A DNA stretch of 64,000 nucleotides, from contig NZ_JAMOIC010000013.1 in assembly GCF_024448895.1 (NCBI RefSeq), forward strand, positions 1 through 64,000, given 5' to 3'. Each line of letters begins with the position of its first letter. Position 1 is the stretch's first letter. Under the pieces are notes generated by a model. The model worked only from the letters and a program-made list of their open reading frames with translations, made no database searches and had not been told where the DNA came from. The DNA comes from Stutzerimonas stutzeri (lineage in GTDB: Bacteria; Pseudomonadota; Gammaproteobacteria; Pseudomonadales; Pseudomonadaceae). Shown here piece by piece: positions 1-64,000 of the stretch. The translations under genes and the position numbers were made by a program.

Positions 1-2
1 AA

Positions 3-140
3 AACCAGAACCGCTTCGTTGTCGCGCGCTCGGTGATCGAGGCGGAATTCGCCGAGGCCGGTTTCGACATCCTCGACCGCAATGACTTCCTCCCGGGCTA
101 CGCCATGTGGCGGGTCTACGTGCTGCGCAAGCGGGGTTGA
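3..140 (+). CDS. 3' end of a probable SAM-dependent methyltransferase (partial)
   Basis: An open frame enters from the left edge and stops at the TGA at 138-140, giving 45 residues that end in VLRKRG. The stretch AEAGFDILDRNDFL followed by YAMWRVYVLRK resembles the last strands of class I SAM-dependent methyltransferases, where a hydrophobic strand precedes the C-terminus. The next gene begins 2 bases after the stop, so the two are probably cotranscribed. No catalytic motif is visible because the N-terminus lies outside the window, so the family call rests only on the C-terminal pattern and is tentative. Confidence 0.4.
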   Translation, partial: NQNRFVVARSVIEAEFAEAGFDILDRNDFLPGYAMWRVYVLRKRG

Positions 141-142
141 AC

Positions 143-862
143 ATGAGCCGACCACTCGTATTGCCTGCCCGTGAAGCGCGTACCAGCACCTTCCAGCGTT
201 GGTGGAGCACGCAGGGCGAATGGGTTGAGGAACCCAACCAGCGCCGCGCCGGCGAAAGCGGTGTGCAACGGATACGCCTGCGCGATCCGCAGCAGCCGCT
301 GCTGTACTGCAAACGGCAGATTGGCCACCTGTATCGGTCGCCGCTGCATCCTCTCGGCCGGCCCACGGTGCTGCGCGAACTGCAGGCGCTGCAAGCATTC
401 GGCCGGCTCGGCGTGCAGGTGCCGGAACTGGTCTACTGCGGGACCCGGCAGCAAGCCGGTCAGTGGCAGGCGCTGCTGGTGACGGCGGAACTGGAGGGTT
501 TCATCAGCCTGGAGGACTGGTATCAACAGGACTTGGGGGAGCGCTTCGGTCCGGCGGTACAGGAGCGCATGCTCGCGGCGGTCGGGATCACCCTGGCGCG
601 CATTCATCAGGCACGCTGGCAGCATGGCTGCTGCTATCCCAAGCACATCTTCATCAGGGCTCAGGGTGAAGATGACGCGACCCGTGTCGAGGTCGCGCTG
701 CTTGATCTGGAAAAGAGCCGTCGCCGGCTACGTCGCAGTGCCGCTGCACGGCATGACCTGCGCCAGCTCAAACGTCATCGCCAGGCCATGCCGGAACAGG
801 ACTGGCGACGATTGCTGACTGCCCACGGCACGTTCAGCCAGATGCGCTGCGATGTCATCTAA
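143..862 (+). CDS. Lipopolysaccharide kinase InaA/WaaP-like protein
   Basis: This 239-residue protein has the look of the small InaA/RfaY/Kdo-kinase family, which are protein-kinase-fold enzymes that phosphorylate sugars of the LPS inner core on the cytoplasmic side. Visible marks are an N-lobe lysine in LYCKRQIG, a catalytic-loop equivalent HGCCYPKHIFI around residue 165 and a metal-binding DLEKSRRR around residue 200. The ATG at 143 is preferred over an upstream GTG-type start because it lies just after the preceding stop and begins with a sensible N-terminus. The upstream partial gene is 2 bases away, and the decayed dgkA follows, so this was probably a small envelope-lipid operon. The exact sugar acceptor cannot be told. 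Confidence 0.8.
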   Translation: MSRPLVLPAREARTSTFQRWWSTQGEWVEEPNQRRAGESGVQRIRLRDPQQPLLYCKRQIGHLYRSPLHPLGRPTVLRELQALQAFGRLGVQVPELVYCGTRQQAGQWQALLVTAELEGFISLEDWYQQDLGERFGPAVQERMLAAVGITLARIHQARWQHGCCYPKHIFIRAQGEDDATRVEVALLDLEKSRRRLRRSAAARHDLRQLKRHRQAMPEQDWRRLLTAHGTFSQMRCDVI

Positions 863-923
863 GCCGGCCCGCGTGATGAGCGATGGCGCGGCAAGCGTTG
901 ACGTGCCGGTTGGTGGTGCGGTT

Positions 924-1147
924 ATGAAAGGGCGCAGCGGGGGGCTGGCGCGCATCTGGTATGCCGCCGGCTACTCCGCCGCCGGCCTCAAGGCCGCCTA
1001 TCGGGGCGAGGCGGCGTTCCGCCAGCGGGTGCTGCTGAACCTGCGTTGATTCCAGCCGCCTTGCTGTTCGACGTCAGCGGCCTCGAGCGTGCCGTGCTGA
1101 TCGCCGTGGCGATTCTCGGCCTGATCGTCGAATTGCTCAATTCGGAG
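924..1147 (+). pseudogene. dgkA: Decayed diacylglycerol kinase dgkA (frameshifted and truncated)
   Basis: From the ATG at 924 the frame reads like the N-terminus of DgkA (AAGYSAAGLKAAYRGEAAFRQ), the integral membrane enzyme that recycles diacylglycerol to phosphatidic acid. At about 1045 the frame hits a TGA, and homology resumes in another frame (LIPAALLFDVSGLERAVLIAV...LIVELLNSE) until about 1147. There it stops abruptly and is replaced by sequence with no DgkA character. An intact DgkA is about 120 residues; the final 45-50, including the last membrane helix and the conserved region after ELLNS, are missing. There is therefore one indel plus a lost 3' end, and the product should be inactive. 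A sequencing error could explain the indel but not the missing end. Confidence 0.75.
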
Positions 1148-1208
1148 GTAAGCCGCAGAAAAAGTGTAGGAGCAGTAACGGTCCGCTTTTGGCCGATATC
1201 GGTCATCT

Positions 1209-2108
1209 CTACCTATCCAACCCCGGCATACCCCTCTCCAACCTAGGACAAGCCCACTCCACAAACGCCCGCACCCTTGGCGACAGCTGCAACGCGTGCG
1301 GGTAGACGAGTTGGATCGGCAGGTCCTTCGGTTCGTAATCCCTGAGCACCCTTAATAGACGACCATCAGCCAGTTCGTCGGCGACCTGATAGTGCATCAG
1401 CCGCGTGATGCCGAGGCCTTGCACGCAGGCCAGGCTGGCGGCGCGGATCTGGTTGCAGGTCAGGCGTGGGGCGATCTCCTCGGCCTGTTCCTTCTCGCCG
1501 TGGCGGTAGTACCAGTGGAGGCCCTGGGCGGCGAAGGCGATGCAGGCGTGGTCCTTGAGTGCCGCTGGGGTGTCGATGGCGGGGGCTGTGCCCAGGTAGT
1601 CGGGGCTGGCGCAGGTGACCAGCCGGGTGCTGCCGATCTGCCGGGCGACCATGGCCGAGTCGGGCAGATGGCCGATGCGCAAAGCGAGGTCGAGGCGTTC
1701 GTCGAGCAGCGGGACGATCTGGTCGCTCAGGTTCAGCTCCACCCGGATTTCTGGATGTTCCTTGAGAAATTCGTTCACCAGCGGCGCAACGTAACGCTGG
1801 CCGAACTCCATCGGTGCGGTGATGCGCAGCAGGCCGCGGACGGCGCCGTCGCTGGCCTCCAAGCGCTGCTCCATATCGGCGAAGTCCGCCAGCATGCGCC
1901 GGCTCCAGGCCAGGTACTCAGCGCCCTCGTCGGTGAGGGCCATGCGCCGGGTGCTGCGATTCAGCAGGCGCACGCCGAGATGGCGCTCCAGCGCGGCCAG
2001 TGAGCGCACCACCGACGCCACGGATTGCCCGGTGGCATCGGCGGCCGAGCTCAGGCTGCCGTTGTCTACGATGCGAACGAAGTTGGCCATTGCCTTGAGC
2101 TTGTCCAT
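1209..2108 (-). CDS. LysR-family transcriptional regulator
   Basis: A 299-residue LysR-type regulator of normal length. The N-terminal winged HTH covers residues 1-60 (FVRIVDNGSLSSAADATGQSVASVVRSLAALERHLG), and the remainder is the two-lobed periplasmic-binding-like effector domain. It is divergent from the VOC-GST gene pair that starts at 2222, with a 113-base shared promoter region. By the usual LysR logic it probably controls that pair and itself. The 3' end runs up against the ruined dgkA. The effector is unknown; the subclass with RLLNRSTRR commonly regulates detoxification or small-molecule oxidoreductase genes. Confidence 0.9.
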   Translation of the reverse strand: MDKLKAMANFVRIVDNGSLSSAADATGQSVASVVRSLAALERHLGVRLLNRSTRRMALTDEGAEYLAWSRRMLADFADMEQRLEASDGAVRGLLRITAPMEFGQRYVAPLVNEFLKEHPEIRVELNLSDQIVPLLDERLDLALRIGHLPDSAMVARQIGSTRLVTCASPDYLGTAPAIDTPAALKDHACIAFAAQGLHWYYRHGEKEQAEEIAPRLTCNQIRAASLACVQGLGITRLMHYQVADELADGRLLRVLRDYEPKDLPIQLVYPHALQLSPRVRAFVEWACPRLERGMPGLDR

Positions 2109-2221
2109 TGCTACCCCTGGATTTGTGCGATTGCTGCATAGATGTTGTCAGGCCGGCGGCATAGGTGAAACCTGCAGGGCGGCTGACACTTCAGGGACTG
2201 AGGTCTTTTGGAGTTTCGCAC

Positions 2222-2650
2222 ATGCATCAATCAGCCAGCCCCGCCCGCATTCTCGCCTACGACCACATCGGTATTCGTGTCAGCGACCGGCCGCGCGCGA
2301 TGGCCTTCTACCAGGCGCTGGGCTTCGTCGAGAGCGCGAGCTTTCCGCTGTTCGAGGCGAACGAAATGCTCAGCCCGGATGGCGTGCGCATCAACCTGAT
2401 CTTCAACGGTGCGCGTGCGCCTGATGCGCACAACGTGCTGCTGGATGCGCCGGTCAAGCGGCCCGGCATGACCCATCCGGCATTTATCGTCGATGACCTC
2501 ACGGCGCTCCAGCATTGGCTCGAGGCGCAGGGCATCGTCATCACCGAGGGGCCGCATCCCATCGGCCCGCGGCGGATCGCGCTGTTCATCCGCGATCCGG
2601 ACGGCAACGTTCTGGAATTCAATCAGCTCATCAGAGGAGGTGCGCAATGA
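2222..2650 (+). CDS. VOC-family (glyoxalase/bleomycin-resistance-like) protein
   Basis: This 142-residue protein has the paired beta-alpha-beta-beta-beta modules of the vicinal oxygen chelate fold. DHIGIRVSDRPRAMAFYQALGF opens the first module and HPAFIVDDLTALQHWLEAQG the second, and it ends in the typical DPDGNVLEF. Metal ligands are expected at the His near residue 15, the His in HPAF and the Glu in VLEF. The ATG at 2222 is used because homology begins directly after it; the frame is open further upstream but unlike the family. Its stop overlaps the GST start by 4 bases (ATGA), so the two are translationally coupled. Substrate is unknown; together with a GST it suggests handling of an electrophile. 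Confidence 0.85.
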   Translation: MHQSASPARILAYDHIGIRVSDRPRAMAFYQALGFVESASFPLFEANEMLSPDGVRINLIFNGARAPDAHNVLLDAPVKRPGMTHPAFIVDDLTALQHWLEAQGIVITEGPHPIGPRRIALFIRDPDGNVLEFNQLIRGGAQ

Positions 2651-3234
2651 AACTGTACGACCTGGGTCCATCCGGCAACTGCTACAAGGTGCGGCTGTTC
2701 GCTGCGCTGGCAAATATCGACCTTGAACTGGTAGCCGTGGATTTCGCCAATGGCGCGCACAAGGAGCCGCCGCTGTCAGAGCTGAACCCGCTGGGGCAGT
2801 TGCCGATTTTGGATGATGCCGGGCATATCGTCCGCGACTCGCAGGCCATTCTGGTCTACCTCGCCGGCGCTTACGGCGGCCTGGCGTGGTGGCCGGACAA
2901 TCCGCGCGGGCAGGCGGAGATTGTGCAGTGGCTGTCCTTCACCGCGAACGAGATCCAGCAGAGCCTGAATGCGGCGCGGCTGGTTCAGAAGTTCGGCTAT
3001 CCGCTGGACAAGGCCGCAGCGCTGGCCAAGGCACCGGCGGTGCTCAAGCTGCTGGACGATCATCTGCAGCGCCACGACTGGCTGGCGATCGACCGGCCGA
3101 CCATCGCTGATTGCGCGGTCTACCCCTACGTGGTGCTGGCGCCGGAAGGGGATGTGGATCTCACGCCGTACAGTCACGTCGCCCGCTGGATGGAGCGGCT
3201 GGAAGCGTTGCCGGGCTATCTGCCCAAGCCCTGA
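2647..3234 (+). CDS. Glutathione S-transferase family protein
   Basis: A 195-residue soluble GST. The thioredoxin-like N-domain begins MKLYDLGPSGNCYKVRLF, where the Ser/Asn of PSGN is the likely glutathione-activating residue, and contains the gamma-Glu-binding segment DSQAILVYLA around residue 65. The helical C-domain follows, with the N-capping motif TIADCAVYPYV around residue 155. The start at 2647 overlaps the VOC stop by 4 bases and has an RBS (AGAGGAGG) inside the end of the VOC gene. It probably acts together with the VOC protein under the divergent LysR gene. The 3' end faces the next LysR gene, 10 bases away, so the two converge. Confidence 0.9.
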   Translation: MKLYDLGPSGNCYKVRLFAALANIDLELVAVDFANGAHKEPPLSELNPLGQLPILDDAGHIVRDSQAILVYLAGAYGGLAWWPDNPRGQAEIVQWLSFTANEIQQSLNAARLVQKFGYPLDKAAALAKAPAVLKLLDDHLQRHDWLAIDRPTIADCAVYPYVVLAPEGDVDLTPYSHVARWMERLEALPGYLPKP

Positions 3235-3244
3235 CCTGCGCTAA

Positions 3245-4150
3245 TCAGGTGCGCTCTTGCCCCTCGGCCTTGAGGAAATCGACGAAGGCTCTGAGGGGCG
3301 AGGGCATGTGACGGCGGCCGTGGTAGTAGAGATACGGGCCGTCGAAGGACTGCCACCAGTCTTCGAGGATGGGCGTCAGGCGTCCATCGGCCAGCGGCTC
3401 GCGGATGAAGTCCTCGAAGGTGTAGATGACGCCGAGGCCGTTGATTGCCGCGCTGGTCTTCAGGTCATGGGAGGAGGTCACGAGCTGGCCGTGTGGCGGC
3501 ACGCGCAGGGTTCGGCCGTCCTTCTCGAACTCGAAAATACTCACCTTGCCGCTCTCGAAACGATGGCCGAGCAGCTGGTGCTCGGTCAGCTCGGATGGGT
3601 GCCGCGGCGTGCCGTGGGCGGCGAGATAGGCAGGCGCAGCGGCGGCGACGAAGCGTTGCCGGCGCGGGCCGATGGGGATGGCGATCATGTCCTTGGCCAG
3701 GCTTTCCTCGTAGCGCACGCCGGCGTCGTAACCGGCGGCGATGACGTCGATAAAAGTATTTTCCATCACCACTTCGACGTTCACCGCTGGGCAGAGCTTG
3801 AGGAAGCGGCTCAACAGGTCCGGCAACAGGAAGCGCGCCACCGGCACCGGCACGTTCAGCTTGAGGGTGCCGACCGGCCGGTGGGCGTCATCGTCAAGGT
3901 CATTGAATGCCGCGCTTATTTCGTCGAGCGCCGGGCGCAGGCGTTCCAGCAGCCGCTCCCCCGCGCTGGTCGGGGTGACGCTGCGGGTGGTGCGGTTGAG
4001 CAGGCGCAGGCCCAGGTCGTTTTCCAGGCGACGTATGCAATCGCTCAGCGAAGACGCCGACATGCCGCGTTTCTGCGCGGCAGCGCGAAACCCTCCGGCT
4101 TCGACCACGGCGGCAAACAGCGTGACATCACTCAGGTTGGGTTGACGCAT
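3245..4150 (-). CDS. LysR-family transcriptional regulator
   Basis: A 301-residue LysR regulator. The HTH lies in residues 5-60 (FAAVVEAGGFRAAAQKRGMSASSLSDCIRRLENDLG) and is followed by RLLNRTTRSVTPT and a complete effector-binding domain. It is divergent from the SDR gene at 4300, with 149 bases between the two starts. That gap holds the imperfect dyad-like stretch TATCACTATCTGATCGTACG, a plausible but unproven operator. The likely target is the SDR gene, since this subclass usually regulates an adjacent oxidoreductase. The effector is unknown. Confidence 0.9.
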   Translation of the reverse strand: MRQPNLSDVTLFAAVVEAGGFRAAAQKRGMSASSLSDCIRRLENDLGLRLLNRTTRSVTPTSAGERLLERLRPALDEISAAFNDLDDDAHRPVGTLKLNVPVPVARFLLPDLLSRFLKLCPAVNVEVVMENTFIDVIAAGYDAGVRYEESLAKDMIAIPIGPRRQRFVAAAAPAYLAAHGTPRHPSELTEHQLLGHRFESGKVSIFEFEKDGRTLRVPPHGQLVTSSHDLKTSAAINGLGVIYTFEDFIREPLADGRLTPILEDWWQSFDGPYLYYHGRRHMPSPLRAFVDFLKAEGQERT

Positions 4151-4299
4151 GGGAGCCTCCTTGAATTCCTCGACTGTACGAGCGAACGAACAGCCCGTCC
4201 ATGTTTGCCTGGATTATCACTATCTGATCGTACGCTGATACTTCATCCGTCGGCCGCCTCTGCCTGAGGCAAGCCATTCACGATGAAGAGGAAACGATC

Positions 4300-5346
4300 A
4301 TGGCGCAGAGAAACGCAACCGAGCCGGGCGGCCATGCCCGGCCATTGATGAAGCTGGCCAGAACGCTGATCGCAGGGGTGGCTCTGGCTGGGACACTGGC
4401 CGTCGAAGCCGCCAACCGGCCATCGCCAAAACCGGACTGGAGCCTGGCCGACATGCCGGCCCAGACCGGCCGCATCGTGCTGGTCACCGGCGGCACCAGC
4501 GGTATGGGTTACGAGGATGCACTGGCGCTGTCGCGCGCTGGCGCGGAGGTCATCATTGCCGCGCGCAACGCCGAGCGCGGGCAGGAGACGATCGAGCGGA
4601 TACGTGAGCAGGTTCCGGACGCCCGCGTGCAGTTCGAGGCTGTTGATCTGGCCAACCTGGCCTCGGTGCGCAGCCTCGCCGAGCGCCTTCAGGAGCGCTT
4701 GCCGCGCCTGGATGTACTGATCAATAACGCCGCGATCATGGCGCCGCCTAAGCGTGGGACCTCGGCCGATGGCCACGAGCTGCAGCTGGCGACCAACTAT
4801 CTCGGCCCGTTCACCCTGACCGCACTGCTGATGCCGTTGCTTTTGGAAAGCGACGACGCCCGGGTGGTCAGCCTGTCCAGCATCGCGGCGGGTCGAGGTC
4901 AACTGAACTTCGCGGACCTGCAGGCCGAGCAGGGCTACAACCCCTACGCCACCTACGCGCAGTCCAAGCTGGCGGTGCTGATGTGGGCGATGGAGCTGCA
5001 GCGCCACAGCGATACCGCCGGCTGGGGCATCCGCAGCATTGCCGCGCATCCCGGTGTCGCCGTCACCGAGCTGGTCGAGCGTGGGCCGGGGTTGGAAAGC
5101 GAGTTCGCCGCCAACTGGGCCAAGGACCGCGACAAGTACCACTCCGCTGCCCAGGGCGCGCTGCCGACCCTGTATGCCGCGACCGCGCCGGAAGCGGTCG
5201 GCGGCGCCTATTACGGGCCGACCGGCGATGAGGAGAAACGTGGGCCGCTGGGCTTTGCCACGGTTCCCGACGCCGCCGCGAACCAGGCCGATGCCGCCGA
5301 GCTGTGGCAGCTGTCGGAACGGATGACCGGTGTGAGCTACCCATGA
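4300..5346 (+). CDS. SDR-family oxidoreductase with an N-terminal export-like segment
   Basis: A 348-residue short-chain dehydrogenase/reductase. The nucleotide-binding TGGTSGMGYEDALALSRAG starts near residue 64, the NNAA motif is LINNAAIMAPP, and the active-site Tyr-Lys pair is in YAQSKLAV near residue 222. It resembles the WW-domain oxidoreductase/retinol-dehydrogenase-like SDRs. Ahead of the Rossmann fold are about 60 extra residues with a positively charged and hydrophobic run (KLARTLIAGVALAGTLAVEA), like a signal peptide or membrane anchor. An alternative ATG at 4348 would begin exactly at that segment. Divergent from the LysR gene at 4150. A GC hairpin and T-rich stretch follow the stop. 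Substrate unknown. Confidence 0.85.
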   Translation: MAQRNATEPGGHARPLMKLARTLIAGVALAGTLAVEAANRPSPKPDWSLADMPAQTGRIVLVTGGTSGMGYEDALALSRAGAEVIIAARNAERGQETIERIREQVPDARVQFEAVDLANLASVRSLAERLQERLPRLDVLINNAAIMAPPKRGTSADGHELQLATNYLGPFTLTALLMPLLLESDDARVVSLSSIAAGRGQLNFADLQAEQGYNPYATYAQSKLAVLMWAMELQRHSDTAGWGIRSIAAHPGVAVTELVERGPGLESEFAANWAKDRDKYHSAAQGALPTLYAATAPEAVGGAYYGPTGDEEKRGPLGFATVPDAAANQADAAELWQLSERMTGVSYP

Positions 5347-5352
5347 ACCCTC

Positions 5353-5400
5353 GGGCGCGGGCCGCCTTGCGCTCGCGCCCTGTTACCTCTCTTCCTTTTT
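5353..5400 (+). terminator. Probable rho-independent terminator after the SDR gene
   Basis: Seven-base arms GGGCGCG (5353-5359) and CGCGCCC (5374-5380) enclose a 14-base loop and are followed by a T-rich run ending in TTTTT at 5396-5400. The T-run is displaced from the stem, so termination may be partial. The next gene starts at 5414. Confidence 0.4.
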
Positions 5401-5413
5401 CAGGAGCGCGCCC

Positions 5414-6733
5414 ATGAGCACGCCATCCGTTGTGCATCGCCTGAGCGCCATGATCAATGCCGAGGAACACGAGCTACGCCCGGCACTGAGTGGTTTCCTG
5501 CTGTTCTTCTTCCTGTTCGCCGGCTACTTCATGCTGCGCCCGATCCGCGAGTCGATGGGCATCGCGGCGGGGGTGGAGAACCTGCAATGGCTGTTTACCG
5601 CGACGTTCTTCGTCATGCTCGCGGCCGTGCCTCTGTTTGCCTGGCTCAGCTCTCGCGTACCGCGGCTGCATTTCGTCGACTGGGTGTACGGCTTCTTCTG
5701 CTTGAACCTGCTGCTGTTCTCCGCGCTGTTTCTACTGCAGGACGAAAACCCCTGGCTGGCGCGGGTGTTCTACGTATGGATCTCGGTCTACAACCTGTTC
5801 GTCGTGTCCGTGGCCTGGAGCCTGATGGCGGACGTGTTCGACAGCGCCCAGGCCAAGCGGCTGTTTGCCTTCATCGCCGCCGGGGCGAGCGTCGGCGGGC
5901 TGGTCGGGCCGGCGCTCAGCGCGTTGCTGATCGGCAGTCTGGGAGAGGCGGGGTTGATGCTGCTCGCCGCGCTGCTACTGGGCGGCGCGCTGGCACTCAA
6001 GGTCTCGCTCATGCGCTGGCGTGAAGTCGGCGGAGCAGGGCGCCCTGGCGCGACCCCGGCGGAGAGCACGCGCAAGCCGGTGCCGGGCAACCCGTTCAGC
6101 GGGATGACGCGGGTGCTGCAGTCTCCCTATCTGCTCGGCATCGCCGGCTTCGTGGTGCTGCTGGCCACCGTGACGACCTTTCTTTACTTCGAGCAAGCGC
6201 GCCTTGTGGCCGAACTGTTCCCCGACCGGGCGGCGCAGGTTCGGGTGTTCGGCACTATTGATGTGGTCGTCCAGGCCGGGGCACTGCTGTCTCAGCTGTT
6301 CATCACCGGACGGCTGGCGCAGAAGCTGGGCGTGCGCGTGTTGCTTGCGATCGTGCCGCTGCTTGTTTGCGTCGGCTTTATTGGCCTGGCGCTGATGCCC
6401 AGCTTCGCTTTGCTCGCAGCGTTGATGATTGTGCGCCGGATCGGCGAGTACGCTTTCGTCCGGCCCGGCCGCGAGATGCTCTTCGCGCCGCTGGATGCGG
6501 AGAGCAAGTACAAGGCGAAGAACGTCATCGATACGGTCGTCTATCGCGCCGGTGATGCCGTCAGCGGTTGGGGAAAGACTGCACTGGACATGTTCGGTCA
6601 GGGCGCCGGCCTGGTCGCCGTGGCCGGCGCAATCTGCGCGCTGCTATGGGCCTATCTTGGATGGCAACTGGGCAAACAAGCTGATTATGGTCAGCAAAGC
6701 AAAGCGCCTGAACCGGATGTGATCCGTGTCTGA
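5414..6733 (+). CDS. NTP/NDP-exchange-type (Npt1/Npt2-like) MFS transporter
   Basis: A 439-residue polytopic inner-membrane protein with about 12 hydrophobic segments. It shows features of the ATP:ADP-antiporter-like branch of the major facilitator superfamily that occurs in free-living proteobacteria: an opening GYFMLRPIRESMGI in helix 1, SVAWSLMADVFDSAQAKRLFAFIAAGASVGGLVGP between helices 4 and 5, and a late REMLFAPLDAESKYKAKNVIDT loop. In this branch the true substrate is usually unknown, and nucleotide exchange should not be assumed. It follows the SDR gene by 67 bases with a possible terminator between, and converges on the PACE gene. Confidence 0.75.
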   Translation: MSTPSVVHRLSAMINAEEHELRPALSGFLLFFFLFAGYFMLRPIRESMGIAAGVENLQWLFTATFFVMLAAVPLFAWLSSRVPRLHFVDWVYGFFCLNLLLFSALFLLQDENPWLARVFYVWISVYNLFVVSVAWSLMADVFDSAQAKRLFAFIAAGASVGGLVGPALSALLIGSLGEAGLMLLAALLLGGALALKVSLMRWREVGGAGRPGATPAESTRKPVPGNPFSGMTRVLQSPYLLGIAGFVVLLATVTTFLYFEQARLVAELFPDRAAQVRVFGTIDVVVQAGALLSQLFITGRLAQKLGVRVLLAIVPLLVCVGFIGLALMPSFALLAALMIVRRIGEYAFVRPGREMLFAPLDAESKYKAKNVIDTVVYRAGDAVSGWGKTALDMFGQGAGLVAVAGAICALLWAYLGWQLGKQADYGQQSKAPEPDVIRV

Positions 6734-6768
6734 AGGCGGCCAGCTTGACGCGCTGGCCTGAGCAGGTG

Positions 6769-7221
6769 TTATCCGTGAGCGGCGCGCGCATTTCGACGTA
6801 CGTACCGCTCACGCATGATGTCGTATACCCAGTTGAAGCCCAGGGTGTACGGCAAGAAGAACAGGATCAGGCCGATGTCCAGCAACAGCGCCTCGAGCAG
6901 GCCAATCTCCAGCCACCATGCGGCAAGCGGCACGACCAGGACGATGAGTCCAAGCTCGAACAGTGTCGCGTGAAGCATCCGTATACCGATGCCGCGCTCG
7001 AATCCTAGCCTCGCCTGGGCTCGATCGAACAGCATGTTGAACGCCATGTTCCAGAGCATCGCGACCGCAGAGAACATCGCAGTGAGGGCGCCAACGTGAG
7101 CGAGTGGGCGCTCCATCACCCAGGCAAGTGTCGGCGCGCAGATGGCCACGGCAATGAGCTCGAACGTGATGGCGTGTCCGGCTCGTTCGGTAAAACTGCG
7201 TTTGGGGGCTGAGCTTTGCAT
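6769..7221 (-). CDS. PACE-family (AceI-like) multidrug/biocide efflux transporter
   Basis: A 150-residue protein with four hydrophobic helices arranged as two tandem bacterial transmembrane pair domains, the architecture of PACE efflux pumps such as Acinetobacter AceI. The diagnostic marks are ERAGHAITFELIAVAI in helix 1, with the conserved Glu of FE, then AMLWNMAFNMLFDRAQ, and the second-repeat HATLFELGLIVLVVP and FNWVYDIMRERY. Family members export chlorhexidine, proflavine or short diamines by proton exchange. A LysR gene starts 86 bases away on the other strand, the arrangement seen for aceI and aceR, which suggests induction by substrate. The specific drug or polyamine cannot be inferred. 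Confidence 0.88.
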   Translation of the reverse strand: MQSSAPKRSFTERAGHAITFELIAVAICAPTLAWVMERPLAHVGALTAMFSAVAMLWNMAFNMLFDRAQARLGFERGIGIRMLHATLFELGLIVLVVPLAAWWLEIGLLEALLLDIGLILFFLPYTLGFNWVYDIMRERYVRRNARAAHG

Positions 7222-7307
7222 TCGGGATTTCGTATGTGTGGTCGATCACGGCTATATTCATCGCTTAAACCCTCAATTCATAGTTGGCTTCCATCGGCTT
7301 AACCGAT

Positions 7308-8183
7308 ATGACCTTGTCTCCTGAATCACTCGAATCCTTCGTTCATGCGGCTACCTGCGGCTCGTTCAGCGCGGCGGCCAGACGCCTTGGCAAAAGCCAG
7401 TCGACCATAAGCGAGGCGATCGCCCGGCTGGAAATCGACCTTGGGGTCGAACTGTTCGTGCGTGGGGCTCGCCAGCTGAAGCTCACCGAAGCGGGAGGAA
7501 CGCTGCTCGTACATGCCGAACAGGTATTAGTCGCTGGCGAAGGGCTCAAGCGGCATGCGGCAATGCTGGCGGGTGGGCTGGAAGCGAGGCTGACGCTAGC
7601 GCTATCGGATGCCTACCAGCACGGCCAGCACGAGGAGCGACTGTGCGAGCTGGATCAGCGCTACCCGGATCTCGAATTCGAATGCCTGATCGCTGAGGGC
7701 GCGGATGTGATTGATCTGGTCAGCCAGGGTCGAGCGCATGTCGGGTTGATCGCAGCACAACCTGGCTACGACGCGGCTATCGCCCATGCACGCTTGGCAC
7801 ACGGCGCGATTTTCGGGATTTTCGTGCGACATGATCATCAGCTCGCCACTCTCGAATCGGTCGATACGGAGGCGCTGGCTCAATGGCGTCGGTTGCGTTT
7901 GAGATCGGTGGTCGGCAGCGACACCAATGACGACGACATGGGCATCGTCAGCACGCGATGCTGGACGGCACCTGACCACGTGCTGTTGATGGAAATGGCG
8001 GCGCTTGGATTTGGCTGGGCCATCCTGCCTAGGTCCCTGGTCCAGGCTTACGAACCTGGCCGGCTCAAGGAGCTCGCCATGAATGGCTGGCCCAGGCAGA
8101 CGGCGGTCGATGCGGTCTGGTCTCGACAGCGGCCGCTAGGCCCAGCAGCGGCATGGTTGCTAGATCGCCTGATCAAGTTCTAA
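7308..8183 (+). CDS. LysR-family regulator, probable regulator of the PACE pump
   Basis: A 291-residue LysR regulator. The HTH lies in residues 4-60 (LESFVHAATCGSFSAAARRLGKSQSTISEAIARLEIDLG), with an effector domain after it. The ATG at 7308 is chosen because the HTH follows directly; an in-frame ATG at 7284 adds only eight uncharacteristic residues. It is divergent from the PACE efflux gene with an 86-base gap, mirroring aceR-aceI, so control of the pump is the best guess. It converges with the nuclease gene across 145 bases in which I see nothing. Confidence 0.9.
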   Translation: MTLSPESLESFVHAATCGSFSAAARRLGKSQSTISEAIARLEIDLGVELFVRGARQLKLTEAGGTLLVHAEQVLVAGEGLKRHAAMLAGGLEARLTLALSDAYQHGQHEERLCELDQRYPDLEFECLIAEGADVIDLVSQGRAHVGLIAAQPGYDAAIAHARLAHGAIFGIFVRHDHQLATLESVDTEALAQWRRLRLRSVVGSDTNDDDMGIVSTRCWTAPDHVLLMEMAALGFGWAILPRSLVQAYEPGRLKELAMNGWPRQTAVDAVWSRQRPLGPAAAWLLDRLIKF

Positions 8184-8328
8184 GCGTCAAGGCAGACAGC
8201 CGTGGCGGCGGCTCCGGATGAGCGTGTTACCCAAGCTGCCGGTTATTTCGTGATTCGAGGCGATCCTGCAGCGACGGCGCGTTCGGTTGCGCTTGACGTC
8301 ACTCCCAGGCGTGAGGCGAGAAGCCTAT

Positions 8329-9273
8329 TCAAAGCCTGATATCGGCGAGCTGCCGTATCTCAGCTTCGATGCGGGTGCCGGTGGCGCGCTCCTCGTTGGA
8401 AAAACCGTCATAGTCGGCCAGCTCTCCGAAGTCGATATTCGTAAGCTGCTGGACGTTCAGCACGCTGCGCTGGTAGGTCCGGAAGCGTCCGAACACGGCA
8501 GCGAGGCGACCCAGCTCCCCGGACTGGCTGATGAGATAGGCGGTGGCGGAGGGCTTTCCATCTTCGCCAAGAAAGGCAACGACCTTCCAGTACGCACTCG
8601 GTATCGGCACGTTCCGATAAAGCTGATCGGCTTCGCTGAATACCGGGCCGCTGAACACAGTGGCCCGTGCTCGCCAGCGTCGCGTGTTTTCGAGCACGTA
8701 GTTTTCCAGGTCCAGCCAGTTCTTCTGGTTGAAGCCGGCCATCTGCGGCGCGCAATTGGTGAAATGGAAGGTGTCGGCATTGGCCTGCTCGGCCTGCGGT
8801 CCCCAGTTGGGATCTTGGCGGCGCACAAGGTGGCCGCGGTCGAGCAGGTTGTCGGCATAGAGAAACTCGCCAATCTGCGCCTCGGCCGGGATGCGTCCGT
8901 CATGACTCCAGCGATCCTTGCCGCGAGTCACGTCGACCAGCGAATCGCCCTCTATATTCACCCCGACGAACAAGGCCAGGCGGCGACTTCGGGACATGGC
9001 GATGGAAAAGTGGGTGTAGTCCAGCCGATCCTCGGCACTGCCCGGGATGGGCAGAACATCGTCCCGGTAGGTCTCGGCCAGCCGAGGCCAAGCAACATGG
9101 AACTGCCCAAGAAAGTCGGCGTGATACCCCTGCCTGTCCGCCAGCGTTTCAGCCGGTGTCGTTCGAGGTGCTATCAGTTCGTATGCCGGCTCGGCCAATG
9201 CTGTGAGCTGGCCCAAAGGTCGCAGGTCCGCCAGGCGCGGACGGTACTGCAGCAGTGCGGTGGGTTCGGACAC
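8329..9273 (-). CDS. DNA/RNA non-specific endonuclease (NucA/Serratia type)
   Basis: This 314-residue protein has the His-Me-finger nuclease core: the catalytic DRGHL around residue 146, then NCAPQMAGFNQKNWLDLENYV, in which the conserved Asn coordinates Mg2+, and later GPVF. The core cleaves single- and double-stranded DNA and RNA without sequence preference. The start is the GTG at 9271-9273, preceded by GGAGG with good spacing. About 85 residues precede the core and look like neither a signal peptide nor a membrane segment, which is unusual for a secreted nuclease; the protein may travel by another route or act inside the cell. The large LysM gene starts 324 bases away on the other strand. 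Confidence 0.85.
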   Translation of the reverse strand: MSEPTALLQYRPRLADLRPLGQLTALAEPAYELIAPRTTPAETLADRQGYHADFLGQFHVAWPRLAETYRDDVLPIPGSAEDRLDYTHFSIAMSRSRRLALFVGVNIEGDSLVDVTRGKDRWSHDGRIPAEAQIGEFLYADNLLDRGHLVRRQDPNWGPQAEQANADTFHFTNCAPQMAGFNQKNWLDLENYVLENTRRWRARATVFSGPVFSEADQLYRNVPIPSAYWKVVAFLGEDGKPSATAYLISQSGELGRLAAVFGRFRTYQRSVLNVQQLTNIDFGELADYDGFSNEERATGTRIEAEIRQLADIRL

Positions 9274-9597
9274 CGGGACCTCCAGAGGCAGTCATGTAAA
9301 CGCCAGGACGCCAAGACACCTGGGCGTACAGTTCGAGCGTACCGAGGTTATGTGAAAGTTTTGGTTGGCTGGGCGAGCAGGCGCCACAGGTGGTCGTGAG
9401 CTTTACCGGCGCTGCCGACAGGCCTGGCTGGCTCCACAGGCAGGTCGGACTGAAATACCGCTGTCATCGTGCGTATGCACAGTCTTGATAGAGCGGCGGG
9501 ACAGCCGCCTAGCCTCAGCTTGTTTCGACTCCGGGATGGAGGTCGTGTCGTCTTGCATTGCCATCCCAAGAACCGAACGCATGTCCGGAGGAACGCC
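9274..9597 (+). other. Divergent intergenic region between nuclease and LysM genes
   Basis: These 324 bases separate two divergent starts and contain both ribosome-binding sites (GGAGG before 9273 on the minus strand and before 9598 on the plus strand). The frame of the LysM gene stays open back to 9469, but the codons upstream of 9598 do not look protein-like. I recognise no operator, repeat or RNA here. Confidence 0.4.
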
Positions 9598-12447
9598 ATG
9601 GCCTTTCTGATCGATGATTCTGGTGCCCGCCGTTTGTTGCCCAGCCTTCCGACCCAAGGGAGGGCTGAGCGCGAGCGCTTTCTCGAGGCGGTACATCAGG
9701 CCGAGAAGGAACGCGCCGAGGCGTCTGCCGATCCCCGAATGGACAAGCATCGGCCGCAGGAGCGGCTGGTAGTGGTAGAGCGCGGCGACACCCTGACCCA
9801 TATCGCCAGAGACAATCACGTGGCGCTGCCAGCGGTTGCTGAGCTCAACCCGCAGGTCGAGAACATCAACCATATCGAGAGTGGAGAGGTGTTGTTCCTG
9901 CCGGCGCCTTCGCCGAGTGAACTGGCCCAGCTCGCCGACGGCGAAGCGCTGTTCCTCGATGAGCTCTATGCCCGCGGCAATGCGATCGAATACGCCGATG
10001 CGGGTGAGATCGATCATCAGGCCGAGATCGATGCGCTCGCCGCCGACGTCGGTGAGTTCATCGAGGCATTGCCGAAAGAGACGCAAGAGGCGACCACACA
10101 ACGGCTGTTTGACCGGGACTGGACCGATGCGGGCCCGGCGCAGATGGCGATCGAGCAGGGCGCTGACATGCAGGGCATCGAGTTGCAGCCATCGTCCCAT
10201 GCCGGTAGCGAAGTTGAATCCGAGGCACGCGAGCGAGTTGCCGATGCGCGCGGCGAAGCCGACCCGCTCGATGCGCTCACCCGCCTGGATGAAGGCTTCA
10301 AAACCGCCTCGACCGAGGTTCGGCAGGCGATGCTGCGCTCGCCGGATGCCAACGCGATCATCCAGGGCGCCGCTGACCATGCCACCAGCGCGCTGACGGA
10401 AGAACACAAGGAGGCGATCAATCCCTATGTGTTCAAGACCGCCGAGATGTTTCGCCGCCTGGACGAGATGAGCGTCGGCCTTGATCCAAGTCTGGTCAGT
10501 GAACTGACCGAGGCCGTTCTGCCCGAGCTGGAGCGTGCGTTCGCCGAATCAATCTACAGCGACGAGGGTGCCTTGCGTACGGAGACCCTGGGAACCCAAT
10601 ACCTGCTCCAATTCACCGGTCGACTCGATCCGCAAGCCGACAAGCAAACGCTCGACCGCCTGAGTGCGATGGGCTTCTATCACATGCACGCCTTTGCGCC
10701 TTACCTGGCCAGTGGCGGAAGCCTGAATTACCCGCTGGCGCTGGTCGGGCAGTACGAAGGTGAATTGCCCACGATGGTGACCGACGGCGGCATCCTCGAC
10801 GGCCTTCAGCAGAACCAGCACCGGGTCGGTGAGGACATCAAGGCCTATGGCAATCATCTGGCAGAACTGAACTGGCTCGAGCAGAACGGCGGTTCGGTGA
10901 TGACCGACGAGCAGCTTGCGCAAGCCGTGGATGGCTACGTCGCTGGCGATGAGGACTGGAAGAAGAAAGCCGATGAGCTGCGGGCTCAGGTCGCGAAGGA
11001 CGGACGCGAGCTGATCGACAACCTGGGCGTGATCGAGGCGCGGTATCCGCAGTTGTTCGAAGGCGAGGGCGATCTGGATACGCGTTTGCAGGCCATCGAG
11101 AACGATGACGAGCGAGCGTTCGCCCGCAAGCTCATCGAGAATTTCGACACGCCTGAGTCGGTCAATGCCATGGGAATCGCGATCGACGCTGACCCGGCGC
11201 TGCTGACCGATTCGGACAGCATGCGGTTGCTGGGCCAATACGGAAAACTGACCGAGCGCGGACGCAAGTTCGTCGAGGAAACAGCGACGCAGATCATCCG
11301 TCGTACGGTGGTCCCGGAGCTGGCCAATCTCGATCCGGCCAATCCGAAAAGCGTTGAGCAGGTCAAGCGAGCGCTGGACAACTTCAGTACCGAAGCGACA
11401 GGACGCCTGCTCGGCATCTCAGAAGGCGATCTCGACAAAGCCCTCAAGGTCGTAAAAGACGCCATGCCGCAGCCTGGCGAAACCGTCGCTGAAGCGCAGG
11501 CGCGGCTGCAGAAGATGGATGCCGACTTCGACAAGCTCACAACGACCCGCGACGGCATTCGTGCCTTTAACCGTGATACGCCAACAGGCCAGGCGTTGCG
11601 TCTGCTCGGCGTACTCGGCAACACGGCGGTGATGCTGAATTCGCATGCGAACTATCAGAACGATCCGAATCTGTGGACTGGCCTGAAAGTGACGCTGGAC
11701 GCGGCAGGCGTGGCGCAAAAGACTACCGAAGTGCTGATGGGCGCCGGGATGATCGAGAAGGGCGGCACCCTGGACAATCTGGTCGGGGGCAGCAATCGCA
11801 CGCCGGTGAAAATCCTCGGCGTGCTGACCTCTGCTTTCGATTTCTACAACGCCAAGGTAGCCGCGGAGAACGGTGACTCTGCCGGTGCAGCCATCTATGC
11901 ATCGACCGGCGTGGGCGGTGTGATGGCGGCGGTGGGGACCGGCAGCATATGGGGGCCGATCGGTATCGGGGTCGTGTTGCTCGGTACCGGTGCGCAGATG
12001 AAGTATGACCAGGTCAAGCAGTCCAATCTCTATCAGACAGGTACTACTGTCGATTTCCTTACCCATTCAGGCTTCAGTGAAGCCGCGGCGCAGGTCCTGT
12101 CAGACCAGAGCGGGCAGGGTCACAGCGTATTGCCGCTGCTTGAACGCTATGCCAATAGCCGAGGGCTCGATTTGAACGAGGCGACCGATCAGCAAAGGTT
12201 TGCGGCATGGATAAATGACATGCCCACCGATCGCCTCGGTGCGCTGCGTGACAATCTCCACCGGTCACTGGATGAGGTGGGCAACGATCTGGAGCAGATC
12301 CCCGCGAGCAGTGAGGATGACGAATTCTTTGAGTTCAACAACACCGATCGTCCGCATTTCACCTACAGCGGCTATGCCACGCCGTTGTCGATGAACCAGC
12401 TGGACACGGTGCTGCAGATTCTGGAACTCGAAACGCTGACCGGCTGA
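9598..12447 (+). CDS. Large LysM-domain protein of unknown function
   Basis: This 949-residue protein begins at the ATG at 9598, which has a GGAGG ribosome-binding site 5 bases upstream. A single LysM module occupies residues about 55-104 (LVVVERGDTLTHIARDNHV...LNPQVENI...GEVLFLP), implying binding to peptidoglycan or another N-acetylglucosamine polymer. There is no N-terminal signal peptide. Residues about 110-760 are acidic, helical and rich in Glu and Ala. Residues about 760-800 are Gly-rich and hydrophobic (GVGGVMAAVGTGSIWGPIGIG), possibly a glycine-zipper membrane insertion segment, followed by a soluble C-terminal 150 residues. The layout is reminiscent of secreted effectors or translocator proteins, but no known toxin motif was recognised. 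The divergent nuclease is the only obvious partner. Confidence 0.7.
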   Translation: MAFLIDDSGARRLLPSLPTQGRAERERFLEAVHQAEKERAEASADPRMDKHRPQERLVVVERGDTLTHIARDNHVALPAVAELNPQVENINHIESGEVLFLPAPSPSELAQLADGEALFLDELYARGNAIEYADAGEIDHQAEIDALAADVGEFIEALPKETQEATTQRLFDRDWTDAGPAQMAIEQGADMQGIELQPSSHAGSEVESEARERVADARGEADPLDALTRLDEGFKTASTEVRQAMLRSPDANAIIQGAADHATSALTEEHKEAINPYVFKTAEMFRRLDEMSVGLDPSLVSELTEAVLPELERAFAESIYSDEGALRTETLGTQYLLQFTGRLDPQADKQTLDRLSAMGFYHMHAFAPYLASGGSLNYPLALVGQYEGELPTMVTDGGILDGLQQNQHRVGEDIKAYGNHLAELNWLEQNGGSVMTDEQLAQAVDGYVAGDEDWKKKADELRAQVAKDGRELIDNLGVIEARYPQLFEGEGDLDTRLQAIENDDERAFARKLIENFDTPESVNAMGIAIDADPALLTDSDSMRLLGQYGKLTERGRKFVEETATQIIRRTVVPELANLDPANPKSVEQVKRALDNFSTEATGRLLGISEGDLDKALKVVKDAMPQPGETVAEAQARLQKMDADFDKLTTTRDGIRAFNRDTPTGQALRLLGVLGNTAVMLNSHANYQNDPNLWTGLKVTLDAAGVAQKTTEVLMGAGMIEKGGTLDNLVGGSNRTPVKILGVLTSAFDFYNAKVAAENGDSAGAAIYASTGVGGVMAAVGTGSIWGPIGIGVVLLGTGAQMKYDQVKQSNLYQTGTTVDFLTHSGFSEAAAQVLSDQSGQGHSVLPLLERYANSRGLDLNEATDQQRFAAWINDMPTDRLGALRDNLHRSLDEVGNDLEQIPASSEDDEFFEFNNTDRPHFTYSGYATPLSMNQLDTVLQILELETLTG

Positions 12448-12643
12448 GCACCGTTTGGTTGTGTCTTCAACCCAGCGCCGCCGTTGCCGCGACGCTGATG
12501 TGCCGGACATGCGCAAACGGCGCCAGGCGACCTTTGCGATGACTCACGGGTCCTGTCGTTTGCTCTCGCTGAACGATGGCTCTGATTGCTCGAGCGGGCC
12601 GGACTATATCGTCTGGCCGCCGCTTTTTTCCTTTCCGCTTGCG

Positions 12644-14761
12644 TTACAGCGCGGTGCGTAACATCAGCGTGAAGTTTCGCGGGTCGCCGAAGGTGTTGTA
12701 GGTATTCAGCCCACCAACTCGCGCGTAGTACTCCCGGTCGAACAGGTTGTTGCCCAGCAGGGCGACTGTCGTCTTTGGCGCGAGCTGATAGCCGATCTGA
12801 GCGTTGGCGAGTGCGTAGCCGCTCTGGGAACGCAGATCCGAATTGCTGCCGTTGCCCCCGCTGCTGATATGTACGCCGCCGCCCACAAAGGCGCGCTCAA
12901 GTGGCCCATCGGTAAATTGATACTTCGCGAAAGTCTTCAAAGAGTGCTTGGGCTCGAAAAGCGAAAACTTGCCGCCCTCGTTGCGCAGGTCTTCCAGGTA
13001 CTTACTTTTGAGAAAAGCGTAACCGACCGAGACATTCAGGTTAGGCGCAGGCCGACCGGATATCTCGAACTCCCATCCTTCGACCTCGACTTCCCCGGCT
13101 GCCAGGAAGAAACCAGGGTTGTTCAGATCCTGCATGACGCGATTGGTATCCCGGGTTCGGTAAACTGCGAGCGAAGCGTTCACCTTCTGCTCGAAGAACT
13201 GGCCCTTGAGCCCGGCCTCCCACTGCGAACCGATACGGGGCTCAAGGGTGCCGCCTGCGGCAGTCAGCTGACCTTGAGGGACGAAGATGTCCGAGTAGCT
13301 GACATAGCCCGTCATGTTCGGCGCGAAGTAATAGATCAGGCCGCCGTAGGGCGTGAATTCGCCGGACTCCGTCGCTCCCGTGCGCCATTGGGTTGGGGTG
13401 GACGGCGCAACACTACGCGATTTTCGTTCGAAGTCGCTTGTTCTCGCTCCCAGCACCAATATCAGCGGATCGGTGATGGACAGGCGCGTCTGGCCGTAAA
13501 AGCCTTGCTGCTCTATCTCGTTTTCGCTGCCTCTGGTGTACGCAGTATCAGGCTCGGGCACTACGTTGGGATTGCCTAACGGCACGTCGAATACCGGCGA
13601 CGCGTCACCGTAGCTTGAGCTGTCGAACTGCCGGTTTCGGTTGTAGCCAATCGTCATCTCGTGCGTGCGGCTCAGCAGACTGAAAGGGCCGGATGTATAG
13701 ATATCGAAGGCGCTTTGCTCAATGTCCGAGTCGTTGGCGCGCCTGTTGTACTGAGCGATCAACCCTGTTTGCGGATCGACACCGACGGTGGGAAAGCTGT
13801 CCTTCCAGAACTTGTCCTGGCGCCGCTCGAGCAACTTGCTTTTCACCATCCAGTTATTGGCGAAACGATGTTCCAGGTCCAGCGCCAACTCGGTGGTCTC
13901 GAAGCCCATCATGGTCCAGTCCGGGTAGACATGCGTCGAGCGGGACACGTCGAGGAAACGACCATCCGTATAGGCCGGCAGACCCATACTGGGCGAGTCG
14001 GTGTGGTCTTCCTGATGGGTGAACGAAACGGACACGACCGTGTTAGGTGTCAGGGAGTAATCGAGCGTGCCGTAGCCCAGCCATTTCTCCTTGTGGGATA
14101 CGTCCCAGAAATAATCTTGCTCCTGCCAGCTGGCAACGAAACGGCTGCGTAGACGCCCGTCAGCGCTCAGTGGGCCGCCGACATCGACTTCCGTCCGGTA
14201 GTTGTCCCAGGAACCAGCGGAGGTTGTAAGCGATGCGCCGAAGGTGTCCAGCCCCCTTTTGCGCACCAGATTGACTAACCCACCGCCCTAACCGGAACCC
14301 ATGAACAGCGCGGCCGGGCCACGTAGCACTTCGACCCGCTCGTAGATGGCCAGGTCAAACTCCTGATTGCCATTGCTGCCGTACACCGGCACGCCGTCGT
14401 AGGCCATGTCCATGATGTAGCCACGGGACCGGTACTGGTGCGTCAGCGAGTCCCACGGCGTGACGGTGACGCCAGTGACCTCGTTCAGCGCATCACCAAG
14501 CGTGACCATGTTCTGGTCCTCGATGCGTTGCCGCGTCACCACGCTGACCGATTGCGGCACCTCGAGGGGCGACACAGGCACTTTACTGCCGACTGAGATC
14601 GAGCTGGGTGCATAGGATCCGGCGTCCTTCATGTGCTCGGCTTGTATCGTCATCGTCGGAAGCCGGGCGGCGTCCTGGGCATGGGTGTCGGTAACAAAGA
14701 GGGCGAGGCTTCCGAGACTCAGGACTTGCCCTAGAGTGGTGTACGGCACTGTTGGTTTCAT
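12644..14761 (-). pseudogene. TonB-dependent siderophore-type receptor interrupted by one in-frame stop
   Basis: Translation from 14761 gives a signal peptide, a plug domain (SPLEVPQSVSVVTRQRIEDQNMVTLGDAL, YERVEVLRGPAALFMGSG) and then a TAG at 14288-14290. The same frame continues with GGGLVNLVRKRG and a complete beta-barrel to 12644, ending GDPRNFTLMLRTAL. Functional relatives have Glu or Asn where the stop lies (GSGEPGG-like), so a GAG to TAG change explains it. Without the stop the protein would be 705 residues, normal for an outer-membrane ferrisiderophore or metallophore receptor. No N-terminal signalling domain is present. A near-consensus Zur box lies upstream. A GTG at 14266 could restart translation but would give a barrel without plug or signal peptide. 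Confidence 0.85.
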
Positions 14762-14837
14762 TAGGCGTGGGATCGGTAAAGGAGTGGGTATAGCGGCGCA
14801 TCTATCGAAGGCGAGAAGGTCGCCGCTTTTCGCTGAC

Positions 14838-14850
14838 GTTATATCATAAC
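14838..14850 (-). promoter_or_regulatory. Zur-box-like operator upstream of the TonB receptor
   Basis: GTTATATCATAAC (plus strand) is a dyad extended by one base pair on each side (CGTTAT-ATC-ATAACG). It agrees at 12 of 13 positions with the gammaproteobacterial Zur core as I remember it (GTTATA-N-TATAAC). It lies 77 bases before the receptor start, where it could cover the promoter. The inference is zinc-dependent repression, pointing to a zincophore-type substrate rather than iron. Confidence 0.5.
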
Positions 14851-15104
14851 GGAACGGCTCAAGCCCCGCCCCCTCATTGCCAGCCTGATCCTCTTAGCGA
14901 TTGCCTGCTGCGGCTATAGATCCGATTCCCACGCTGATGAGCTCAGCCTGCAGGGGGCGAACGCTGCGGCAAGACGTGCAACTCAAGCGATCTTTTGAAT
15001 AATGCAAGGATGCTTGCGCCTTCAAAAACTGGCTGGCCAGCCGATACAGCGCATTGATACGCCAAGTTATACTGGCTTTTTGATTCCATCCTTGAGTTGC
15101 GACC

Positions 15105-16772
15105 ATGTTTTTAGCTTCGCTTCATAGTCTTCGCGCGAGATTCGCCATCGTTGTCGCATTGGTCGCACTGATCCTGAGTTGCATCTTCGGCACCATCATC
15201 GGCGAGTCGTCGATCTCCAGGCTCAAGGAGCAAACCGGACTTCAGCTTGCTGAGTTCGCCTATTCGATGGTTGATCGTCTTGATCGCGATATGAGTGGCC
15301 GGTCGAAGGAACTCACCGTACTCAGCGAGCTTGAGGCGCTGCGCAACCCGGCGAATATCGGTGAGGCTAGGTTGCTGCTGAACCACCTCAGCGCGCAGTT
15401 TCCAAGCTATTCATGGATTGGCCTTACCGATGCGCATGGCAAGGTCGCCGCGTCTACAGGCGGCTTGTTAGAAGGCGCAGATATTTCCCAGCGACCAGTC
15501 TTTACCAACGGGCTGGAAAAAACGTTCGTCGGGGACGTGCACGAGGCAGTTCTGCTGGCAAAGCTGCTCCCCAATCCCTCTGGCGAAGCGATGAAGTTTG
15601 TCGACATCAGCATGCCTGTCCGGGACGACGGCGGCAGGCTGATGGGTGTGCTTGCCGCGCACCTTTCCTGGGAGTGGGCTGATGAGGTCGGCCGGTCACT
15701 ATTCGAGCCGCTGCAGAAGCGTTTGCGCGGCCTTGAGTTTCTGGTGATCAGCAAAGACCGTACGGTACTGCTCGGACCCAAGGAGATGATCGGCAAGCCC
15801 ATCGATATAAGGCTGAACCCCGATGCTGCTCAGAGCTGGTCGGTCGAGCAGTGGCAGGACGGTAATGAGTATGTGACGGGTGCTGCGCACAGTGTAGGCA
15901 TTGATGACTACCCAGGCCTGGGGTGGACCGTAGTTGCACGGCAACCTTCGGCGGCCGCCTTCGCCGAAGCTGTCGCAGTGCGCAACGAAATCCTCATGTG
16001 GGGCGGCGTACTTTCTATCGGGTTTGCGGTAATCGGGTGGTTTGCCGCTGGCATGATCACAGGACCGGTGAACGAAATCGCCAATGCCGCTGCGCGTCTA
16101 TCCGAAGGTGCTGATGTGCGTATTCCCTTGCTGAAAGGCACACGGGAGGTCGAAACCCTCAGCGTTGCGATCCGCCATCTCGTCGAGAGCCTGACTCGGA
16201 AACGGAATCAGCTGGCGCTGGTCGAGGGAATCGCTTATCGCGATCTCGTCACTGGATTGCCCAACCGAGCGGCGCTGGAGAAGTATGTCGAGGCGGTGCG
16301 CAACGACGCGGAAGCGCAGCCCAGTTTCGGCGTCCTGTGCTTGGATCTGGACGGGTTCAAGCCGATCAACGATCGCTTCGGTCATGCCGTCGGTGATGCC
16401 TTGCTGCATGAGGTAGGCATCAGGTTATTGGCTGCGGTGCGCGATGGAGACATCGCCGTCCGTCACGGCGGTGACGAGTTCGTACTCCTGCTTCGCTTGC
16501 GCGCTGGCGAGTCCCTGGCCAACGTGCAACGCGCTGCTGGTCGCATAATCGCGAAGCTGGCGGAGCCGGTCACATTGGCCGGTCAGGTGATAAAGATCGG
16601 ATGTAGCGTGGGCGGTGCGGTATGGGCCGGCGGCGAGTTTGTCGAAGTATTGGCTCAGGCCGATGGCGCGCTCTACCAAGCCAAGCGTGCGGGTAAGTCT
16701 CGAGCCAAGTTTCACCATGTCTCGGCTCGCTCAGACGATCTGAGTGTCGAACTCAAAACTCACGCGCTCTAG
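15105..16772 (+). CDS. Membrane diguanylate cyclase with Cache sensor, HAMP and GGDEF domains
   Basis: A 555-residue inner-membrane sensor enzyme that makes cyclic-di-GMP. Helix 1 (residues 10-33) and helix 2 (about 300-322) bracket a periplasmic double-Cache region with the typical SQRPVFTNGLEKTFVGDV stretch. A HAMP-like linker after GPVNEIANAAARLSEG leads to a C-terminal GGDEF domain: DLVTGLPNR, LCLDLDGFKPINDRFGHAVGDALL and an intact active-site HGGDEFVLLL near residue 460. No RxxD inhibitory site is obvious five residues before GGDEF, and no EAL domain is present. The ligand sensed by the Cache domain is unknown. It lies between the dead TonB receptor and the K+ uptake genes, without evident operon partners. 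Confidence 0.92.
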   Translation: MFLASLHSLRARFAIVVALVALILSCIFGTIIGESSISRLKEQTGLQLAEFAYSMVDRLDRDMSGRSKELTVLSELEALRNPANIGEARLLLNHLSAQFPSYSWIGLTDAHGKVAASTGGLLEGADISQRPVFTNGLEKTFVGDVHEAVLLAKLLPNPSGEAMKFVDISMPVRDDGGRLMGVLAAHLSWEWADEVGRSLFEPLQKRLRGLEFLVISKDRTVLLGPKEMIGKPIDIRLNPDAAQSWSVEQWQDGNEYVTGAAHSVGIDDYPGLGWTVVARQPSAAAFAEAVAVRNEILMWGGVLSIGFAVIGWFAAGMITGPVNEIANAAARLSEGADVRIPLLKGTREVETLSVAIRHLVESLTRKRNQLALVEGIAYRDLVTGLPNRAALEKYVEAVRNDAEAQPSFGVLCLDLDGFKPINDRFGHAVGDALLHEVGIRLLAAVRDGDIAVRHGGDEFVLLLRLRAGESLANVQRAAGRIIAKLAEPVTLAGQVIKIGCSVGGAVWAGGEFVEVLAQADGALYQAKRAGKSRAKFHHVSARSDDLSVELKTHAL

Positions 16773-16919
16773 CTTTATGTGCCCGGCACCCACTCTGTTT
16801 CGTACCAAGACCGAGTGAGCAAACGTCCGCCGATAGGCATGCTATTGCTCGCTATTGAGGAGTAAAGTACCCGCCCTGCGAGTTCTATTTGCTGTTCCTA
16901 GCATCGTAAGGGCGATTGA

Positions 16920-18248
16920 ATGAAGTCTTCGCTGCATCCAGCCAGGGTAGTCGCCCTGATTTTTGCTGGTGTGATCTTGTTGGGTACGGTTCTGCTGATG
17001 CTTCCCGCCGCGAGTAGTAGCGGCGCGTCGGCCCCCTTCGTGACTGCGCTGTTCACCTCTGTATCTGCTGTATGCGTGACTGGCCTGGTCGTCGTGGATA
17101 CGGGCACCTACTGGACCGCATTCGGACAGGTTGTGATTCTCGGGCTGTTCCAGCTCGGCGGTTTCGGCATGATGACGGTGGCTACTCTGCTAGGCCTGCT
17201 GGTCAATCGATCCTTTCGGTTACGTACCAAAATGATCGCCCAGGTCGAGAATCGCTCCCTGGGTGTGGGTGATATCTCCAGCGTGGCGAAGCTGGTTTTC
17301 GTCGTCACGCTCGTCGTTGAGGCGGCAGCCGCGCTATGGCTTACCTTGCGACTACATCTGGCGTATGACGTCAGCTTGCCGGCTGCCGCGTGGAGCGGTC
17401 TGTTTCATGCGGTTTCGGCTTTCAACAACGCCGGCTTCTCCATCTATGCCGATAGCCTCATGGGATACGCCACGGATGGGTTCGTTCTGACTCCTATCAT
17501 GATCGCCATCGTTATCGGTGGTATTGGCTTTCCTGTACTGCAGGATCTGCGTAACAAGTTCGATGACCCTCGGCACTGGTCGCTACACACGAAGTTGACC
17601 CTGAGCGGCACCGCCATCCTGTTAATCGCCGGTTTCCTGTTCTTCGTTTATTTCGAGTGGGGTAACTCGCGAACCCTCGCGCCTATGTCCGTGATGGACA
17701 AGCTCCTGTCGGCGCTATTCATGTCTGTTTCGGCAAGAACCGCCGGTTTCAACGCTTTGGATATCGGCGCGTTAACCCACGAAAGTTGGGCGCTCCACTA
17801 CTTGCTCATGTTCATTGGCGGCGGCAGTGCGGGTACGGCCGGCGGGGTGAAAGTCGGGACGATGGCGATTCTCGTCTTGATGGTCGTCGCCGAAATAAGG
17901 GGCCGACCCGACTGCGAGATATTTGGCCGGCGGATAGGCTCAACCGCGCAGCGCCAGGCCATCACCGTGATGGTGTTGGGCAGCGCTATGGTTGTCCTGG
18001 GCACGCTGGTCATCCTGCGTGAAACCGACTTTCCTACTGACCAGGTGATATTCGAGGTCATCTCCGCGTTCGGGACGGTCGGTCTGTCGACGGGCATCAC
18101 TGCCGCGCTTCCGGAGTCCAGTCAGCTCATGCTCAGTCTGCTCATGTACATCGGGCGGGTTGGCACAATCACGCTCGCCGTTTCACTCGCGTTGGGCGCG
18201 CACCGTATGCCGTACCGCTATCCAGAGGAACATCCGATTGTTGGCTAA
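16920..18248 (+). CDS. TrkH/KtrB-type potassium channel subunit
   Basis: A 442-residue membrane protein of the SKT superfamily with four M1-P-M2 repeats. The selectivity-filter-like turns are visible: SVSAVCVTGLVVVDT in repeat 1, HAVSAFNNAGFSIY in repeat 2, SVSARTAGFNALD in repeat 3 and SAFGTVGLSTGIT in repeat 4. GGGSAGTAGGVKVGT precedes the last repeat. Its size is nearer to KtrB than to E. coli TrkH. It overlaps the regulatory subunit gene by about 11 bases, and the two form the usual Na+-dependent or H+-coupled K+ uptake complex in the inner membrane. The start at 16920 follows AAGGGCG. Confidence 0.9.
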   Translation: MKSSLHPARVVALIFAGVILLGTVLLMLPAASSSGASAPFVTALFTSVSAVCVTGLVVVDTGTYWTAFGQVVILGLFQLGGFGMMTVATLLGLLVNRSFRLRTKMIAQVENRSLGVGDISSVAKLVFVVTLVVEAAAALWLTLRLHLAYDVSLPAAAWSGLFHAVSAFNNAGFSIYADSLMGYATDGFVLTPIMIAIVIGGIGFPVLQDLRNKFDDPRHWSLHTKLTLSGTAILLIAGFLFFVYFEWGNSRTLAPMSVMDKLLSALFMSVSARTAGFNALDIGALTHESWALHYLLMFIGGGSAGTAGGVKVGTMAILVLMVVAEIRGRPDCEIFGRRIGSTAQRQAITVMVLGSAMVVLGTLVILRETDFPTDQVIFEVISAFGTVGLSTGITAALPESSQLMLSLLMYIGRVGTITLAVSLALGAHRMPYRYPEEHPIVG

Positions 18249-18933
18249 ATTGTTGTTTTCCGAGCAATACGCCTTTTCCAAAGGCGACAGTGTCGTGGTC
18301 ATCGGGTTGGGCCGCTTCGGAGGGGCAGTCGCCCGCTCGCTGGTGCATCTGGGTCATGACGTGATGGGCATCGACCGAGAGTCCGATCCGGTGCATGCCT
18401 GGGCGGACCGACTCACACATGCCGTCCAGGCCGACGCCACCAATGCGATGGTATTGCGGCAACTCGGTGTGGCCGATTTTGCCCATGCGATCGTCGGAAT
18501 CGGCACGGACGTGGCGGCAAGTTTGATGACGCTCATGGCGCTGACCGAACTGGGTATCAAGGACATCTGGGTCAAGGCCCTGACCCAGGAGCACGGAAAG
18601 ATCGCTCAACGCATCGGAGCCCACCATGTCGTCTATCCGGAAGCTGATATGGGGGTGCGGGTGGCGAATATGGTTACCGGACGCCTGATCGACTTCATCG
18701 AGCTGGACGACGGTTTTGCCTTGGCGAAAATTCATGCGCCAGTGCCTACCCACAACCGCACGCTGGAAGAATCCGAGGTCCGGACGAAATACGGGGTGAC
18801 TGTCGTAGGCCTCAAGCGCACCAACACTGATTTTCAGCACGCTACGCCTGGCACTTTGGTTTTGCCTGGGGACCTGCTGGTTGTCTCGGGACCCACGGGG
18901 CAGATTCAGCGATTTGCCGGGCAGGCGAAATGA
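18238..18933 (+). CDS. TrkA/KtrA-type regulatory subunit of K+ uptake (RCK domain)
   Basis: About 231 residues. The Rossmann-like RCK-N domain starts GDSVVVIGLGRFGGAVARSLVHLGHDVMGIDRE (GxGxxG, acidic residue at the end of strand 2), binds nucleotide (ATP/ADP or NAD) and is followed by an RCK-C domain (residues 145-225, ALAKIHAPVPTHNRTLEES...LVVSGPTGQIQRF). The ATG in this frame at 18160 lies deep in the ktrB gene and yields nonsense. I prefer the TTG at 18238, eight bases after AGAGGA; the TTG at 18241 is the alternative. Cytoplasmic gating ring of the preceding channel. Confidence 0.88.
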   Translation: MLAKLLFSEQYAFSKGDSVVVIGLGRFGGAVARSLVHLGHDVMGIDRESDPVHAWADRLTHAVQADATNAMVLRQLGVADFAHAIVGIGTDVAASLMTLMALTELGIKDIWVKALTQEHGKIAQRIGAHHVVYPEADMGVRVANMVTGRLIDFIELDDGFALAKIHAPVPTHNRTLEESEVRTKYGVTVVGLKRTNTDFQHATPGTLVLPGDLLVVSGPTGQIQRFAGQAK

Positions 18934-19103
18934 CCGGCATCGTCGGCCGGCAAGTCAGCGACGTTCCAACAGCACTGCAGAAACATTCAACCGAAGGGTG
19001 CCGGCTAAGTCCTAGTGCGAGCGGCGGGCAGACAGCAAAGCACCGACCCGTTGCAGGCACTCGCCAGCATGTGACCCGCCGGATCGCCTTTTCTTAGATG
19101 CAT

Positions 19104-19129
19104 AAAGAAGCCCGGCCTGAGCCGGGCTT
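19104..19129 (-). terminator. Terminator of the TRAP operon 1 (may also serve the K+ genes)
   Basis: Nine-base arms AAGCCCGGC (19108-19116) and GCCGGGCTT (19121-19129) with a four-base loop. On the minus strand the stem is followed by CTTTATG, a short T-rich run, and it lies 20 bases beyond the dctM stop. On the plus strand no strong T-run follows. Confidence 0.65.
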
Positions 19130-19148
19130 GATCGTCTGACTTCTTGTT

Positions 19149-20429
19149 TTACATTCCCAATGCGTTCGGAAGCGCGAGCGACAAGGCGGGGATGTAGGTA
19201 ATCAGGACCAGGAAGCTGATCAACAGCATCAGCCACGGCATGGCTGCGCGGACAACCTGCGGCACGGTCATGCCCGTTACCGCCGAGGTCACGAACAGGT
19301 TGAGGCCCACCGGCGGCGTGATCAGGCCGATCTCCATGTTGACCACCATGATGATGCCGAGGTGGATGGGGTCGATGCCCAGTTCAATTGCGATAGGGAA
19401 CAGGATGGGCGCCAGGATCAGAATGATCGCAGACGGCTCCATGAAAGCGCCGGCCACCAGCAGCACGATGTTCACTACCAGCAGGAACATCCAGGGCTGC
19501 AATCCCGCTTCAAGCACCATAGCCGTGATCTGCTGAGGAATCTGCTCAGTGGTCAACACGTGCGCGAACAGCATCGCGTTGGCAATGATGAACATGAGCA
19601 TGATTGACAGCTTGCCGGACTCGAGAACGACCCTTGGGCAATCGCGCAGCGAGATGTCCTTGTAGACGAACACCGCCACTACCGCAGAATAGATCGCCGC
19701 TACGGCGGCAGCCTCTGTCGGCGTGAACATGCCTGAATAGATGCCGCCGAGAATCACCACCATCAGCAACAGACCCCAGACCGCTTTGCGGGCGGCCGAC
19801 AGCCATTCGCGGAAGGTTGCACGCGGCAGTGCCGGAAGCTTTTTCTTCACCGCGATGATGTAGATGGCAGCCATCAGCACGATGCCAAGCAGTAGACCTG
19901 GTACGACCCCGGCCATGAATAGCTTGCCTACCGACGTCTCCGTGGCTGCGGCGTAAACCACCATCACGACCGAAGGTGGAATCAGGATGCCCAACGTACC
20001 CGCGTTACAGACGATGCCTGCACCGAAGGCTTGCGGATAACCGGATCGCACCATGCCTGCGATGGCGATGGAGCCAACAGCCGCTACGGTCGCCGGGCTG
20101 GAGCCCGATAGCGCAGCGAACAACATGCACGCCAGAACCGCGCCGATGGCCAGCCCGCCGCGAATGTGACCGACGCAAGCGTTGGCGAAATCGATCAGCC
20201 TGCGGGCGACACCGCCGGTGGTCATGAATGCGCCGGCGAGCAGGAAGAACGGGATCGCAAGCAGTGTGTAGTGTTCGGACGTTTCGAACAGTTTGATTGC
20301 CAGCGAGGTGACCGAGTCCGGGCTGAACAGCAGTATCGTCAGCGAACCGGCGAGCCCCAGTGATATGGCTACCGGAACGCCAATGAACATCAGCGCGAAA
20401 AGCGCGACGAAGAGGAAAAGAATGGTCAT
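19149..20429 (-). CDS. TRAP transporter large permease subunit (DctM), system 1
   Basis: A 426-residue inner-membrane protein with about 12 helices, the transport subunit of a tripartite ATP-independent periplasmic C4-dicarboxylate-type transporter. Typical stretches are GVPVAISLGLAG near the start, AGAFMTTGGVARRLIDFANACVGHIRGGLAIG, GTLGILIPPSVVMVVYA and the late MEIGLITPPVGLNLFVTSAV. Its start abuts the stop of the small subunit (20430), so the two are translated together. No DctP binding protein is next to it, so the substrate is undetermined. Confidence 0.93.
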   Translation of the reverse strand: MTILFLFVALFALMFIGVPVAISLGLAGSLTILLFSPDSVTSLAIKLFETSEHYTLLAIPFFLLAGAFMTTGGVARRLIDFANACVGHIRGGLAIGAVLACMLFAALSGSSPATVAAVGSIAIAGMVRSGYPQAFGAGIVCNAGTLGILIPPSVVMVVYAAATETSVGKLFMAGVVPGLLLGIVLMAAIYIIAVKKKLPALPRATFREWLSAARKAVWGLLLMVVILGGIYSGMFTPTEAAAVAAIYSAVVAVFVYKDISLRDCPRVVLESGKLSIMLMFIIANAMLFAHVLTTEQIPQQITAMVLEAGLQPWMFLLVVNIVLLVAGAFMEPSAIILILAPILFPIAIELGIDPIHLGIIMVVNMEIGLITPPVGLNLFVTSAVTGMTVPQVVRAAMPWLMLLISFLVLITYIPALSLALPNALGM

Positions 20430-21056
20430 TTATTTCGACTCCTCAGCGCCCAGTTTGACGGCTTCGGCGGCTTCGTCTGCCAATCCGAGACCGGTTTGTT
20501 CATTACGCACCAAGCGCAGGAAAATCTCACTGAAGCGGATAAAGACCATGGCAAATCCGATCGGGACGATCATGCCGATATGCCATTGCTTGACGCCGAA
20601 ATGACCCAGATCCTCCGCGCCGATATCAGCGCCAAGCAGCGCAGTAATCCACCGGAAGCTGGCGGTGGCCAACAGACCGGCATAGCCCAGGCAGAACAGG
20701 CAAGCCAGAATTCCGATATAGCGCTGGACGTGGCGAGGGGCGAGCTTGACCAGCGCGTCGACACCGATATGCCCGGCGGTGCGTACGCCGTAAGCCAACC
20801 CGAAAAAGATCAGCCAGGCGAAGAGTGCTTTTGTCAGGGCAGTGCTCCAGGTCATCGACTGGGCCAGACCGATGGTGAAGTCACCCATTGCAAAGAACAG
20901 GTCCTCAGCGCCCGAGAACCGTTCCCCCAGGGTGTAGAACGCGGTGTAGAGGTTATTGAGAATGACGTAGACGAAGGTCACTAACGTCATGGCAGCAAGC
21001 AGGAAGGCGATGAAGCCCTCCTCGAAGTGATCCCAAGCGCGCCTGAGGGCGTTCAT
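20430..21056 (-). CDS. TRAP transporter small permease subunit (DctQ), system 1
   Basis: A 208-residue protein with four hydrophobic helices. The start at 21056 (MNALRRAWDHFEEGF) has GGAGA seven bases upstream; the frame is open to 21185, but those codons are unlike DctQ. DctQ helps position the binding protein on the DctM permease. It is longer than most (usually 160-190), with an extra loop around residues 60-90 (GERFSGAEDLFFAMGDF). An AACAACAA-type motif lies 27-38 bases upstream of the start. No binding protein gene precedes it, which is the usual position. Confidence 0.88.
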   Translation of the reverse strand: MNALRRAWDHFEEGFIAFLLAAMTLVTFVYVILNNLYTAFYTLGERFSGAEDLFFAMGDFTIGLAQSMTWSTALTKALFAWLIFFGLAYGVRTAGHIGVDALVKLAPRHVQRYIGILACLFCLGYAGLLATASFRWITALLGADIGAEDLGHFGVKQWHIGMIVPIGFAMVFIRFSEIFLRLVRNEQTGLGLADEAAEAVKLGAEESK

Positions 21057-21547
21057 GGATGATTCTCCAGGGGTAACCAGCATTGTTGTTGTTGGTACTG
21101 AAACGTACCGGTAGGTCGGCCGTCCTGGCCGCGGCAGGTACGAATAGGGTTGCTCGTGGCGTCTGCCTGGAGCCGCGGTACTCAACCTGCACTTCCTACC
21201 TGAGCAATGCCTATGCCAAGCGTTAGCGCCATTGTTACGGTGGAATTTTTCTAAGGTGAAGACGACCTGCCCTGCAGGCCGAATCGGCTCCGGGCTGGGT
21301 CATTGAGTGGGTTGAAGCAGGAGGCGGCGTGCCTTTATCCAGCTGCCGCTGACAAAAGTCATCGTTGGAGAGTCGATAATGGCGGTTAGCCGCCGTTTAC
21401 GAGGGAGTGGAAGGGCGGAGTTCCGCCAGCATGATGGCAAAACCGATCATGCCGGCGCCGCGTGCCGGACTACTAGCCTCTTGAGCACGACCTAGGACGC
21501 TCGGAAGCTTTCGAATCAAAGCGGCGGTTTACAACACGCGAACGGGT
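21057..21547 (-). other. 491-base gap upstream of TRAP system 1
   Basis: No convincing gene. It holds an A-rich motif on the minus strand (CAACAACAACAA, 21083-21094) and two GC-rich hairpins without T-runs: GGCGG-TTAG-CCGCC at 21381-21394 and GGCGGA-GT-TCCGCC at 21414-21427. A TCGATAATGGC stretch at 21373-21383 only weakly recalls the PcaR box. This is the place where a dctP gene would be expected, and I see no remnant of one. Confidence 0.4.
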
Positions 21548-22402
21548 CTAGATCAAACGTTGCCCGATGACACCCGCAACGACGGCCAGCCCTAGCGCAC
21601 CGATCAGCCAGGGAAGGCGCGAGCTGGATTTTCCTCGTTCATTTGGCTGGGGTTTAGGGTTTGCCGGAACAGTTGCGCCGGCGTGCAGGGGATTGGGCGC
21701 GGCAGGGCGCTGCCGGACAGGTTTGGCGGGCGCTACAGGGGGCAGATCTGCGGCGCGAACGAATACGGTGGCGTCTTCGTCCACGAGTTCCTGCGTTTGA
21801 ATCTTGGGGCCGATCACCAGCAGGGTGGTACTGCCTAGCTGAACCTGATCGCCCGGCTGCAATACGGCAGTAGCCACCTTGGCGCGATTCACCATCAGGC
21901 CGTTCGCAGAGGCCAGATCCTTCACTTCGAGACTGTCGCCTTTGAGATAGAACTCGGCGTGACGGCGGGACAGCTCAGCGTCGCTGAAGCAAAGTTCGCA
22001 CTTGACAGACCGCCCGAACGTCATCGAACCGGTGATGTGATATTTGTGCCCCTGGTTCTCCCCCTTGATGACCTGTAGAAGCCAGCGTGGCGCCAGTGCG
22101 ACCTTGGCGCCCACCTTGGCTGGGTCGACGATTTCCAGCTCCAGCAAGCCCAGGCGTACCCGGTCGCCCGAGCGAATCTGATAGCGCTCACCAATCTTCT
22201 CCTCGTTGACGAAGGTGCCGCCTGGCGAGCTGAGGTCGGTCAGGTAGTAGAAGCGATTGTCCAGGCGCAGCTCGGCATGGAAAGGCGCTATCCCGGCATC
22301 CTTCAGCACCAGATCATTGCTTGCGTCCGAACCAAGCGTGAAGCGTTCATCGGCAAGCCAGACAGGACTCTGGCGATTGTCAACGAAATGGATCCTGAGC
22401 AT
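21548..22402 (-). CDS. Double-FHA-domain protein with C-terminal membrane anchor
   Basis: A 284-residue protein with two forkhead-associated phosphothreonine-binding domains. The first is residues about 1-92 (GSDASNDLVLKDAGIAPFHAELR, a slightly atypical core), the second about 107-205 (FGRSVKCELCFSDAELSRRHAEF...DLASANGLMVN, with the classic GR, SRRH and NG residues). A Pro/Ala-rich linker follows, and a C-terminal helix (residues 266-284, PWLIGALGLAVVAGVIG) would anchor it in the inner membrane. Third gene of a PP2C-kinase-FHA operon, so the kinase probably makes the phosphothreonine it reads. Unlike T6SS Fha proteins it is short and has no T6SS genes around it. Confidence 0.85.
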   Translation of the reverse strand: MLRIHFVDNRQSPVWLADERFTLGSDASNDLVLKDAGIAPFHAELRLDNRFYYLTDLSSPGGTFVNEEKIGERYQIRSGDRVRLGLLELEIVDPAKVGAKVALAPRWLLQVIKGENQGHKYHITGSMTFGRSVKCELCFSDAELSRRHAEFYLKGDSLEVKDLASANGLMVNRAKVATAVLQPGDQVQLGSTTLLVIGPKIQTQELVDEDATVFVRAADLPPVAPAKPVRQRPAAPNPLHAGATVPANPKPQPNERGKSSSRLPWLIGALGLAVVAGVIGQRLI

Positions 22403-22465
22403 GTATTCGATACCTTGAGCGGGAAGGGCTGATCGTCTGGTCGAGGGTTGAAACCGAGCCTGGAA

Positions 22466-24010
22466 TTACGGATTGAATATTCGGTTCCACAAGCGCTTGA
22501 CCGGATTGGCAGGCGGCTGGGAAGTCTGAGCGGTATTCGTGGGCGTTCGGGAAGGGCTGGCGACAGGCCGAGGGACAGGTCGCGGTGCGCGTGCCTTGGC
22601 AACGCGCTGCAGATGCCCGTCGCGCAGCGCGAGCAACGTTTCGTGCTCTGGCGCCACCTCGAGCCCTTGCTGGATGTATTCCTGTGCTAGTGCAAATTCG
22701 CGCCGCGAGTAGGCCGCTTCGGCTAACTCGATGTAGCGCTCGCTGACCTGTGTCAGTCCGTCACGCGCCGCTTCGTTACCGGGCAACCATCCCAGCACCT
22801 GGCGATAGTAGTAAACGGCGCTGTCCTCGGCCGGCTCGAGCAACTGATCGCTGGCCAGCCGCTGGGCGGCCAGCGTCAGGGCGTCGGCAATGCGTGCATC
22901 GAGGACCCGGCGTAGGCCCTCCAGCGCTTGAGGATTGTCCGCATCCAGGCGCAAGGCTTGGCGATAGTAGTGATCAGCGTTGTCGAAAGGCGGCGTCATC
23001 AACTGCCCATTGGCCAAACGCTGGTCTCCCTGGCTGAGAAGGTTGTGCAGGCGACTGTACTGAACCCCTTGATAACCGCCGAAACCGATGACGACCAACA
23101 CCAGTAGCGCAACGCCCATCGTGCCCAGGCGGCTCAGTCCTCGTCGACGAGGCCCTCTGGGTCTGGGCTCGATGACTACCGCCGGCGCGATCCGGGTCAG
23201 ATCCATGTCCGGCTCGGTGAGTGTGTCGATGGCTGCCAGCAGTTCGCGGCAATTGCCGTAGCGGTCGTCCGGCTGCTTGGCCAGCATCCGATCCAGCAGC
23301 TCCTGATAGGGAGCCAGAGCCGGTGGCAACTCTGGCAAGGGCATCTGCACATGGTTGAGAACTGTCTGTGGGTAGCTCTTGGCGCGGAATGGGTTGGCTC
23401 CGGTGAGCATCTCCACGAGGATCACACCGAGGCTGTAGATGTCGCTGCGTGCATCCAGCGGCTGGCACTGCGCCTGCTCCGGGCTGCTGTATGCCGGGCT
23501 GCCCACTGCAATGCCGAAATGTGTGAGTTCATTGTCCAGTTCCACCGCTTTGGCGACGCCGAAGTCTGTGAGCACGGCGCTGCCGTCGTCTCGGAACAGG
23601 ATGTTGGCTGGTTTCACGTCACGGTGGATAAGTCCGCCGTCATGCACGACCGCCAGGCCGCCGCCCAGCTGCCGGATAATGTCGAGCGCACGGGACGGCG
23701 AGAACACTATCCCGCGATGCTGTGCCAGATCACCACCGCCGATGTACTCCATGGCCAGGTAATGACGGCCATCGGCAATCTGGCCGATGTCGTGGATGGT
23801 AATGATGGCGGGATGGCGCAGGGAGGCGACGATATGGCCTTCCTGGATGAAGCGCTCGGTGAAGGCTGCATCTTCGGTGCGCAGCAGCACTTTGATCGCT
23901 ACCTCGCGATCCAGCGACAGCTGAGTGGCCAGGTAGACCTCGGCCATTCCGCCTTTTCCGAGTCGTTTGTGCAGGCGATAGCCCGGTATTTCAAGCATCC
24001 GTTGCGTCAT
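22466..24010 (-). CDS. Transmembrane Hanks-type serine/threonine protein kinase
   Basis: A 514-residue kinase. The catalytic domain spans residues about 8-270: glycine loop LGKGGMAEVYLA, VAIK lysine, HRDVKPANILF catalytic loop, DFG in LTDFGVAKAVE, and a Pro-rich activation segment VGSPAYSSPEQAQ. A transmembrane helix follows at about 303-325 (GVALLVLVVIGFGGYQGV), then a periplasmic region with TPR-like repeats (DNADHYYRQALRLDADNPQALEGLRRVL and similar). The architecture is PpkA/PknB-like, but with repeats rather than PASTA domains, suggesting a protein-protein input. It lies 16 bases after the PP2C gene and 63 before the FHA gene. Confidence 0.92.
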   Translation of the reverse strand: MTQRMLEIPGYRLHKRLGKGGMAEVYLATQLSLDREVAIKVLLRTEDAAFTERFIQEGHIVASLRHPAIITIHDIGQIADGRHYLAMEYIGGGDLAQHRGIVFSPSRALDIIRQLGGGLAVVHDGGLIHRDVKPANILFRDDGSAVLTDFGVAKAVELDNELTHFGIAVGSPAYSSPEQAQCQPLDARSDIYSLGVILVEMLTGANPFRAKSYPQTVLNHVQMPLPELPPALAPYQELLDRMLAKQPDDRYGNCRELLAAIDTLTEPDMDLTRIAPAVVIEPRPRGPRRRGLSRLGTMGVALLVLVVIGFGGYQGVQYSRLHNLLSQGDQRLANGQLMTPPFDNADHYYRQALRLDADNPQALEGLRRVLDARIADALTLAAQRLASDQLLEPAEDSAVYYYRQVLGWLPGNEAARDGLTQVSERYIELAEAAYSRREFALAQEYIQQGLEVAPEHETLLALRDGHLQRVAKARAPRPVPRPVASPSRTPTNTAQTSQPPANPVKRLWNRIFNP

Positions 24011-24026
24011 CTAAGCGTGCGCCTAA

Positions 24027-24800
24027 TTACGACTTGAGAGGTTTTAACAGCATGTTGATGAAACGACGGCCTCGGGATTCGGCCGCTGGGGGCGGCGCGG
24101 GCCGGCCGATAACGATGCATGAAACATTGTCACGACCGCCGTGCCGGTTGGCCTGGTCGATCAGTTGTTCAACTAGGTTCTCCAGCGTATCGGCAAAGGT
24201 ACAGCTGGCGTGGATCTGTGCGTCTGTCAGCTCGTTGGTCAATCCGTCACTGCAGAGCAAAAGCAGCTCATCAGGCTTGAGGCTACCGCTGATGGTGCCA
24301 ATCTCCAGCGGTTCCTCGCGCCCCAGACAACGCAGAATGATGTTGCGCCAGGCATGTCCTTCGGCTTCAGCGGGCTTCAACTCACCCGCATCGATCATCA
24401 TCTGCACCCAGCTGTGGTCGCGGGTCAGCTGCTCGATACCGTGGCTCCTCACCAGATAGGCGCGGCTATCGCCGACCCAGGCAAGTTCGAAGTCGATCCC
24501 GTCGAATTGCGCCGCGACGAGCGTAGTGCCCATCCCGTCATCAAGCGATGCTTCGAGCACGGCCTGATTGGCAACGCGCACCGCCGGCACCAATGCTTCG
24601 CCATCTTCGATTGCTTGCTGCAATGCTGTCAGTGCGAGGGTGCTCGCGACTTCTCCGCACTGATGGCCACCCATCCCGTCGGCGATCGCCCATAAACCCA
24701 GCGCAGGCGCGCAAAGCAGTGCGTCTTCATTATGACTACGCCTGCGCCCCGGCGAGCTTTGCCCGGCATAGTCCAGCGAAGCAGAGAGAGTAGGTTGCAT
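24027..24800 (-). CDS. PP2C-family Ser/Thr protein phosphatase (Stp1/PppA-like)
   Basis: A 257-residue PPM phosphatase that reverses Ser/Thr phosphorylation using two Mn2+/Mg2+ ions. Metal-binding motifs are present: RSHNEDALL near residue 24, IADGMGGHQCGE near 40, WVGDSRAYLV near 110, LLCSDGLTNELTD near 185 and the final GGRDNVSCIVIG. No membrane segment, so it is cytoplasmic. It is the first gene of the operon with the kinase and FHA genes, which forms a closed write-erase-read module. In P. aeruginosa similar genes control type VI secretion, but nothing of that system is in the window. Confidence 0.93.
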   Translation of the reverse strand: MQPTLSASLDYAGQSSPGRRRSHNEDALLCAPALGLWAIADGMGGHQCGEVASTLALTALQQAIEDGEALVPAVRVANQAVLEASLDDGMGTTLVAAQFDGIDFELAWVGDSRAYLVRSHGIEQLTRDHSWVQMMIDAGELKPAEAEGHAWRNIILRCLGREEPLEIGTISGSLKPDELLLLCSDGLTNELTDAQIHASCTFADTLENLVEQLIDQANRHGGRDNVSCIVIGRPAPPPAAESRGRRFINMLLKPLKS

Positions 24801-25194
24801 GCGAGGGTTCGGTCCTTGTCCTGCGCCACGGCGTCAGGCATGCATGATGCGTTGGGTATGTGTGACTGTCATCGACGGCGGCAAGAGGTCACGCAAAACT
24901 GTTAACTCGCGCAAATAACGACGGTAAATCAATCATCTCCTGTGCTGCGCGATCTTTTGACTATATTCAAGAGCGCGCTTCCCATTGAATCGGTGATTGC
25001 CACGCGGCAGGCGCAAAGGACGTTGCAACTTAATCGCGAGCCGAGAACCTACATCTGTGAATGCACACGAGCCAATCTGGCTGAATCTAGAGTCAACGGC
25101 GCTGATCAGCCCCGTAGATTCAATCCTTCAGCCCATGTTCCACGTCTGCCATTTGACGAAAAATCGTTCTCCCTCACTCAAAGGATTCTGAGCC
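24801..25194 (+). other. Divergent region between phosphatase and curlin-like genes
   Basis: These 394 bases hold the promoters of the PP2C operon (minus) and the curlin-like gene (plus). AAAGGA before 25195 is the plus-strand ribosome-binding site. The AT content is higher than in the genes around it between about 24890 and 25010. I recognise no specific operator. Confidence 0.4.
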
Positions 25195-26241
25195 ATGTTC
25201 ACTCGTTCTCTTCTGGCTGCCGCTCTCTCTGTTGTGCTGGCGAGCCAAGCGCACGCCGATAATCGAGCGGCTACCGAGCAATACGGCAATGGCAACATTC
25301 TGGATGCCACCCAATCCGGAACCGATCTGGGGCTTGCGACCTCCCAGAGCGGATCGAGCAACATCATCATCAGCGAACAGTTTGGGCAGGGCAGTGATGC
25401 CCGGTTGACTCAGCAGGGCGAAGGCAATTATCAGCGGCTTTACCAGTTCAATACCTATGATGAGTACAGCGGCAATCACAGCGCTGCAATCGATCAGTCA
25501 GGGACCTTCAATTCGGCTGTCGTGAGCCAGCTCGATGATGCCGCGAACTCAGCTTCGATCGTTCAAGACGGCAACGGCCATAGCATCAACGTTGAGCAGT
25601 CCGTTCGTGTGAATGACCTTTTCGCCTACCAGAGCGGTACGGTTAACCGGGCCCTGATCATTCAGGAAGGCGGCGCCAGAGCCGAGACCAGCCAAATCGG
25701 CACGAACAACAGCCTGAAACTGCAGCAAACCGCATGGCCCTTTGGTGCGAGCGCCACAGTCACCCAAATCGGTGAATCCAACGCTGCCGATATCCAGCAG
25801 ACCGATGGCGGCCGTCATCCCGGTGGTCGAGTAGAGCTTATTCAGGACGGACAGGAAAACAGCGCCAAGGTCATCGCCACAGGCGCATGGAGCATGTTGG
25901 ATTTCAGCCAGGCTGGAGCTGGCAATCAGCTGACCGTTGATCAGGGCGGACGCAATACCATCATCACCGGCACCTCCATCGGCGATAACAACCAGGCCGA
26001 CATTAGCCAGACCGGAGACAACAACCTGCTGGACCTGGCTCAGAATGGCGCTGACAACATTATCGAAGCCACCCAGGGCGGATGGTGGGGCGAGGGCGAT
26101 ATAGGTACGGTTTCGCAAACCGGCACCGCCAACGTCGCTTCGCTGACTCAGAACGTCAACGTAGAAGGTGCGGCGACCAATATCGCGAGCATTCTGCAAA
26201 ACGGGTCGAACAACAGCGCAACCGTCATTCAAGGTCAGTAA
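25195..26241 (+). CDS. Orphan curlin-repeat amyloid-like secreted protein
   Basis: A 348-residue protein. The signal peptide MFTRSLLAAALSVVLASQAHA is followed by roughly 14-15 imperfect repeats of about 20 residues with the curlin pattern Gln-X-Gly-X-X-Asn ... Gln (QYGNGN, QSGSSN, QQGEGN, QSGTFN, QIGTNN, QIGESN, QTGDNN, QNGADN, QTGTAN, QNGSNN). CsgA and CsgB have about five such repeats in 130 residues, so this is a much longer relative. The pattern is that of the cross-beta solenoid of curli. No csgE, csgF, csgG or csgD gene is nearby, so export would depend on machinery elsewhere. Single-gene unit with its own terminator. Confidence 0.8.
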   Translation: MFTRSLLAAALSVVLASQAHADNRAATEQYGNGNILDATQSGTDLGLATSQSGSSNIIISEQFGQGSDARLTQQGEGNYQRLYQFNTYDEYSGNHSAAIDQSGTFNSAVVSQLDDAANSASIVQDGNGHSINVEQSVRVNDLFAYQSGTVNRALIIQEGGARAETSQIGTNNSLKLQQTAWPFGASATVTQIGESNAADIQQTDGGRHPGGRVELIQDGQENSAKVIATGAWSMLDFSQAGAGNQLTVDQGGRNTIITGTSIGDNNQADISQTGDNNLLDLAQNGADNIIEATQGGWWGEGDIGTVSQTGTANVASLTQNVNVEGAATNIASILQNGSNNSATVIQGQ

Positions 26242-26257
26242 GACAAAATCGAGCTGC

Positions 26258-26287
26258 AAGCCCGCCGTGTGCGGGCTTTGCTTTTTC
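26258..26287 (+). terminator. Terminator after the curlin-like gene
   Basis: Arms AAGCCCGC (26258-26265) and GCGGGCTT (26271-26278) around a five-base loop, followed by TGCTTTTTC. Strong rho-independent form, 17 bases after the stop. Confidence 0.85.
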
Positions 26288-26584
26288 TGCACCTAGCCGG
26301 CTCGGCTCGCTCAGGACGTAATACGTCTGCACGACTGCAGCGGCAATGCACCCTGATCTGCCCCCGGGCTGGGCTGGGGCCGCTTGCTGTTACCTGGACA
26401 CCGGCCGACTGACGCGCTTCGACATGGCCAGCCTTGGCCGAAGCGGGTGAGAGCAGAGTTGAAATCGATCTCGTGCATCGCTTGGACGAACGAGTCGATG
26501 GGGTTGAGTAGGCACTACGCAAGCCATCATGGATCGGCAGCGCTGAGTGCTGATAAAACCCTCGCCGAGTCGAAATTTAGAACT

Positions 26585-26599
26585 GTCCGATAATCGCCC
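26585..26599 (+). promoter_or_regulatory. PcaR-like box upstream of quiC
   Basis: GTCCGATAATCGCCC agrees at 13 of 15 positions with the P. putida PcaR site as I remember it (GTTCGATAATCGCAC), including the whole CGATAATCGC core. It lies 8 bases before the shared 20-bp element and 114 bases before quiC. The same 14-base string CCGATAATCGCCCG recurs before aroQ. Confidence 0.55.
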
Positions 26600-26607
26600 G
26601 AATAAAG

Positions 26608-26627
26608 TAACTAGTTAGTACATTTTC
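26608..26627 (+). promoter_or_regulatory. Shared 20-bp operator-like element, quiC copy
   Basis: TAACTAGTTAGTACATTTTC occurs here and, with one mismatch, in the same orientation before aroQ. It contains the perfect dyad TAACTAGTTA. A binding site for one regulator of both quinate/shikimate units is the simplest reading; the TetR-type gene after quiC is a candidate. Confidence 0.55.
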
Positions 26628-26713
26628 TTGCCTGCGGCGACGGCGCCTCCAATAATCATGGGAACGTCCGAACACATCGGGTCGCAATGGCGGCCTGGCC
26701 AGCAGGAGGTCCC

Positions 26714-28606
26714 ATGAAGCGTTCCATCGCCACCGTTTCCCTTAGCGGTACGCTACCCGAGAAGCTCGAAGCCATTGCGGCGGCGGGATTCGACGGCGTC
26801 GAGATCTTCGAAAACGACCTGCTGTATCACGGCGCGAGCCCGCGTGAGGTTGGTCGCATGACGCGCGAGCTTGGGCTGGAGGTCTCGCTGTTTCAGCCAT
26901 TTCGCGATTTCGAGGGCTGCCGGCGCGATCGCCTAGGTCGCAACCTCGAGCGCGCCGAGCGCAAGTTCGATCTGATGCAGGAGTTGGGTACCGATCTGGT
27001 GCTGGTGTGCAGCAATGTCGCCGTCGATTCGATCGGGGATACGGACATTCTGGTCGACGATCTGCGCCAGCTGGCTGAACGCGCTGCGACCCGCAATCTT
27101 CGAATCGGCTATGAAGCGCTCGCCTGGGGCCGGCACGTGAAGACCTGGCGCCAGGTCTGGGACATCGTGCGTGAGGCCGATCACCCGAACCTTGGCGTGC
27201 TTCTGGACAGTTTCCATACGCTTTCGCTGAAGGATGATCCGAGCGGGATCATCGAGATACCGGGCGACAAGATCTTCTTTGTCCAGCTCGCAGACGCACC
27301 CCTGCTGGCCATGGACGTGCTCGAGTGGAGCCGACATTTCCGCTGCTTCCCCGGCCAGGGAGAATTCGACTTACCGGGCTTTCTTGCACCTATTTTACGC
27401 GCCGGTTACCAGGGTCCGATTTCGCTTGAAGTCTTCAACGATGGCTTTCGGGCAGCGCCACCGCGGCAGAACGCCGTCGATGGTCTTCGCTCGCTGCGCT
27501 ATCTTGAGGAAAAGACCGCAGACCTGCTTCATCACCAGCATCACGAAATTACTCAATCCTTGTTTCAACCGCCTGCGGTGGGGCCAATGCAGGGCGTAGA
27601 ATTCCTGGAGTTCGCCGTTGATGAGCCGCTAGGTGCACGGCTTTCATTGCTGCTCGGAAAGCTTGGGTTTTCACAGGCAGGGCGGCACCGCAGCAAGTCG
27701 GTCAGCCTGTTGCGCCAGGGTGACATCAATCTGGTGTTGAACAGCGAGCCGTATTCTTTCGCTCACGGGTTTCTGGAAGCGCATGGGCCTTCACTTTGCG
27801 CGACCGCACTCAAAGTCCGTGATAGCGGGGAAGCACTCGAACGGGCTCGACAGTATGGTGGCCAGCCGTATCGCGGTCTGGTCGGGCCAAACGAACGTGA
27901 GATTCCGGCGGTGCGGGCGCCGGATGGAAGCCTGCTGTATCTGGTAGTCGACAACCCGGAAACCGGCAGCATTTATGAAACCGATTTTGATCTGACGCCA
28001 GTCACTAGCAGTGGCCCCTTGCTGCGCATCGACCATTTGGCGATGGCGTTGCCGGCCGAGAGCCTGGATAGCTGGGTGCTGTTTTACAAGACCGTGCTCG
28101 ATTTCGAGGCTGACGATGAAGTGGTGCTGCCGGACCCATACGGCCTGGTAAAGAGCCGCGCCATCCGCAGCCGCTGCGGAACGGTGCGCCTGCCATTGAA
28201 CATTTCGGAGAACCGCAACACTGCGATCTCTCATGCACTGTCGCATTACCGCGGTTCCGGCGTGCACCACATCGCTTTTGCCTGCGATGATATTTTCGCC
28301 GCCGTCAGTCGCGTCAAAGAGGCAGGGGTTCCGTTACTGGAAATCCCGATGAATTATTACGACGATCTGGCGGCGCGGTTCGATTTCGACGACGACTTCC
28401 TCAGCCAGCTCGCGTACTACAACGTGCTATACGATCGCGACGCCCAGGGTGGTGAGTTCTTTCACGTCTATACCGAGCCGTTCGAAGATCGATTCTTCTT
28501 TGAAATCCTTCAACGCAAGGACTATGTGGGTTACGGTGCCGCAAACGTCGCGGTGCGCCTGGCCGCCATGGCGCAAGCGCGTGCCGGGCGCGCGTCCCGG
28601 CCCTGA
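26714..28606 (+). CDS. quiC: 3-Dehydroshikimate dehydratase QuiC (fused xylose-isomerase-like and VOC domains)
   Basis: A 630-residue two-domain protein that converts 3-dehydroshikimate to protocatechuate, the step joining quinate/shikimate degradation to the pca pathway. Residues 1-275 form an AP-endonuclease-2/xylose-isomerase-like TIM barrel with metal ligands expected in IGYEALAWGRH, GVLLDSFHTL, FFVQLADAP and SLEVFND. Residues 295-610 are a 4-hydroxyphenylpyruvate-dioxygenase-like VOC pair ending EFFHVYTEPFEDRFFFEILQRKDYVGYGAANVAVR. This fused form is the Pseudomonas QuiC1 type. The start at 26714 follows AGGAGG. Cytoplasmic. Regulated presumably through the PcaR-like and shared elements upstream. 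The TetR gene follows by 76 bases. Confidence 0.93.
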   Translation: MKRSIATVSLSGTLPEKLEAIAAAGFDGVEIFENDLLYHGASPREVGRMTRELGLEVSLFQPFRDFEGCRRDRLGRNLERAERKFDLMQELGTDLVLVCSNVAVDSIGDTDILVDDLRQLAERAATRNLRIGYEALAWGRHVKTWRQVWDIVREADHPNLGVLLDSFHTLSLKDDPSGIIEIPGDKIFFVQLADAPLLAMDVLEWSRHFRCFPGQGEFDLPGFLAPILRAGYQGPISLEVFNDGFRAAPPRQNAVDGLRSLRYLEEKTADLLHHQHHEITQSLFQPPAVGPMQGVEFLEFAVDEPLGARLSLLLGKLGFSQAGRHRSKSVSLLRQGDINLVLNSEPYSFAHGFLEAHGPSLCATALKVRDSGEALERARQYGGQPYRGLVGPNEREIPAVRAPDGSLLYLVVDNPETGSIYETDFDLTPVTSSGPLLRIDHLAMALPAESLDSWVLFYKTVLDFEADDEVVLPDPYGLVKSRAIRSRCGTVRLPLNISENRNTAISHALSHYRGSGVHHIAFACDDIFAAVSRVKEAGVPLLEIPMNYYDDLAARFDFDDDFLSQLAYYNVLYDRDAQGGEFFHVYTEPFEDRFFFEILQRKDYVGYGAANVAVRLAAMAQARAGRASRP

Positions 28607-28619
28607 ACCCGTGAGCAGT

Positions 28620-28652
28620 CAATGACTTTTCATTGGCTGCCAATGATAATTG
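28620..28652 (+). promoter_or_regulatory. Possible auto-operator before the TetR gene
   Basis: Two inverted repeats lie between quiC and the TetR gene: CAATGA-CTTT-TCATTG (28620-28635) and CAAT-GATA-ATTG (28641-28652). They are 30-60 bases before the TetR start, where many TetR regulators bind. They do not resemble the 20-bp element before quiC and aroQ. Confidence 0.35.
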
Positions 28653-28682
28653 CGGCGCATCCGCCGAGCGACCGAGCCCTAC

Positions 28683-29342
28683 ATGTCGGACACGTCCATC
28701 GAAGCAGCACCCGTCACACGTCTGCCGCGCAAGAACAATCCGGAAAAGACCCGTCAGGAAATTCTTCTGGCCGCTGTTGCCGAGTTTGCCGAGCAAGGGC
28801 TCAGCGGTGCGCGTGTCGATGCGATTGCCGAGCGCACCCGAACCTCAAAGCGGATGATCTACTACTATTTCGGCAGCAAGGAGCAGCTCTACCTTGCTGT
28901 GCTGGAAAAGCTCTATGGCGACATCCGTGCTACCGAAGAGGAGTTGAAACTGGATGAGCTGGCGCCCGACGAGGCAATTCGCCGGCTTGTGGAGTTCACG
29001 TTCGAGCATCACAACCGCAACGTGGATTTCATCCGCGTGGTGAGCATCGAGAACATTCACAAGGGCGCGCACATTGCCAAGTCACAGGTAATCGCGGCGC
29101 TGAACAAATCAGTGCTGACGTCCATCGCTTCGATTCTCGATCGGGGTGTCGCCGCCGGGCTGTTTCGCCGCGATGTCGACCCGCTCGATCTGCATATGCT
29201 GATCAGCTCGTTCTGCTTCTTCCGAGTATCGAACCGACATACGTTTTCGACCATTCACGAGATCGACCTTTCAGAAGCGTCCGTCTTTGAGCGTCATAAG
29301 CAGATGATTGGTGATGCCGTAATCCGGTACGTTCTGGCTTAA
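28683..29342 (+). CDS. TetR/AcrR-family regulator of the quinate/shikimate locus (probable)
   Basis: A 219-residue regulator. The TetR HTH covers residues about 20-70 (KTRQEILLAAVAEFAEQGLSGARVDAIAERTRTSKRMIYYYFGSKEQLYLAVLE), followed by a helical ligand-binding domain. The ATG at 28683 is chosen because the upstream part of the frame is unlike the family. Downstream of quiC in the same direction and convergent with the TRAP 2 operon across a bidirectional terminator, it is placed to control both. Its ligand may be a hydroaromatic such as quinate or dehydroshikimate; this is inference from location only. Confidence 0.85.
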   Translation: MSDTSIEAAPVTRLPRKNNPEKTRQEILLAAVAEFAEQGLSGARVDAIAERTRTSKRMIYYYFGSKEQLYLAVLEKLYGDIRATEEELKLDELAPDEAIRRLVEFTFEHHNRNVDFIRVVSIENIHKGAHIAKSQVIAALNKSVLTSIASILDRGVAAGLFRRDVDPLDLHMLISSFCFFRVSNRHTFSTIHEIDLSEASVFERHKQMIGDAVIRYVLA

Positions 29343-29391
29343 GTGACCCTGGGCGGGACGCCCGTCCGCTGGCAATCCTTACCCATGAGCA

Positions 29392-29424
29392 TAAAAAAGA
29401 CGGGCTATTGCCCGTCTTCCTTTT
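29392..29424. terminator. Bidirectional terminator between TetR and TRAP 2 genes
   Basis: Arms AAGACGGGC (29397-29405) and GCCCGTCTT (29410-29418) with a four-base loop. A-run AAAAAA precedes it (T-run on the minus strand) and CCTTTT follows on the plus strand, so it can end both converging units. Confidence 0.85.
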
Positions 29425-29436
29425 GCCCCTCAACCG

Positions 29437-30441
29437 TTACTGGCCAACCGCCTCGTGCAGGGTTTTCAGCAAGGCCGGATCGATGTCCTTTGAGAACTGC
29501 TCGATCACCGGCTTGACCTTCTCGCGGAAGGCGGCCAACGCCTGCTTGTCCACCTCGTTGAACTCCATGGACTGCTTCAGGGATTCCAGGGCCTGACCCT
29601 GGCGCTCCTGGGTGATCTCGCGCTGGTACTGGGTCGCCTCTGTGGCGGCCTCGCGGATCAACGCCTGTTCATCGGCATTCAGACGATTCCAGGTCTTCTG
29701 CCCAATGATCAACGATTGCGGGTTATAGATGTGGTTGGTCGCTGAGAGGTATTTCTGCACCTCGTTGAATTTGCTGCCTTCGATCACGGTGAACGGGTTT
29801 TCCTGACCGTCGACGGTGCGCTGCTCCAACCCTGTGTAGACCTCAGGGAATGGCATCGGGACGGGGTTGGCACCCAGGGCTTTGAAGGTTTCCAGATAGA
29901 TCGGCGACTGGATGACGCGAATTTTCAAACCTTCCAGATCCTTCGGCCCGGTGATCGCGCGGCTGTTGTTGGTCACTTGGCGGAACCCCAGGTCCCAGTA
30001 GCCGAGACCGATGAGCCCTTTGCTCTCCAGTCGCTTGCCCAGCTCCTGACCCACCGGGCCGTCCATGACGGCATAGGCCTGCTCGCTGCTTTCGAACAAG
30101 AACGGGAAGTCGAACAGAGCGAAATCCGGCACCTGAGCCGCAAGAATGCCGGAGTTCAACACGGTGACGTCGAGCGTGCCGCCCTGCAGAGCAGAGACCG
30201 TCTGCAGATCGCCACCGAGGGTGCCGCCCGCGAACAGGCGAACCTTCATCTTGCCGCCTGACTTTTCACTCACCAGATCCGCGAATTTCTGCGCGCCGAG
30301 GCCTTGCGGGTGGTCTTTCACATTCTGAAAGGCGAAGCGCAGCGTGTGATCGCGGTAGTCGGCCGCATGAGCTTGCAGGCTGCCTACAGCGAGGCCGGTA
30401 GCGCAGACTGCGGCGGTGAGGGTTTTCAACCAGTTGTTCAT
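29437..30441 (-). CDS. TRAP transporter substrate-binding protein (DctP), system 2
   Basis: A 334-residue periplasmic binding protein. The signal peptide MNNWLKTLTAAVCATGLAVGSLQAHA is followed by the DctP fold: LRFAFQNVKDHPQGLGAQKFADLVSEKSGGKMKVRLF, a GLKIRVIQSPIYLETFKALGANPVPMPFPEVYTGLEQRTVDGQENP core whose Arg is the usual carboxylate-binding residue, and an AATEATQYQREITQERQ helix. Start at 30441; the frame runs to 30474 but the signal peptide begins here. Last gene of aroQ-aroE-dctQ-dctM-dctP, which points to quinate or shikimate as ligand. A CAACAACAACAA motif abuts its GGAGA ribosome-binding site. Confidence 0.93.
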   Translation of the reverse strand: MNNWLKTLTAAVCATGLAVGSLQAHAADYRDHTLRFAFQNVKDHPQGLGAQKFADLVSEKSGGKMKVRLFAGGTLGGDLQTVSALQGGTLDVTVLNSGILAAQVPDFALFDFPFLFESSEQAYAVMDGPVGQELGKRLESKGLIGLGYWDLGFRQVTNNSRAITGPKDLEGLKIRVIQSPIYLETFKALGANPVPMPFPEVYTGLEQRTVDGQENPFTVIEGSKFNEVQKYLSATNHIYNPQSLIIGQKTWNRLNADEQALIREAATEATQYQREITQERQGQALESLKQSMEFNEVDKQALAAFREKVKPVIEQFSKDIDPALLKTLHEAVGQ

Positions 30442-30452
30442 GTGAATCTCCA

Positions 30453-30464
30453 TTGTTGTTGTTG
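30453..30464 (-). promoter_or_regulatory. Crc/Hfq-type A-rich motif at the dctP ribosome-binding site
   Basis: Minus strand CAACAACAACAA, followed one base later by the GGAGA Shine-Dalgarno of dctP. It matches the catabolite-activity pattern AAnAAnAA bound by Hfq with Crc in Pseudomonas, which blocks translation when preferred carbon sources are present. Confidence 0.6.
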
Positions 30465-30485
30465 GGCGAAGCACAGGGATGCCGG

Positions 30486-31766
30486 CTAACCGGCGAAAAA
30501 CTTCATCGGCCCGGTAACCAGCACCGGGAACAGCACGAGCAGCAGAAGTACAAAAAGTTGGGCGAGCAGAAATGGCCAGACACCGCGTACGATCTCGTCA
30601 ATTTTCAGCTTCGAGACGCCGCAGACCACGTTCAGCACCGTGCCCACCGGGGGCGTGATCAATCCGATGGAGGTGTTGATCAGAAACAGCACGCCGAAAT
30701 ACACGGGATCGATGCCGGCCTGCGTGATGGCAGGCATCAGCACGGGCGTCAGGATCAGGATGGTTGGCGTCATGTCCATCACCGTGCCGACTGCGATGAT
30801 GACCAGCATCACGGCAATCAGCAGCAGGGTGGGGCTGTCCATCAGCGGTGCAAGCAGGTCGGCCAGTTGACCCGGAAGATCGGCAATGGTGACCAGCCAG
30901 GACGAGACCATGGCGGCAGCGACCAGCAACATGACCACCGATGTGGTTCGCGCCGCGGCCAGCGTCACTTTGTAGAGGTCGGCCAGTTTCAACTCTCGGT
31001 AGATCACGACCGACACGAATAGCGCATAGACGGCCGCGACGACCGCCGCTTCGGTCGGAGTAAAAATACCGAACTTGAGACCCACGATGATGATTACCGG
31101 CAGACCCAGCGCCCAGCTGCCTTCGGTTATGGCTTTGAGCACTTCCTTGCGGCTGCGTTTGGGAGGCGTATCCACGACTTCCCGCCGCGAGACGATCCAC
31201 CAGGCGATGGCCAGCGCACCACCAAGCATCAATCCGGGGACGATACCGGCCAGGAACAGCTTGGAGATCGATACCCCCGACGCTACGCCGAAGACGATGA
31301 AGCCGATGCTCGGCGGAATGATCGGTGCAATGATCCCACCCGCAGCAATCAAGCCAGCTGAGCGGTGCCGGCTGTGTCCAGCCGAAACCATCATTGGCAC
31401 CAGCAGCGCCGCGAGGGCTGCTGCATCAGCCACCGCTGAGCCTGAAAGCGATGCCAGCAGGCACGAAGCGATGATCGCCACATAGCCGAGACCACCGCGT
31501 TTGTGCCCGACCAATGCCATCGCGATGTTGACGATGCGTCGCGACAACCCGCCCGCATTCATGATCTCGCCAGCCAACATGAAGAATGGCACAGCCATCA
31601 GTGGGAAGCTGTCAGCACCGTTGAGCAGGTTCTGGGCGATGATCTGAGCGTCGAACAGCCCGAGGTAGAGCATCAGTGCGACACCGACGAGCAGCAGTGC
31701 AAAGGCAATCGGAATGCCTAGTGCCATGGTGCCGAGCAACGATCCGAGGAAAACGAGCAGCGTCAT
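30486..31766 (-). CDS. TRAP transporter large permease subunit (DctM), system 2
   Basis: A 426-residue polytopic permease with the family landmarks IPIAFALLLVG, GGLSRRIVNIAMALVGHKRGGLGYVAIIASCLLASLSGSAVADAAAL, GGIIAPIIPPSIGFIVFG and a late NTSIGLITPPVGTVLNVVCGVS. Its start overlaps the dctQ stop by 4 bases. It imports the ligand delivered by the dctP product 45 bases downstream using the Na+ gradient. The operon context indicates a hydroaromatic acid. Confidence 0.93.
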   Translation of the reverse strand: MTLLVFLGSLLGTMALGIPIAFALLLVGVALMLYLGLFDAQIIAQNLLNGADSFPLMAVPFFMLAGEIMNAGGLSRRIVNIAMALVGHKRGGLGYVAIIASCLLASLSGSAVADAAALAALLVPMMVSAGHSRHRSAGLIAAGGIIAPIIPPSIGFIVFGVASGVSISKLFLAGIVPGLMLGGALAIAWWIVSRREVVDTPPKRSRKEVLKAITEGSWALGLPVIIIVGLKFGIFTPTEAAVVAAVYALFVSVVIYRELKLADLYKVTLAAARTTSVVMLLVAAAMVSSWLVTIADLPGQLADLLAPLMDSPTLLLIAVMLVIIAVGTVMDMTPTILILTPVLMPAITQAGIDPVYFGVLFLINTSIGLITPPVGTVLNVVCGVSKLKIDEIVRGVWPFLLAQLFVLLLLVLFPVLVTGPMKFFAG

Positions 31767-32305
31767 GGCTGAGTCCTCGCATCGGTTGGCGGCGTCAGCG
31801 AATGCGGAGGTTCAGGTGCGTGTCCGTCGCCCGCTCCGTCGACTTTTCCGCGCAGGGCCTGGACCAGCTCGACCAGCAGGATGGCACTGGCGCTGACGCC
31901 AAACACAACGCCCGCTGCGTAGAACCAGGCCATGGAAAGCCCCGAAGCCGGCGCCGTCACGTCCAGGTTGATGACCGCCTGCGCCCAGCTGCCTTTGGTG
32001 ATCAGCCAGCAGCCGAAGAGCATCAGCAGGTGCCCGATCACCAGGCAGACGCGCTGGCCGATCGGTGGCAGCTTTTTCACGATGCTGTCCAAACCGAGAT
32101 GGGCGTGCTCGCGCAGTGCGATAAGCGCGCCCAGAAATACCATCCAGACGAAGCACCAGCGCGACAGTTCTTCGCTGACGCTGATGCCTGAGTTGAATGC
32201 ATAGCGCAGCACGACGTTGCCGAACACCATCACCACCATGACCGCCATGCAGCCGACAACCAGCAGTTTCAGCAGCCGGAAGTACCATTCAACGAGGCTT
32301 TTCAT
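31763..32305 (-). CDS. TRAP transporter small permease subunit (DctQ), system 2
   Basis: A 180-residue protein with four hydrophobic helices and the DctQ marks VLRYAFNSGISVSEELSRWCFVWMVFLGALIALREHAHLGLDS. The start at 32305 has GAGGTG upstream, directly preceded by the A-rich AACAAAAACAA. It overlaps dctM by 4 bases and starts 71 bases after the aroE stop, consistent with one transcript from aroQ. Confidence 0.92.
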   Translation of the reverse strand: MKSLVEWYFRLLKLLVVGCMAVMVVMVFGNVVLRYAFNSGISVSEELSRWCFVWMVFLGALIALREHAHLGLDSIVKKLPPIGQRVCLVIGHLLMLFGCWLITKGSWAQAVINLDVTAPASGLSMAWFYAAGVVFGVSASAILLVELVQALRGKVDGAGDGHAPEPPHSLTPPTDARTQP

Positions 32306-32319
32306 CTCGCACGCACCTC

Positions 32320-32330
32320 TTGTTTTTGTT
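32320..32330 (-). promoter_or_regulatory. Crc/Hfq-type A-rich motif at the dctQ ribosome-binding site
   Basis: Minus strand AACAAAAACAA fits AAnAAnAAnAA and abuts the GAGGTG Shine-Dalgarno of the TRAP 2 small subunit. Confidence 0.5.
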
Positions 32331-32376
32331 AGGTCGGCGACGTCAAGGTCGCCGGCTTGTGCCCGTCAGGGCGTTT

Positions 32377-33234
32377 TCAAACGAAACTTGCGAAGTGCTT
32401 CAGCATGCGGTCGGCGTCTGCCTGTCTTCCGCTGAAGAGTTCGAATGCCTTCACTGCCTGAAAAACCGCCATGACGCTGCCATCCAGTGTCTGGCAACCC
32501 AGTGCTCGTGCATCGCGCAACAACTGGGTTTCCAGCGGGAAGTAGACGATTTCGGATACCCAAAGCGCGGCACGCAGCAGCGCGGCCGGCACGGGAGTTC
32601 CGGGTAGCTTGGTCATTCCCATGGGGGTGGTGTTGACCAAGCCATCGGCCTGCGCCATCGCTGCGGCGAGATCCGTACCGACCAGCGCCCGGTCGCTGCC
32701 AAAATGACGCGACAGATTATCCACCAGAGCCTGCGCACGCGTTGGGTCGACCTCGAACAAAGTCAGCTGCTCGACGCCCTGGCTGAGCAATGCATGGGCG
32801 ACCGCCGCTCCGGCACCACCTGCACCCATCTGCACGACACGCTGGCGAGCGGCGTTCGGCAAGCCCCGTCGAAACCCTTCTCCGAAGCCAAGCGCGTCGG
32901 TGTTGTGACCGACTCGCTTGCCGTCGCGCAATACCACGGTGTTCACCGCGCCAATGCTCGCTGCCTCTTCAGAGAGTTCGTCAAGCAGGGGAATGACGGC
33001 CTGCTTGCACGGATAGGTGATGTTCAGGCCGGTGTAGCCCATGTGCTGAGCCGCTTCGAGCAGGCTTGGCAACGCCGAGAGGTCGAGCCCCAGTGCGTCA
33101 AGGTCAATGAGTCGGTATAGGTAGCGAAGGCCTTGAGCATCGCCTTCGTGCTCATGCAGGGCAGGGGAGCGTGAGGCTTGAATGCCCGAGCCAATCAGCC
33201 CGGCCAGTACGGCGTTAGCGGAGGAATTACTCAT
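32377..33234 (-). CDS. NAD-type quinate/shikimate dehydrogenase (AroE family)
   Basis: A 285-residue AroE-family protein. Substrate-binding residues are visible in [11 protein letters not shown] and NITYPCKQ (catalytic Lys), with [11 protein letters not shown] for the second substrate contact. The cofactor motif [15 protein letters not shown] is followed by [12 protein letters not shown]. Biosynthetic AroE proteins carry an Asn-Arg-Thr there for NADP, whereas an Asp, as here, is typical of the NAD-dependent catabolic enzyme of Corynebacterium. It therefore most likely oxidises quinate and/or shikimate to 3-dehydroquinate and 3-dehydroshikimate. The start at 33234 overlaps aroQ by 4 bases; the longer open frame upstream is antisense-like noise. 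Operon aroQ-aroE-dctQMP. Confidence 0.88.
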
Positions 33235-33677
33235 GATTTCGCTCCCAGCAGCCGAGCGAAATGCTCTATACCCAGGCGATAACCATTGCTCCCCAAACCA
33301 CAGATGACACCAACCGCAACGGGTGAAACGTAGGACTGATGGCGAAAAGATTCGCGCTTGTGGACATTGGAAAGATGCACTTCGATGACCGGCAGTTCGA
33401 CAGCGGCCAGGGCGTCGCGGATCGCCACGGATGTGTGTGTCCAGGCGGCCGGGTTGATCAGGATGCCGGCGCACATTCCGCGAGCCTGATGGATGCGCTC
33501 GATCAGCTCGCCTTCATGATTGGTCTGGAAGAAGTCGACCTCCAAGCCATGAGACTCGGCCGTGTCACGGCAAAGGCGGGCGATGTCATCGAGCGTTTCA
33601 TGGCCATAGGTCGCTGGTTCACGTGTGCCAAGCAAGTTGAGATTGGGCCCGTTCAGCACCAGGATGATTGTTGTCAT
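33231..33677 (-). CDS. aroQ: Type II 3-dehydroquinate dehydratase
   Basis: A 148-residue type II dehydroquinase, which interconverts 3-dehydroquinate and 3-dehydroshikimate. The signature is present in order: [20 protein letters not shown] with the catalytic Tyr, [37 protein letters not shown] and [19 protein letters not shown] with the catalytic His. The ATG at 33677 is preferred over a GTG nine bases upstream because AGGGGTGA lies just ahead of it. First gene of the operon with the NAD-type dehydrogenase and TRAP 2, so it is a catabolic copy serving quinate use; a housekeeping aroQ presumably exists elsewhere. Confidence 0.92.
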
Positions 33678-33690
33678 TGGAGTCACCCCT

Positions 33691-33710
33691 GAAAATGTAC
33701 TACCTAGTTA
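33691..33710 (-). promoter_or_regulatory. Shared 20-bp operator-like element, aroQ copy
   Basis: The minus strand reads TAACTAGGTAGTACATTTTC, 19 of 20 identical to the quiC copy and in the same orientation to its gene. Here it ends 13 bases before the aroQ ATG, immediately upstream of the Shine-Dalgarno, so a bound protein could block transcription or the 5' end is very short. Confidence 0.55.
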
Positions 33711-33775
33711 ATACGTAAAAACGGGCATACGTCCACTCTGACGGTGTTGCTATTGGTAGGGGCTGGACAAACAGC

Positions 33776-33790
33776 GGGCGATTATCGGCT
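33776..33790 (-). promoter_or_regulatory. PcaR-like box upstream of aroQ
   Basis: The minus strand reads AGCCGATAATCGCCC. The CGATAATCGC core is intact (11 of 15 with the remembered PcaR site), and 14 bases (33775-33788) are identical to the quiC box. It lies about 100 bases before aroQ and 65 bases from the shared 20-bp element. Confidence 0.45.
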
Positions 33791-34040
33791 AGCGGGGCGG
33801 GGGCGGCTCGATAACCGGGAACGATGGAGAGGGTCGTACGGGCCGTCTAGCGTCATTGCATTGAAGCGATATCGGCGAGTATGAGCTGAGTTCTGCGGCT
33901 CAAGGAGTGAGGCAAGAATTGGCGAAGAAGCTTGGCTGGTAGTGGGTGAGGGGATGGACGTGCGCGCAAAAAGGAAACGATGAGGCTACTGAAGCGAGGC
34001 CGCAAAAATGGCCTCGCGTTCGATAAGCCGGGCTGTGTTG

Positions 34041-34235
34041 CTAGGTAGTGGACTTACCCTTTGCGTCGTCGTCTTCTCGCTGCTTGGTGCGGCCTGTGAG
34101 CAGGGTGTTCGGGTTCGAGAAATCGGTAGTTCTCGCAGCCCTTTCGCGGTCCAGGTTTCGGTAGTCGAGAAGGGCGCCTGTGCCCAGAACGCCAAAGCTG
34201 AGAACTGTGCACAGGACTATTTGATAGATGCTCAT
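34041..34235 (-). CDS. Possible small single-pass membrane protein
   Basis: A 64-residue frame beginning MSIYQIVLCTVLSFGVLGTGALLDYRNLDRERAARTTDF. One hydrophobic helix (residues 3-23) is followed by a strongly charged, polar tail ending DDDAKGKSTT. The composition is like real small bacterial membrane proteins, and a hairpin at about 33995-34018 could terminate it, but no good Shine-Dalgarno precedes it and a plus-strand frame overlaps. Not recognised; treat as provisional. Confidence 0.3.
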   Translation of the reverse strand: MSIYQIVLCTVLSFGVLGTGALLDYRNLDRERAARTTDFSNPNTLLTGRTKQREDDDAKGKSTT

Positions 34236-34554
34236 GTGGAAACTCGAGTAAACGCAATGGAGGTTTGTATAGCGGTGCGCCGACCGGCACGCGCGTATAC
34301 AACGCCTAACCTGCAGAGGCGTCAATCTGGATTTAGTCGTATAGAAGGATGCCTGGCCTGCCAATCCGACATAGGCCAGGCATTGGCTGCAGAGCTGGCG
34401 TGCAAAACCGATAAAGAGCTGCGGAAGCTGTACCAAACAAAATTCGACACAAATCTGTCAGCCCAAATAAGCCAACAACGAGCAGCCGCAGATATGATCG
34501 CGAATTCGCGCCAGATCCGGTCGCGATCTTCCTGTTGATCCCAAGAGAGCTTTG
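34236..34554. other. Region upstream of the TerC gene with a long inverted repeat
   Basis: These 319 bases contain no confident gene. A perfect 11-base inverted repeat, ATGCCTGGCCT (34349-34359) and AGGCCAGGCAT (34373-34383), encloses 13 bases and has no T-run. It could form a stable RNA hairpin or be a protein site; its role is unknown. Confidence 0.4.
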
Positions 34555-35316
34555 ATGGAATCGCTTATCCAGCTGTTTTCCGAACCCACCACATGGGTGG
34601 CTTTGGCCACTTTGATTGCCATGGAAGTGGTGCTCGGCATTGATAATCTTATTTTCATTTCTATCCTCACCAACAAGCTTCCCGAGCACCAACGTGAGCG
34701 CGCGCGTCGGATCGGCATCGGTCTGGCGCTGGTCTTGCGCCTAGGGCTGCTTGGCACCGTTGCGTGGATCGTGCAACTCACCGAACCGGTTATCGAGCTG
34801 TTCGGCAATGCGTTCTCCTGGAAGGACATGATCCTGATCGCCGGCGGACTCTTCCTCTTATGGAAGGCGACCAAGGAAATCCACCACAGCATGGACCCGA
34901 CGCCTGGTGGCGATATGTTCGAAGGCAAATCGCTCGGCACTACGGCGTTGATTGGCTTCAACGCTGCGATCGCCCAGATACTCCTGCTTGACCTGGTGTT
35001 TTCCATCGACAGCATCATCACCGCGGTTGGGATGACCGAACACGTGCCGATCATGGTTATCGCCGTTGTTGTCGCGGTAACAGTGATGCTGGTGGCGGCC
35101 AATCCGCTTGCCAAGTTCATCAACGACAATCCGACGGTGGTAATGCTTGCTCTGGGCTTCCTGCTGATGATTGGCATGACGCTGATTGCCGAAGGCTTCG
35201 GCGCGCACGTACCCAAGGGCTACGTCTATGCCGCCATGGCGTTCTCTGCGGCTATCGAGGTCCTGAACATGCTGTCGCGGCGAGCCAAGCTGAAGAAAAT
35301 GCAGGCGAGTCAGTGA
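34555..35316 (+). CDS. TerC-family integral membrane protein
   Basis: A 253-residue protein with about seven helices. It has the TerC hallmarks: acidic residues inside membrane segments in [16 protein letters not shown] (helix 1-2) and [18 protein letters not shown] (helix 5), with a central charged loop [13 protein letters not shown]. Relatives are tellurite-resistance-associated or Mn2+ exporters (Alx/MeeF type) that supply metal to exported proteins. No CBS or transporter-associated domain is attached. The ATG at 34555 is preferred over a TTG one codon upstream. Single gene between two catabolic blocks, with a terminator after it. Confidence 0.9.
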
Positions 35317-35330
35317 TCGGTTGTTAGTAG

Positions 35331-35368
35331 AACGGCGGCGCGCTGTGGGCACCAGTCGCGCCGTTTTG
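35331..35368 (+). terminator. Terminator after the TerC gene
   Basis: Arms AACGGCG (35331-35337) and CGCCGTT (35359-35365) with TTTT and a T-rich tail after the stem. The loop is long (21 bases) but contains further GC pairs. Confidence 0.6.
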
Positions 35369-35418
35369 CTTCAGGTATTACTGCCTGAGAGGGATATTAA
35401 TCTCCATCGGCATATTCG

Positions 35419-36294
35419 TTAGCGCTTAGGTCCTGCCAAACGAAATGCCCGTGGCGATTGGCCCGTCATGCGTTTGAAGAAACGTGAGAAATAAGCCGCA
35501 TCAGAGAAGCCGAGCTCGTCCGCGATCTGCTTGGCGCTCAAGGCGCTGTAGGTGAGCTGCCGCTTGGCTTCCAGCTCCAGTCGTTGATGCACCATTTCCT
35601 GGGCGGTATAGCCTGTGAATCGGCGGGTCAGGTTGTTCAGGTGGGCTGGCGTTACCCCTACCAGGTGGGCGTAGCGCTCGATGGAGAGTTGCTCCCGAAA
35701 GCGCGCCTCGACCAGCGCGGAAAATGCCTGCACATGTTCCTGTCCAGGCGACGGCCGTTCCTGCTGTTGGCGGGCATGAAGCTGCCGCCGCAGCCAGGTG
35801 CTGATCAATCCGATCAGCGAGTGCAACTGTAATTCCCGGGCAGGCGCCGGTCGCAGGTACTCGTGATGGATGGCCTCGAACACCCCGTCGATATAGGCGA
35901 GGTCCTCGCCGACAGGGTAGAGCCCAGACGTACCGAAGATCGACTGCCTGGAGTCGAGCTTACTTTCTATCTGATGTGCCAGAGGGCTCGCCAAGGTAAT
36001 GACGTAGCCTTCAATCTGCTCTGAAAATCGGAAGCCGTGGACGCACAACGGTGGTAGTACCTGAATCGCCGGATAGTCCAGCCGGGCCTGTACGCCTTCG
36101 AGTTCGATCATCGCCCAGCCACTGCGCACGTAAAGCAGCTGCACCAGATCAGCATGACGGTGCGGCTGTATTTCCCAGTCATGCAGCTGGCTGCGTTCCG
36201 GGATCGATTCGCAGTGCAAGAGATCCGGCGTTGTCCACTCCAGGCCATCGCCGTAAAGCTTGAAAACCGGAACCTTTGCCGGTCGATGGCCCAT
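35419..36294 (-). CDS. pobR: AraC-family activator of pobA
   Basis: A 291-residue regulator. An N-terminal cupin-like effector domain (residues 30-160, HRHADLVQLLYVRSGWAMIEL) is followed by a C-terminal AraC double HTH (IERYAHLVGVTPAHLNNLTRRFTGYTAQEMVHQRL and LSAKQIADELGFSDAAYFSRFFKRMTGQSPRAFR). It lies directly after pobA in the same orientation. In Pseudomonas the pobA activator is this AraC type, unlike the IclR-type PobR of Acinetobacter. The ligand is expected to be 4-hydroxybenzoate. The 79-base gap to pobA has no terminator, so it may also be read from the pobA promoter. Confidence 0.85.
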   Translation of the reverse strand: MGHRPAKVPVFKLYGDGLEWTTPDLLHCESIPERSQLHDWEIQPHRHADLVQLLYVRSGWAMIELEGVQARLDYPAIQVLPPLCVHGFRFSEQIEGYVITLASPLAHQIESKLDSRQSIFGTSGLYPVGEDLAYIDGVFEAIHHEYLRPAPARELQLHSLIGLISTWLRRQLHARQQQERPSPGQEHVQAFSALVEARFREQLSIERYAHLVGVTPAHLNNLTRRFTGYTAQEMVHQRLELEAKRQLTYSALSAKQIADELGFSDAAYFSRFFKRMTGQSPRAFRLAGPKR

Positions 36295-36373
36295 TGGTTT
36301 GATCCCCTTCGCAAAGCATCAACGCTACCACTGGCTCTGGCCGGTGCCCAGCAAGTGGTGGGCCGCCCGTGCG

Positions 36374-37615
<1,242 letters not shown>

Positions 37616-37795
37616 CTATTCTTGGTTCGTCAGCGAGTACCGTTAATGGCTTGAACCCGTTAAAACTTGGACTTTCATAAACTCCGTTCGGTTATCGAAC
37701 ATCTCCACAAGCGCCCGATCGTGCTGCGATTTGGTTATGGCAAGCCGGCTGACTCGTGGACAATACAGGCGCTTATCCAGACGCCAGGGTCTTCC

Positions 37796-38704
37796 GTGAA
37801 CCTCGACAGCCGAATCAAATACCGCCACTTGTTGTGCTTCATCGAAGTCGCTCGCCAGGGCAGTCTGGTTCGCGCAGCGCAGGCCATGGCAGTCAGCCAG
37901 CCGGCGATTTCGAAGACGCTCAAGGAACTCGAAACGCTGCTCGAGGCCACATTGTTCGATCGTGGCAAGCAGGGGGTGACGCTGACCGCTGCCGGGCAGG
38001 CGTTTCTGCGCTACGCAGGGCCCAGCGTACAGGCGCTGCGTGAGGGCGTTCGCAGCCTGCGTGCCGGTGAACACGAGGCCGGAATGGTGCGGCTGGGGGC
38101 GCTCTCGACTGTGGAAAGCTCGCTGCTGCCGGACGTGGTGCGGCGCCTGCATGCGCAACATGCGGCGCTTGTGGTCAGTGTCGTCTCCGGGCCGAGCGCC
38201 TATCTGCTTGGCCAGTTGCGCAGCGGGGAGTTGGATCTCGTGGTGGGTCGGATGACCGATGCGCCACAGATCGAAGGGCTCAGTTTCGAACACCTGTATA
38301 GCGAATCCATGACCTTGGTTGTTCGCCCGGGGCACGCCTTGCTCGATGGTGACCCAAATCGTCTTGAGGATTTTCCGCTGGTGCTTCCTCAGGGCGGTAC
38401 GACTATTCGGCGACATGCTGACAGCTTGTTCATTCAGCTGGGCATCGCGCCACCGCCACGGCGGCTGGAGACGCTGTCCGTTGCGCTGAGCCGGCATTAT
38501 GTTCGTGTCAGCGATGCGGTCTGGGTCGCGCCGCTCGATGCCGTGCGTGAAGACCTCGCCAACGGCGAGCTGTGCGAAGTGAATCTGGGCGTGAAAGAAC
38601 CGGGCGGCTCGGTTGGCATCTGCAGCAATCCCACGCTTGCGGCGAGCCTTGCGATGCAATGGTGCTGCGAAGCGTTGCGCGAAGCTGCTGTTATCTACCG
38701 CTGA
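37796..38704 (+). CDS. pcaQ: LysR-family activator of the protocatechuate genes
   Basis: A 302-residue LysR protein of the PcaQ type. It starts with the conserved RIKYRHLLCFIEVARQGSLVRAAQAMAVSQPAISKTLKELE (HTH) followed by the effector domain. The GTG at 37796 is chosen because PcaQ/GbpR-type regulators begin right at this conserved segment; the open frame upstream to 37667 is unlike the family. It lies upstream of and in the same direction as pcaHG, with a perfect PcaQ dyad between them at 38713. The known effector of PcaQ in rhizobia is beta-carboxy-cis,cis-muconate. Confidence 0.92.
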   Translation: MNLDSRIKYRHLLCFIEVARQGSLVRAAQAMAVSQPAISKTLKELETLLEATLFDRGKQGVTLTAAGQAFLRYAGPSVQALREGVRSLRAGEHEAGMVRLGALSTVESSLLPDVVRRLHAQHAALVVSVVSGPSAYLLGQLRSGELDLVVGRMTDAPQIEGLSFEHLYSESMTLVVRPGHALLDGDPNRLEDFPLVLPQGGTTIRRHADSLFIQLGIAPPPRRLETLSVALSRHYVRVSDAVWVAPLDAVREDLANGELCEVNLGVKEPGGSVGICSNPTLAASLAMQWCCEALREAAVIYR

Positions 38705-38708
38705 GCTT

Positions 38709-38732
38709 ATCCATAACCGTGAGGTTATGGAT
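38709..38732 (+). promoter_or_regulatory. Perfect PcaQ binding dyad upstream of pcaH
   Basis: A 10-base inverted repeat ATCCATAACC-GTGA-GGTTATGGAT. Its centre, ATAACC-N4-GGTTAT (38713-38728), matches the rhizobial PcaQ motif ATAACC-N4-GGTTAA as I remember it. It begins 4 bases after the pcaQ stop and about 97 bases before pcaH, suited to activation of pcaH. Confidence 0.75.
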
Positions 38733-38828
38733 GTGGTGTGACTTTTCAATTCTGCGATGCGGCGGCTTGTCGCATACTCGGGATCGCCTGATCAGACGCC
38801 ACCCCAATTTCAACAAAAGGAGCTCGCC

Positions 38829-39545
38829 ATGTCCGAACTGGACACCAGCCTGTTCGTCGCACGCGACCGCACCCGGCACCCAAAGGCGCTGACGCCTGAC
38901 TACAAGACCTCGGTTGCGCGCTCTCCGCAACAGGCGCTGATTACGCTCGCGCCGTCCATTTCAGAGACCACGGGCCCTGACTTTTCGCATCTCAAGTTTG
39001 GTCCCCATGACAATGACCTGTTGCTCAACTTCAACAACGGTGGCTTGCCCATCGGCGAGCGAATCGTCGTTTCTGGCCGGGTGATGGATCAGTACGGCAA
39101 GCCAGTGCCGCATACGTTGGTGGAAATCTGGCAGGCCAACGCAGGTGGCCGCTATCGGCACAAGAACGACCGCTATATCGCACCGCTGGACCCGAACTTC
39201 GGCGGTGTCGGCAGGGCGCTGACCGATAACGATGGCAACTATGTGTTTCGTACGATCAAGCCTGGCCCCTATCCATGGCGCAATGGTCCGAATGAATGGC
39301 GACCGGCACACATCCATGTCTCCATCAGCGGCCCATCGATTGCGACTCGTCTGATCACCCAGCTGTACTTCGAGGGCGACCCCCTGATTCCGCTGTGTCC
39401 GATTGCCCGGACCATCAGTGACGAGGCCGTGCAGAGCCTGATCGCCAGGCTCGATATGGGCATGGCCAATCCTATGGATTGCCTGGCGTACCGTTTCGAT
39501 ATCGTGCTGCGCGGGCAGCGCAAGACGCATTTCCCCAACCACTGA
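38829..39545 (+). CDS. pcaH: Protocatechuate 3,4-dioxygenase beta subunit
   Basis: A 238-residue subunit carrying the non-haem Fe(III) site of the ring-cleaving enzyme that turns protocatechuate into 3-carboxy-cis,cis-muconate. The intradiol signature is complete: [37 protein letters not shown] with the first Tyr ligand, [11 protein letters not shown] with the second Tyr, and [12 protein letters not shown] with both His ligands. The ATG at 38829 has AAAAGGAG upstream, preceded by CAACAAAA, a partial Crc-type site. Followed by pcaG after 13 bases. Confidence 0.96.
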
Positions 39546-39558
39546 GAAGGAGACGACG

Positions 39559-40164
39559 ATGCCCGTAACACTTTTGCCGGAAACCCCTTCTCAGACCGCT
39601 GGGCCATATGTGCATATCGGTCTGGCACTGGCCGCCGCCGGCAACCCCGCCCGCGAGCTTGAAATATGGAACGAGCTGGCCAAGCCGAATGCGCAGGGCG
39701 AGCACATCCTCCTTATCGGCCAGGTCTTCGATGGCATGGGCCATCTGGTACGAGACTCCTTCCTGGAGTTCTGGCAGGCCGACCACGCCGGTGTTTATCA
39801 CTTCCGCTTTGATCCAGAGCAGCCATTCAATAGCTTCGGCCGCACTGCAACCACGTTCGATGCCGGCGACTGGACACTCAAGACCATCAAGCCTGGTGCC
39901 GTGATGAACCGTTCCGGCGAGCTGATGGCGCCGCATGTCAACGTGTCGTTATTCGCGCGCGGCATCAACATTCATCTGCACACGCGGATCTATTTCGATG
40001 ATGAATCGGAAGCCAACGAAAAGGACCCGGTACTCAACTCCATCGAATGGGCGCAACGTCGCGAAACGCTGATTGCGCGGCGCTGCGAAATCGACGGGAA
40101 GGCGGCGTACCGCTTCGATATTCGGCTCCAGGGAGACGGGGAGACCGTTTTCTTTGATTTCTGA
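39559..40164 (+). CDS. pcaG: Protocatechuate 3,4-dioxygenase alpha subunit
   Basis: A 201-residue partner of PcaH with the same beta-sandwich fold but without the full iron ligand set, as is normal for alpha subunits. It starts with the diagnostic LLPETPSQTAGPYVHIGLA and contains GQVFDGMGHLVRDSFLEFWQADHAGVYHF and APHVNVSLFARGINIHLHTRIYF. AGAAGGAG precedes the ATG. Its last 11 bases overlap the likely start of the ZapE-like gene. Confidence 0.96.
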   Translation: MPVTLLPETPSQTAGPYVHIGLALAAAGNPARELEIWNELAKPNAQGEHILLIGQVFDGMGHLVRDSFLEFWQADHAGVYHFRFDPEQPFNSFGRTATTFDAGDWTLKTIKPGAVMNRSGELMAPHVNVSLFARGINIHLHTRIYFDDESEANEKDPVLNSIEWAQRRETLIARRCEIDGKAAYRFDIRLQGDGETVFFDF

Positions 40165-41263
40165 TGTTCTGCAGTTAAGGCGTGACGCACCGGGTCAGTC
40201 CGCTGCTCAGCAAGTCGAGCGAGGCATCTCGGCCCTGATAGCGGCACGCGGTTTTCAGGCCGATGCCGCTCAGCAGAGCGCTATCAAGCTGCTTGCCGAG
40301 TGGATCGACGCTTGGCAACGCGGCCGCCGGGGTTGGCCACGGGCGCCCAAAGCTGGCGTTTACCTCTGGGGTGGCGTTGGCCGTGGCAAGAGCCTCGTGA
40401 TGGACGCGTTCTTCACCGCAGCCCCCGTCAAGGCCAAGCGCCGGGTGCATTTCCACGGATTCCTTCAGGAGGTGCTTGAACGCCTCCAGCAGATCACGGG
40501 TCAGCCGGATCCTCTGGCGCGGGTCGCCCGCGAGATCTCGGTGAATACCCGCTTGCTCTGCTTCGACGAGTTTCACGTACACGATATCGGCGATGCAGTG
40601 TTGCTGGGGCGGCTGCTCAAGCATCTGGTCGGGGAGGGCATCGGCATCGTCGCTACCTCCAATTACATGCCGCAGGCGCTGTGTCCGAACCCGCTTTATC
40701 GTGATCGTTTCAAACCCGCTATCGAACTGATCGAGCGCCGATTCGCTAGCTACAATCTGGACGGCGGCGAGGACTATCGGCAACGTGCGAACGGTGGTTA
40801 CGTGTGGGGCGCATTCGTTCACGTCGCGGAGAATGCACAGAACGACTGGGTTACACGACGGTTGCAGCTGCCTGCGTCGGCCGAGCAAGACGTTCAGGTA
40901 GCAGTCAATCATCGGCCGTTGCACTTTTGTGCGCGATATCAGGCGACGGCCTGGCTGCATTTCGATGCGCTATGCCGGCTCCCGCGCTCCAGTGCCGACT
41001 TTCTCTGGTTGAGCCGCACCTTCGAATGCCTGGCGATTACTGGCGTGCCACCGCTCGATGGGCAGGGCATCGACGTGCAACAGCGCTTTCTCAATCTCAT
41101 CGACATTCTTTATGACAGCGGGATCGAGCTGAATCTGGTCGCTGAGGTGGGGCTGCCCGAGTTGCTGTCGGCGGGCGCTCACGTTGACTTTGCTCGCACC
41201 CGTAGCCGTCTGCAGCAACTTCGAAAGCTGCAGTCAGGACTTCACAGCGGGGAGCCGGTTTAG
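40154..41263 (+). CDS. ZapE/AFG1-like P-loop ATPase inside the pca operon
   Basis: About 369 residues of the AFG1/LACE1/ZapE ATPase family. Visible are a Walker A in GVYLWGGVGRGKSLVMDAFF, the family HFHGFLQEVLERL, a Walker B LLCFDEFHVHDIGDAVLLGRLL, sensor-1 IVATSNYMPQALCPNPLYRDRF and a closing IDILYDSGIELNLVA. No ATG fits; the TTG at 40154, nine bases after GGGGAGA, gives a family-like length and overlaps pcaG by 11 bases. ZapE acts at the division ring and its mitochondrial relatives in protein quality control; a role in aromatic catabolism is not known. The AEC transporter starts immediately at its stop. Confidence 0.82.
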   Translation: MISDVLQLRRDAPGQSAAQQVERGISALIAARGFQADAAQQSAIKLLAEWIDAWQRGRRGWPRAPKAGVYLWGGVGRGKSLVMDAFFTAAPVKAKRRVHFHGFLQEVLERLQQITGQPDPLARVAREISVNTRLLCFDEFHVHDIGDAVLLGRLLKHLVGEGIGIVATSNYMPQALCPNPLYRDRFKPAIELIERRFASYNLDGGEDYRQRANGGYVWGAFVHVAENAQNDWVTRRLQLPASAEQDVQVAVNHRPLHFCARYQATAWLHFDALCRLPRSSADFLWLSRTFECLAITGVPPLDGQGIDVQQRFLNLIDILYDSGIELNLVAEVGLPELLSAGAHVDFARTRSRLQQLRKLQSGLHSGEPV

Positions 41264-42193
41264 ATGCTGGCGATCCTTGGAATCACCGCACCGATTTTCA
41301 TCATCATCGCCATGGGTTTTCTCGCATGCCGAGTCGGGATGGTCACCCGCGAGCAGGCCGGCGGTATGGGACGCTTCGTCATTACCTTTGCACTGCCCGC
41401 GCTGGTCATTCGTGCACTGCTGGAACGGCCCCTCGCAGAGGTGATCGACTGGAATTACCTGCTTGGCTATGGGCTTGGATCGCTGTTGGTCTTCGGTCTG
41501 GGTTATGGCTTCGCTCGGCTGGTGCGCAAGGACACTCCTAGCGGCAGTGCGCTGGTCGGGCTTGGGGTATCGGTATCCAACAGCGGCTTCGTTGCCTACC
41601 CGATCGTACTGATGGCGGTCGGCGCTCCGGCTGGCGTGGCGCTGGCTTTGGGAATGATTGTCGAAAATCTGCTGATGATTCCGTTGGCGCTGACGTTGGC
41701 CGAGCTGGGCAGGCAGAGCGAAGACGGGGTCGGCAAAGCACTCCGTGCCACTGCGCATAATCTGGTTCGTCACCCCATACTCATCGCCATTACCGCGGCA
41801 TTGTTGATGGCGCTGCTTGATGTGCGTCCGCCGCCGGTAGCGATGCGAGTGATCGACATGCTCTCGACTGCCTCCGCACCAGTGGCTCTTTTCGTCATCG
41901 GGGCCAGCCTCAACGGGATGAAGGCGGGCGGATTGCTTGTGGACGTAGGGCAGATGGCCGTCGGCAAGCTGATCCTGCACCCGCTCATGGTGCTGCTGTG
42001 CTTCACGATGCTGCCGGTGTCCGACCCGGTGCTTGCCACCGCTGGTGTGCTTATGGCCGCGGCACCCATGATGAGTATTTACCCCATCCTCGGCGCGCGA
42101 TACGGGTTCGAGGGGCGCTGCGCTGCAGCATTGGTGGTGGCGACGGTACTGTCCTTTCTCAGCGTCAGTGCATTCATCTGGGCGGTGGCGTGA
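41264..42193 (+). CDS. AEC-family transporter (auxin efflux carrier type)
   Basis: A 309-residue membrane protein with about ten helices in two inverted halves. It shows the AEC pattern: ITAPIFIIIAMGFLACRVGMVTREQAGGMGRFVITFALPALVIRALLERP at the start and MLSTASAPVALFVIGASLNGM and AAAPMMSIYPILGARYG in the second half. Its ATG touches the stop of the ZapE-like gene, and pcaB follows after 93 bases, so it belongs to the pca transcript. Related carriers move organic acids such as malonate or malate. Uptake of an aromatic acid or export of a pathway acid are both possible. Confidence 0.85.
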   Translation: MLAILGITAPIFIIIAMGFLACRVGMVTREQAGGMGRFVITFALPALVIRALLERPLAEVIDWNYLLGYGLGSLLVFGLGYGFARLVRKDTPSGSALVGLGVSVSNSGFVAYPIVLMAVGAPAGVALALGMIVENLLMIPLALTLAELGRQSEDGVGKALRATAHNLVRHPILIAITAALLMALLDVRPPPVAMRVIDMLSTASAPVALFVIGASLNGMKAGGLLVDVGQMAVGKLILHPLMVLLCFTMLPVSDPVLATAGVLMAAAPMMSIYPILGARYGFEGRCAAALVVATVLSFLSVSAFIWAVA

Positions 42194-42286
42194 CCGGGAG
42201 CTGACGCATATTCCTCATCGCATTTCTATCCACGCGAAAGCACCGCTGAACCTACGTATTCGCTGATCCGCACAGGAGCGCACACA

Positions 42287-43642
42287 TTGAATCAGGGCAC
42301 CCATCAACTCTTCGACGCCTATTTCACAGGACCGCAAATGCGCCGGATTTTTTCGGATGAGGGGCGGCTGCAAGGCATGCTGGATTTCGAAGCGGCGCTC
42401 GCCCGTGCTGAAGCGCGTTGCGGTGTGATTCCTCAATCAGCGGTGGGTCCTATCGAGGGTGGCTGTAGCGCCGATCTATATGACCCGATCGCGCTCGGCA
42501 TCGCTATCGGCACGGCGGGTAATTCTGCAATTCCGCTGGTCAAGGCGATGGGCAAGCGCATTGCCGAGCATGACATCGAGGCCGAACGGTATGTTCACCT
42601 CGGGGCGACCAGCCAGGATGTGATGGACACCGGGCTTGTGCTTCAGCTGCGCCAAGCAATCGATTTGATTGAGGCTGATCTTTCAAGGCTTGGCGACTCT
42701 TTGGCAACCCAGGCCGAGCGACACGCACGCACCCCCATGGCCGGTCGCACTTGGCTGCAGCACGCAACGCCGGTGACGCTTGGTATGAAAATCGCCGGTT
42801 GGCTCGGCGCTATAAATCGTCACCGTCAACGCTTGCGCGAGATCAAACCGCGTGTGCTCTGTTTACAGTTCGGCGGCGCCTCTGGCTCGCTTGCGGCTCT
42901 TGGGGAGCAGGCCTGGCCGGTCAGTCAGGCTCTGGCCAACGAGTTGGGGCTGGAACTGCCCGATCAGCCCTGGCACACCCAGCGTGATCGGCCCGCAGAG
43001 TTCGCGGGGTTGCTGGGCCTGATCGCTGGCAGCTTGGGCAAGCTGGGGCGCGATCTTTCATTGCTGATGCAGACCGACGTGGGTGAAGTCTTCGAGCCCT
43101 CTGCACCGGGGAAAGGCGGCTCTTCGACCATGCCGCACAAGCGCAATCCGGTAGGCAGCGCTGTGATGATCAGCGCATCCGTCCGTGCGCCTGGGCTGGT
43201 TGCCACCATGCTCAGCGCAATGCCGCAGGAGCACGAGCGCAGCCTTGGGCTCTGGCACGCTGAATGGGAAACGCTGCCTGAACTTTGCTGCCTGGTGTCC
43301 GGTTCCTTGCAGCAGGCGCTGGTGGCGATCGGTGACCTTGAGGTCGACGCAGACCGCATGGCGGGCAATCTCGAGCAGACCCGCGGACTGGTTCTGGCGG
43401 AGGCCGTGAGCATTGCGCTTGCCCAGCGGATTGGTCGTGACGCGGCTCATCACCTGATCGAGCAATGTTGCAAGCGCGCTGTTGCCGATGGGCGCCACTT
43501 GCGGGGTGTGCTTGGCGAGACCCCGGAAGTCCGTAAGCAGCTCAATGACGCCGAACTTGATCGACTGCTTGATCCAGCAAACTACCTGGGACAGGCGCAA
43601 CTGTGGGTCGCGCGCGCCGTGGCCGAGCACCGCCGCCTTTAG
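42287..43642 (+). CDS. pcaB: 3-Carboxy-cis,cis-muconate cycloisomerase
   Basis: A 451-residue member of the fumarase/aspartase superfamily that lactonises the PcaHG product to 4-carboxymuconolactone. Diagnostic stretches are FDAYFTGPQMRRIFSDEGRLQGMLDFEAALARAEA, HLGATSQDVMDTGLVLQLR, MAGRTWLQHATPVTLGMKIAGWL and the superfamily signature GGSSTMPHKRNPVGS. The start is the TTG at 42287 with CAGGAG eight bases upstream. Follows the AEC gene and precedes pcaC. Confidence 0.95.
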   Translation: MNQGTHQLFDAYFTGPQMRRIFSDEGRLQGMLDFEAALARAEARCGVIPQSAVGPIEGGCSADLYDPIALGIAIGTAGNSAIPLVKAMGKRIAEHDIEAERYVHLGATSQDVMDTGLVLQLRQAIDLIEADLSRLGDSLATQAERHARTPMAGRTWLQHATPVTLGMKIAGWLGAINRHRQRLREIKPRVLCLQFGGASGSLAALGEQAWPVSQALANELGLELPDQPWHTQRDRPAEFAGLLGLIAGSLGKLGRDLSLLMQTDVGEVFEPSAPGKGGSSTMPHKRNPVGSAVMISASVRAPGLVATMLSAMPQEHERSLGLWHAEWETLPELCCLVSGSLQQALVAIGDLEVDADRMAGNLEQTRGLVLAEAVSIALAQRIGRDAAHHLIEQCCKRAVADGRHLRGVLGETPEVRKQLNDAELDRLLDPANYLGQAQLWVARAVAEHRRL

Positions 43643-43716
43643 CAGGCTCGCTTGCTACCAGCGATCGTCGAACGCGCTGTTAACTGCGCATGAACATTGA
43701 GAGGAGAGCTAACACA

Positions 43717-44112
43717 GTGGATGAGAAAGAACGCTACGAAGCGGGCATGCAAGTGCGCCGCGCGGTACTGGGGGACGCTCACGTCGACCGCAGCCTGCAA
43801 AACATCACCCCGTTCAACGAGGAGTTCCAGGAGATGATTACCCGTCATGCCTGGGGCGATATCTGGACCCGGCCCGGCCTGCCGCGACACACCCGCAGCC
43901 TGATCACCATTGCCATGCTCATCGGCATGAACCGCGAGGGTGAACTGAAGCTGCACCTACGAGCGGCGAAAAACAACGGCGTGACCCGGGACGAAATAAA
44001 GGAAGTGCTGCTGCAGAGCGCGATCTACTGCGGCATACCTGCAGCGAACGCCACATTCCATCTGGCCGAGCAGGTTTACGACGAGATGGGCGTCGAGTCC
44101 CTGGAGCAGTAG
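43717..44112 (+). CDS. pcaC: 4-Carboxymuconolactone decarboxylase
   Basis: A 131-residue protein that decarboxylates 4-carboxymuconolactone to beta-ketoadipate enol-lactone. It has the PcaC form DEKERYEAGMQVRRAVLGDAHVDRSLQNITPFNEEFQEMITRHAWGDIWTRPGL, and HTRSLITIAMLIGMNREGELKLHLRAAKNNGVTRDEIKEVLLQSAIYCGIPAAN is the conserved core. The GTG at 43717 fits the family start and has GAGAGGAGAG eight bases upstream; an ATG at 43690 would place that site inside the gene. The next step, PcaD, is not in the window and is not fused here. Confidence 0.94.
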   Translation: MDEKERYEAGMQVRRAVLGDAHVDRSLQNITPFNEEFQEMITRHAWGDIWTRPGLPRHTRSLITIAMLIGMNREGELKLHLRAAKNNGVTRDEIKEVLLQSAIYCGIPAANATFHLAEQVYDEMGVESLEQ

Positions 44113-44265
44113 CCATATCGCCCGAGACTTGTCTGCACCCGGATGAGCGACTGGCGTCTTCTGCCATCTCGGCAGCATTCCAGCAGGGAGTGGGTGGCGA
44201 TGCTTTGCATCCAGAAGCCATGAGCCTAATATATGATCCGTTTACGTTTCGTATAAGGTCGGCTC

Positions 44266-44526
44266 ATGGGCATCGTCAAGATTTCGGAAGGTATGCACGA
44301 CAATTTGCGGGTGGTGGGCAACGCGCTAAGCCGATCGATCAATGCCCAAGCGGAGCATTGGCTGCGCATCGGCATGCTGGCTGAGCTCCATCCTGAGCTG
44401 AATCACCATGAGATCAGCCGACTGTTGATACGCGCGGAGAAGGCCGGTGGTCTTGATCTCAACCGGCTCTGCGGGGCTGAAGCATCGACGCGCGATATGT
44501 CTGTTGCACGGAGCGCTGACGCGTGA
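44266..44526 (+). CDS. ParD-like antitoxin-type protein
   Basis: An 86-residue protein beginning MGIVKISEGMHDNLRVVGNALSRSINAQAEHWLRIGMLAEL. The ribbon-helix-helix-like core (VKISEGMHDNLRVVGNALSRSINAQAEHWLRIG) is that of the ParD-like family, and the C-terminal third is variable. AAGG precedes the ATG. Its stop overlaps the start of a methionine aminopeptidase gene (GTGA), an unusual partner for an antitoxin-like gene; no ParE is present. It may autoregulate the pair. Confidence 0.75.
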   Translation: MGIVKISEGMHDNLRVVGNALSRSINAQAEHWLRIGMLAELHPELNHHEISRLLIRAEKAGGLDLNRLCGAEASTRDMSVARSADA

Positions 44527-45302
44527 GGGGCCACATCGTTATCAACGACCCTGAGCAGGTAGCCTTGTCTCGCTCTGCTGGCGCAATGGCCGCCGGCGTT
44601 CTGGCGATGATTGCTCCCCATGTCAAAGCAGGGGTAACCACAGACGAGCTCGACAGCATTTGCCATGACTACATCGTTAACGTCTTGAAAGTCGTTCCTG
44701 CCAACCTCGGCTATCAAGGGTATCCGAAGACGATTCTCACGTCCGTTAACGAGGTGGTCTGCCATGGGATTCCATCAGCAAGGGTGCTGCGCGATGGCGA
44801 CATCCTGAATATTGACGTCGCGGTCATCAAGGATGGTTGGTATGGCGACACCAGTCGTATGTACCTCGTCGGCGAGCCCGGCCCAAACGCCCGATATCTT
44901 GTCGATAAGACCTTCGAGGCCATGTGGGCTGGCATCCGCGCCGTGCGCCCCGGGGCTACGCTGGGAGACATTGGCCACGCTATCCAAACGCTCGCTGAGA
45001 AGTTCGGGTTGAGCGTGGTGCGCGAGTACTGTGGTCACGGTATCGGCAGGGTCTATCACGACAAGCCGGATATTCTTCATTACGGCTACGCGGGCCAAGG
45101 GCAGAAGCTGCTACCCGGCATGATTTTCACGATCGAGCCAATGCTCAACGCCGGAAAACGCGGTGTGAAAACGCTCGGCGATGGCTGGACCGTCGTGACT
45201 CGAGATCAATCTCTGTCGGCGCAGTGGGAACACATGGTTGCGGTCACGGAGGAGGGGTTCGAGGTACTGACTGTCTGGCCAGACTGCAGTCCTAACCCTT
45301 GA
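44523..45302 (+). CDS. Type I methionine aminopeptidase, coupled to the ParD-like gene
   Basis: A 259-residue metallopeptidase that removes initiator Met. All five metal ligands are visible: the Asp pair in ILNIDVAVIKDGWYGDTSRMY, the His in EYCGHGIGRVYHDKP, the Glu in MIFTIEPMLNAG and the last Glu in SAQWEHMVAVTEEGFEVL. No N-terminal zinc-finger extension. The GTG start overlaps the ParD-like stop by 4 bases, so translation is coupled. The housekeeping map gene normally sits next to rpsB, so this is probably a second copy with a specialised job. Confidence 0.9.
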   Translation: MRGHIVINDPEQVALSRSAGAMAAGVLAMIAPHVKAGVTTDELDSICHDYIVNVLKVVPANLGYQGYPKTILTSVNEVVCHGIPSARVLRDGDILNIDVAVIKDGWYGDTSRMYLVGEPGPNARYLVDKTFEAMWAGIRAVRPGATLGDIGHAIQTLAEKFGLSVVREYCGHGIGRVYHDKPDILHYGYAGQGQKLLPGMIFTIEPMLNAGKRGVKTLGDGWTVVTRDQSLSAQWEHMVAVTEEGFEVLTVWPDCSPNP

Positions 45303-45407
45303 AACTGTCAGTTGGCGCTGCTGCGTTAAAACCCAAAGGGCTGATCTTTGACGATCGCCACGCGTCGGTCTGCCCAACCTGCTGTCTGGATCCAGCGCTC
45401 CTGGACT

Positions 45408-45431
45408 AAAAAAAGCCCGTCAATGACGGGC
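45408..45431 (-). terminator. Terminator of the TRAP 3 - OprD unit
   Basis: Arms GCCCGT (45415-45420) and ACGGGC (45426-45431) preceded on the plus strand by AAAAAAA (45408-45414), which is a T-run on the minus strand. Strong minus-strand terminator 56 bases after the porin gene. Confidence 0.85.
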
Positions 45432-45486
45432 CAAAGCATCACGCGCAGGAGTTATGCGTACAACGGGAGCCTTATGGCGCTGACTG

Positions 45487-46749
45487 CTACAGGATCGAGA
45501 GCGGATAGTTGAAGATCAGACGGTTCTCATCGAGATCGCGCGTATTGACCTCGGAGCGATAGCTCGAGTTACGCAATTTGATGTTGAGGTTCTTCGCCGG
45601 CCCGTTCTGGATGGTGTACGACAGTTCGGTCTCACGCCCCCATTCCTTGCCGTCATCGGTGGTCGCGGTTCGAATATTGTCGCCGCTGATGTAGCGGTTC
45701 ATCAGTGTCAGGCCCGGTACGCCGACAGCCGCAAAGTTATAGTCATGACGCAGCTGCCAAGAGCGTTCTTCCGCGTTGTCGTAACTGTTATTGAAGCTGT
45801 CGTTGGCCAGCGAGCCACCGCTCGTGCCGTTAACCCGCATCCAGGTATCACCGCTGACCTTCTGCACACCGACGTAGAAAGTGTTGCCGCCCGTCTTCAG
45901 GCCGAACAGACCAGAGTAGGTCTTGTTGTCCAGCTTTCCGGCGCGGGCGCTGCCGTCCTCATCACCCTGGAAGTAGCCGAGGTTGGCAGTCAAGGCAAGG
46001 TCGTCGCCCAATGGCTGGGTGTGTAGCAACTGTATGTATTGCTGCTCGTAGACGTCCTTCAGTTCGGCAGTCCATAGGCCGACAGTGGTTTGCTTGTCGT
46101 TGAACGCGTACTCACCGCCAATGTAGTTGAAGCGATCGGAGGCTCCGCCGCCAAAGGCCATGTCTTCCATGCTGCCATCGTCGCGCGGGCTGTTCTGACG
46201 GAATTGGCCGGCTGTCAGCATCAGGCCGTCGAACTCGCGGGAAGTGATCATTCCGCCCTCGAAGGTCTGTGGCAGTGATCGACCATCATCGGCGCGCAGA
46301 ATCGGCAGCACCGGCATCATTTCGCCAATCTTCAGCTCGGTATTCGAGACCTTCGCTTTGGCGGCGACGCCGAAACGACCGTAGTCATCAGCCGGGCGGC
46401 CGTCACTGTGGCGGGGCAGCAAGCCCGTGCCCCAGGTGCCGCGACCGCCGTCGAGCTTGACCGCCAGACCAGCAAGCACATCGACGCCAAATCCGATCGG
46501 CCCCGGTGTGTAGCCAGACTGGACATTGAGGATGAAGCTCTGCGTCCACTCCTCGGCTTTGGTACGGTCCACGGTGTCATCACGGAATTCGCGGCCGATG
46601 TAGAAATTGCGCGCGTTCACCGTGATCTTGGTGTCCTCCACGAAACCGGCTGCACCTGCCGATAGCGGGGCCAGAGCCGAGATGGAGGCGGCGAGTAGGG
46701 TGGGTAACAAGATGCGGTTCGCTTGAGTGGTACGGGTCAGGTGTTTCAT
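45487..46749 (-). CDS. OprD-family outer-membrane porin
   Basis: A 420-residue outer-membrane protein. The signal peptide ends ...ALAPLSAGAAGFVED, followed by VNARNFYIGREFRD, a typical OprD start, alternating beta-strand sequence, KAKVSNTELKIGEMMPVLPILRADDGRSLPQTFEGGMITSREF (the conserved loop region) and a final strand NENRLIFNYPLSIL without the usual terminal Phe. The OpdK/OccK group takes up aromatic carboxylates, the OccD group basic amino acids. Position 113 bases after TRAP 3 suggests a matched pair for one acid. AACAACAATG at the start, after AAGGAAC, is a Crc-type motif. Confidence 0.92.
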   Translation of the reverse strand: MKHLTRTTQANRILLPTLLAASISALAPLSAGAAGFVEDTKITVNARNFYIGREFRDDTVDRTKAEEWTQSFILNVQSGYTPGPIGFGVDVLAGLAVKLDGGRGTWGTGLLPRHSDGRPADDYGRFGVAAKAKVSNTELKIGEMMPVLPILRADDGRSLPQTFEGGMITSREFDGLMLTAGQFRQNSPRDDGSMEDMAFGGGASDRFNYIGGEYAFNDKQTTVGLWTAELKDVYEQQYIQLLHTQPLGDDLALTANLGYFQGDEDGSARAGKLDNKTYSGLFGLKTGGNTFYVGVQKVSGDTWMRVNGTSGGSLANDSFNNSYDNAEERSWQLRHDYNFAAVGVPGLTLMNRYISGDNIRTATTDDGKEWGRETELSYTIQNGPAKNLNIKLRNSSYRSEVNTRDLDENRLIFNYPLSIL

Positions 46750-46758
46750 TGTTGTTGT
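46748..46758 (-). promoter_or_regulatory. Crc/Hfq-type A-rich motif at the oprD-like start
   Basis: Minus strand ACAACAACAAT runs into the ATG of the porin, just after AAGGAAC. Fits AAnAAnAA between Shine-Dalgarno and start codon. Confidence 0.5.
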
Positions 46759-46862
46759 GTTCCTTTTTCAAGGTTGAGGGCTCCCCGCCGCCGTTGCGGA
46801 TGTCGAAAGCGAAGGGGGGTGACGCAGCCGCCGATGGCGGCGATTCGATTAACCGGTCGTGG

Positions 46863-48185
46863 TCATGACAGCCACCGAACCAGACAGAGCGTGATCGAGG
46901 GAAACAGGATCAGTATCACCACGCGCACGACGTCGGAGATCAGGAAGGGTACGACGCCGCCAAAGGCGTCGCGTAGGGTCACGTCCCGCGCCATGCTGCT
47001 GATGACGTAGACGTTCATGCCGACCGGTGGGGTGATCATGCCGATCTCTACGACCATCAACGCCAGAATGCCGAACCAGATGGCTTTCTCGGTCTGATCC
47101 AGGCCGTAGAAATCCAACCCCATTATCAGCGGAAAGAAGATCGGGATGGTCAGCAGGATCATCGACATGGTGTCCATCACACAGCCGAGGATCAGGTACA
47201 GAATCAATATTCCGGCGAGTACCACGAAGGGGCCGACACCACTGTTGGTGATCGCCTCGGCCAGTGCCACAGGCAGCTGCGAGAGGGCCAGGAAGGCGTT
47301 CATGACGTCGGCACCGAGCAGGATCATGAAGATCATTGCCGTAGTTACTGCCGTGCCGAACAGCACCTCCTTGAACTGTGTCCAGCGCATTCCGCCTAGC
47401 ACTACCGCGAAGAACCCGGTACCGACGGTGCCGATCGCCGCCGCTTCGGTGGGCGTGAACCAGCCACCGTAGATGCCACCCAGAACGAGCATGAAGATCA
47501 GGAACACTGGCCAGACGCCTTTCTGGGCGCTCAACCGCTGTCGCCAGCTCAACCGCGGTTGAGCAGGGCCGGCTTCAGGGTTCATCCGTACATAGATCGC
47601 AATCGCGACCATATAGCCGAATGCCGCGAGGATTCCCGGAATGAAGGCGGCCATGAACAGCGCCGAAATATTCTCCTGGGCCAGAATGGCGTAGATCACG
47701 AGAACAACCGAGGGCGGGATCAGGATGCCGAGGGTGCCCCCGGCGGCCAGACAGCCAACTGACAGTGAACCGGAATAGTTGTATTTCTTCAGCTCGGGCA
47801 AAGCCACCTGGCCCATGGTCGCCGCGGTCGCAATGGACGAGCCGCAGACGGCACCAAAGGCTGCACACGAGCCTACAGCCGCCATTGCCAAGCCCCCTCG
47901 CCAGTGGCCGACCATCGCCGCTGCGGCGCGGAACAGTCCGGTTGCAAGGCCACCTCGTGAAGCGAATTGGCCCATCAACAAAAAGAGCGGGATCACCGAC
48001 AGGTCATAGACCGTATAACGCGCATAGGCGACCGTCTTCAGATAGCTCAGCAGCGGGGACCAGCCGCCGATGGCAACGTATCCGCCGATCCCTGTGAGAA
48101 GCATGGCAATGGCAATTGGGATGCGCACCACCAGTAAAACGAGGAGGACGGCCAGGAACAGCCCGCCGATTTCAACACTGCTCAT
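46863..48185 (-). CDS. TRAP transporter large permease subunit (DctM), system 3
   Basis: A 440-residue permease with about 12 helices: VRIPIAIAMLLTGIGGYVAIGG, GQFASRGGLATGLFRAAAAMVGHWRGGLAMAAVGSCAAFGAVCGSSIATAATM, GGTLGILIPPSVVLVIYAILAQ and VVEIGMITPPVGMNVYVISSMA. It overlaps the small-subunit gene by 4 bases. Encoded with its own binding protein and followed by an OprD porin, it forms a route across both membranes. A PcaR-type box upstream of the operon points to an aromatic or hydroaromatic acid. Confidence 0.94.
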   Translation of the reverse strand: MSSVEIGGLFLAVLLVLLVVRIPIAIAMLLTGIGGYVAIGGWSPLLSYLKTVAYARYTVYDLSVIPLFLLMGQFASRGGLATGLFRAAAAMVGHWRGGLAMAAVGSCAAFGAVCGSSIATAATMGQVALPELKKYNYSGSLSVGCLAAGGTLGILIPPSVVLVIYAILAQENISALFMAAFIPGILAAFGYMVAIAIYVRMNPEAGPAQPRLSWRQRLSAQKGVWPVFLIFMLVLGGIYGGWFTPTEAAAIGTVGTGFFAVVLGGMRWTQFKEVLFGTAVTTAMIFMILLGADVMNAFLALSQLPVALAEAITNSGVGPFVVLAGILILYLILGCVMDTMSMILLTIPIFFPLIMGLDFYGLDQTEKAIWFGILALMVVEIGMITPPVGMNVYVISSMARDVTLRDAFGGVVPFLISDVVRVVILILFPSITLCLVRWLS

Positions 48186-48709
48186 GCGGGTTTATCCTCA
48201 CCACGAAAATCCTGCCAGGCGGTATACAGCGCCACCACCGCCAATAATGCGAAGCCCGGCGCGAAGGCGCTCATTGACCACCAGATCGGCAGCCCCATGA
48301 TGATCGACTCCTCGCCCGTGCCGTAGGCATCGACCGTCCCGAGCCATGATCGCCAGGCCAGCAGCGCGGCCGCCAGCGCCATCAGCACGCCACCCAGGGC
48401 ATCCAGCGTGTTGCGTACAGGTTGCGGCGCGTGCAGCGTGAACACGTCGACGATGACGTTGCCGCGTCGCAGCTGGCAAAGCGGCAGGAAAAACACAATG
48501 GCAATGCCGCAGCCCATCTGCACCAGCTCGACGTCACCCAGCAGCGGTTCGTCGAACAAAGTGCGCATGGCAATGCTGTAAGTCGCCATCAAGGTCATCG
48601 CAACCAGCAGCAAGCCGCCGATGAAAGCGAGAAATCGGGAGAGGGCATCAAGCAGGCGGCCAAGGGGAGTCGCAGGCGCCGAAGCGGCCTGAACAGCTGG
48701 TTCACTCAT
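48182..48709 (-). CDS. TRAP transporter small permease subunit (DctQ), system 3
   Basis: A 175-residue protein with four hydrophobic helices: FLAFIGGLLLVAMTLMATYSIAMRTLFDEPLLGDVELVQMGCGIAIVFFLPLCQLRRGNVIVDVF holds helices 1-2 with a DctQ-like polar link, and LLAVVALYTAWQDF ends the last. The short N-terminus has an Ala/Pro-rich leader. Start 43 bases after the dctP stop; overlaps dctM by 4 bases. Confidence 0.9.
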   Translation of the reverse strand: MSEPAVQAASAPATPLGRLLDALSRFLAFIGGLLLVAMTLMATYSIAMRTLFDEPLLGDVELVQMGCGIAIVFFLPLCQLRRGNVIVDVFTLHAPQPVRNTLDALGGVLMALAAALLAWRSWLGTVDAYGTGEESIIMGLPIWWSMSAFAPGFALLAVVALYTAWQDFRGEDKPA

Positions 48710-48752
48710 GGGAAGTCTCCAGGGCGGTACCGGCCGGCACCGCCTGTGTCGA

Positions 48753-49814
48753 TCAGCGTGTCAGTTGGGCGTTGTATTGCTCAATGAGCTGACGGGCCTC
48801 TTCGAGAAGCGCTTCGCCATTTTCGTAGCCCTTGTCTTCCACATCCTTGACCCAGTCGTCACTGACCCTGCTGGTGGCCTTCATCCATTTGGCCAGCTCG
48901 TCTTCAGGCAACACGTAGATCTCGTTCTGCCGTGACTTGGCCAGCTCATGACCGGTCTCGACTACCTGGTTATCCCAGATTTGTCCGGCTTGACGTGAAA
49001 GCTCTCGACCGCTGTTCGCGTCGATGATCTGCTTGAGATCATCGGGAAGTTTCTCGTAGGTGTTGCTGTTCATTGCGACGATCAGAGCGGTATGCATCAA
49101 AGCCGGCGAGCCCGCTTTGGTTTCGGTGTGGTACTTCACCAGTTCGTGCAGCTTCAATGCTGGCACGACGTCCCATGGCACTACTGCGCCATCCACCACA
49201 CCTTTGGAAAGCGCTTCGGGGACTTGCGGAACGGGCATGGCAACCGGCGTTGCGCCAAGCAACCCGATGGTCTTTGCTGCGGTGCGGTTGGCTGCGCGCA
49301 GTTTTTGCCCACCGAAATCCTTGAGCGAGTGGATCGGCTTCTTCGTGGTGTGCACCAGTGCACCGTCAGTCAAGTGAGTTGCCAGCAGATGCATGTCCGC
49401 AAACTCCTTCTGCCCATGCTTCTCGATGAAGTCCCACATCGCCTGACTGCTTGCTTCGGAAGAGCTGCTCATGAAGGGCAATTCAAAGGCGGCTGACAAG
49501 GGAAAGCGGCCGCTGCTGTAGCCAGGCAGCGTCCAGACGATATCGGCAACGCCGTCGCGCACCTGATCGACGAGCTGGGGAGGCGTTCCGCCAAGCTGCA
49601 TAGAGGGGTAGAACTGAAACTGGATTCGACCGTTGGATTGTTCTGTGATGCGCTCTGCCCACGGCTTGAGAAATTGCGCCTGCGTCACCGAATGGGCCGG
49701 CAGAAAGTGCGCCAATTTCAATGTGACCACAGGCTCATCAGCCTGGACGCTGCCATTTAGCACAAGAGAGCCGAGTGCAAATATGGCGAGCAAAGTCTTT
49801 GGGAGCTTGAGCAT
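48753..49814 (-). CDS. TRAP transporter substrate-binding protein (DctP), system 3
   Basis: A 353-residue periplasmic protein. The signal peptide MLKLPKTLLAIFALGSLVLNGSVQA is followed by VVTLKLAHFLPAHSVTQAQFLKPWAERITEQSNGRIQFQFYPSMQLGG, and the ligand region FGGQKLRAANRTAAKTIGLLGATPVAMPVPQVPEALSKGVVDGAVVPWDV carries the conserved Arg. It belongs to the branch often found with aromatic or branched-acid transporters. First gene of dctP-dctQ-dctM-oprD. AATAAAAAAGG upstream is A-rich and Crc-like; an exact PcaR consensus lies 130-144 bases upstream. Confidence 0.93.
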   Translation of the reverse strand: MLKLPKTLLAIFALGSLVLNGSVQADEPVVTLKLAHFLPAHSVTQAQFLKPWAERITEQSNGRIQFQFYPSMQLGGTPPQLVDQVRDGVADIVWTLPGYSSGRFPLSAAFELPFMSSSSEASSQAMWDFIEKHGQKEFADMHLLATHLTDGALVHTTKKPIHSLKDFGGQKLRAANRTAAKTIGLLGATPVAMPVPQVPEALSKGVVDGAVVPWDVVPALKLHELVKYHTETKAGSPALMHTALIVAMNSNTYEKLPDDLKQIIDANSGRELSRQAGQIWDNQVVETGHELAKSRQNEIYVLPEDELAKWMKATSRVSDDWVKDVEDKGYENGEALLEEARQLIEQYNAQLTR

Positions 49815-50206
49815 TGCGTCATCCTTTTTTATTCATTGTTATGTGCGAACTGGATGTTCCGGTGAGCCGAGTGACTTCAGTTCGTTTCGCCAATGAATCG
49901 TGCAAGCTCCTGACTGTTCAATCAATCGGCCATTCCGCTTACTGTGCGATTATCGAACAGCATCCTAGCCGTTTCGTTTAATACGGCGGTGTTCGAATGC
50001 CGGGCAGGTCTCCTGCAAACGTTGCGAGTGATGATTGAGAAGTGATTAAAGTCACGAGGTTTGGCGAGGCCAAGGGGGACGGGGCGCTCAGAAGCAGGGG
50101 GTTGCCGGATAGGGCAAGCCCGCGCCGGATCAGATGGGCGCGGGGTCGTTGAGGTCGTGTCTTGCAGACTTCGCTATGTGGCAGAGGACATTGTTCTCGC
50201 GAACTG
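49815..50206. other. Gap between TRAP 3 and the DUF3325 gene
   Basis: 392 bases. Contains the dctP leader with an A-rich AATAAAAAA before its Shine-Dalgarno (about 49825-49833, minus strand) and the PcaR box. The rest, about 49960-50206, holds nothing I recognise. Confidence 0.45.
49944..49958 (-). promoter_or_regulatory. Exact PcaR consensus upstream of TRAP 3
   Basis: The minus strand reads GTTCGATAATCGCAC, identical to the P. putida PcaR site as I remember it. It lies 130-144 bases before dctP in a 392-base gap, correctly placed for promoter control. PcaR, an IclR-type protein responding to beta-ketoadipate, is not encoded in the window. Confidence 0.7.
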
Positions 50207-50536
50207 TTACCAGCCGGTCAACGCCGTTAGCGCTCCGGTTAGTCCAAGGATGGCTCCCAGCGGCATGACCCAGGGCTTGCGCCAGGCCAGGACCAGGCAG
50301 ACCGTCACTCCGGCGAACATCAGCTGAGTGATGCCGACTACCAGACCGATTTCAATTCCGAGTGATTCTACGTTCAATATGAGGCTCGCAATCAACAGCC
50401 CGGCCGCTATCAGCCGCAGTCCTCGTTGTTTGCCAGGCGAAGGTGACGTCTCGAATACATCGCGGTGATGCCGGCTCATGGCCAGACACAAGGCCAGCAT
50501 GCCGAGATACGCGAGGCCGAAAGCCAGTGTCGTCAT
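50207..50536 (-). CDS. DUF3325-type small membrane protein
   Basis: A 109-residue protein with three or four hydrophobic helices (LAFGLAYLGMLALCLAMSRHH, LRLIAAGLLIASLIL, IGLVVGITQLMFAGVTVCLVLAW, PLGAILGLTGALTAL). The opening with SRHHRDVF is the DUF3325 pattern. It overlaps the PepSY gene by 4 bases as the third gene of a trio often found beside ferrisiderophore receptors in Pseudomonas. Function unknown; probably an accessory of the PepSY protein. Confidence 0.75.
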   Translation of the reverse strand: MTTLAFGLAYLGMLALCLAMSRHHRDVFETSPSPGKQRGLRLIAAGLLIASLILNVESLGIEIGLVVGITQLMFAGVTVCLVLAWRKPWVMPLGAILGLTGALTALTGW

Positions 50537-52065
50537 GGAGCCAACTCCTGTTCACCTGCTCGAGAACGAACTTTCCTGGTTGCCGGGCTTTTCTCGGCAG
50601 GCCTGCGAAGCACACGCCAGGCGCACACCAGGCCAGCTATCAGCAATACAGCATCGACGCCTGCGAGCAGCAAATCGCCACGAAGGAGCGCCGCTATCAG
50701 ATGGCCCTGCGGCGCAATTACGAAATTGAGCAAAGGCAGGCCGATGGCAAGTACGGCCAGAATGCCGAACAGGCGGCGCGGTAGTACAACGGGATGGTTG
50801 CGGCCGACATATGCGAGGCCGGCTATCGCGATCCAGCTCAGAGAGAAGCACCAGGCTTCGACCGTTGCCCGTGCCGAAAGGCCATCGGGCAACAGGCGGT
50901 TAGCCCACAACAATGCGAGCGAGGCGATGGGTAAGCCGAAGAAGACCGCGCCATTGAGTGCCCGCACGACGGCGAGGCCGCGGGTCTGACGTCCCTCACG
51001 CTTGCGCAACCAGACGCTCGTGCCAGCAACCAGCATGGCGCAGCCGGCCAGGCCAAGCAGCGCATACAGCGCCCGGACGATGGTCCCGCCAAATTGCGCC
51101 ATGTGTAGCCCTACCAGCCACATGTAGGCGCGATAGCCAGTGGGTGCCTGCTGCTCGTCGAGCAGCTCTCCGGTAAAGGCGTCATAGCTCAGCGTGTCCT
51201 GGGGCGATCCGATTCGGGATGGGTCGAGGCGACGAACGCTGACCACCGAAGAGGCGTCATCCGGATGTTCGACGATGACCCAGCCCGGCTCACCGCCTTC
51301 CCAGTGCTGACGTGCATTGGCCAACATGTCATTCTTGGGGGCAGGCTGACCGGCAGGCTGATCGAGTTCGTTTCGGTGGTAGCCGCCTTGAACCTCTTCG
51401 AAGAACGCCAGCGGATTGCTGTCGTACACGACCATCGCCCCCGCGGGCATGTAGGTTGCCACGAAGATGGCGACACCGGTGTAAGCAAGGATCAGGTGAA
51501 ACGGCAGACCGATCACACCGAACAGGTTGTGAGCGTCGAGCCAGGCGCGTTGGCCGTTTGCCTGCGGTCGCAATGTGAAGAAATCCTTGAAAATTCTCCG
51601 GTGGATGATGATTCCTGAAACCAACGCCACCAGCATGAACATGCCGGCCAGGCCGACGACGTACATACCGAACGTCCCGGCCTGCAAGTTGTAATGCAGC
51701 GTGAAAAAGAACTCGCCGCCTACCGTCTCTGGCATCGGCGTGCCGTCACGGGGATCGAAAGCGACACGGCCGCGCGTTCCAGTCCCATCCTCCTCCCAAC
51801 CGAGCCGCCAATAGGGTTCGCGCGTGGTCGGCCCGTGGAGCCAGTAAACATGTAAGGGTTCTTCGACGTTTTTCTGCACCCATTGGGTGACGTCGTTTGC
51901 CGTCATGGATGTAGCTGCTGGCATATGCAGGGCAGGCCGCATCCACCGCTCAATCTCCTTGTCGAAGCAGGCCAAGGTGCCAGCGAACAGAATCACGAAC
52001 AGTAGCCAGCTCGGCAGAAGACCGCCCCACGTGTGCAGGCCAGCCATGGATTGGCGCAGGGTCAT
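50533..52065 (-). CDS. PepSY-associated transmembrane protein (iron-regulated type)
   Basis: A 510-residue inner-membrane protein. The first helix MTLRQSMAGLHTWGGLLPSWLLFVILFAGTLACFDKEIERWM is the PepSY_TM start; a large periplasmic region follows, then helices with LVALVSGIIIHRRIFKDFFTLRP, LDAHNLFGVIGLPFHLILAYTGVAIF and VGLHMAQFGGTIVRALYALLGLAGCAMLVAGTSVWLRKREG. Conserved His residues in HTWGG, HRR, DAHNLFG and GLHMAQ suggest haem or metal binding; relatives such as FoxB/FegB reduce ferrisiderophores. The start at 52065 overlaps the DUF3649 stop by 4 bases. Confidence 0.88.
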   Translation of the reverse strand: MTLRQSMAGLHTWGGLLPSWLLFVILFAGTLACFDKEIERWMRPALHMPAATSMTANDVTQWVQKNVEEPLHVYWLHGPTTREPYWRLGWEEDGTGTRGRVAFDPRDGTPMPETVGGEFFFTLHYNLQAGTFGMYVVGLAGMFMLVALVSGIIIHRRIFKDFFTLRPQANGQRAWLDAHNLFGVIGLPFHLILAYTGVAIFVATYMPAGAMVVYDSNPLAFFEEVQGGYHRNELDQPAGQPAPKNDMLANARQHWEGGEPGWVIVEHPDDASSVVSVRRLDPSRIGSPQDTLSYDAFTGELLDEQQAPTGYRAYMWLVGLHMAQFGGTIVRALYALLGLAGCAMLVAGTSVWLRKREGRQTRGLAVVRALNGAVFFGLPIASLALLWANRLLPDGLSARATVEAWCFSLSWIAIAGLAYVGRNHPVVLPRRLFGILAVLAIGLPLLNFVIAPQGHLIAALLRGDLLLAGVDAVLLIAGLVCAWRVLRRPAEKSPATRKVRSRAGEQELAP

Positions 52066-52358
52066 GGGCGAGCCCTCAATTCGACGGGAAGGTAAGCGCC
52101 GAGGCAAAGGAGCGCGGCCAACACTGCGATGAACAGCCAGGCGAAAAGCGCGCTACGGGCGGCAAAGGCGTAAATGACCGCGCCCACCCATACAGCGAAG
52201 CAGAGGAGGCTGGCCGTCACGACCCGATCCGGGCGAGACATCGGCAGGTACACGGAGAAGAAAGCGGTGAAACCAAAGGCCAGTGCATAGCCGCCCAGCG
52301 TCGCGGCCGAAATGCGGCCGACCAGATTGGCAAGGCGGGGAGATACGAGTGTGGCCAT
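52062..52358 (-). CDS. DUF3649-type small membrane protein
   Basis: A 98-residue protein with three hydrophobic helices (ISAATLGGYALAFGFTAFFSVYLP, VVTASLLCFAVWVGAVIYAFAA, LFAWLFIAVLAALLCLGAYLP), matching the DUF3649 pattern. The ATG at 52358 is chosen because GGAGGG lies eight bases upstream; the frame extends to 52409. First gene of the DUF3649-PepSY-DUF3325 trio. A Fur-like stretch lies about 190 bases upstream. No TonB receptor is adjacent in this window. Confidence 0.75.
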   Translation of the reverse strand: MATLVSPRLANLVGRISAATLGGYALAFGFTAFFSVYLPMSRPDRVVTASLLCFAVWVGAVIYAFAARSALFAWLFIAVLAALLCLGAYLPVELRARP

Positions 52359-52546
52359 CGGTGTAGCCCTCCGATAACGACCCATGAGCAACTCATGCTG
52401 TCGATTCAAGTGCAGTAAAGCTACTGGCGGGGTCAGCCAGACAGCTGTTGTTCCAATACCGGGGATGTTCTGGCCCGCAGTAGCTACGGTTGAATAGCAG
52501 CCTGATGCGCGCGCGGCTGCACCCCAGTCGGAGAGAAGATGGGCAT

Positions 52547-52565
52547 GTTAATGCGAATAAGTTAG
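52547..52565 (-). promoter_or_regulatory. Weak Fur-box-like sequence
   Basis: GTTAATGCGAATAAGTTAG (plus strand) agrees at 11 of 19 positions with the Fur consensus GATAATGATAATCATTATC. The trio downstream is of a kind usually iron-regulated, which makes the site plausible; the match alone is modest. Confidence 0.3.
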
Positions 52566-52732
52566 ATTGTGAAAGCAGTGCTTTCAAATTTTCGGGCCCG
52601 GGCAGGCTTCGTCGCTCATGCAAGATGAAAGCCTGCTCGAAAAGCCAGTTCCAAATCGCCAGGCTGGCCTGGAGCGGATTTCACCAACCATCTTCCTGAT
52701 GGGAGGCGGGTGCGGCACTTGAATCGAGGCAT

Positions 52733-52769
52733 AAAAAAACCGCAGCAGCCTGGGGCTTACTGCGGTTTT
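52733..52769 (-). terminator. Terminator of wza
   Basis: Arms AAAACCGCAG (52736-52745) and CTGCGGTTTT (52760-52769). On the minus strand the stem ends in a seven-base T-run. Strong, 36 bases after the wza stop. Confidence 0.9.
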
Positions 52770-52804
52770 GGATCGGGCCGATCAGCCCGGGGGTGCTGTC
52801 ACCA

Positions 52805-53893
52805 TTAACGGTTGAACGCAGCACCGGTGCCGATGACGCTAGCCGATGGCAGCAGCTGGCTGATGAAACGGTTCCAGCGAGTGATGCCTGCTGGCCCTAC
52901 GAACACAACATCCTGCGGCTGCAGAGGGAAGTGTTTGGCCAGTGCGAAGGCGGCGGGCGATTCTGCATTCAACTGGAAGACGGTAGCTTTCTCGGTCGCA
53001 ATGTTTTCAGCGCCGCGAATGACATACACAGCTTCACCATCGGCAGTTTCCTGACGAATGCCACCAGCAGTACCAATCGCATCCATCAGGTTAAGGCTGG
53101 TCGCCTTAAACGTCATGGCTTGCGGGTTCACGACTTCGCCCAGTACGTAGACCTTCTTCTGATCGTTGTACGGCAGATGGAGTTGGTCGCCATCCTTGAG
53201 GTACACCTGATGCAGCCAGGAGTCTGCGCGATTCATGTCATCGAGGTTGAGTAGGTATTCACGGCCGTCACGCTTGAGCATCAGTCCGGAGAGGTCGGCG
53301 GTCTCGGTATCAACACCAGCCTGGCCGATGGCCTGAACGACGGTCATTGGCGCGGTGGTCACCTCGACCTGGCCTGCCGTGGTGAATGCACCGGACAGCA
53401 CAATACGCTGGCTACCAAAACGCAGGAGGCTGACGTCTACCTGGGGGCTGTCGATGTAATTGGCAAGACGCTTGGCAATGTCAGCTCGCAGCTGCTCGAT
53501 TGTCTTTCCAGCGGCGTCGATGTTGCCGATGTAAGGATAGAACAGGGTGCCGTCAGGACGAACGAGGCGGCCGTTCGCATCCAGCTGCTGTTGCGGGCCG
53601 GACGGCGCGGTCAGTTCGGGATGGTCCCAGACAGTGATGTATAGAAGGTCGTTGGCGCCGATGCGATAAGCCTCAGGCTTGTAGCTCACCAGCTCTTGCT
53701 TGCTGGAAGTGCCGGTGTCGGACGGCAGTTCGCCCTTTAGCATTTCAGGCGTGATCTGCATCAGTCGGACAGTGCCGTCTTCCGTTTCTGCACCTTTCTT
53801 GAATTGGTCTGGGTCCAGGTGTTGGCCAGGTGAGAATACGCATCCCTGCAGCACCAGCACGGAAGAGAAAGCGAGAGCAAATAGTGGTTTCAT
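52805..53893 (-). CDS. wza: Outer-membrane polysaccharide export lipoprotein (Wza-like)
   Basis: A 362-residue lipoprotein. MKPLFALAFSSVLVLQGC is a signal peptide ending in a lipobox with Cys 18. The polysaccharide export domain follows (YRIGANDLLYITVWDHPEL...VRPDGTLFYPYIGNIDAAGKTIEQLRADIAKRLANYIDSPQVDVSL), then two soluble-ligand-binding-beta-grasp repeats (IVLSGAFTTAGQVEVT, KVYVLGEVVNPQAMTF), and a C-terminal amphipathic segment RWNRFISQLLPSASVI that in Wza forms the outer-membrane alpha-barrel. The start at 53893 is fixed by the signal peptide. It is separated from wzb-wzc by the rest of the cluster, unusually placed last. Confidence 0.93.
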   Translation of the reverse strand: MKPLFALAFSSVLVLQGCVFSPGQHLDPDQFKKGAETEDGTVRLMQITPEMLKGELPSDTGTSSKQELVSYKPEAYRIGANDLLYITVWDHPELTAPSGPQQQLDANGRLVRPDGTLFYPYIGNIDAAGKTIEQLRADIAKRLANYIDSPQVDVSLLRFGSQRIVLSGAFTTAGQVEVTTAPMTVVQAIGQAGVDTETADLSGLMLKRDGREYLLNLDDMNRADSWLHQVYLKDGDQLHLPYNDQKKVYVLGEVVNPQAMTFKATSLNLMDAIGTAGGIRQETADGEAVYVIRGAENIATEKATVFQLNAESPAAFALAKHFPLQPQDVVFVGPAGITRWNRFISQLLPSASVIGTGAAFNR

Positions 53894-54438
53894 GGTTTCT
53901 TCATCCTTGACGGAATAGTTGTTTTTACGAAGTGAAACAGCGCGGTTCACTTTTAGCTGGAGGAACGAGCGAACAGTTGTTGCCTACTCGCGATCGGACA
54001 TCAATCCGCGCGCATAGTCGCTGCCAGTACTGCCGTTCCAGATGTCGCTACCGCAAGCTTTGGAAGCGCTAACTTCCAGACTCAAAGCGAGACAGGTAAC
54101 GGACTAACTTCCGAATGCCCCGGCTCAACTCTGCCAAGCGCCTTAGCTCCGTAGGAAAGAAGGCCCTGTGCTGCTCACAGAAGCCATAGACCGCTTCGTT
54201 TCTCCGGGGTTCACGGCGAGGGCCATAAATGACGTGGGATTCAGGGATTGCGCTATAGAACGTGAAAGTAGTCGAGATTCAGCGCAATTTAACGATGGGT
54301 GCGGCAGAGACGGGTCGTCATGGTTGGCGACTAGCGCCTGCACAGCGCACCACTGCAGCGCTATAAATTCAGATGCCGGTGGATGGGGACGCTGCTTGGC
54401 GCTGAAGCAGGAGAGCGCAAAACGACGACCTAGATAGA
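53894..54438 (-). other. 545-base leader upstream of wza
   Basis: I find no convincing gene between rmd and wza. GCGGTAGCG (minus strand, 54046-54054) resembles the ops core of RfaH-dependent polysaccharide operons. The reading frames that cross 54143-54437 have a composition unlike the neighbouring proteins. The length suggests a regulated 5' leader or a lost gene. Confidence 0.4.
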
Positions 54439-55350
54439 TCAGGTTGAGGGGTACTCGATCATCCAGCGCAGCGTATCTTTGAGTTCGATTTGAGTCAGAT
54501 CCCCGATGAGCGAGTCCAGCTTGGTCCGGCTGCCAAACAGATTCTTCACATCGGCGCTGCGCACGAACGCCTGATTGACCCGGACTTCCATGGAGTGCCC
54601 CGAGATGGCGGCTGCCTGCTCCAGTACGTATTGAAGGGTGTAAGCGGAGCCCGAGCAAATGTTGACGGTTTGGCCTACTGCGGATGGTGACTCAAGCAGA
54701 CGTCGATAAGCCTGAGCTACCTGACGGACGTCGCAGAAGTCACGTGCGATATCAAGATTTCCCAGTTCGATCACTTCAGCTCGACGGCGCGTATGAGCAA
54801 CGATCTTGGGAATAAGGAACTGTTCTGCCTGGCCGACCCCGGTGTAATTGAAAGGGCGGGTGACAATTAGAGGCAAACGGCTTTGGTACAACCTTGCCAG
54901 GTACTCCATAGCAGCTTTGCTTATGGCGTAGTCATTGGCCGGGGCGAACGGCGACGACTCATCGAGTACCCCTTCGGTTGCATTTCCATAGACGTTAGCA
55001 CTGCTGGCCAGGAGCACACCTTCGAGCTCTGTGGCAGTGGTGCGCAATGCCTCTAGCAGATGGCGTGTGCCAAGCAGATTGGCGTTGTAGATGGCGTCAG
55101 CGTCGGTATGAGCAACAAAGGAAACCGCCGCCAGATGAACGACATACGTGGGTCGTATCTCGGTCAGCAATGTTCTTAGTGTTTCGGCGTCATTCAATGA
55201 ACAGCAGTGGATACCCGAAACAGCCGTAGGCAAAGCACCTACGGGCTGGCGATAGCTCAGGCCGTGGACTTCGTAGCCCTGGGCTGCTAGCTCCTCTGCC
55301 ATGTAGCGTCCGGTGAACCCGGTAACGCCGGTAATCAGCACTTTGCGCAT
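54439..55350 (-). CDS. rmd: GDP-6-deoxy-D-lyxo-4-hexulose (GDP-4-keto-6-deoxymannose) reductase
   Basis: A 303-residue extended SDR that reduces the product of Gmd to GDP-D-rhamnose. The NAD(P)-binding VLITGVTGFTGRYMAEELAAQGYEV opens the protein, VHLAAVSFVAHTD and SSANVYGN follow, and the catalytic Tyr-Lys pair is in NDYAISKAAMEYL. TRPFNYTGVGQAEQFLIPKIV is typical of the Rmd group. It lies 267 bases after gmd, with a terminator-like hairpin between, so expression of the two may differ. Confidence 0.88.
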   Translation of the reverse strand: MRKVLITGVTGFTGRYMAEELAAQGYEVHGLSYRQPVGALPTAVSGIHCCSLNDAETLRTLLTEIRPTYVVHLAAVSFVAHTDADAIYNANLLGTRHLLEALRTTATELEGVLLASSANVYGNATEGVLDESSPFAPANDYAISKAAMEYLARLYQSRLPLIVTRPFNYTGVGQAEQFLIPKIVAHTRRRAEVIELGNLDIARDFCDVRQVAQAYRRLLESPSAVGQTVNICSGSAYTLQYVLEQAAAISGHSMEVRVNQAFVRSADVKNLFGSRTKLDSLIGDLTQIELKDTLRWMIEYPST

Positions 55351-55560
55351 GATCTTCCCGATAGGGTGAAATCCAATTTCAGCGGCGCCTTATCCCTTTA
55401 TAGCCATGGGATGTTGCGCCCAGGTTAATGTCGGTTGGCAACCACCAGCTTTCGAGCGCGAGCTGCCCTGATGTGAGGTCTGCACGTTTACCTGGGATAA
55501 GGGGATGGACTTGAGAACCGGGAGCCCGGGCAAGCACATGATGGGGTGCCCGGATTCCTG

Positions 55561-55592
55561 AAAAATCGGCCCTGATAACGACCCGGGCCGAT
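55561..55592 (-). terminator. Terminator-like hairpin after gmd
   Basis: Arms ATCGGCCC (55565-55572) and GGGCCGAT (55585-55592), with TTTTT following the stem on the minus strand. A second stem CCGGGCA ... TGCCCGG (55526-55553) lies just beyond. Suggests termination or attenuation between gmd and rmd. Confidence 0.65.
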
Positions 55593-55617
55593 CTCCCTTA
55601 TTCAGCATCCATCGGGC

Positions 55618-56670
<1,053 letters not shown>

Positions 56671-56816
56671 TTAGGTTTGTTCAGAGATGCCATCACTTTG
56701 CGCGTGCCTGACACTTGGCACTTGAAAGCGATGAGGCATCCTCAATAGCTCGATTCGGTTTAGCCAGCTTTGCAACGAATCTGGAGGAGTGTCAGATGCT
56801 GGCTATCGATATTGGT

Positions 56817-57578
56817 TCAGGACTCCTGCTTGGCAGGGCTGCTCTTTTGCCTGGCGCTTTTTTCACGGAGGAACGCCGGCACGATGTACATCGCATCTAT
56901 CCAGTACCGTTTGGCCAGCCGGCGCGGCTCCATGCACATGCGGTGGAGCCATTCGAGCTTGTACTCACGCATCCACTTCGGGGCTCGCTTGATCGTCCCT
57001 GTTGCAAAGGATATGGATGCGCCAATGCTGAAACCCATTCCCGTGCGTTCACCGGGCTGGGTAGCGGCTGCCAGCACCTCACCACGCGGCGTGCCGACCG
57101 CATACAGCACGAGCTCCGATGGATTTTCCCGAACGAACTGGAGGCAGCGCTGCACTTCCTCCGGTTTCTTGATGAAGCCCATCGGCGGGTTGTAGTGATG
57201 AAGCACTATCCCGGGATAGAGCGCTCGGAGCTTGTCGGCTTCCGACTGTACCGAGCCGATCAATACGATACGCAAGCGCTCTGCATCGGCCCACTTGAGC
57301 AGGTCAAGGGTCAGGTCGCTTCCGGGGATCGCTTCATCTAGATGCACTCCAAGTCGGCTCAGCAACGAGAGCAGAATACGGCTGTCGCACAACCTCCAGC
57401 GCGCTTTGGCATACGCGTCACGCAGCTGTGGGTCATGCTCAAGCTGAACGAGATGGTCTACGTTCGGCGTCACCACAAACGAATAGGGTTGCTTCACGCC
57501 CTCACGGATGCAGGTCAATAAAGCTTTCTTATTGCCGGAATAGAAGTCGATTCCGAACGCATTAGTATCACTCGACAC
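56817..57578 (-). CDS. WecG/TagA/CpsF-family glycosyltransferase
   Basis: A 253-residue GT26 transferase. The family motifs are visible: FVVTPNVDHLVQLEHDPQLRDAYAKARWRLCDS near the start, RIVLIGSVQSEADKLRALYPGIVLHHYNPPMGF in the middle and GMGFSIGASISFATGTIKRAPKWMREYKLEWLHRMCMEPRRLAKRY at the end. Such enzymes add the second sugar (often ManNAcA, ManNAc or glucuronate) to the lipid-linked first sugar, at the inner face of the membrane. Overlaps the GT2 stop by 11 bases. Confidence 0.9.
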   Translation of the reverse strand: MSSDTNAFGIDFYSGNKKALLTCIREGVKQPYSFVVTPNVDHLVQLEHDPQLRDAYAKARWRLCDSRILLSLLSRLGVHLDEAIPGSDLTLDLLKWADAERLRIVLIGSVQSEADKLRALYPGIVLHHYNPPMGFIKKPEEVQRCLQFVRENPSELVLYAVGTPRGEVLAAATQPGERTGMGFSIGASISFATGTIKRAPKWMREYKLEWLHRMCMEPRRLAKRYWIDAMYIVPAFLREKSARQKSSPAKQES

Positions 57579-58452
57579 TCATTGCTACTCCCTTGAAGGC
57601 GCCTTTGATACCTGACCAGGCGAGAGTGGGATTCCTGTATTCCTTGATCGTGGTAACTGCCGAAAGAAGAAACGCGGAAACGATAGCGAACACCGGGCCG
57701 TAGAAACGTTTGTTGAAACGTGTGGCGGCGCGGTTGCGGTAGTAGTGGTAGAACGCGGAACGATTGCCCAGGCTGAGAGAGCCATAGTGGAAAACCCGGC
57801 TGGCCGGGATGACCTTGGACGTGATGCCAAAGCTCTTCGCCCGGTATTGCCAGTCCACTTCTTCGAAGTACATGAAGTAGTCTTCATCCATAAGACCGAT
57901 TTCTTCCGTCAAGGCAGCAGAAAAAGCCAGGCTGCAACCCATGATGTAATCCGGGGCATGCTGAGGGTTTTGCCGTTGAGACGCTTCGATACTCTGGTTC
58001 TTGCCAAGCAATCTGGCCTTACCCAGGATCGGATACAGTTTGCCGCCTCCGTAGCACTCTAGTCGCCCAGTATCGGCACTTAGCACCAGCGAGCCGACGA
58101 ACTGTCGGTCGTTGTGCTGCAGTGCGTCCAGCAAAGGTGAGAACGCATCGCTGTCGACGTACGTGTCGTTGTTCACTACCCAGAAGTAGGTTGGCTGCAA
58201 GTTTTCCATCGCCCAGCGCAGACCATAGTTGTTGCCGCCTGCGTAGCCGTTGTTCTCCGGGTTGCACAGCAGTGTCACCTTGGCGTAGGCCTTTTCCTCG
58301 AGCCATTGTTGAAAGGCGAGGGCAGAGCCATCCTGAGAATCATTGTCGATGACGACGATATGGTCGATCGATGCGCAATGTTCGAGCAGGCTTTCAACGC
58401 AGCTGATGGTTTCAGTAGCAGCTTTGTAGTTGAGAATAAGTGCGACGTTCAT
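57568..58452 (-). CDS. Family 2 glycosyltransferase (rhamnosyltransferase-like)
   Basis: A 294-residue GT-A-fold transferase. VALILNYKAATETISCVESLL opens it, HIVVIDNDSQDGS and WVVNNDTYVDSDAFSPLL carry the nucleotide-sugar and DxD-like acidic residues, and DEDYFMYFEEVDWQYRAKSFGI is typical of WbbL-type rhamnosyltransferases. No membrane domain except a weak C-terminal hydrophobic patch. Starts 41 bases inside the 3' end of the polymerase gene and overlaps the WecG-type gene, so the three are tightly coupled. With gmd-rmd nearby, D-rhamnose transfer is plausible but not shown. Confidence 0.88.
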   Translation of the reverse strand: MNVALILNYKAATETISCVESLLEHCASIDHIVVIDNDSQDGSALAFQQWLEEKAYAKVTLLCNPENNGYAGGNNYGLRWAMENLQPTYFWVVNNDTYVDSDAFSPLLDALQHNDRQFVGSLVLSADTGRLECYGGGKLYPILGKARLLGKNQSIEASQRQNPQHAPDYIMGCSLAFSAALTEEIGLMDEDYFMYFEEVDWQYRAKSFGITSKVIPASRVFHYGSLSLGNRSAFYHYYRNRAATRFNKRFYGPVFAIVSAFLLSAVTTIKEYRNPTLAWSGIKGAFKGVAMSVE

Positions 58453-59668
58453 GTACTCGTTCCTTGCTGCGAAGATGGCGTGCCCGTAGAGCGTGCAAAA
58501 CGAAAAGCAAACAGATGACCGGCTGCAAGTATTCGAACAGTCCTTGGAGCGGCCAGATTACGAAAAATGCCAGCATTACGGCGTAGCTGAACCCCATGTC
58601 AGGATGGATATTTCGAGCGATACGCTGATAGACGTAAAGTGACAGCGGTACCAGCAAGAAGGTCAGAAAGCCGAAACGAAACAGCGTGCCAATGATTCCA
58701 ATGTCTGAAAGAAAGAAATGCTCTCCGAAGTATGGAATGAAGCCGTCCTGCCACATCAATGACAATGACCCGCTCGGCAACCAGCTCACCAGATCGAGGT
58801 GGCTGAAGACGGATGCGATAGTGTGAGGCCGGACGCCGTCCTCAACGCCGCCTTCAATGTTGCTTTGGTAGAACTCGAGATTGAGCCCAAGCACTTCGAG
58901 TAGCTCGGGGTAGAAATAGAAAGGTGACAACAGCACGCAAAATGACGCCGCCCATACAATAGCCTTGGCGCGTAACGAAAACAGGGTGAACGCCAGGCAT
59001 AGAACGATGAGCTGCCGAGTCTGTGTGGCGAATACCAGGGTCAGCAGCAGAATAGCCGCAATGATCAAATATAGGTTTCGCTGGCGCGCCTCACCATTGA
59101 TCGGTGATGTGCCCTGTGCCCAGATCTGGACGCAATAGAAGTAGGCGAAGCAGATCAGATAGGGTCCGATGGATGAACGGTCAGGGCGATCCCAGGATGT
59201 TTGTTCATCACGCAAGTCTGGAACCAGACCGAATTTGAAACACCATGACAGGACCACGGCCATAAGGGCCGCGTAGATGAATGCACGTTCGAATTGAAGG
59301 GTGCTGATGTGTTTGGCAAGCAACAACAACGGCACGAAACCGAACGCAAAAAGGATTCTTCGTTCTTCGATCAAGCCGTAAGTGATGGGTTGACCAAAAG
59401 TGTAAAACGCAAAAATCGCCGGCATCACGGTGAACACGATTACGCTGTAAAACGCGTAGTACATGAGGATGCGGAATTCCCGGCTCGCGCTATCGGTGCT
59501 GGCAAGAATCAGGAGAAGCGACAGACCCAGGCAGACGGCCAGATAAGCTTCGTTGAGAAACTTGAATCCGATTGGGTTGTGCGTGCTATCGCCAAAGACC
59601 GAGAAGTGCAAGATTATCGCTAGCACCGTCAATGGCAGAAAGAAAAATTTCGAGCTGATGTTTGTCAT
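58412..59668 (-). CDS. Wzy/O-antigen-ligase-like polysaccharide polymerase
   Basis: A 418-residue polytopic protein with about ten helices and a large periplasmic loop before the last third (residues about 265-320, LEVLGLNLEFYQSNIEGGVEDGVRPHTIASVFSHL), the layout of Wzy polymerases. No strong sequence signature, as usual in this family. The ATG at 59668 with AAGGA eight bases upstream is preferred over 59695. First gene of the tightly overlapping wzy-GT2-wecG set. It would join exopolysaccharide repeat units in the periplasm. The O-antigen ligase alternative is less likely here. Confidence 0.75.
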   Translation of the reverse strand: MTNISSKFFFLPLTVLAIILHFSVFGDSTHNPIGFKFLNEAYLAVCLGLSLLLILASTDSASREFRILMYYAFYSVIVFTVMPAIFAFYTFGQPITYGLIEERRILFAFGFVPLLLLAKHISTLQFERAFIYAALMAVVLSWCFKFGLVPDLRDEQTSWDRPDRSSIGPYLICFAYFYCVQIWAQGTSPINGEARQRNLYLIIAAILLLTLVFATQTRQLIVLCLAFTLFSLRAKAIVWAASFCVLLSPFYFYPELLEVLGLNLEFYQSNIEGGVEDGVRPHTIASVFSHLDLVSWLPSGSLSLMWQDGFIPYFGEHFFLSDIGIIGTLFRFGFLTFLLVPLSLYVYQRIARNIHPDMGFSYAVMLAFFVIWPLQGLFEYLQPVICLLFVLHALRARHLRSKERVHERRTYSQLQSCY

Positions 59669-59989
59669 CACCTGGGTCCTTAGGTGCATTTCCATTCCAG
59701 ATTACCGCGTCGCAACTAGCTCAAGCTTTCAGTATTGCCAAGATGTGCATCGGCGTTTCGTCCGTTTCGTGACGCTGAAAATGCTGTGTCAGCTCATGCT
59801 GACAGCGCTTGGCTTCGAGAGCTGCAGTGTCCTTTGAGTTCCGCTCGCATTAACCCGCTCGACGTGAGGTTGGATTTAGACAACCGGTTGCGGGTTGGGT
59901 TGCGTCTGATTCTTAGGATTCATCAAAAAGTTATGAACGGCTTAACACCCTGCTGCCCTCACCGCTGTGTCGGGGAGGGCCACAAGTTC

Positions 59990-61045
59990 TCAGCGAACAG
60001 CCGTAGGGCCGTACTCTGAGCAGCTGTTGGATATGTGCTTTTGCAGGATGGCCATCTGCGGTCTGTCCTTGCCGTCGATAGGCTCGACGGCGAGCGCATA
60101 CTCGCCCCAGCCCGGACCGCCAGCCCAGTACGCGCTGGGCATGCAGTTTTCATTTAGATACCCGAGCAGATTATCCATCGCAACGAGCATCGACTCCGAA
60201 TGGCCGGGTACGCCGTACTCGCCGAGGAAACCTTTAAGATTATGTTCCTTCAGCCATTCGACAAATGGACGAACACGTTCGATGCCCAACATCGGATCGA
60301 CTGTCTCGTCAGCGGCGTAGCGGCCCGAAAAGTCTTTGTCGAGGTACAGGTGGCCCTCGTAGACAATCTTGTCCGCGGGATCCTTGATCACGAAATCTTC
60401 ATTGACGTAGCGCCAGTGGAAGGTGCTGGCCCATCGGTCGCCTTCGACGAATATCAACGTATCCATATCCACTTCACGAATCGCGTCGACCGCGGCTTGT
60501 GCCGCTCCAAACCACAGGCCGTTGGTAGAGTGGGGCTCGTTCATGATGTCGTAGCCTAGCAGCGCCGGATGCCCCTTTAACTCCTCAGCGAGCTTACGCC
60601 AAACCTTCGCGTAGGCTATATAAGGGACCTCGGGTGAGCCAATCAGCTTGCCTTTGTAACGGCCGTAGTTATGCATATCCAGAATGATCTTCTGGTCATG
60701 TTTCTCGGCATAATCCAATGTTCTTTTGAGTAGTCGCATTTGGTCGAAATTCACGCCTTTATGCAGGTCGTGCTGCACGCGCTCCCATATAAATGGAAAC
60801 CGAATGAGGCGGATATTCTTCTCTGCGTAATACTTGAAGTATTTTTGTTCTGGATAGAAGTAGTTGGTGCCTACTTTTCCAGGGGTAATATGGGGGGCGA
60901 AGTTGGCGCCAGACATATTGATACCGACCAAGTCGATACCAGAGTTGCTATCGGTGGATTGGGCCTGGGCCAGCGAAATGCTGCCAATCATTGCCAGGCC
61001 AGCAACCAATATTCTGAATGAGTTAGTCAGGAAGGGACTGTCCAT
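59990..61045 (-). CDS. Secreted glycoside hydrolase family 5 (endoglucanase-like)
   Basis: A 351-residue secreted enzyme. The signal peptide MDSPFLTNSFRILVAGLAMIGSISLAQA precedes a TIM barrel with the GH5 residues: RFPFIWERVQ, ILDMHNYGRY, LLGYDIMNEPHS with the acid/base Glu, VYEGHLYLD and GFLGEYGVPG with the nucleophile Glu. Such enzymes cut beta-1,4-linked glucans or mannans. In an exopolysaccharide cluster it probably trims or releases the cluster's own polymer during export. It follows wzc by 160 bases, with a hairpin TGCCCGGC...GCCGGGCA between. Confidence 0.9.
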   Translation of the reverse strand: MDSPFLTNSFRILVAGLAMIGSISLAQAQSTDSNSGIDLVGINMSGANFAPHITPGKVGTNYFYPEQKYFKYYAEKNIRLIRFPFIWERVQHDLHKGVNFDQMRLLKRTLDYAEKHDQKIILDMHNYGRYKGKLIGSPEVPYIAYAKVWRKLAEELKGHPALLGYDIMNEPHSTNGLWFGAAQAAVDAIREVDMDTLIFVEGDRWASTFHWRYVNEDFVIKDPADKIVYEGHLYLDKDFSGRYAADETVDPMLGIERVRPFVEWLKEHNLKGFLGEYGVPGHSESMLVAMDNLLGYLNENCMPSAYWAGGPGWGEYALAVEPIDGKDRPQMAILQKHISNSCSEYGPTAVR

Positions 61046-61205
61046 GACGTCTGATCTCCAAGTGTTCAGGTAGAACTCGGCCGGACAATGCAGTCGAATG
61101 CCAGTGCGAACCGCTCTTCAAGCAATGCGTGAGAGCGGATCGACGGCCAGAAGGGCGACTAAGGCTGAGCGTGGTGACTGCCCGGCGCGTAATGCCGGGC
61201 ACCTG

Positions 61206-63416
61206 TTACTTGCTTTGATATTCGTACTGATAGTAACCGTACTCGCTGTAAGTCGAGGCCTTGCGCACTACCGCGTTGAAAATCACGCCTTTAACCAGGA
61301 TTCCATTCTGCTCGAGCCGGCGCTTGGCGAACTCGATTTCCTTGACGCCATTGAGGCCGTAGCGGGTGACCATCAATGTAGTGCCAGCCTGGCTGCCGAC
61401 CAGCGCTGCGTCAGTCACGGCGAGGATGGGTGGCGTATCGAAGATCACCAGGTCGTACATGCTGCTGATTTCTTTGACGAAGCGAGAGAAGTTCTCGTGC
61501 ATCAGCAACTCGGATGGGTTTGGCGGAAGCTGACCGTGGGTAATCACGTGCAGATTGTTCAGCTGAGTCTTCTGAATGGCATCGAACAGGGTGATGCGGC
61601 CGGACAGGATATCCGAAAGCCCTTTTTCGGCCTGGCAGCGCATGACCTTGTGCAGATAACCCTTGCGCATGTCTGCATCGATCAGCAGCACTTTCTTGCC
61701 AGACTGAGCGATTACCGCAGCAAGGTTGCTGGTGACGAATGACTTGCCGACCGTGGGGCTTGGCCCGGTGATCATCAGGATGTTGTTCTTGGCCTCGATC
61801 ATGGCGAAGTGCAAGCTGGTGCGCAGGCTGCGCATGGCTTCGGTCGCCAAATCGGCTGGATCATTTATCGAGAGAAGATAAGAGGCCGCGCTCTTGTCCC
61901 GCTTGAAGTTGGCCAGACGCTTTTCCAACAGGCCTTGTTTCTCGCTGAACGGAATTGCGGCATAGACCGGGATACCGACGCGCTCTATCTCTTCCGGGTT
62001 CTCAACGCCGCGCTTGAGGGCTTCGCGAACGTAGACAAAGGCAACCGCAAGGATACCGCCGAGCAGGATGGCGGCAATGACGATCAGCGGCTTGTTCGGT
62101 TTGATCGGCATGTCGATATCGGCAGCCGCATGGTCGACGATGCGGACGTTACCCACGGTACCGGCCCGGATGATGTCCAGTTCCTGGGTCTTGTTCAGCA
62201 GCATCGAATAGGTTTCGGATGAAACCTCGACATCGCGATTCAGACGCAGCAGTTCCTGCTGAGTAGAGGGTAAGGTACCAATCTGCTTTTCCAGCTCTTT
62301 CTTCTGTGCCTGCAGTTGATTGATCTGGTTCATCAGCGCCTGGAAGTTCGGGTGCTGACGGGTAAAGCGGCTCTCCATCTCAGTGCGCTTAAGGTTCTGC
62401 TCGGAGATCTGGCTCTCGAGATCAACAATACGGTCAAGAACCGACTGGGTCTCCGCCGATATGTCTACGGAACGGTTACCTGTCTGAAAGGTGTTTAATG
62501 CCGTCTGGGCAGCATCTAGCTTCTTGCGAACTTCCGGTACTTGCTCGCTCAGGAATTCAAGGCTCTGAGTGGCTTCGGCAGCATTACGCGCGATGTTCTG
62601 ATCGACGTAACGCTGCGCTACGGCTTCAAGCACCCTCACGGCTTTCTCAGGATCGGTGTCTTCAAGTGTCACGTTCAGAATGCCGGACAGCTTGCCGCGT
62701 TCACCAGCGTTCAGCCGATTCTGATAATCCTCGGTGGTCGCGTAGGTCCGATTCTTTATTACAGTGAAAGTAGTGCCTGGGCGGGCGTTTAGCTCTGCCA
62801 CGGTAACACCGTACTCCGGCGTCTCGATCTGCTCTCCAACAGCACCCTGAACCACGACTTCGCCGTCGGTATCACGCAGGATGAAACTGTTGTTTTCTGC
62901 AGCTTCAAGTGTCAGCTCTTCACCGTGCATCTTGTCCGGCACGATCAGATGTGTGACGCGAAGTGATTCACCCCCCCAGGCATAGGATTCGAATCCGTCC
63001 GGGTACCAGCCCAGCTCACCTTCTTCGGTAGGCTCGAAGCGGCGGAACATGTAGCCGCCAATAATCGGGAAATGATGCGGCTCGATGATGATGTCTAGAT
63101 TCAGGTCCTCGACTGCGCTGCCTACAACCGAACGCGACTTCAGCAATGCGATCTCGGTTTGTGCCGGCGAAACGGCAGGTGCGGTTCCAACGACATCAGT
63201 CAGACTTGGAAGGCCGCCCTTGGCCTGGATCTGAATCATCGCGCTCGCCAGGTAAACGGGCGTCGCGAGCAGCGCGTACGCAACGCCGAGTGCGGCGAAG
63301 AAACCCGTTATGGTGAGAATGAGTCCGCGGTTATTGAGGAAAGTGTCAAAGAGGTGGGCCAGGTCAATGTCCTTTTCCTCTTTGGTTTCATATATGGGTC
63401 GGGGCATGGTAGTCAT
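61206..63416 (-). CDS. wzc: Polysaccharide co-polymerase/tyrosine autokinase (Wzc-like)
   Basis: A 736-residue bitopic protein. The Wzz domain (residues 1-180) has a first helix GLILTITGFFAALGVAYALLATPVY; a periplasmic coiled coil follows, ending in the second helix IVIAAILLGGILAVAFVYV near residue 455. The cytoplasmic BY-kinase has Walker A GPSPTVGKSFVTSNLA, Walker A' VLLIDADMRKGYLH and Walker B DLVIFDTPP. The tail STYSEYGYYQYEYQSK is the autophosphorylated tyrosine cluster. It controls chain length and export with Wza, cycling with Wzb, whose gene ends 15 bases upstream. Confidence 0.96.
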   Translation of the reverse strand: MTTMPRPIYETKEEKDIDLAHLFDTFLNNRGLILTITGFFAALGVAYALLATPVYLASAMIQIQAKGGLPSLTDVVGTAPAVSPAQTEIALLKSRSVVGSAVEDLNLDIIIEPHHFPIIGGYMFRRFEPTEEGELGWYPDGFESYAWGGESLRVTHLIVPDKMHGEELTLEAAENNSFILRDTDGEVVVQGAVGEQIETPEYGVTVAELNARPGTTFTVIKNRTYATTEDYQNRLNAGERGKLSGILNVTLEDTDPEKAVRVLEAVAQRYVDQNIARNAAEATQSLEFLSEQVPEVRKKLDAAQTALNTFQTGNRSVDISAETQSVLDRIVDLESQISEQNLKRTEMESRFTRQHPNFQALMNQINQLQAQKKELEKQIGTLPSTQQELLRLNRDVEVSSETYSMLLNKTQELDIIRAGTVGNVRIVDHAAADIDMPIKPNKPLIVIAAILLGGILAVAFVYVREALKRGVENPEEIERVGIPVYAAIPFSEKQGLLEKRLANFKRDKSAASYLLSINDPADLATEAMRSLRTSLHFAMIEAKNNILMITGPSPTVGKSFVTSNLAAVIAQSGKKVLLIDADMRKGYLHKVMRCQAEKGLSDILSGRITLFDAIQKTQLNNLHVITHGQLPPNPSELLMHENFSRFVKEISSMYDLVIFDTPPILAVTDAALVGSQAGTTLMVTRYGLNGVKEIEFAKRRLEQNGILVKGVIFNAVVRKASTYSEYGYYQYEYQSK

Positions 63417-63431
63417 TGAAGTTCCTTCTTC

Positions 63432-63869
63432 TTATTTCAGGTAAGGAAGCCAGCTTTCGACGGACTGCGTCAGAAGGCTGTGAACATGTTCGAATGCGGG
63501 CTTTGATTGGCGATAAGGGTCGGGGATTTCCGTATCGTCCAGCCATTTACCCAGCAGGAAGGTCTTTCCGTGTACTTCAGGTGCGATCTGGCGGATGTGC
63601 TGAATGTGGCTATGCTCCATGGCAAGAATTAAATCCGCCTGATGCAATATCTCGCTATCGACCTGGCGAGCACGGTGGAATGTGTGGTCCATGCCGTGTT
63701 CTTTGAGCACCTCATGTGCTGTCTTGTCCATTGGGTTGCCTACTAATGCACCAATGCCTGCTGAGCTAATCCTCAGGCCTTTTCCCTGGAGTCCGTGGGC
63801 CAACAAGGCTTCAGCCGCTGGGCTTCTGCATATGTTTCCGACACAGACGATCAATATGTTCTGGAACAT
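63432..63869 (-). CDS. wzb: Low-molecular-weight protein-tyrosine phosphatase (Wzb-like)
   Basis: A 145-residue cytoplasmic phosphatase. The P-loop is VCVGNICRSPAAEALL near residues 10-22 (CX5R with Ser), and the general acid Asp is in DTEIPDPYRQSKPAFEHV near residue 117. It removes phosphate from the Wzc tyrosine cluster, which is needed for cycles of polysaccharide assembly. wzc follows after 15 bases. The region to its 5' side (63870-64000) holds no gene that I can support; the cluster's promoter or further genes lie there or beyond. Confidence 0.95.
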   Translation of the reverse strand: MFQNILIVCVGNICRSPAAEALLAHGLQGKGLRISSAGIGALVGNPMDKTAHEVLKEHGMDHTFHRARQVDSEILHQADLILAMEHSHIQHIRQIAPEVHGKTFLLGKWLDDTEIPDPYRQSKPAFEHVHSLLTQSVESWLPYLK

Positions 63870-64000
63870 TCGGTCAGCCTCGCAGCCCAGATTTCATGGG
63901 CATACGGGCCTGCGTAATGCAGAACGCAATTCTGATATTGCCTCGCTTCATTAGTTCAATCTTCCTGCTGCGCTCGCGCTTGTAATGTGGCGTAGTTGCC

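Follow-up and report, generated by a model that had tools for sequence, protein, structure and literature searches.

Uptake is a bottleneck in the degradation of aromatic compounds and of lignin, and for many TRAP systems the annotation goes no further than dicarboxylate transport. A FEBS J. paper has reportedly dealt with TRAP proteins for lignin aromatics. Among the described systems that resemble the locus studied here, PcaK, the AAHS-family MFS carrier of the P. putida pca regulon (NF053517), shares with it the predicted uptake of 4-hydroxybenzoate and protocatechuate as well as a PcaR-type composite site, found before four annotated pcaK genes; it is, however, a single MFS protein, whereas the TRAP-OprD system is tripartite and comes with a binding protein and an outer-membrane porin of its own. 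P. stutzeri A1501 grows poorly on 4-hydroxybenzoate, for which its lack of PcaK has been put forward as a plausible explanation (PMC2907835). TRAP uptake of aromatic acids is known from TarPQM of Rhodopseudomonas palustris and from Comamonas (PMC13406360, PMC5812351); TarPQM and the solved TarP proteins are like our system in being TRAP transporters with an aromatic-acid binding protein, but neither a PcaR site nor a porin partner is described for TarPQM in the accessible portions of this literature. In the alphaproteobacterium Roseovarius nubinhibens a TRAP system beside the pca cluster is upregulated on 4-hydroxybenzoate (PMC12442348); its genes adjoin pca genes, as do those of our locus, although the likeness is one of gene context, and the accessible text describes no PcaR operator or OprD porin. 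On the other hand, deletion of five candidate transporters in Vibrio natriegens, two of them TRAP systems near protocatechuate genes, caused no defect in uptake or growth (PMC13253662). As for the regulator, PcaR activates or represses depending on the position of its box relative to the promoter (PMC12455658). The open-access literature searched, a scope in which absence carries little weight, yielded no link between PcaR and a TRAP or TRAP-OprD operon.

The DNA analysed here, which we call the window, is a stretch of 64,000 nucleotides from Stutzerimonas stutzeri. The original prediction had described a TRAP operon ending in an OprD porin, and the order dctP-dctQ-dctM-oprD on the minus strand was borne out by Pfam matches over cut-off. 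The operon consists of dctP (48753..49814; PF03480), encoding a solute-binding protein of 353 aa whose nearest neighbours in the PDB are aromatic-acid proteins of the TarP type; dctQ (48182..48709; PF04290) and dctM (46863..48185; PF06808), encoding the small and the large membrane subunits; and an oprD-family porin gene (45487..46749; PF03573, 514.8 bits) whose nearest solved relative is a BenF-like porin (3jty, 574.6 bits). By the ORF coordinates, dctP and dctQ are 43 nt apart, dctQ and dctM overlap by 4 nt, and 113 nt separate dctM from oprD. A pattern scan placed a terminator-like hairpin with a T-run after oprD (45414..45432, minus strand), which is weak evidence when taken alone because five such patterns occur in the region against 3.9 expected. 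Sequence comparisons lead us to regard dctPQM-oprD as a probable PcaR-induced importer of 4-hydroxybenzoate and/or protocatechuate that would replace PcaK, perhaps beside other AAHS carriers.

The starting point was the claim that an exact PcaR 15-mer lies on the minus strand 130-144 bases before dctP. The pattern search recovered it with no mismatches as GTTCGATAATCGCAC at 49944..49958 (box 1), identical to the PcaR operator of the P. putida pcaO/pcaIJ promoter (PMC12455658), and the distance agrees with the dctP start codon at 49814, from which the 15-mer is 130-144 bases upstream. Service of the site to the PepSY-domain gene at 50533-52107 was also considered and is unlikely, this gene lying on the minus strand with its end about 575 bases upstream of the 15-mer; a small ORF on the plus strand (50465-50989) runs antisense to it. 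At equal base frequencies an exact 15-mer is expected 0.01 times in the genome. Allowing up to three mismatches, the window contains nine match rows, corresponding to seven places of which two are read on both strands, against 1.53 expected from shuffles. Over the whole 5.39 Mb genome, a threshold of one mismatch leaves three places, namely the TRAP promoter, the pcaI promoter (C18:35467) and the intergenic DNA that separates tctCBA from a class III CoA-transferase gene (C5:325259), and the reversed pattern gave no match there at the same threshold. A wider pattern used with one mismatch added the pobA-pcaQ intergenic region and C2:190302, which falls inside an ORF, its reversed control again matching nowhere in this genome. 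As a further control, the other TRAP systems of the window have no 15-mer match with up to two mismatches within 2 kb.

Conservation was followed by a DctP scan of genome contigs that returned 36 loci, 22 of them from Stutzerimonas and Pseudomonas (69-91% identity) and 14 more distant (44-50%). A version of the site (at most three mismatches, within 500 bases) precedes dctP in 21 of the 22 closer loci, at 140-185 bases and as the exact 15-mer in six of the 21; the exception, L029, in which oprD precedes dctP, has no site before either gene. Among the distant homologues a match within 500 bases was found in 1 of 14 (L044, at -404, with two mismatches). A family census of 398 genomes, 24 of which encode a DctP of at least 69% identity, told a similar story in a set that overlaps with the first: 22 of the 24 carry before dctP a site that departs from GTTCGWTWATCGMAC at no more than one position, while the stretches fetched for the other two (L127 and L128, DctP 71%, one being the same record as L029) and for five genomes with DctP at 53-57% contain none. 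An alignment of 17 upstream regions, a chosen subset that comprised, besides the window, two loci of the census and 14 of the 22 closer ones, showed as conserved stretches the site, a block just after it and another near the start codon; the site has been kept while a large part of the intergenic sequence around it has changed. With no mismatches allowed, the wider pattern gave 1-7 match rows per genome (palindromes counted twice) in 23 genomes that carry this dctP, and its reversal one match in total. The 25 annotated loci among these matches lie before pcaI (9), dctP (6) and quiC (5), the rest being at tctC/CoA-transferase, pcaR/pcaF and an IclR gene/tct operon (one each) or without a reference gene (two, L068 and L071). 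Many equally good sites at unrelated places, which would have spoken against the original prediction, did not turn up in the genome and relatives scans. That the 15-mer is a functionless relic or a chance match would fit the degraded second box of the window's own copy (see below), but with an expectation of about 0.01 exact matches for the whole genome and with the site retained in 21 of 22 relatives amid diverged intergenic DNA we hold this to be extremely improbable, and chance was rejected on the whole-genome counts together with the conservation.

The site is also part of a larger promoter layout. In 9 of the 11 pcaI/pcaF promoters compared, a second box follows the 15-mer after exactly 12 nt (ATCGRATTG in eight, a one-mismatch form in one), and the TTG of this box opens a -35-like hexamer, from which TANNNT is separated by 17 nt; L069 and L070 lack the second box. 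The 24 TRAP promoters with a site have a perfect second box in 16 cases, two mismatches in four and three mismatches in three (the window, L013 and L014), the box being absent from L132; ten of the 16 perfect boxes come from closely related genomes of the P. oleovorans/mendocina group, have the same sequence there and are not independent. Letter-shuffled downstream sequence yields two mismatches or fewer at that offset with a probability of 0.002. In the window itself the second box is degenerate: GGCCGATTG (49923..49931, minus strand), 12 nt after box 1, has three mismatches in nine to ATCGRATTG, and a slightly better match, with two mismatches, occurs at offset 4. The putative promoter (49897..49925, minus strand) would consist of the -35 hexamer TTGATT (49925-49920), 17 nt and the -10 hexamer CACGAT (49902-49897), at the same positions as TTGTNN-17-TANNNT in nine pcaI/pcaF promoters; the -10 is poor, and a consensus promoter scan misses it. 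No second box was found at six quiC sites, nor at the tct or pobA/pcaQ sites (six readings of three sites).

A search for the composite two-box motif with at most one mismatch matched in 192 of 298 census genomes, and its reversal had no match among the matches listed. Thirty composite loci were annotated among the matches listed, 24 before pcaI, four before pcaK and two before the TRAP dctP; at least one further match, beyond these 30, has an IclR gene on one side and a tct operon on the other (G313:C10:43759, L077). Box 2 reads ATCGGATTG before pcaI in 24 of 24 of the annotated loci and ATCGAATTG before pcaK (4) and dctP (2). This split is a tendency, because the pcaI gene of L061, outside the 30 loci, has ATCGAATTG as well, and box 2 as a clean marker of transporter versus enzyme genes was rejected on account of this pcaK-like form. 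Compared with the P. putida pcaIJ promoter, the TRAP promoter of the window has the same 15-mer, and the two-box layout of the pcaI promoters compared recurs at most of its orthologues, whereas the pcaIJ promoter drives enzyme genes and pcaI promoters mostly carry ATCGGATTG where the two annotated TRAP loci, like the four pcaK ones, carry ATCGAATTG. The upstream placement of the boxes suggests activation by PcaR.

A PcaR protein is encoded at C18:34658 of the same genome (TIGR02431, 334.8 bits against a cut-off of 284.75). It aligns to P. putida PcaR (8eju) with 455.9 bits and has in its N-terminal half a run of 65 identical residues, which we take to hold the helix-turn-helix. Its gene stands directly before pcaI-pcaJ-pcaF-pcaD, away from the window, where pcaI and pcaJ were named from their CoA-transferase domain and position and pcaI has a site of its own. 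A paralogous regulator of the IclR family might act at the TRAP site in place of PcaR, considering that the genome holds five other matches to the PcaR model (138.7, 134.1, 65.2, 39.6 and 20.7 bits) and that, in loci of the L019 type, a similar palindrome precedes a tct operon divergent from an IclR gene whose identity to PcaR is only about 23-29%. We judge this improbable in view of the two-box layout that most TRAP promoters share with those of pcaI, a known PcaR target, and of pcaK, and no IclR-type match of the genome lies on the contig of the window. The arrangement in L019 (3060-7457) is such that the IclR gene, whose product shares about 27% identity with PcaR, diverges from tctBAC, with the palindrome between them, next to pobR-pobA-TRAP.

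The neighbourhood of the operon points in the same direction. On the oprD side the window has, in order, genes for methionine aminopeptidase, pcaC, pcaB, an AEC-family carrier, an AFG1/ZapE-like ATPase, pcaG, pcaH, pcaQ, pobA and an AraC-type regulator, the latter named pobR by position. pcaB and pcaC (42287..44112; NF006554/TIGR02426 and TIGR02425), pcaH and pcaG for protocatechuate 3,4-dioxygenase (38829..40164; TIGR02422 and TIGR02423) and pcaQ (37796..38704; TIGR02424, 372.1 bits) are on the plus strand, and pobA for 4-hydroxybenzoate 3-monooxygenase (36374..37558; TIGR02360, 686.4 bits) is on the minus strand. Pattern matching also found a PcaR-like palindrome between pobA and pcaQ, GTTCGATAACCGAAC in minus-strand reading (37686..37700), without a second box. 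The ATPase and carrier genes between pcaG and pcaB (40073-42193) recur in L014 and L016 and partly in L030 and L032. In 11 loci of the P. oleovorans/mendocina group (L019-L028 and L047) the order is pobR, pobA directly before the operon, dctPQM and then oprD, except in L020, whose DNA ends before oprD; pcaC-pcaD-pcaB follow about 4 kb further in the nine of these loci that reach far enough. Elsewhere pcaC comes after the operon in L012, L014 and L016, the last two having also pcaB and more; pobA and pobR adjoin the operon in L015; pcaC and pcaD lie further on in L017; and pcaQ, pcaH and pcaG stand before dctP on the other strand in L030 and L032. The pcaQ genes of L016, L030 and L032 are 92%, 68% and 67% identical to that of the window. 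The locus DNA examined holds no pob or pca gene in L013, which ends after oprD, L018, L029 and L031. In L019 the gene after oprD (14453-16387) encodes a chemoreceptor with an HBM sensor domain and possibly links uptake with chemotaxis, and a second DctP-like gene stands in tandem before dctP in L015, L017 and G249:C1:3882848.

PcaK appears to be missing where this operon occurs. The genome of the window has no NF053517 match at E 1e-150, its one strong AAHS MFS scoring 232.6 against the PcaK cut-off of 770. In the census PcaK was found in 193 of the 398 genomes at E <=1e-150 and over cut-off in 189, but over cut-off in none of the 24 with DctP at 69% or more, a near-exclusion that is confounded by phylogeny because PcaK is absent from all census genomes of the window's genus. 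One of the 24, G113 (E 4e-156), is among the 193 (Fisher p 2e-6) and, by deduction, is one of the four below cut-off; when all 29 DctP genomes are taken, G031 (DctP 53%) has a full PcaK. Other MFS genes of the AAHS family are present at E 1e-60 in 16 of 23 TRAP-bearing genomes, that of the window included, and two such genes have PcaR-like palindromes about 200 bases before them (G001:C136:982-996, in L071, and G007:C11:37093-37107). Therefore, the TRAP system need not be the sole aromatic transporter under PcaR control and may share the work. The tie of the operon to the PcaR regulon, proposed from one motif, gains from the presence of pcaR, from the conservation of the site before orthologous dctP genes with the two-box layout in most of them, from the pob/pca neighbours in the window and in most relatives and from the near mutual exclusion with PcaK. 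The predicted membership of the operon in this regulon has support that goes far beyond a single motif.

The ligand cannot be read from the regulation, because PcaR responds to a pathway intermediate. By sequence and by fold DctP is closest to aromatic-acid binding proteins and well above dicarboxylate ones: it is 38-45% identical to TarP_Csal, TarP_Sse and a metagenome aromatic-acid protein, TarP_Rhp (7nqg) being more distant at 29%. A dicarboxylate importer, as the name dctP suggests, is disfavoured by these structural neighbours. The porin scores 405.8 bits against the vanillate porin OpdK, with two entries named only porin between OpdK and 3jty. The original list of candidate ligands, which included protocatechuate, 4-hydroxybenzoate, quinate/shikimate and beta-ketoadipate, can accordingly be narrowed: 4-hydroxybenzoate and protocatechuate are favoured because the closest relatives are aromatic-acid TRAP proteins for DctP and a BenF-like protein for the porin, and beta-ketoadipate and quinate/shikimate are less likely, the latter because another TRAP system of the window adjoins a shikimate-dehydrogenase-like gene with quiC close by. 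That other operon (29437-33474), likely for quinate/shikimate uptake, has a gene order that recurs in L017 and L029. A PcaR-like site, GTCCGATAATCGCCC, with two mismatches precedes quiC on the plus strand (26585..26599); the quiC genes of five relative loci have a closer PcaR match than that of the window (26585-28606), and the sites of the relatives are often followed by a AACCAGTTNGTNCATTT-like element, to which another regulator may bind.

It is conceivable, then, that PcaR controls the operon and that its substrate is some other aromatic acid or compound of the pathway, namely a hydroxycinnamate (such as coumarate or ferulate), quinate/shikimate or beta-ketoadipate. The ligands in the nearest TarP structures are coumarate, cinnamate, caffeate or ferulate, one structure being open, whereas 4-hydroxyphenylacetate is found in the more distant TarP_Rhp, and PcaR senses a pathway intermediate and not the imported acid. 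We nevertheless find a substrate of this kind rather unlikely: pobA stands directly before the TRAP operon in the 11 P. oleovorans/mendocina-group loci, pca genes come after it in several Stutzerimonas loci, the shikimate-dehydrogenase-like gene goes with a different TRAP system of the window, and among solved binding proteins those for aromatic acids come nearest, with the dicarboxylate ones well behind.

For 4-hydroxybenzoate and/or protocatechuate, which we prefer as ligands, the system can be pictured as follows. PcaR, probably sensing beta-ketoadipate, would bind the 15-mer as well as the weaker box 2 that adjoins the -35 hexamer, and the bound protein would activate the dctP promoter as at pcaI; with beta-ketoadipate acting through PcaR, uptake would therefore rise once the pathway runs. 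The OprD-family porin would let the aromatic acid through the outer membrane, the TarP-like DctP would capture it in the periplasm and DctQM would drive it inward, presumably by an ion gradient. If true, this would supply a conserved but misnamed operon with a regulator and a class of ligands, and a classic regulon would have retained the logic of its promoters after exchanging its transporter for one spanning both membranes, which may explain 4-hydroxybenzoate uptake without PcaK in Stutzerimonas species.

Whether the same holds more widely is evenly balanced in our view: in several Pseudomonadaceae a porin-linked TRAP system could have replaced PcaK under a two-box PcaR promoter, mostly with the pcaK-like ATCGAATTG in place of the ATCGGATTG usual at pcaI, in a regulon that may further include tctCBA. 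Through the third genome site, tctCBA may be a second PcaR-controlled transporter. The sequence at that site (C5:325259; L011 8260-8274), between tctCBA and the class III CoA-transferase gene, is a perfect palindrome, GTTCGATAATCGAAC, which is also present in L076 and has no second box. Elsewhere in the window, adjacent genes for an FHA-domain protein, a protein kinase and a PP2C phosphatase (21548-24800) form a signalling cluster unrelated to the TRAP operon.
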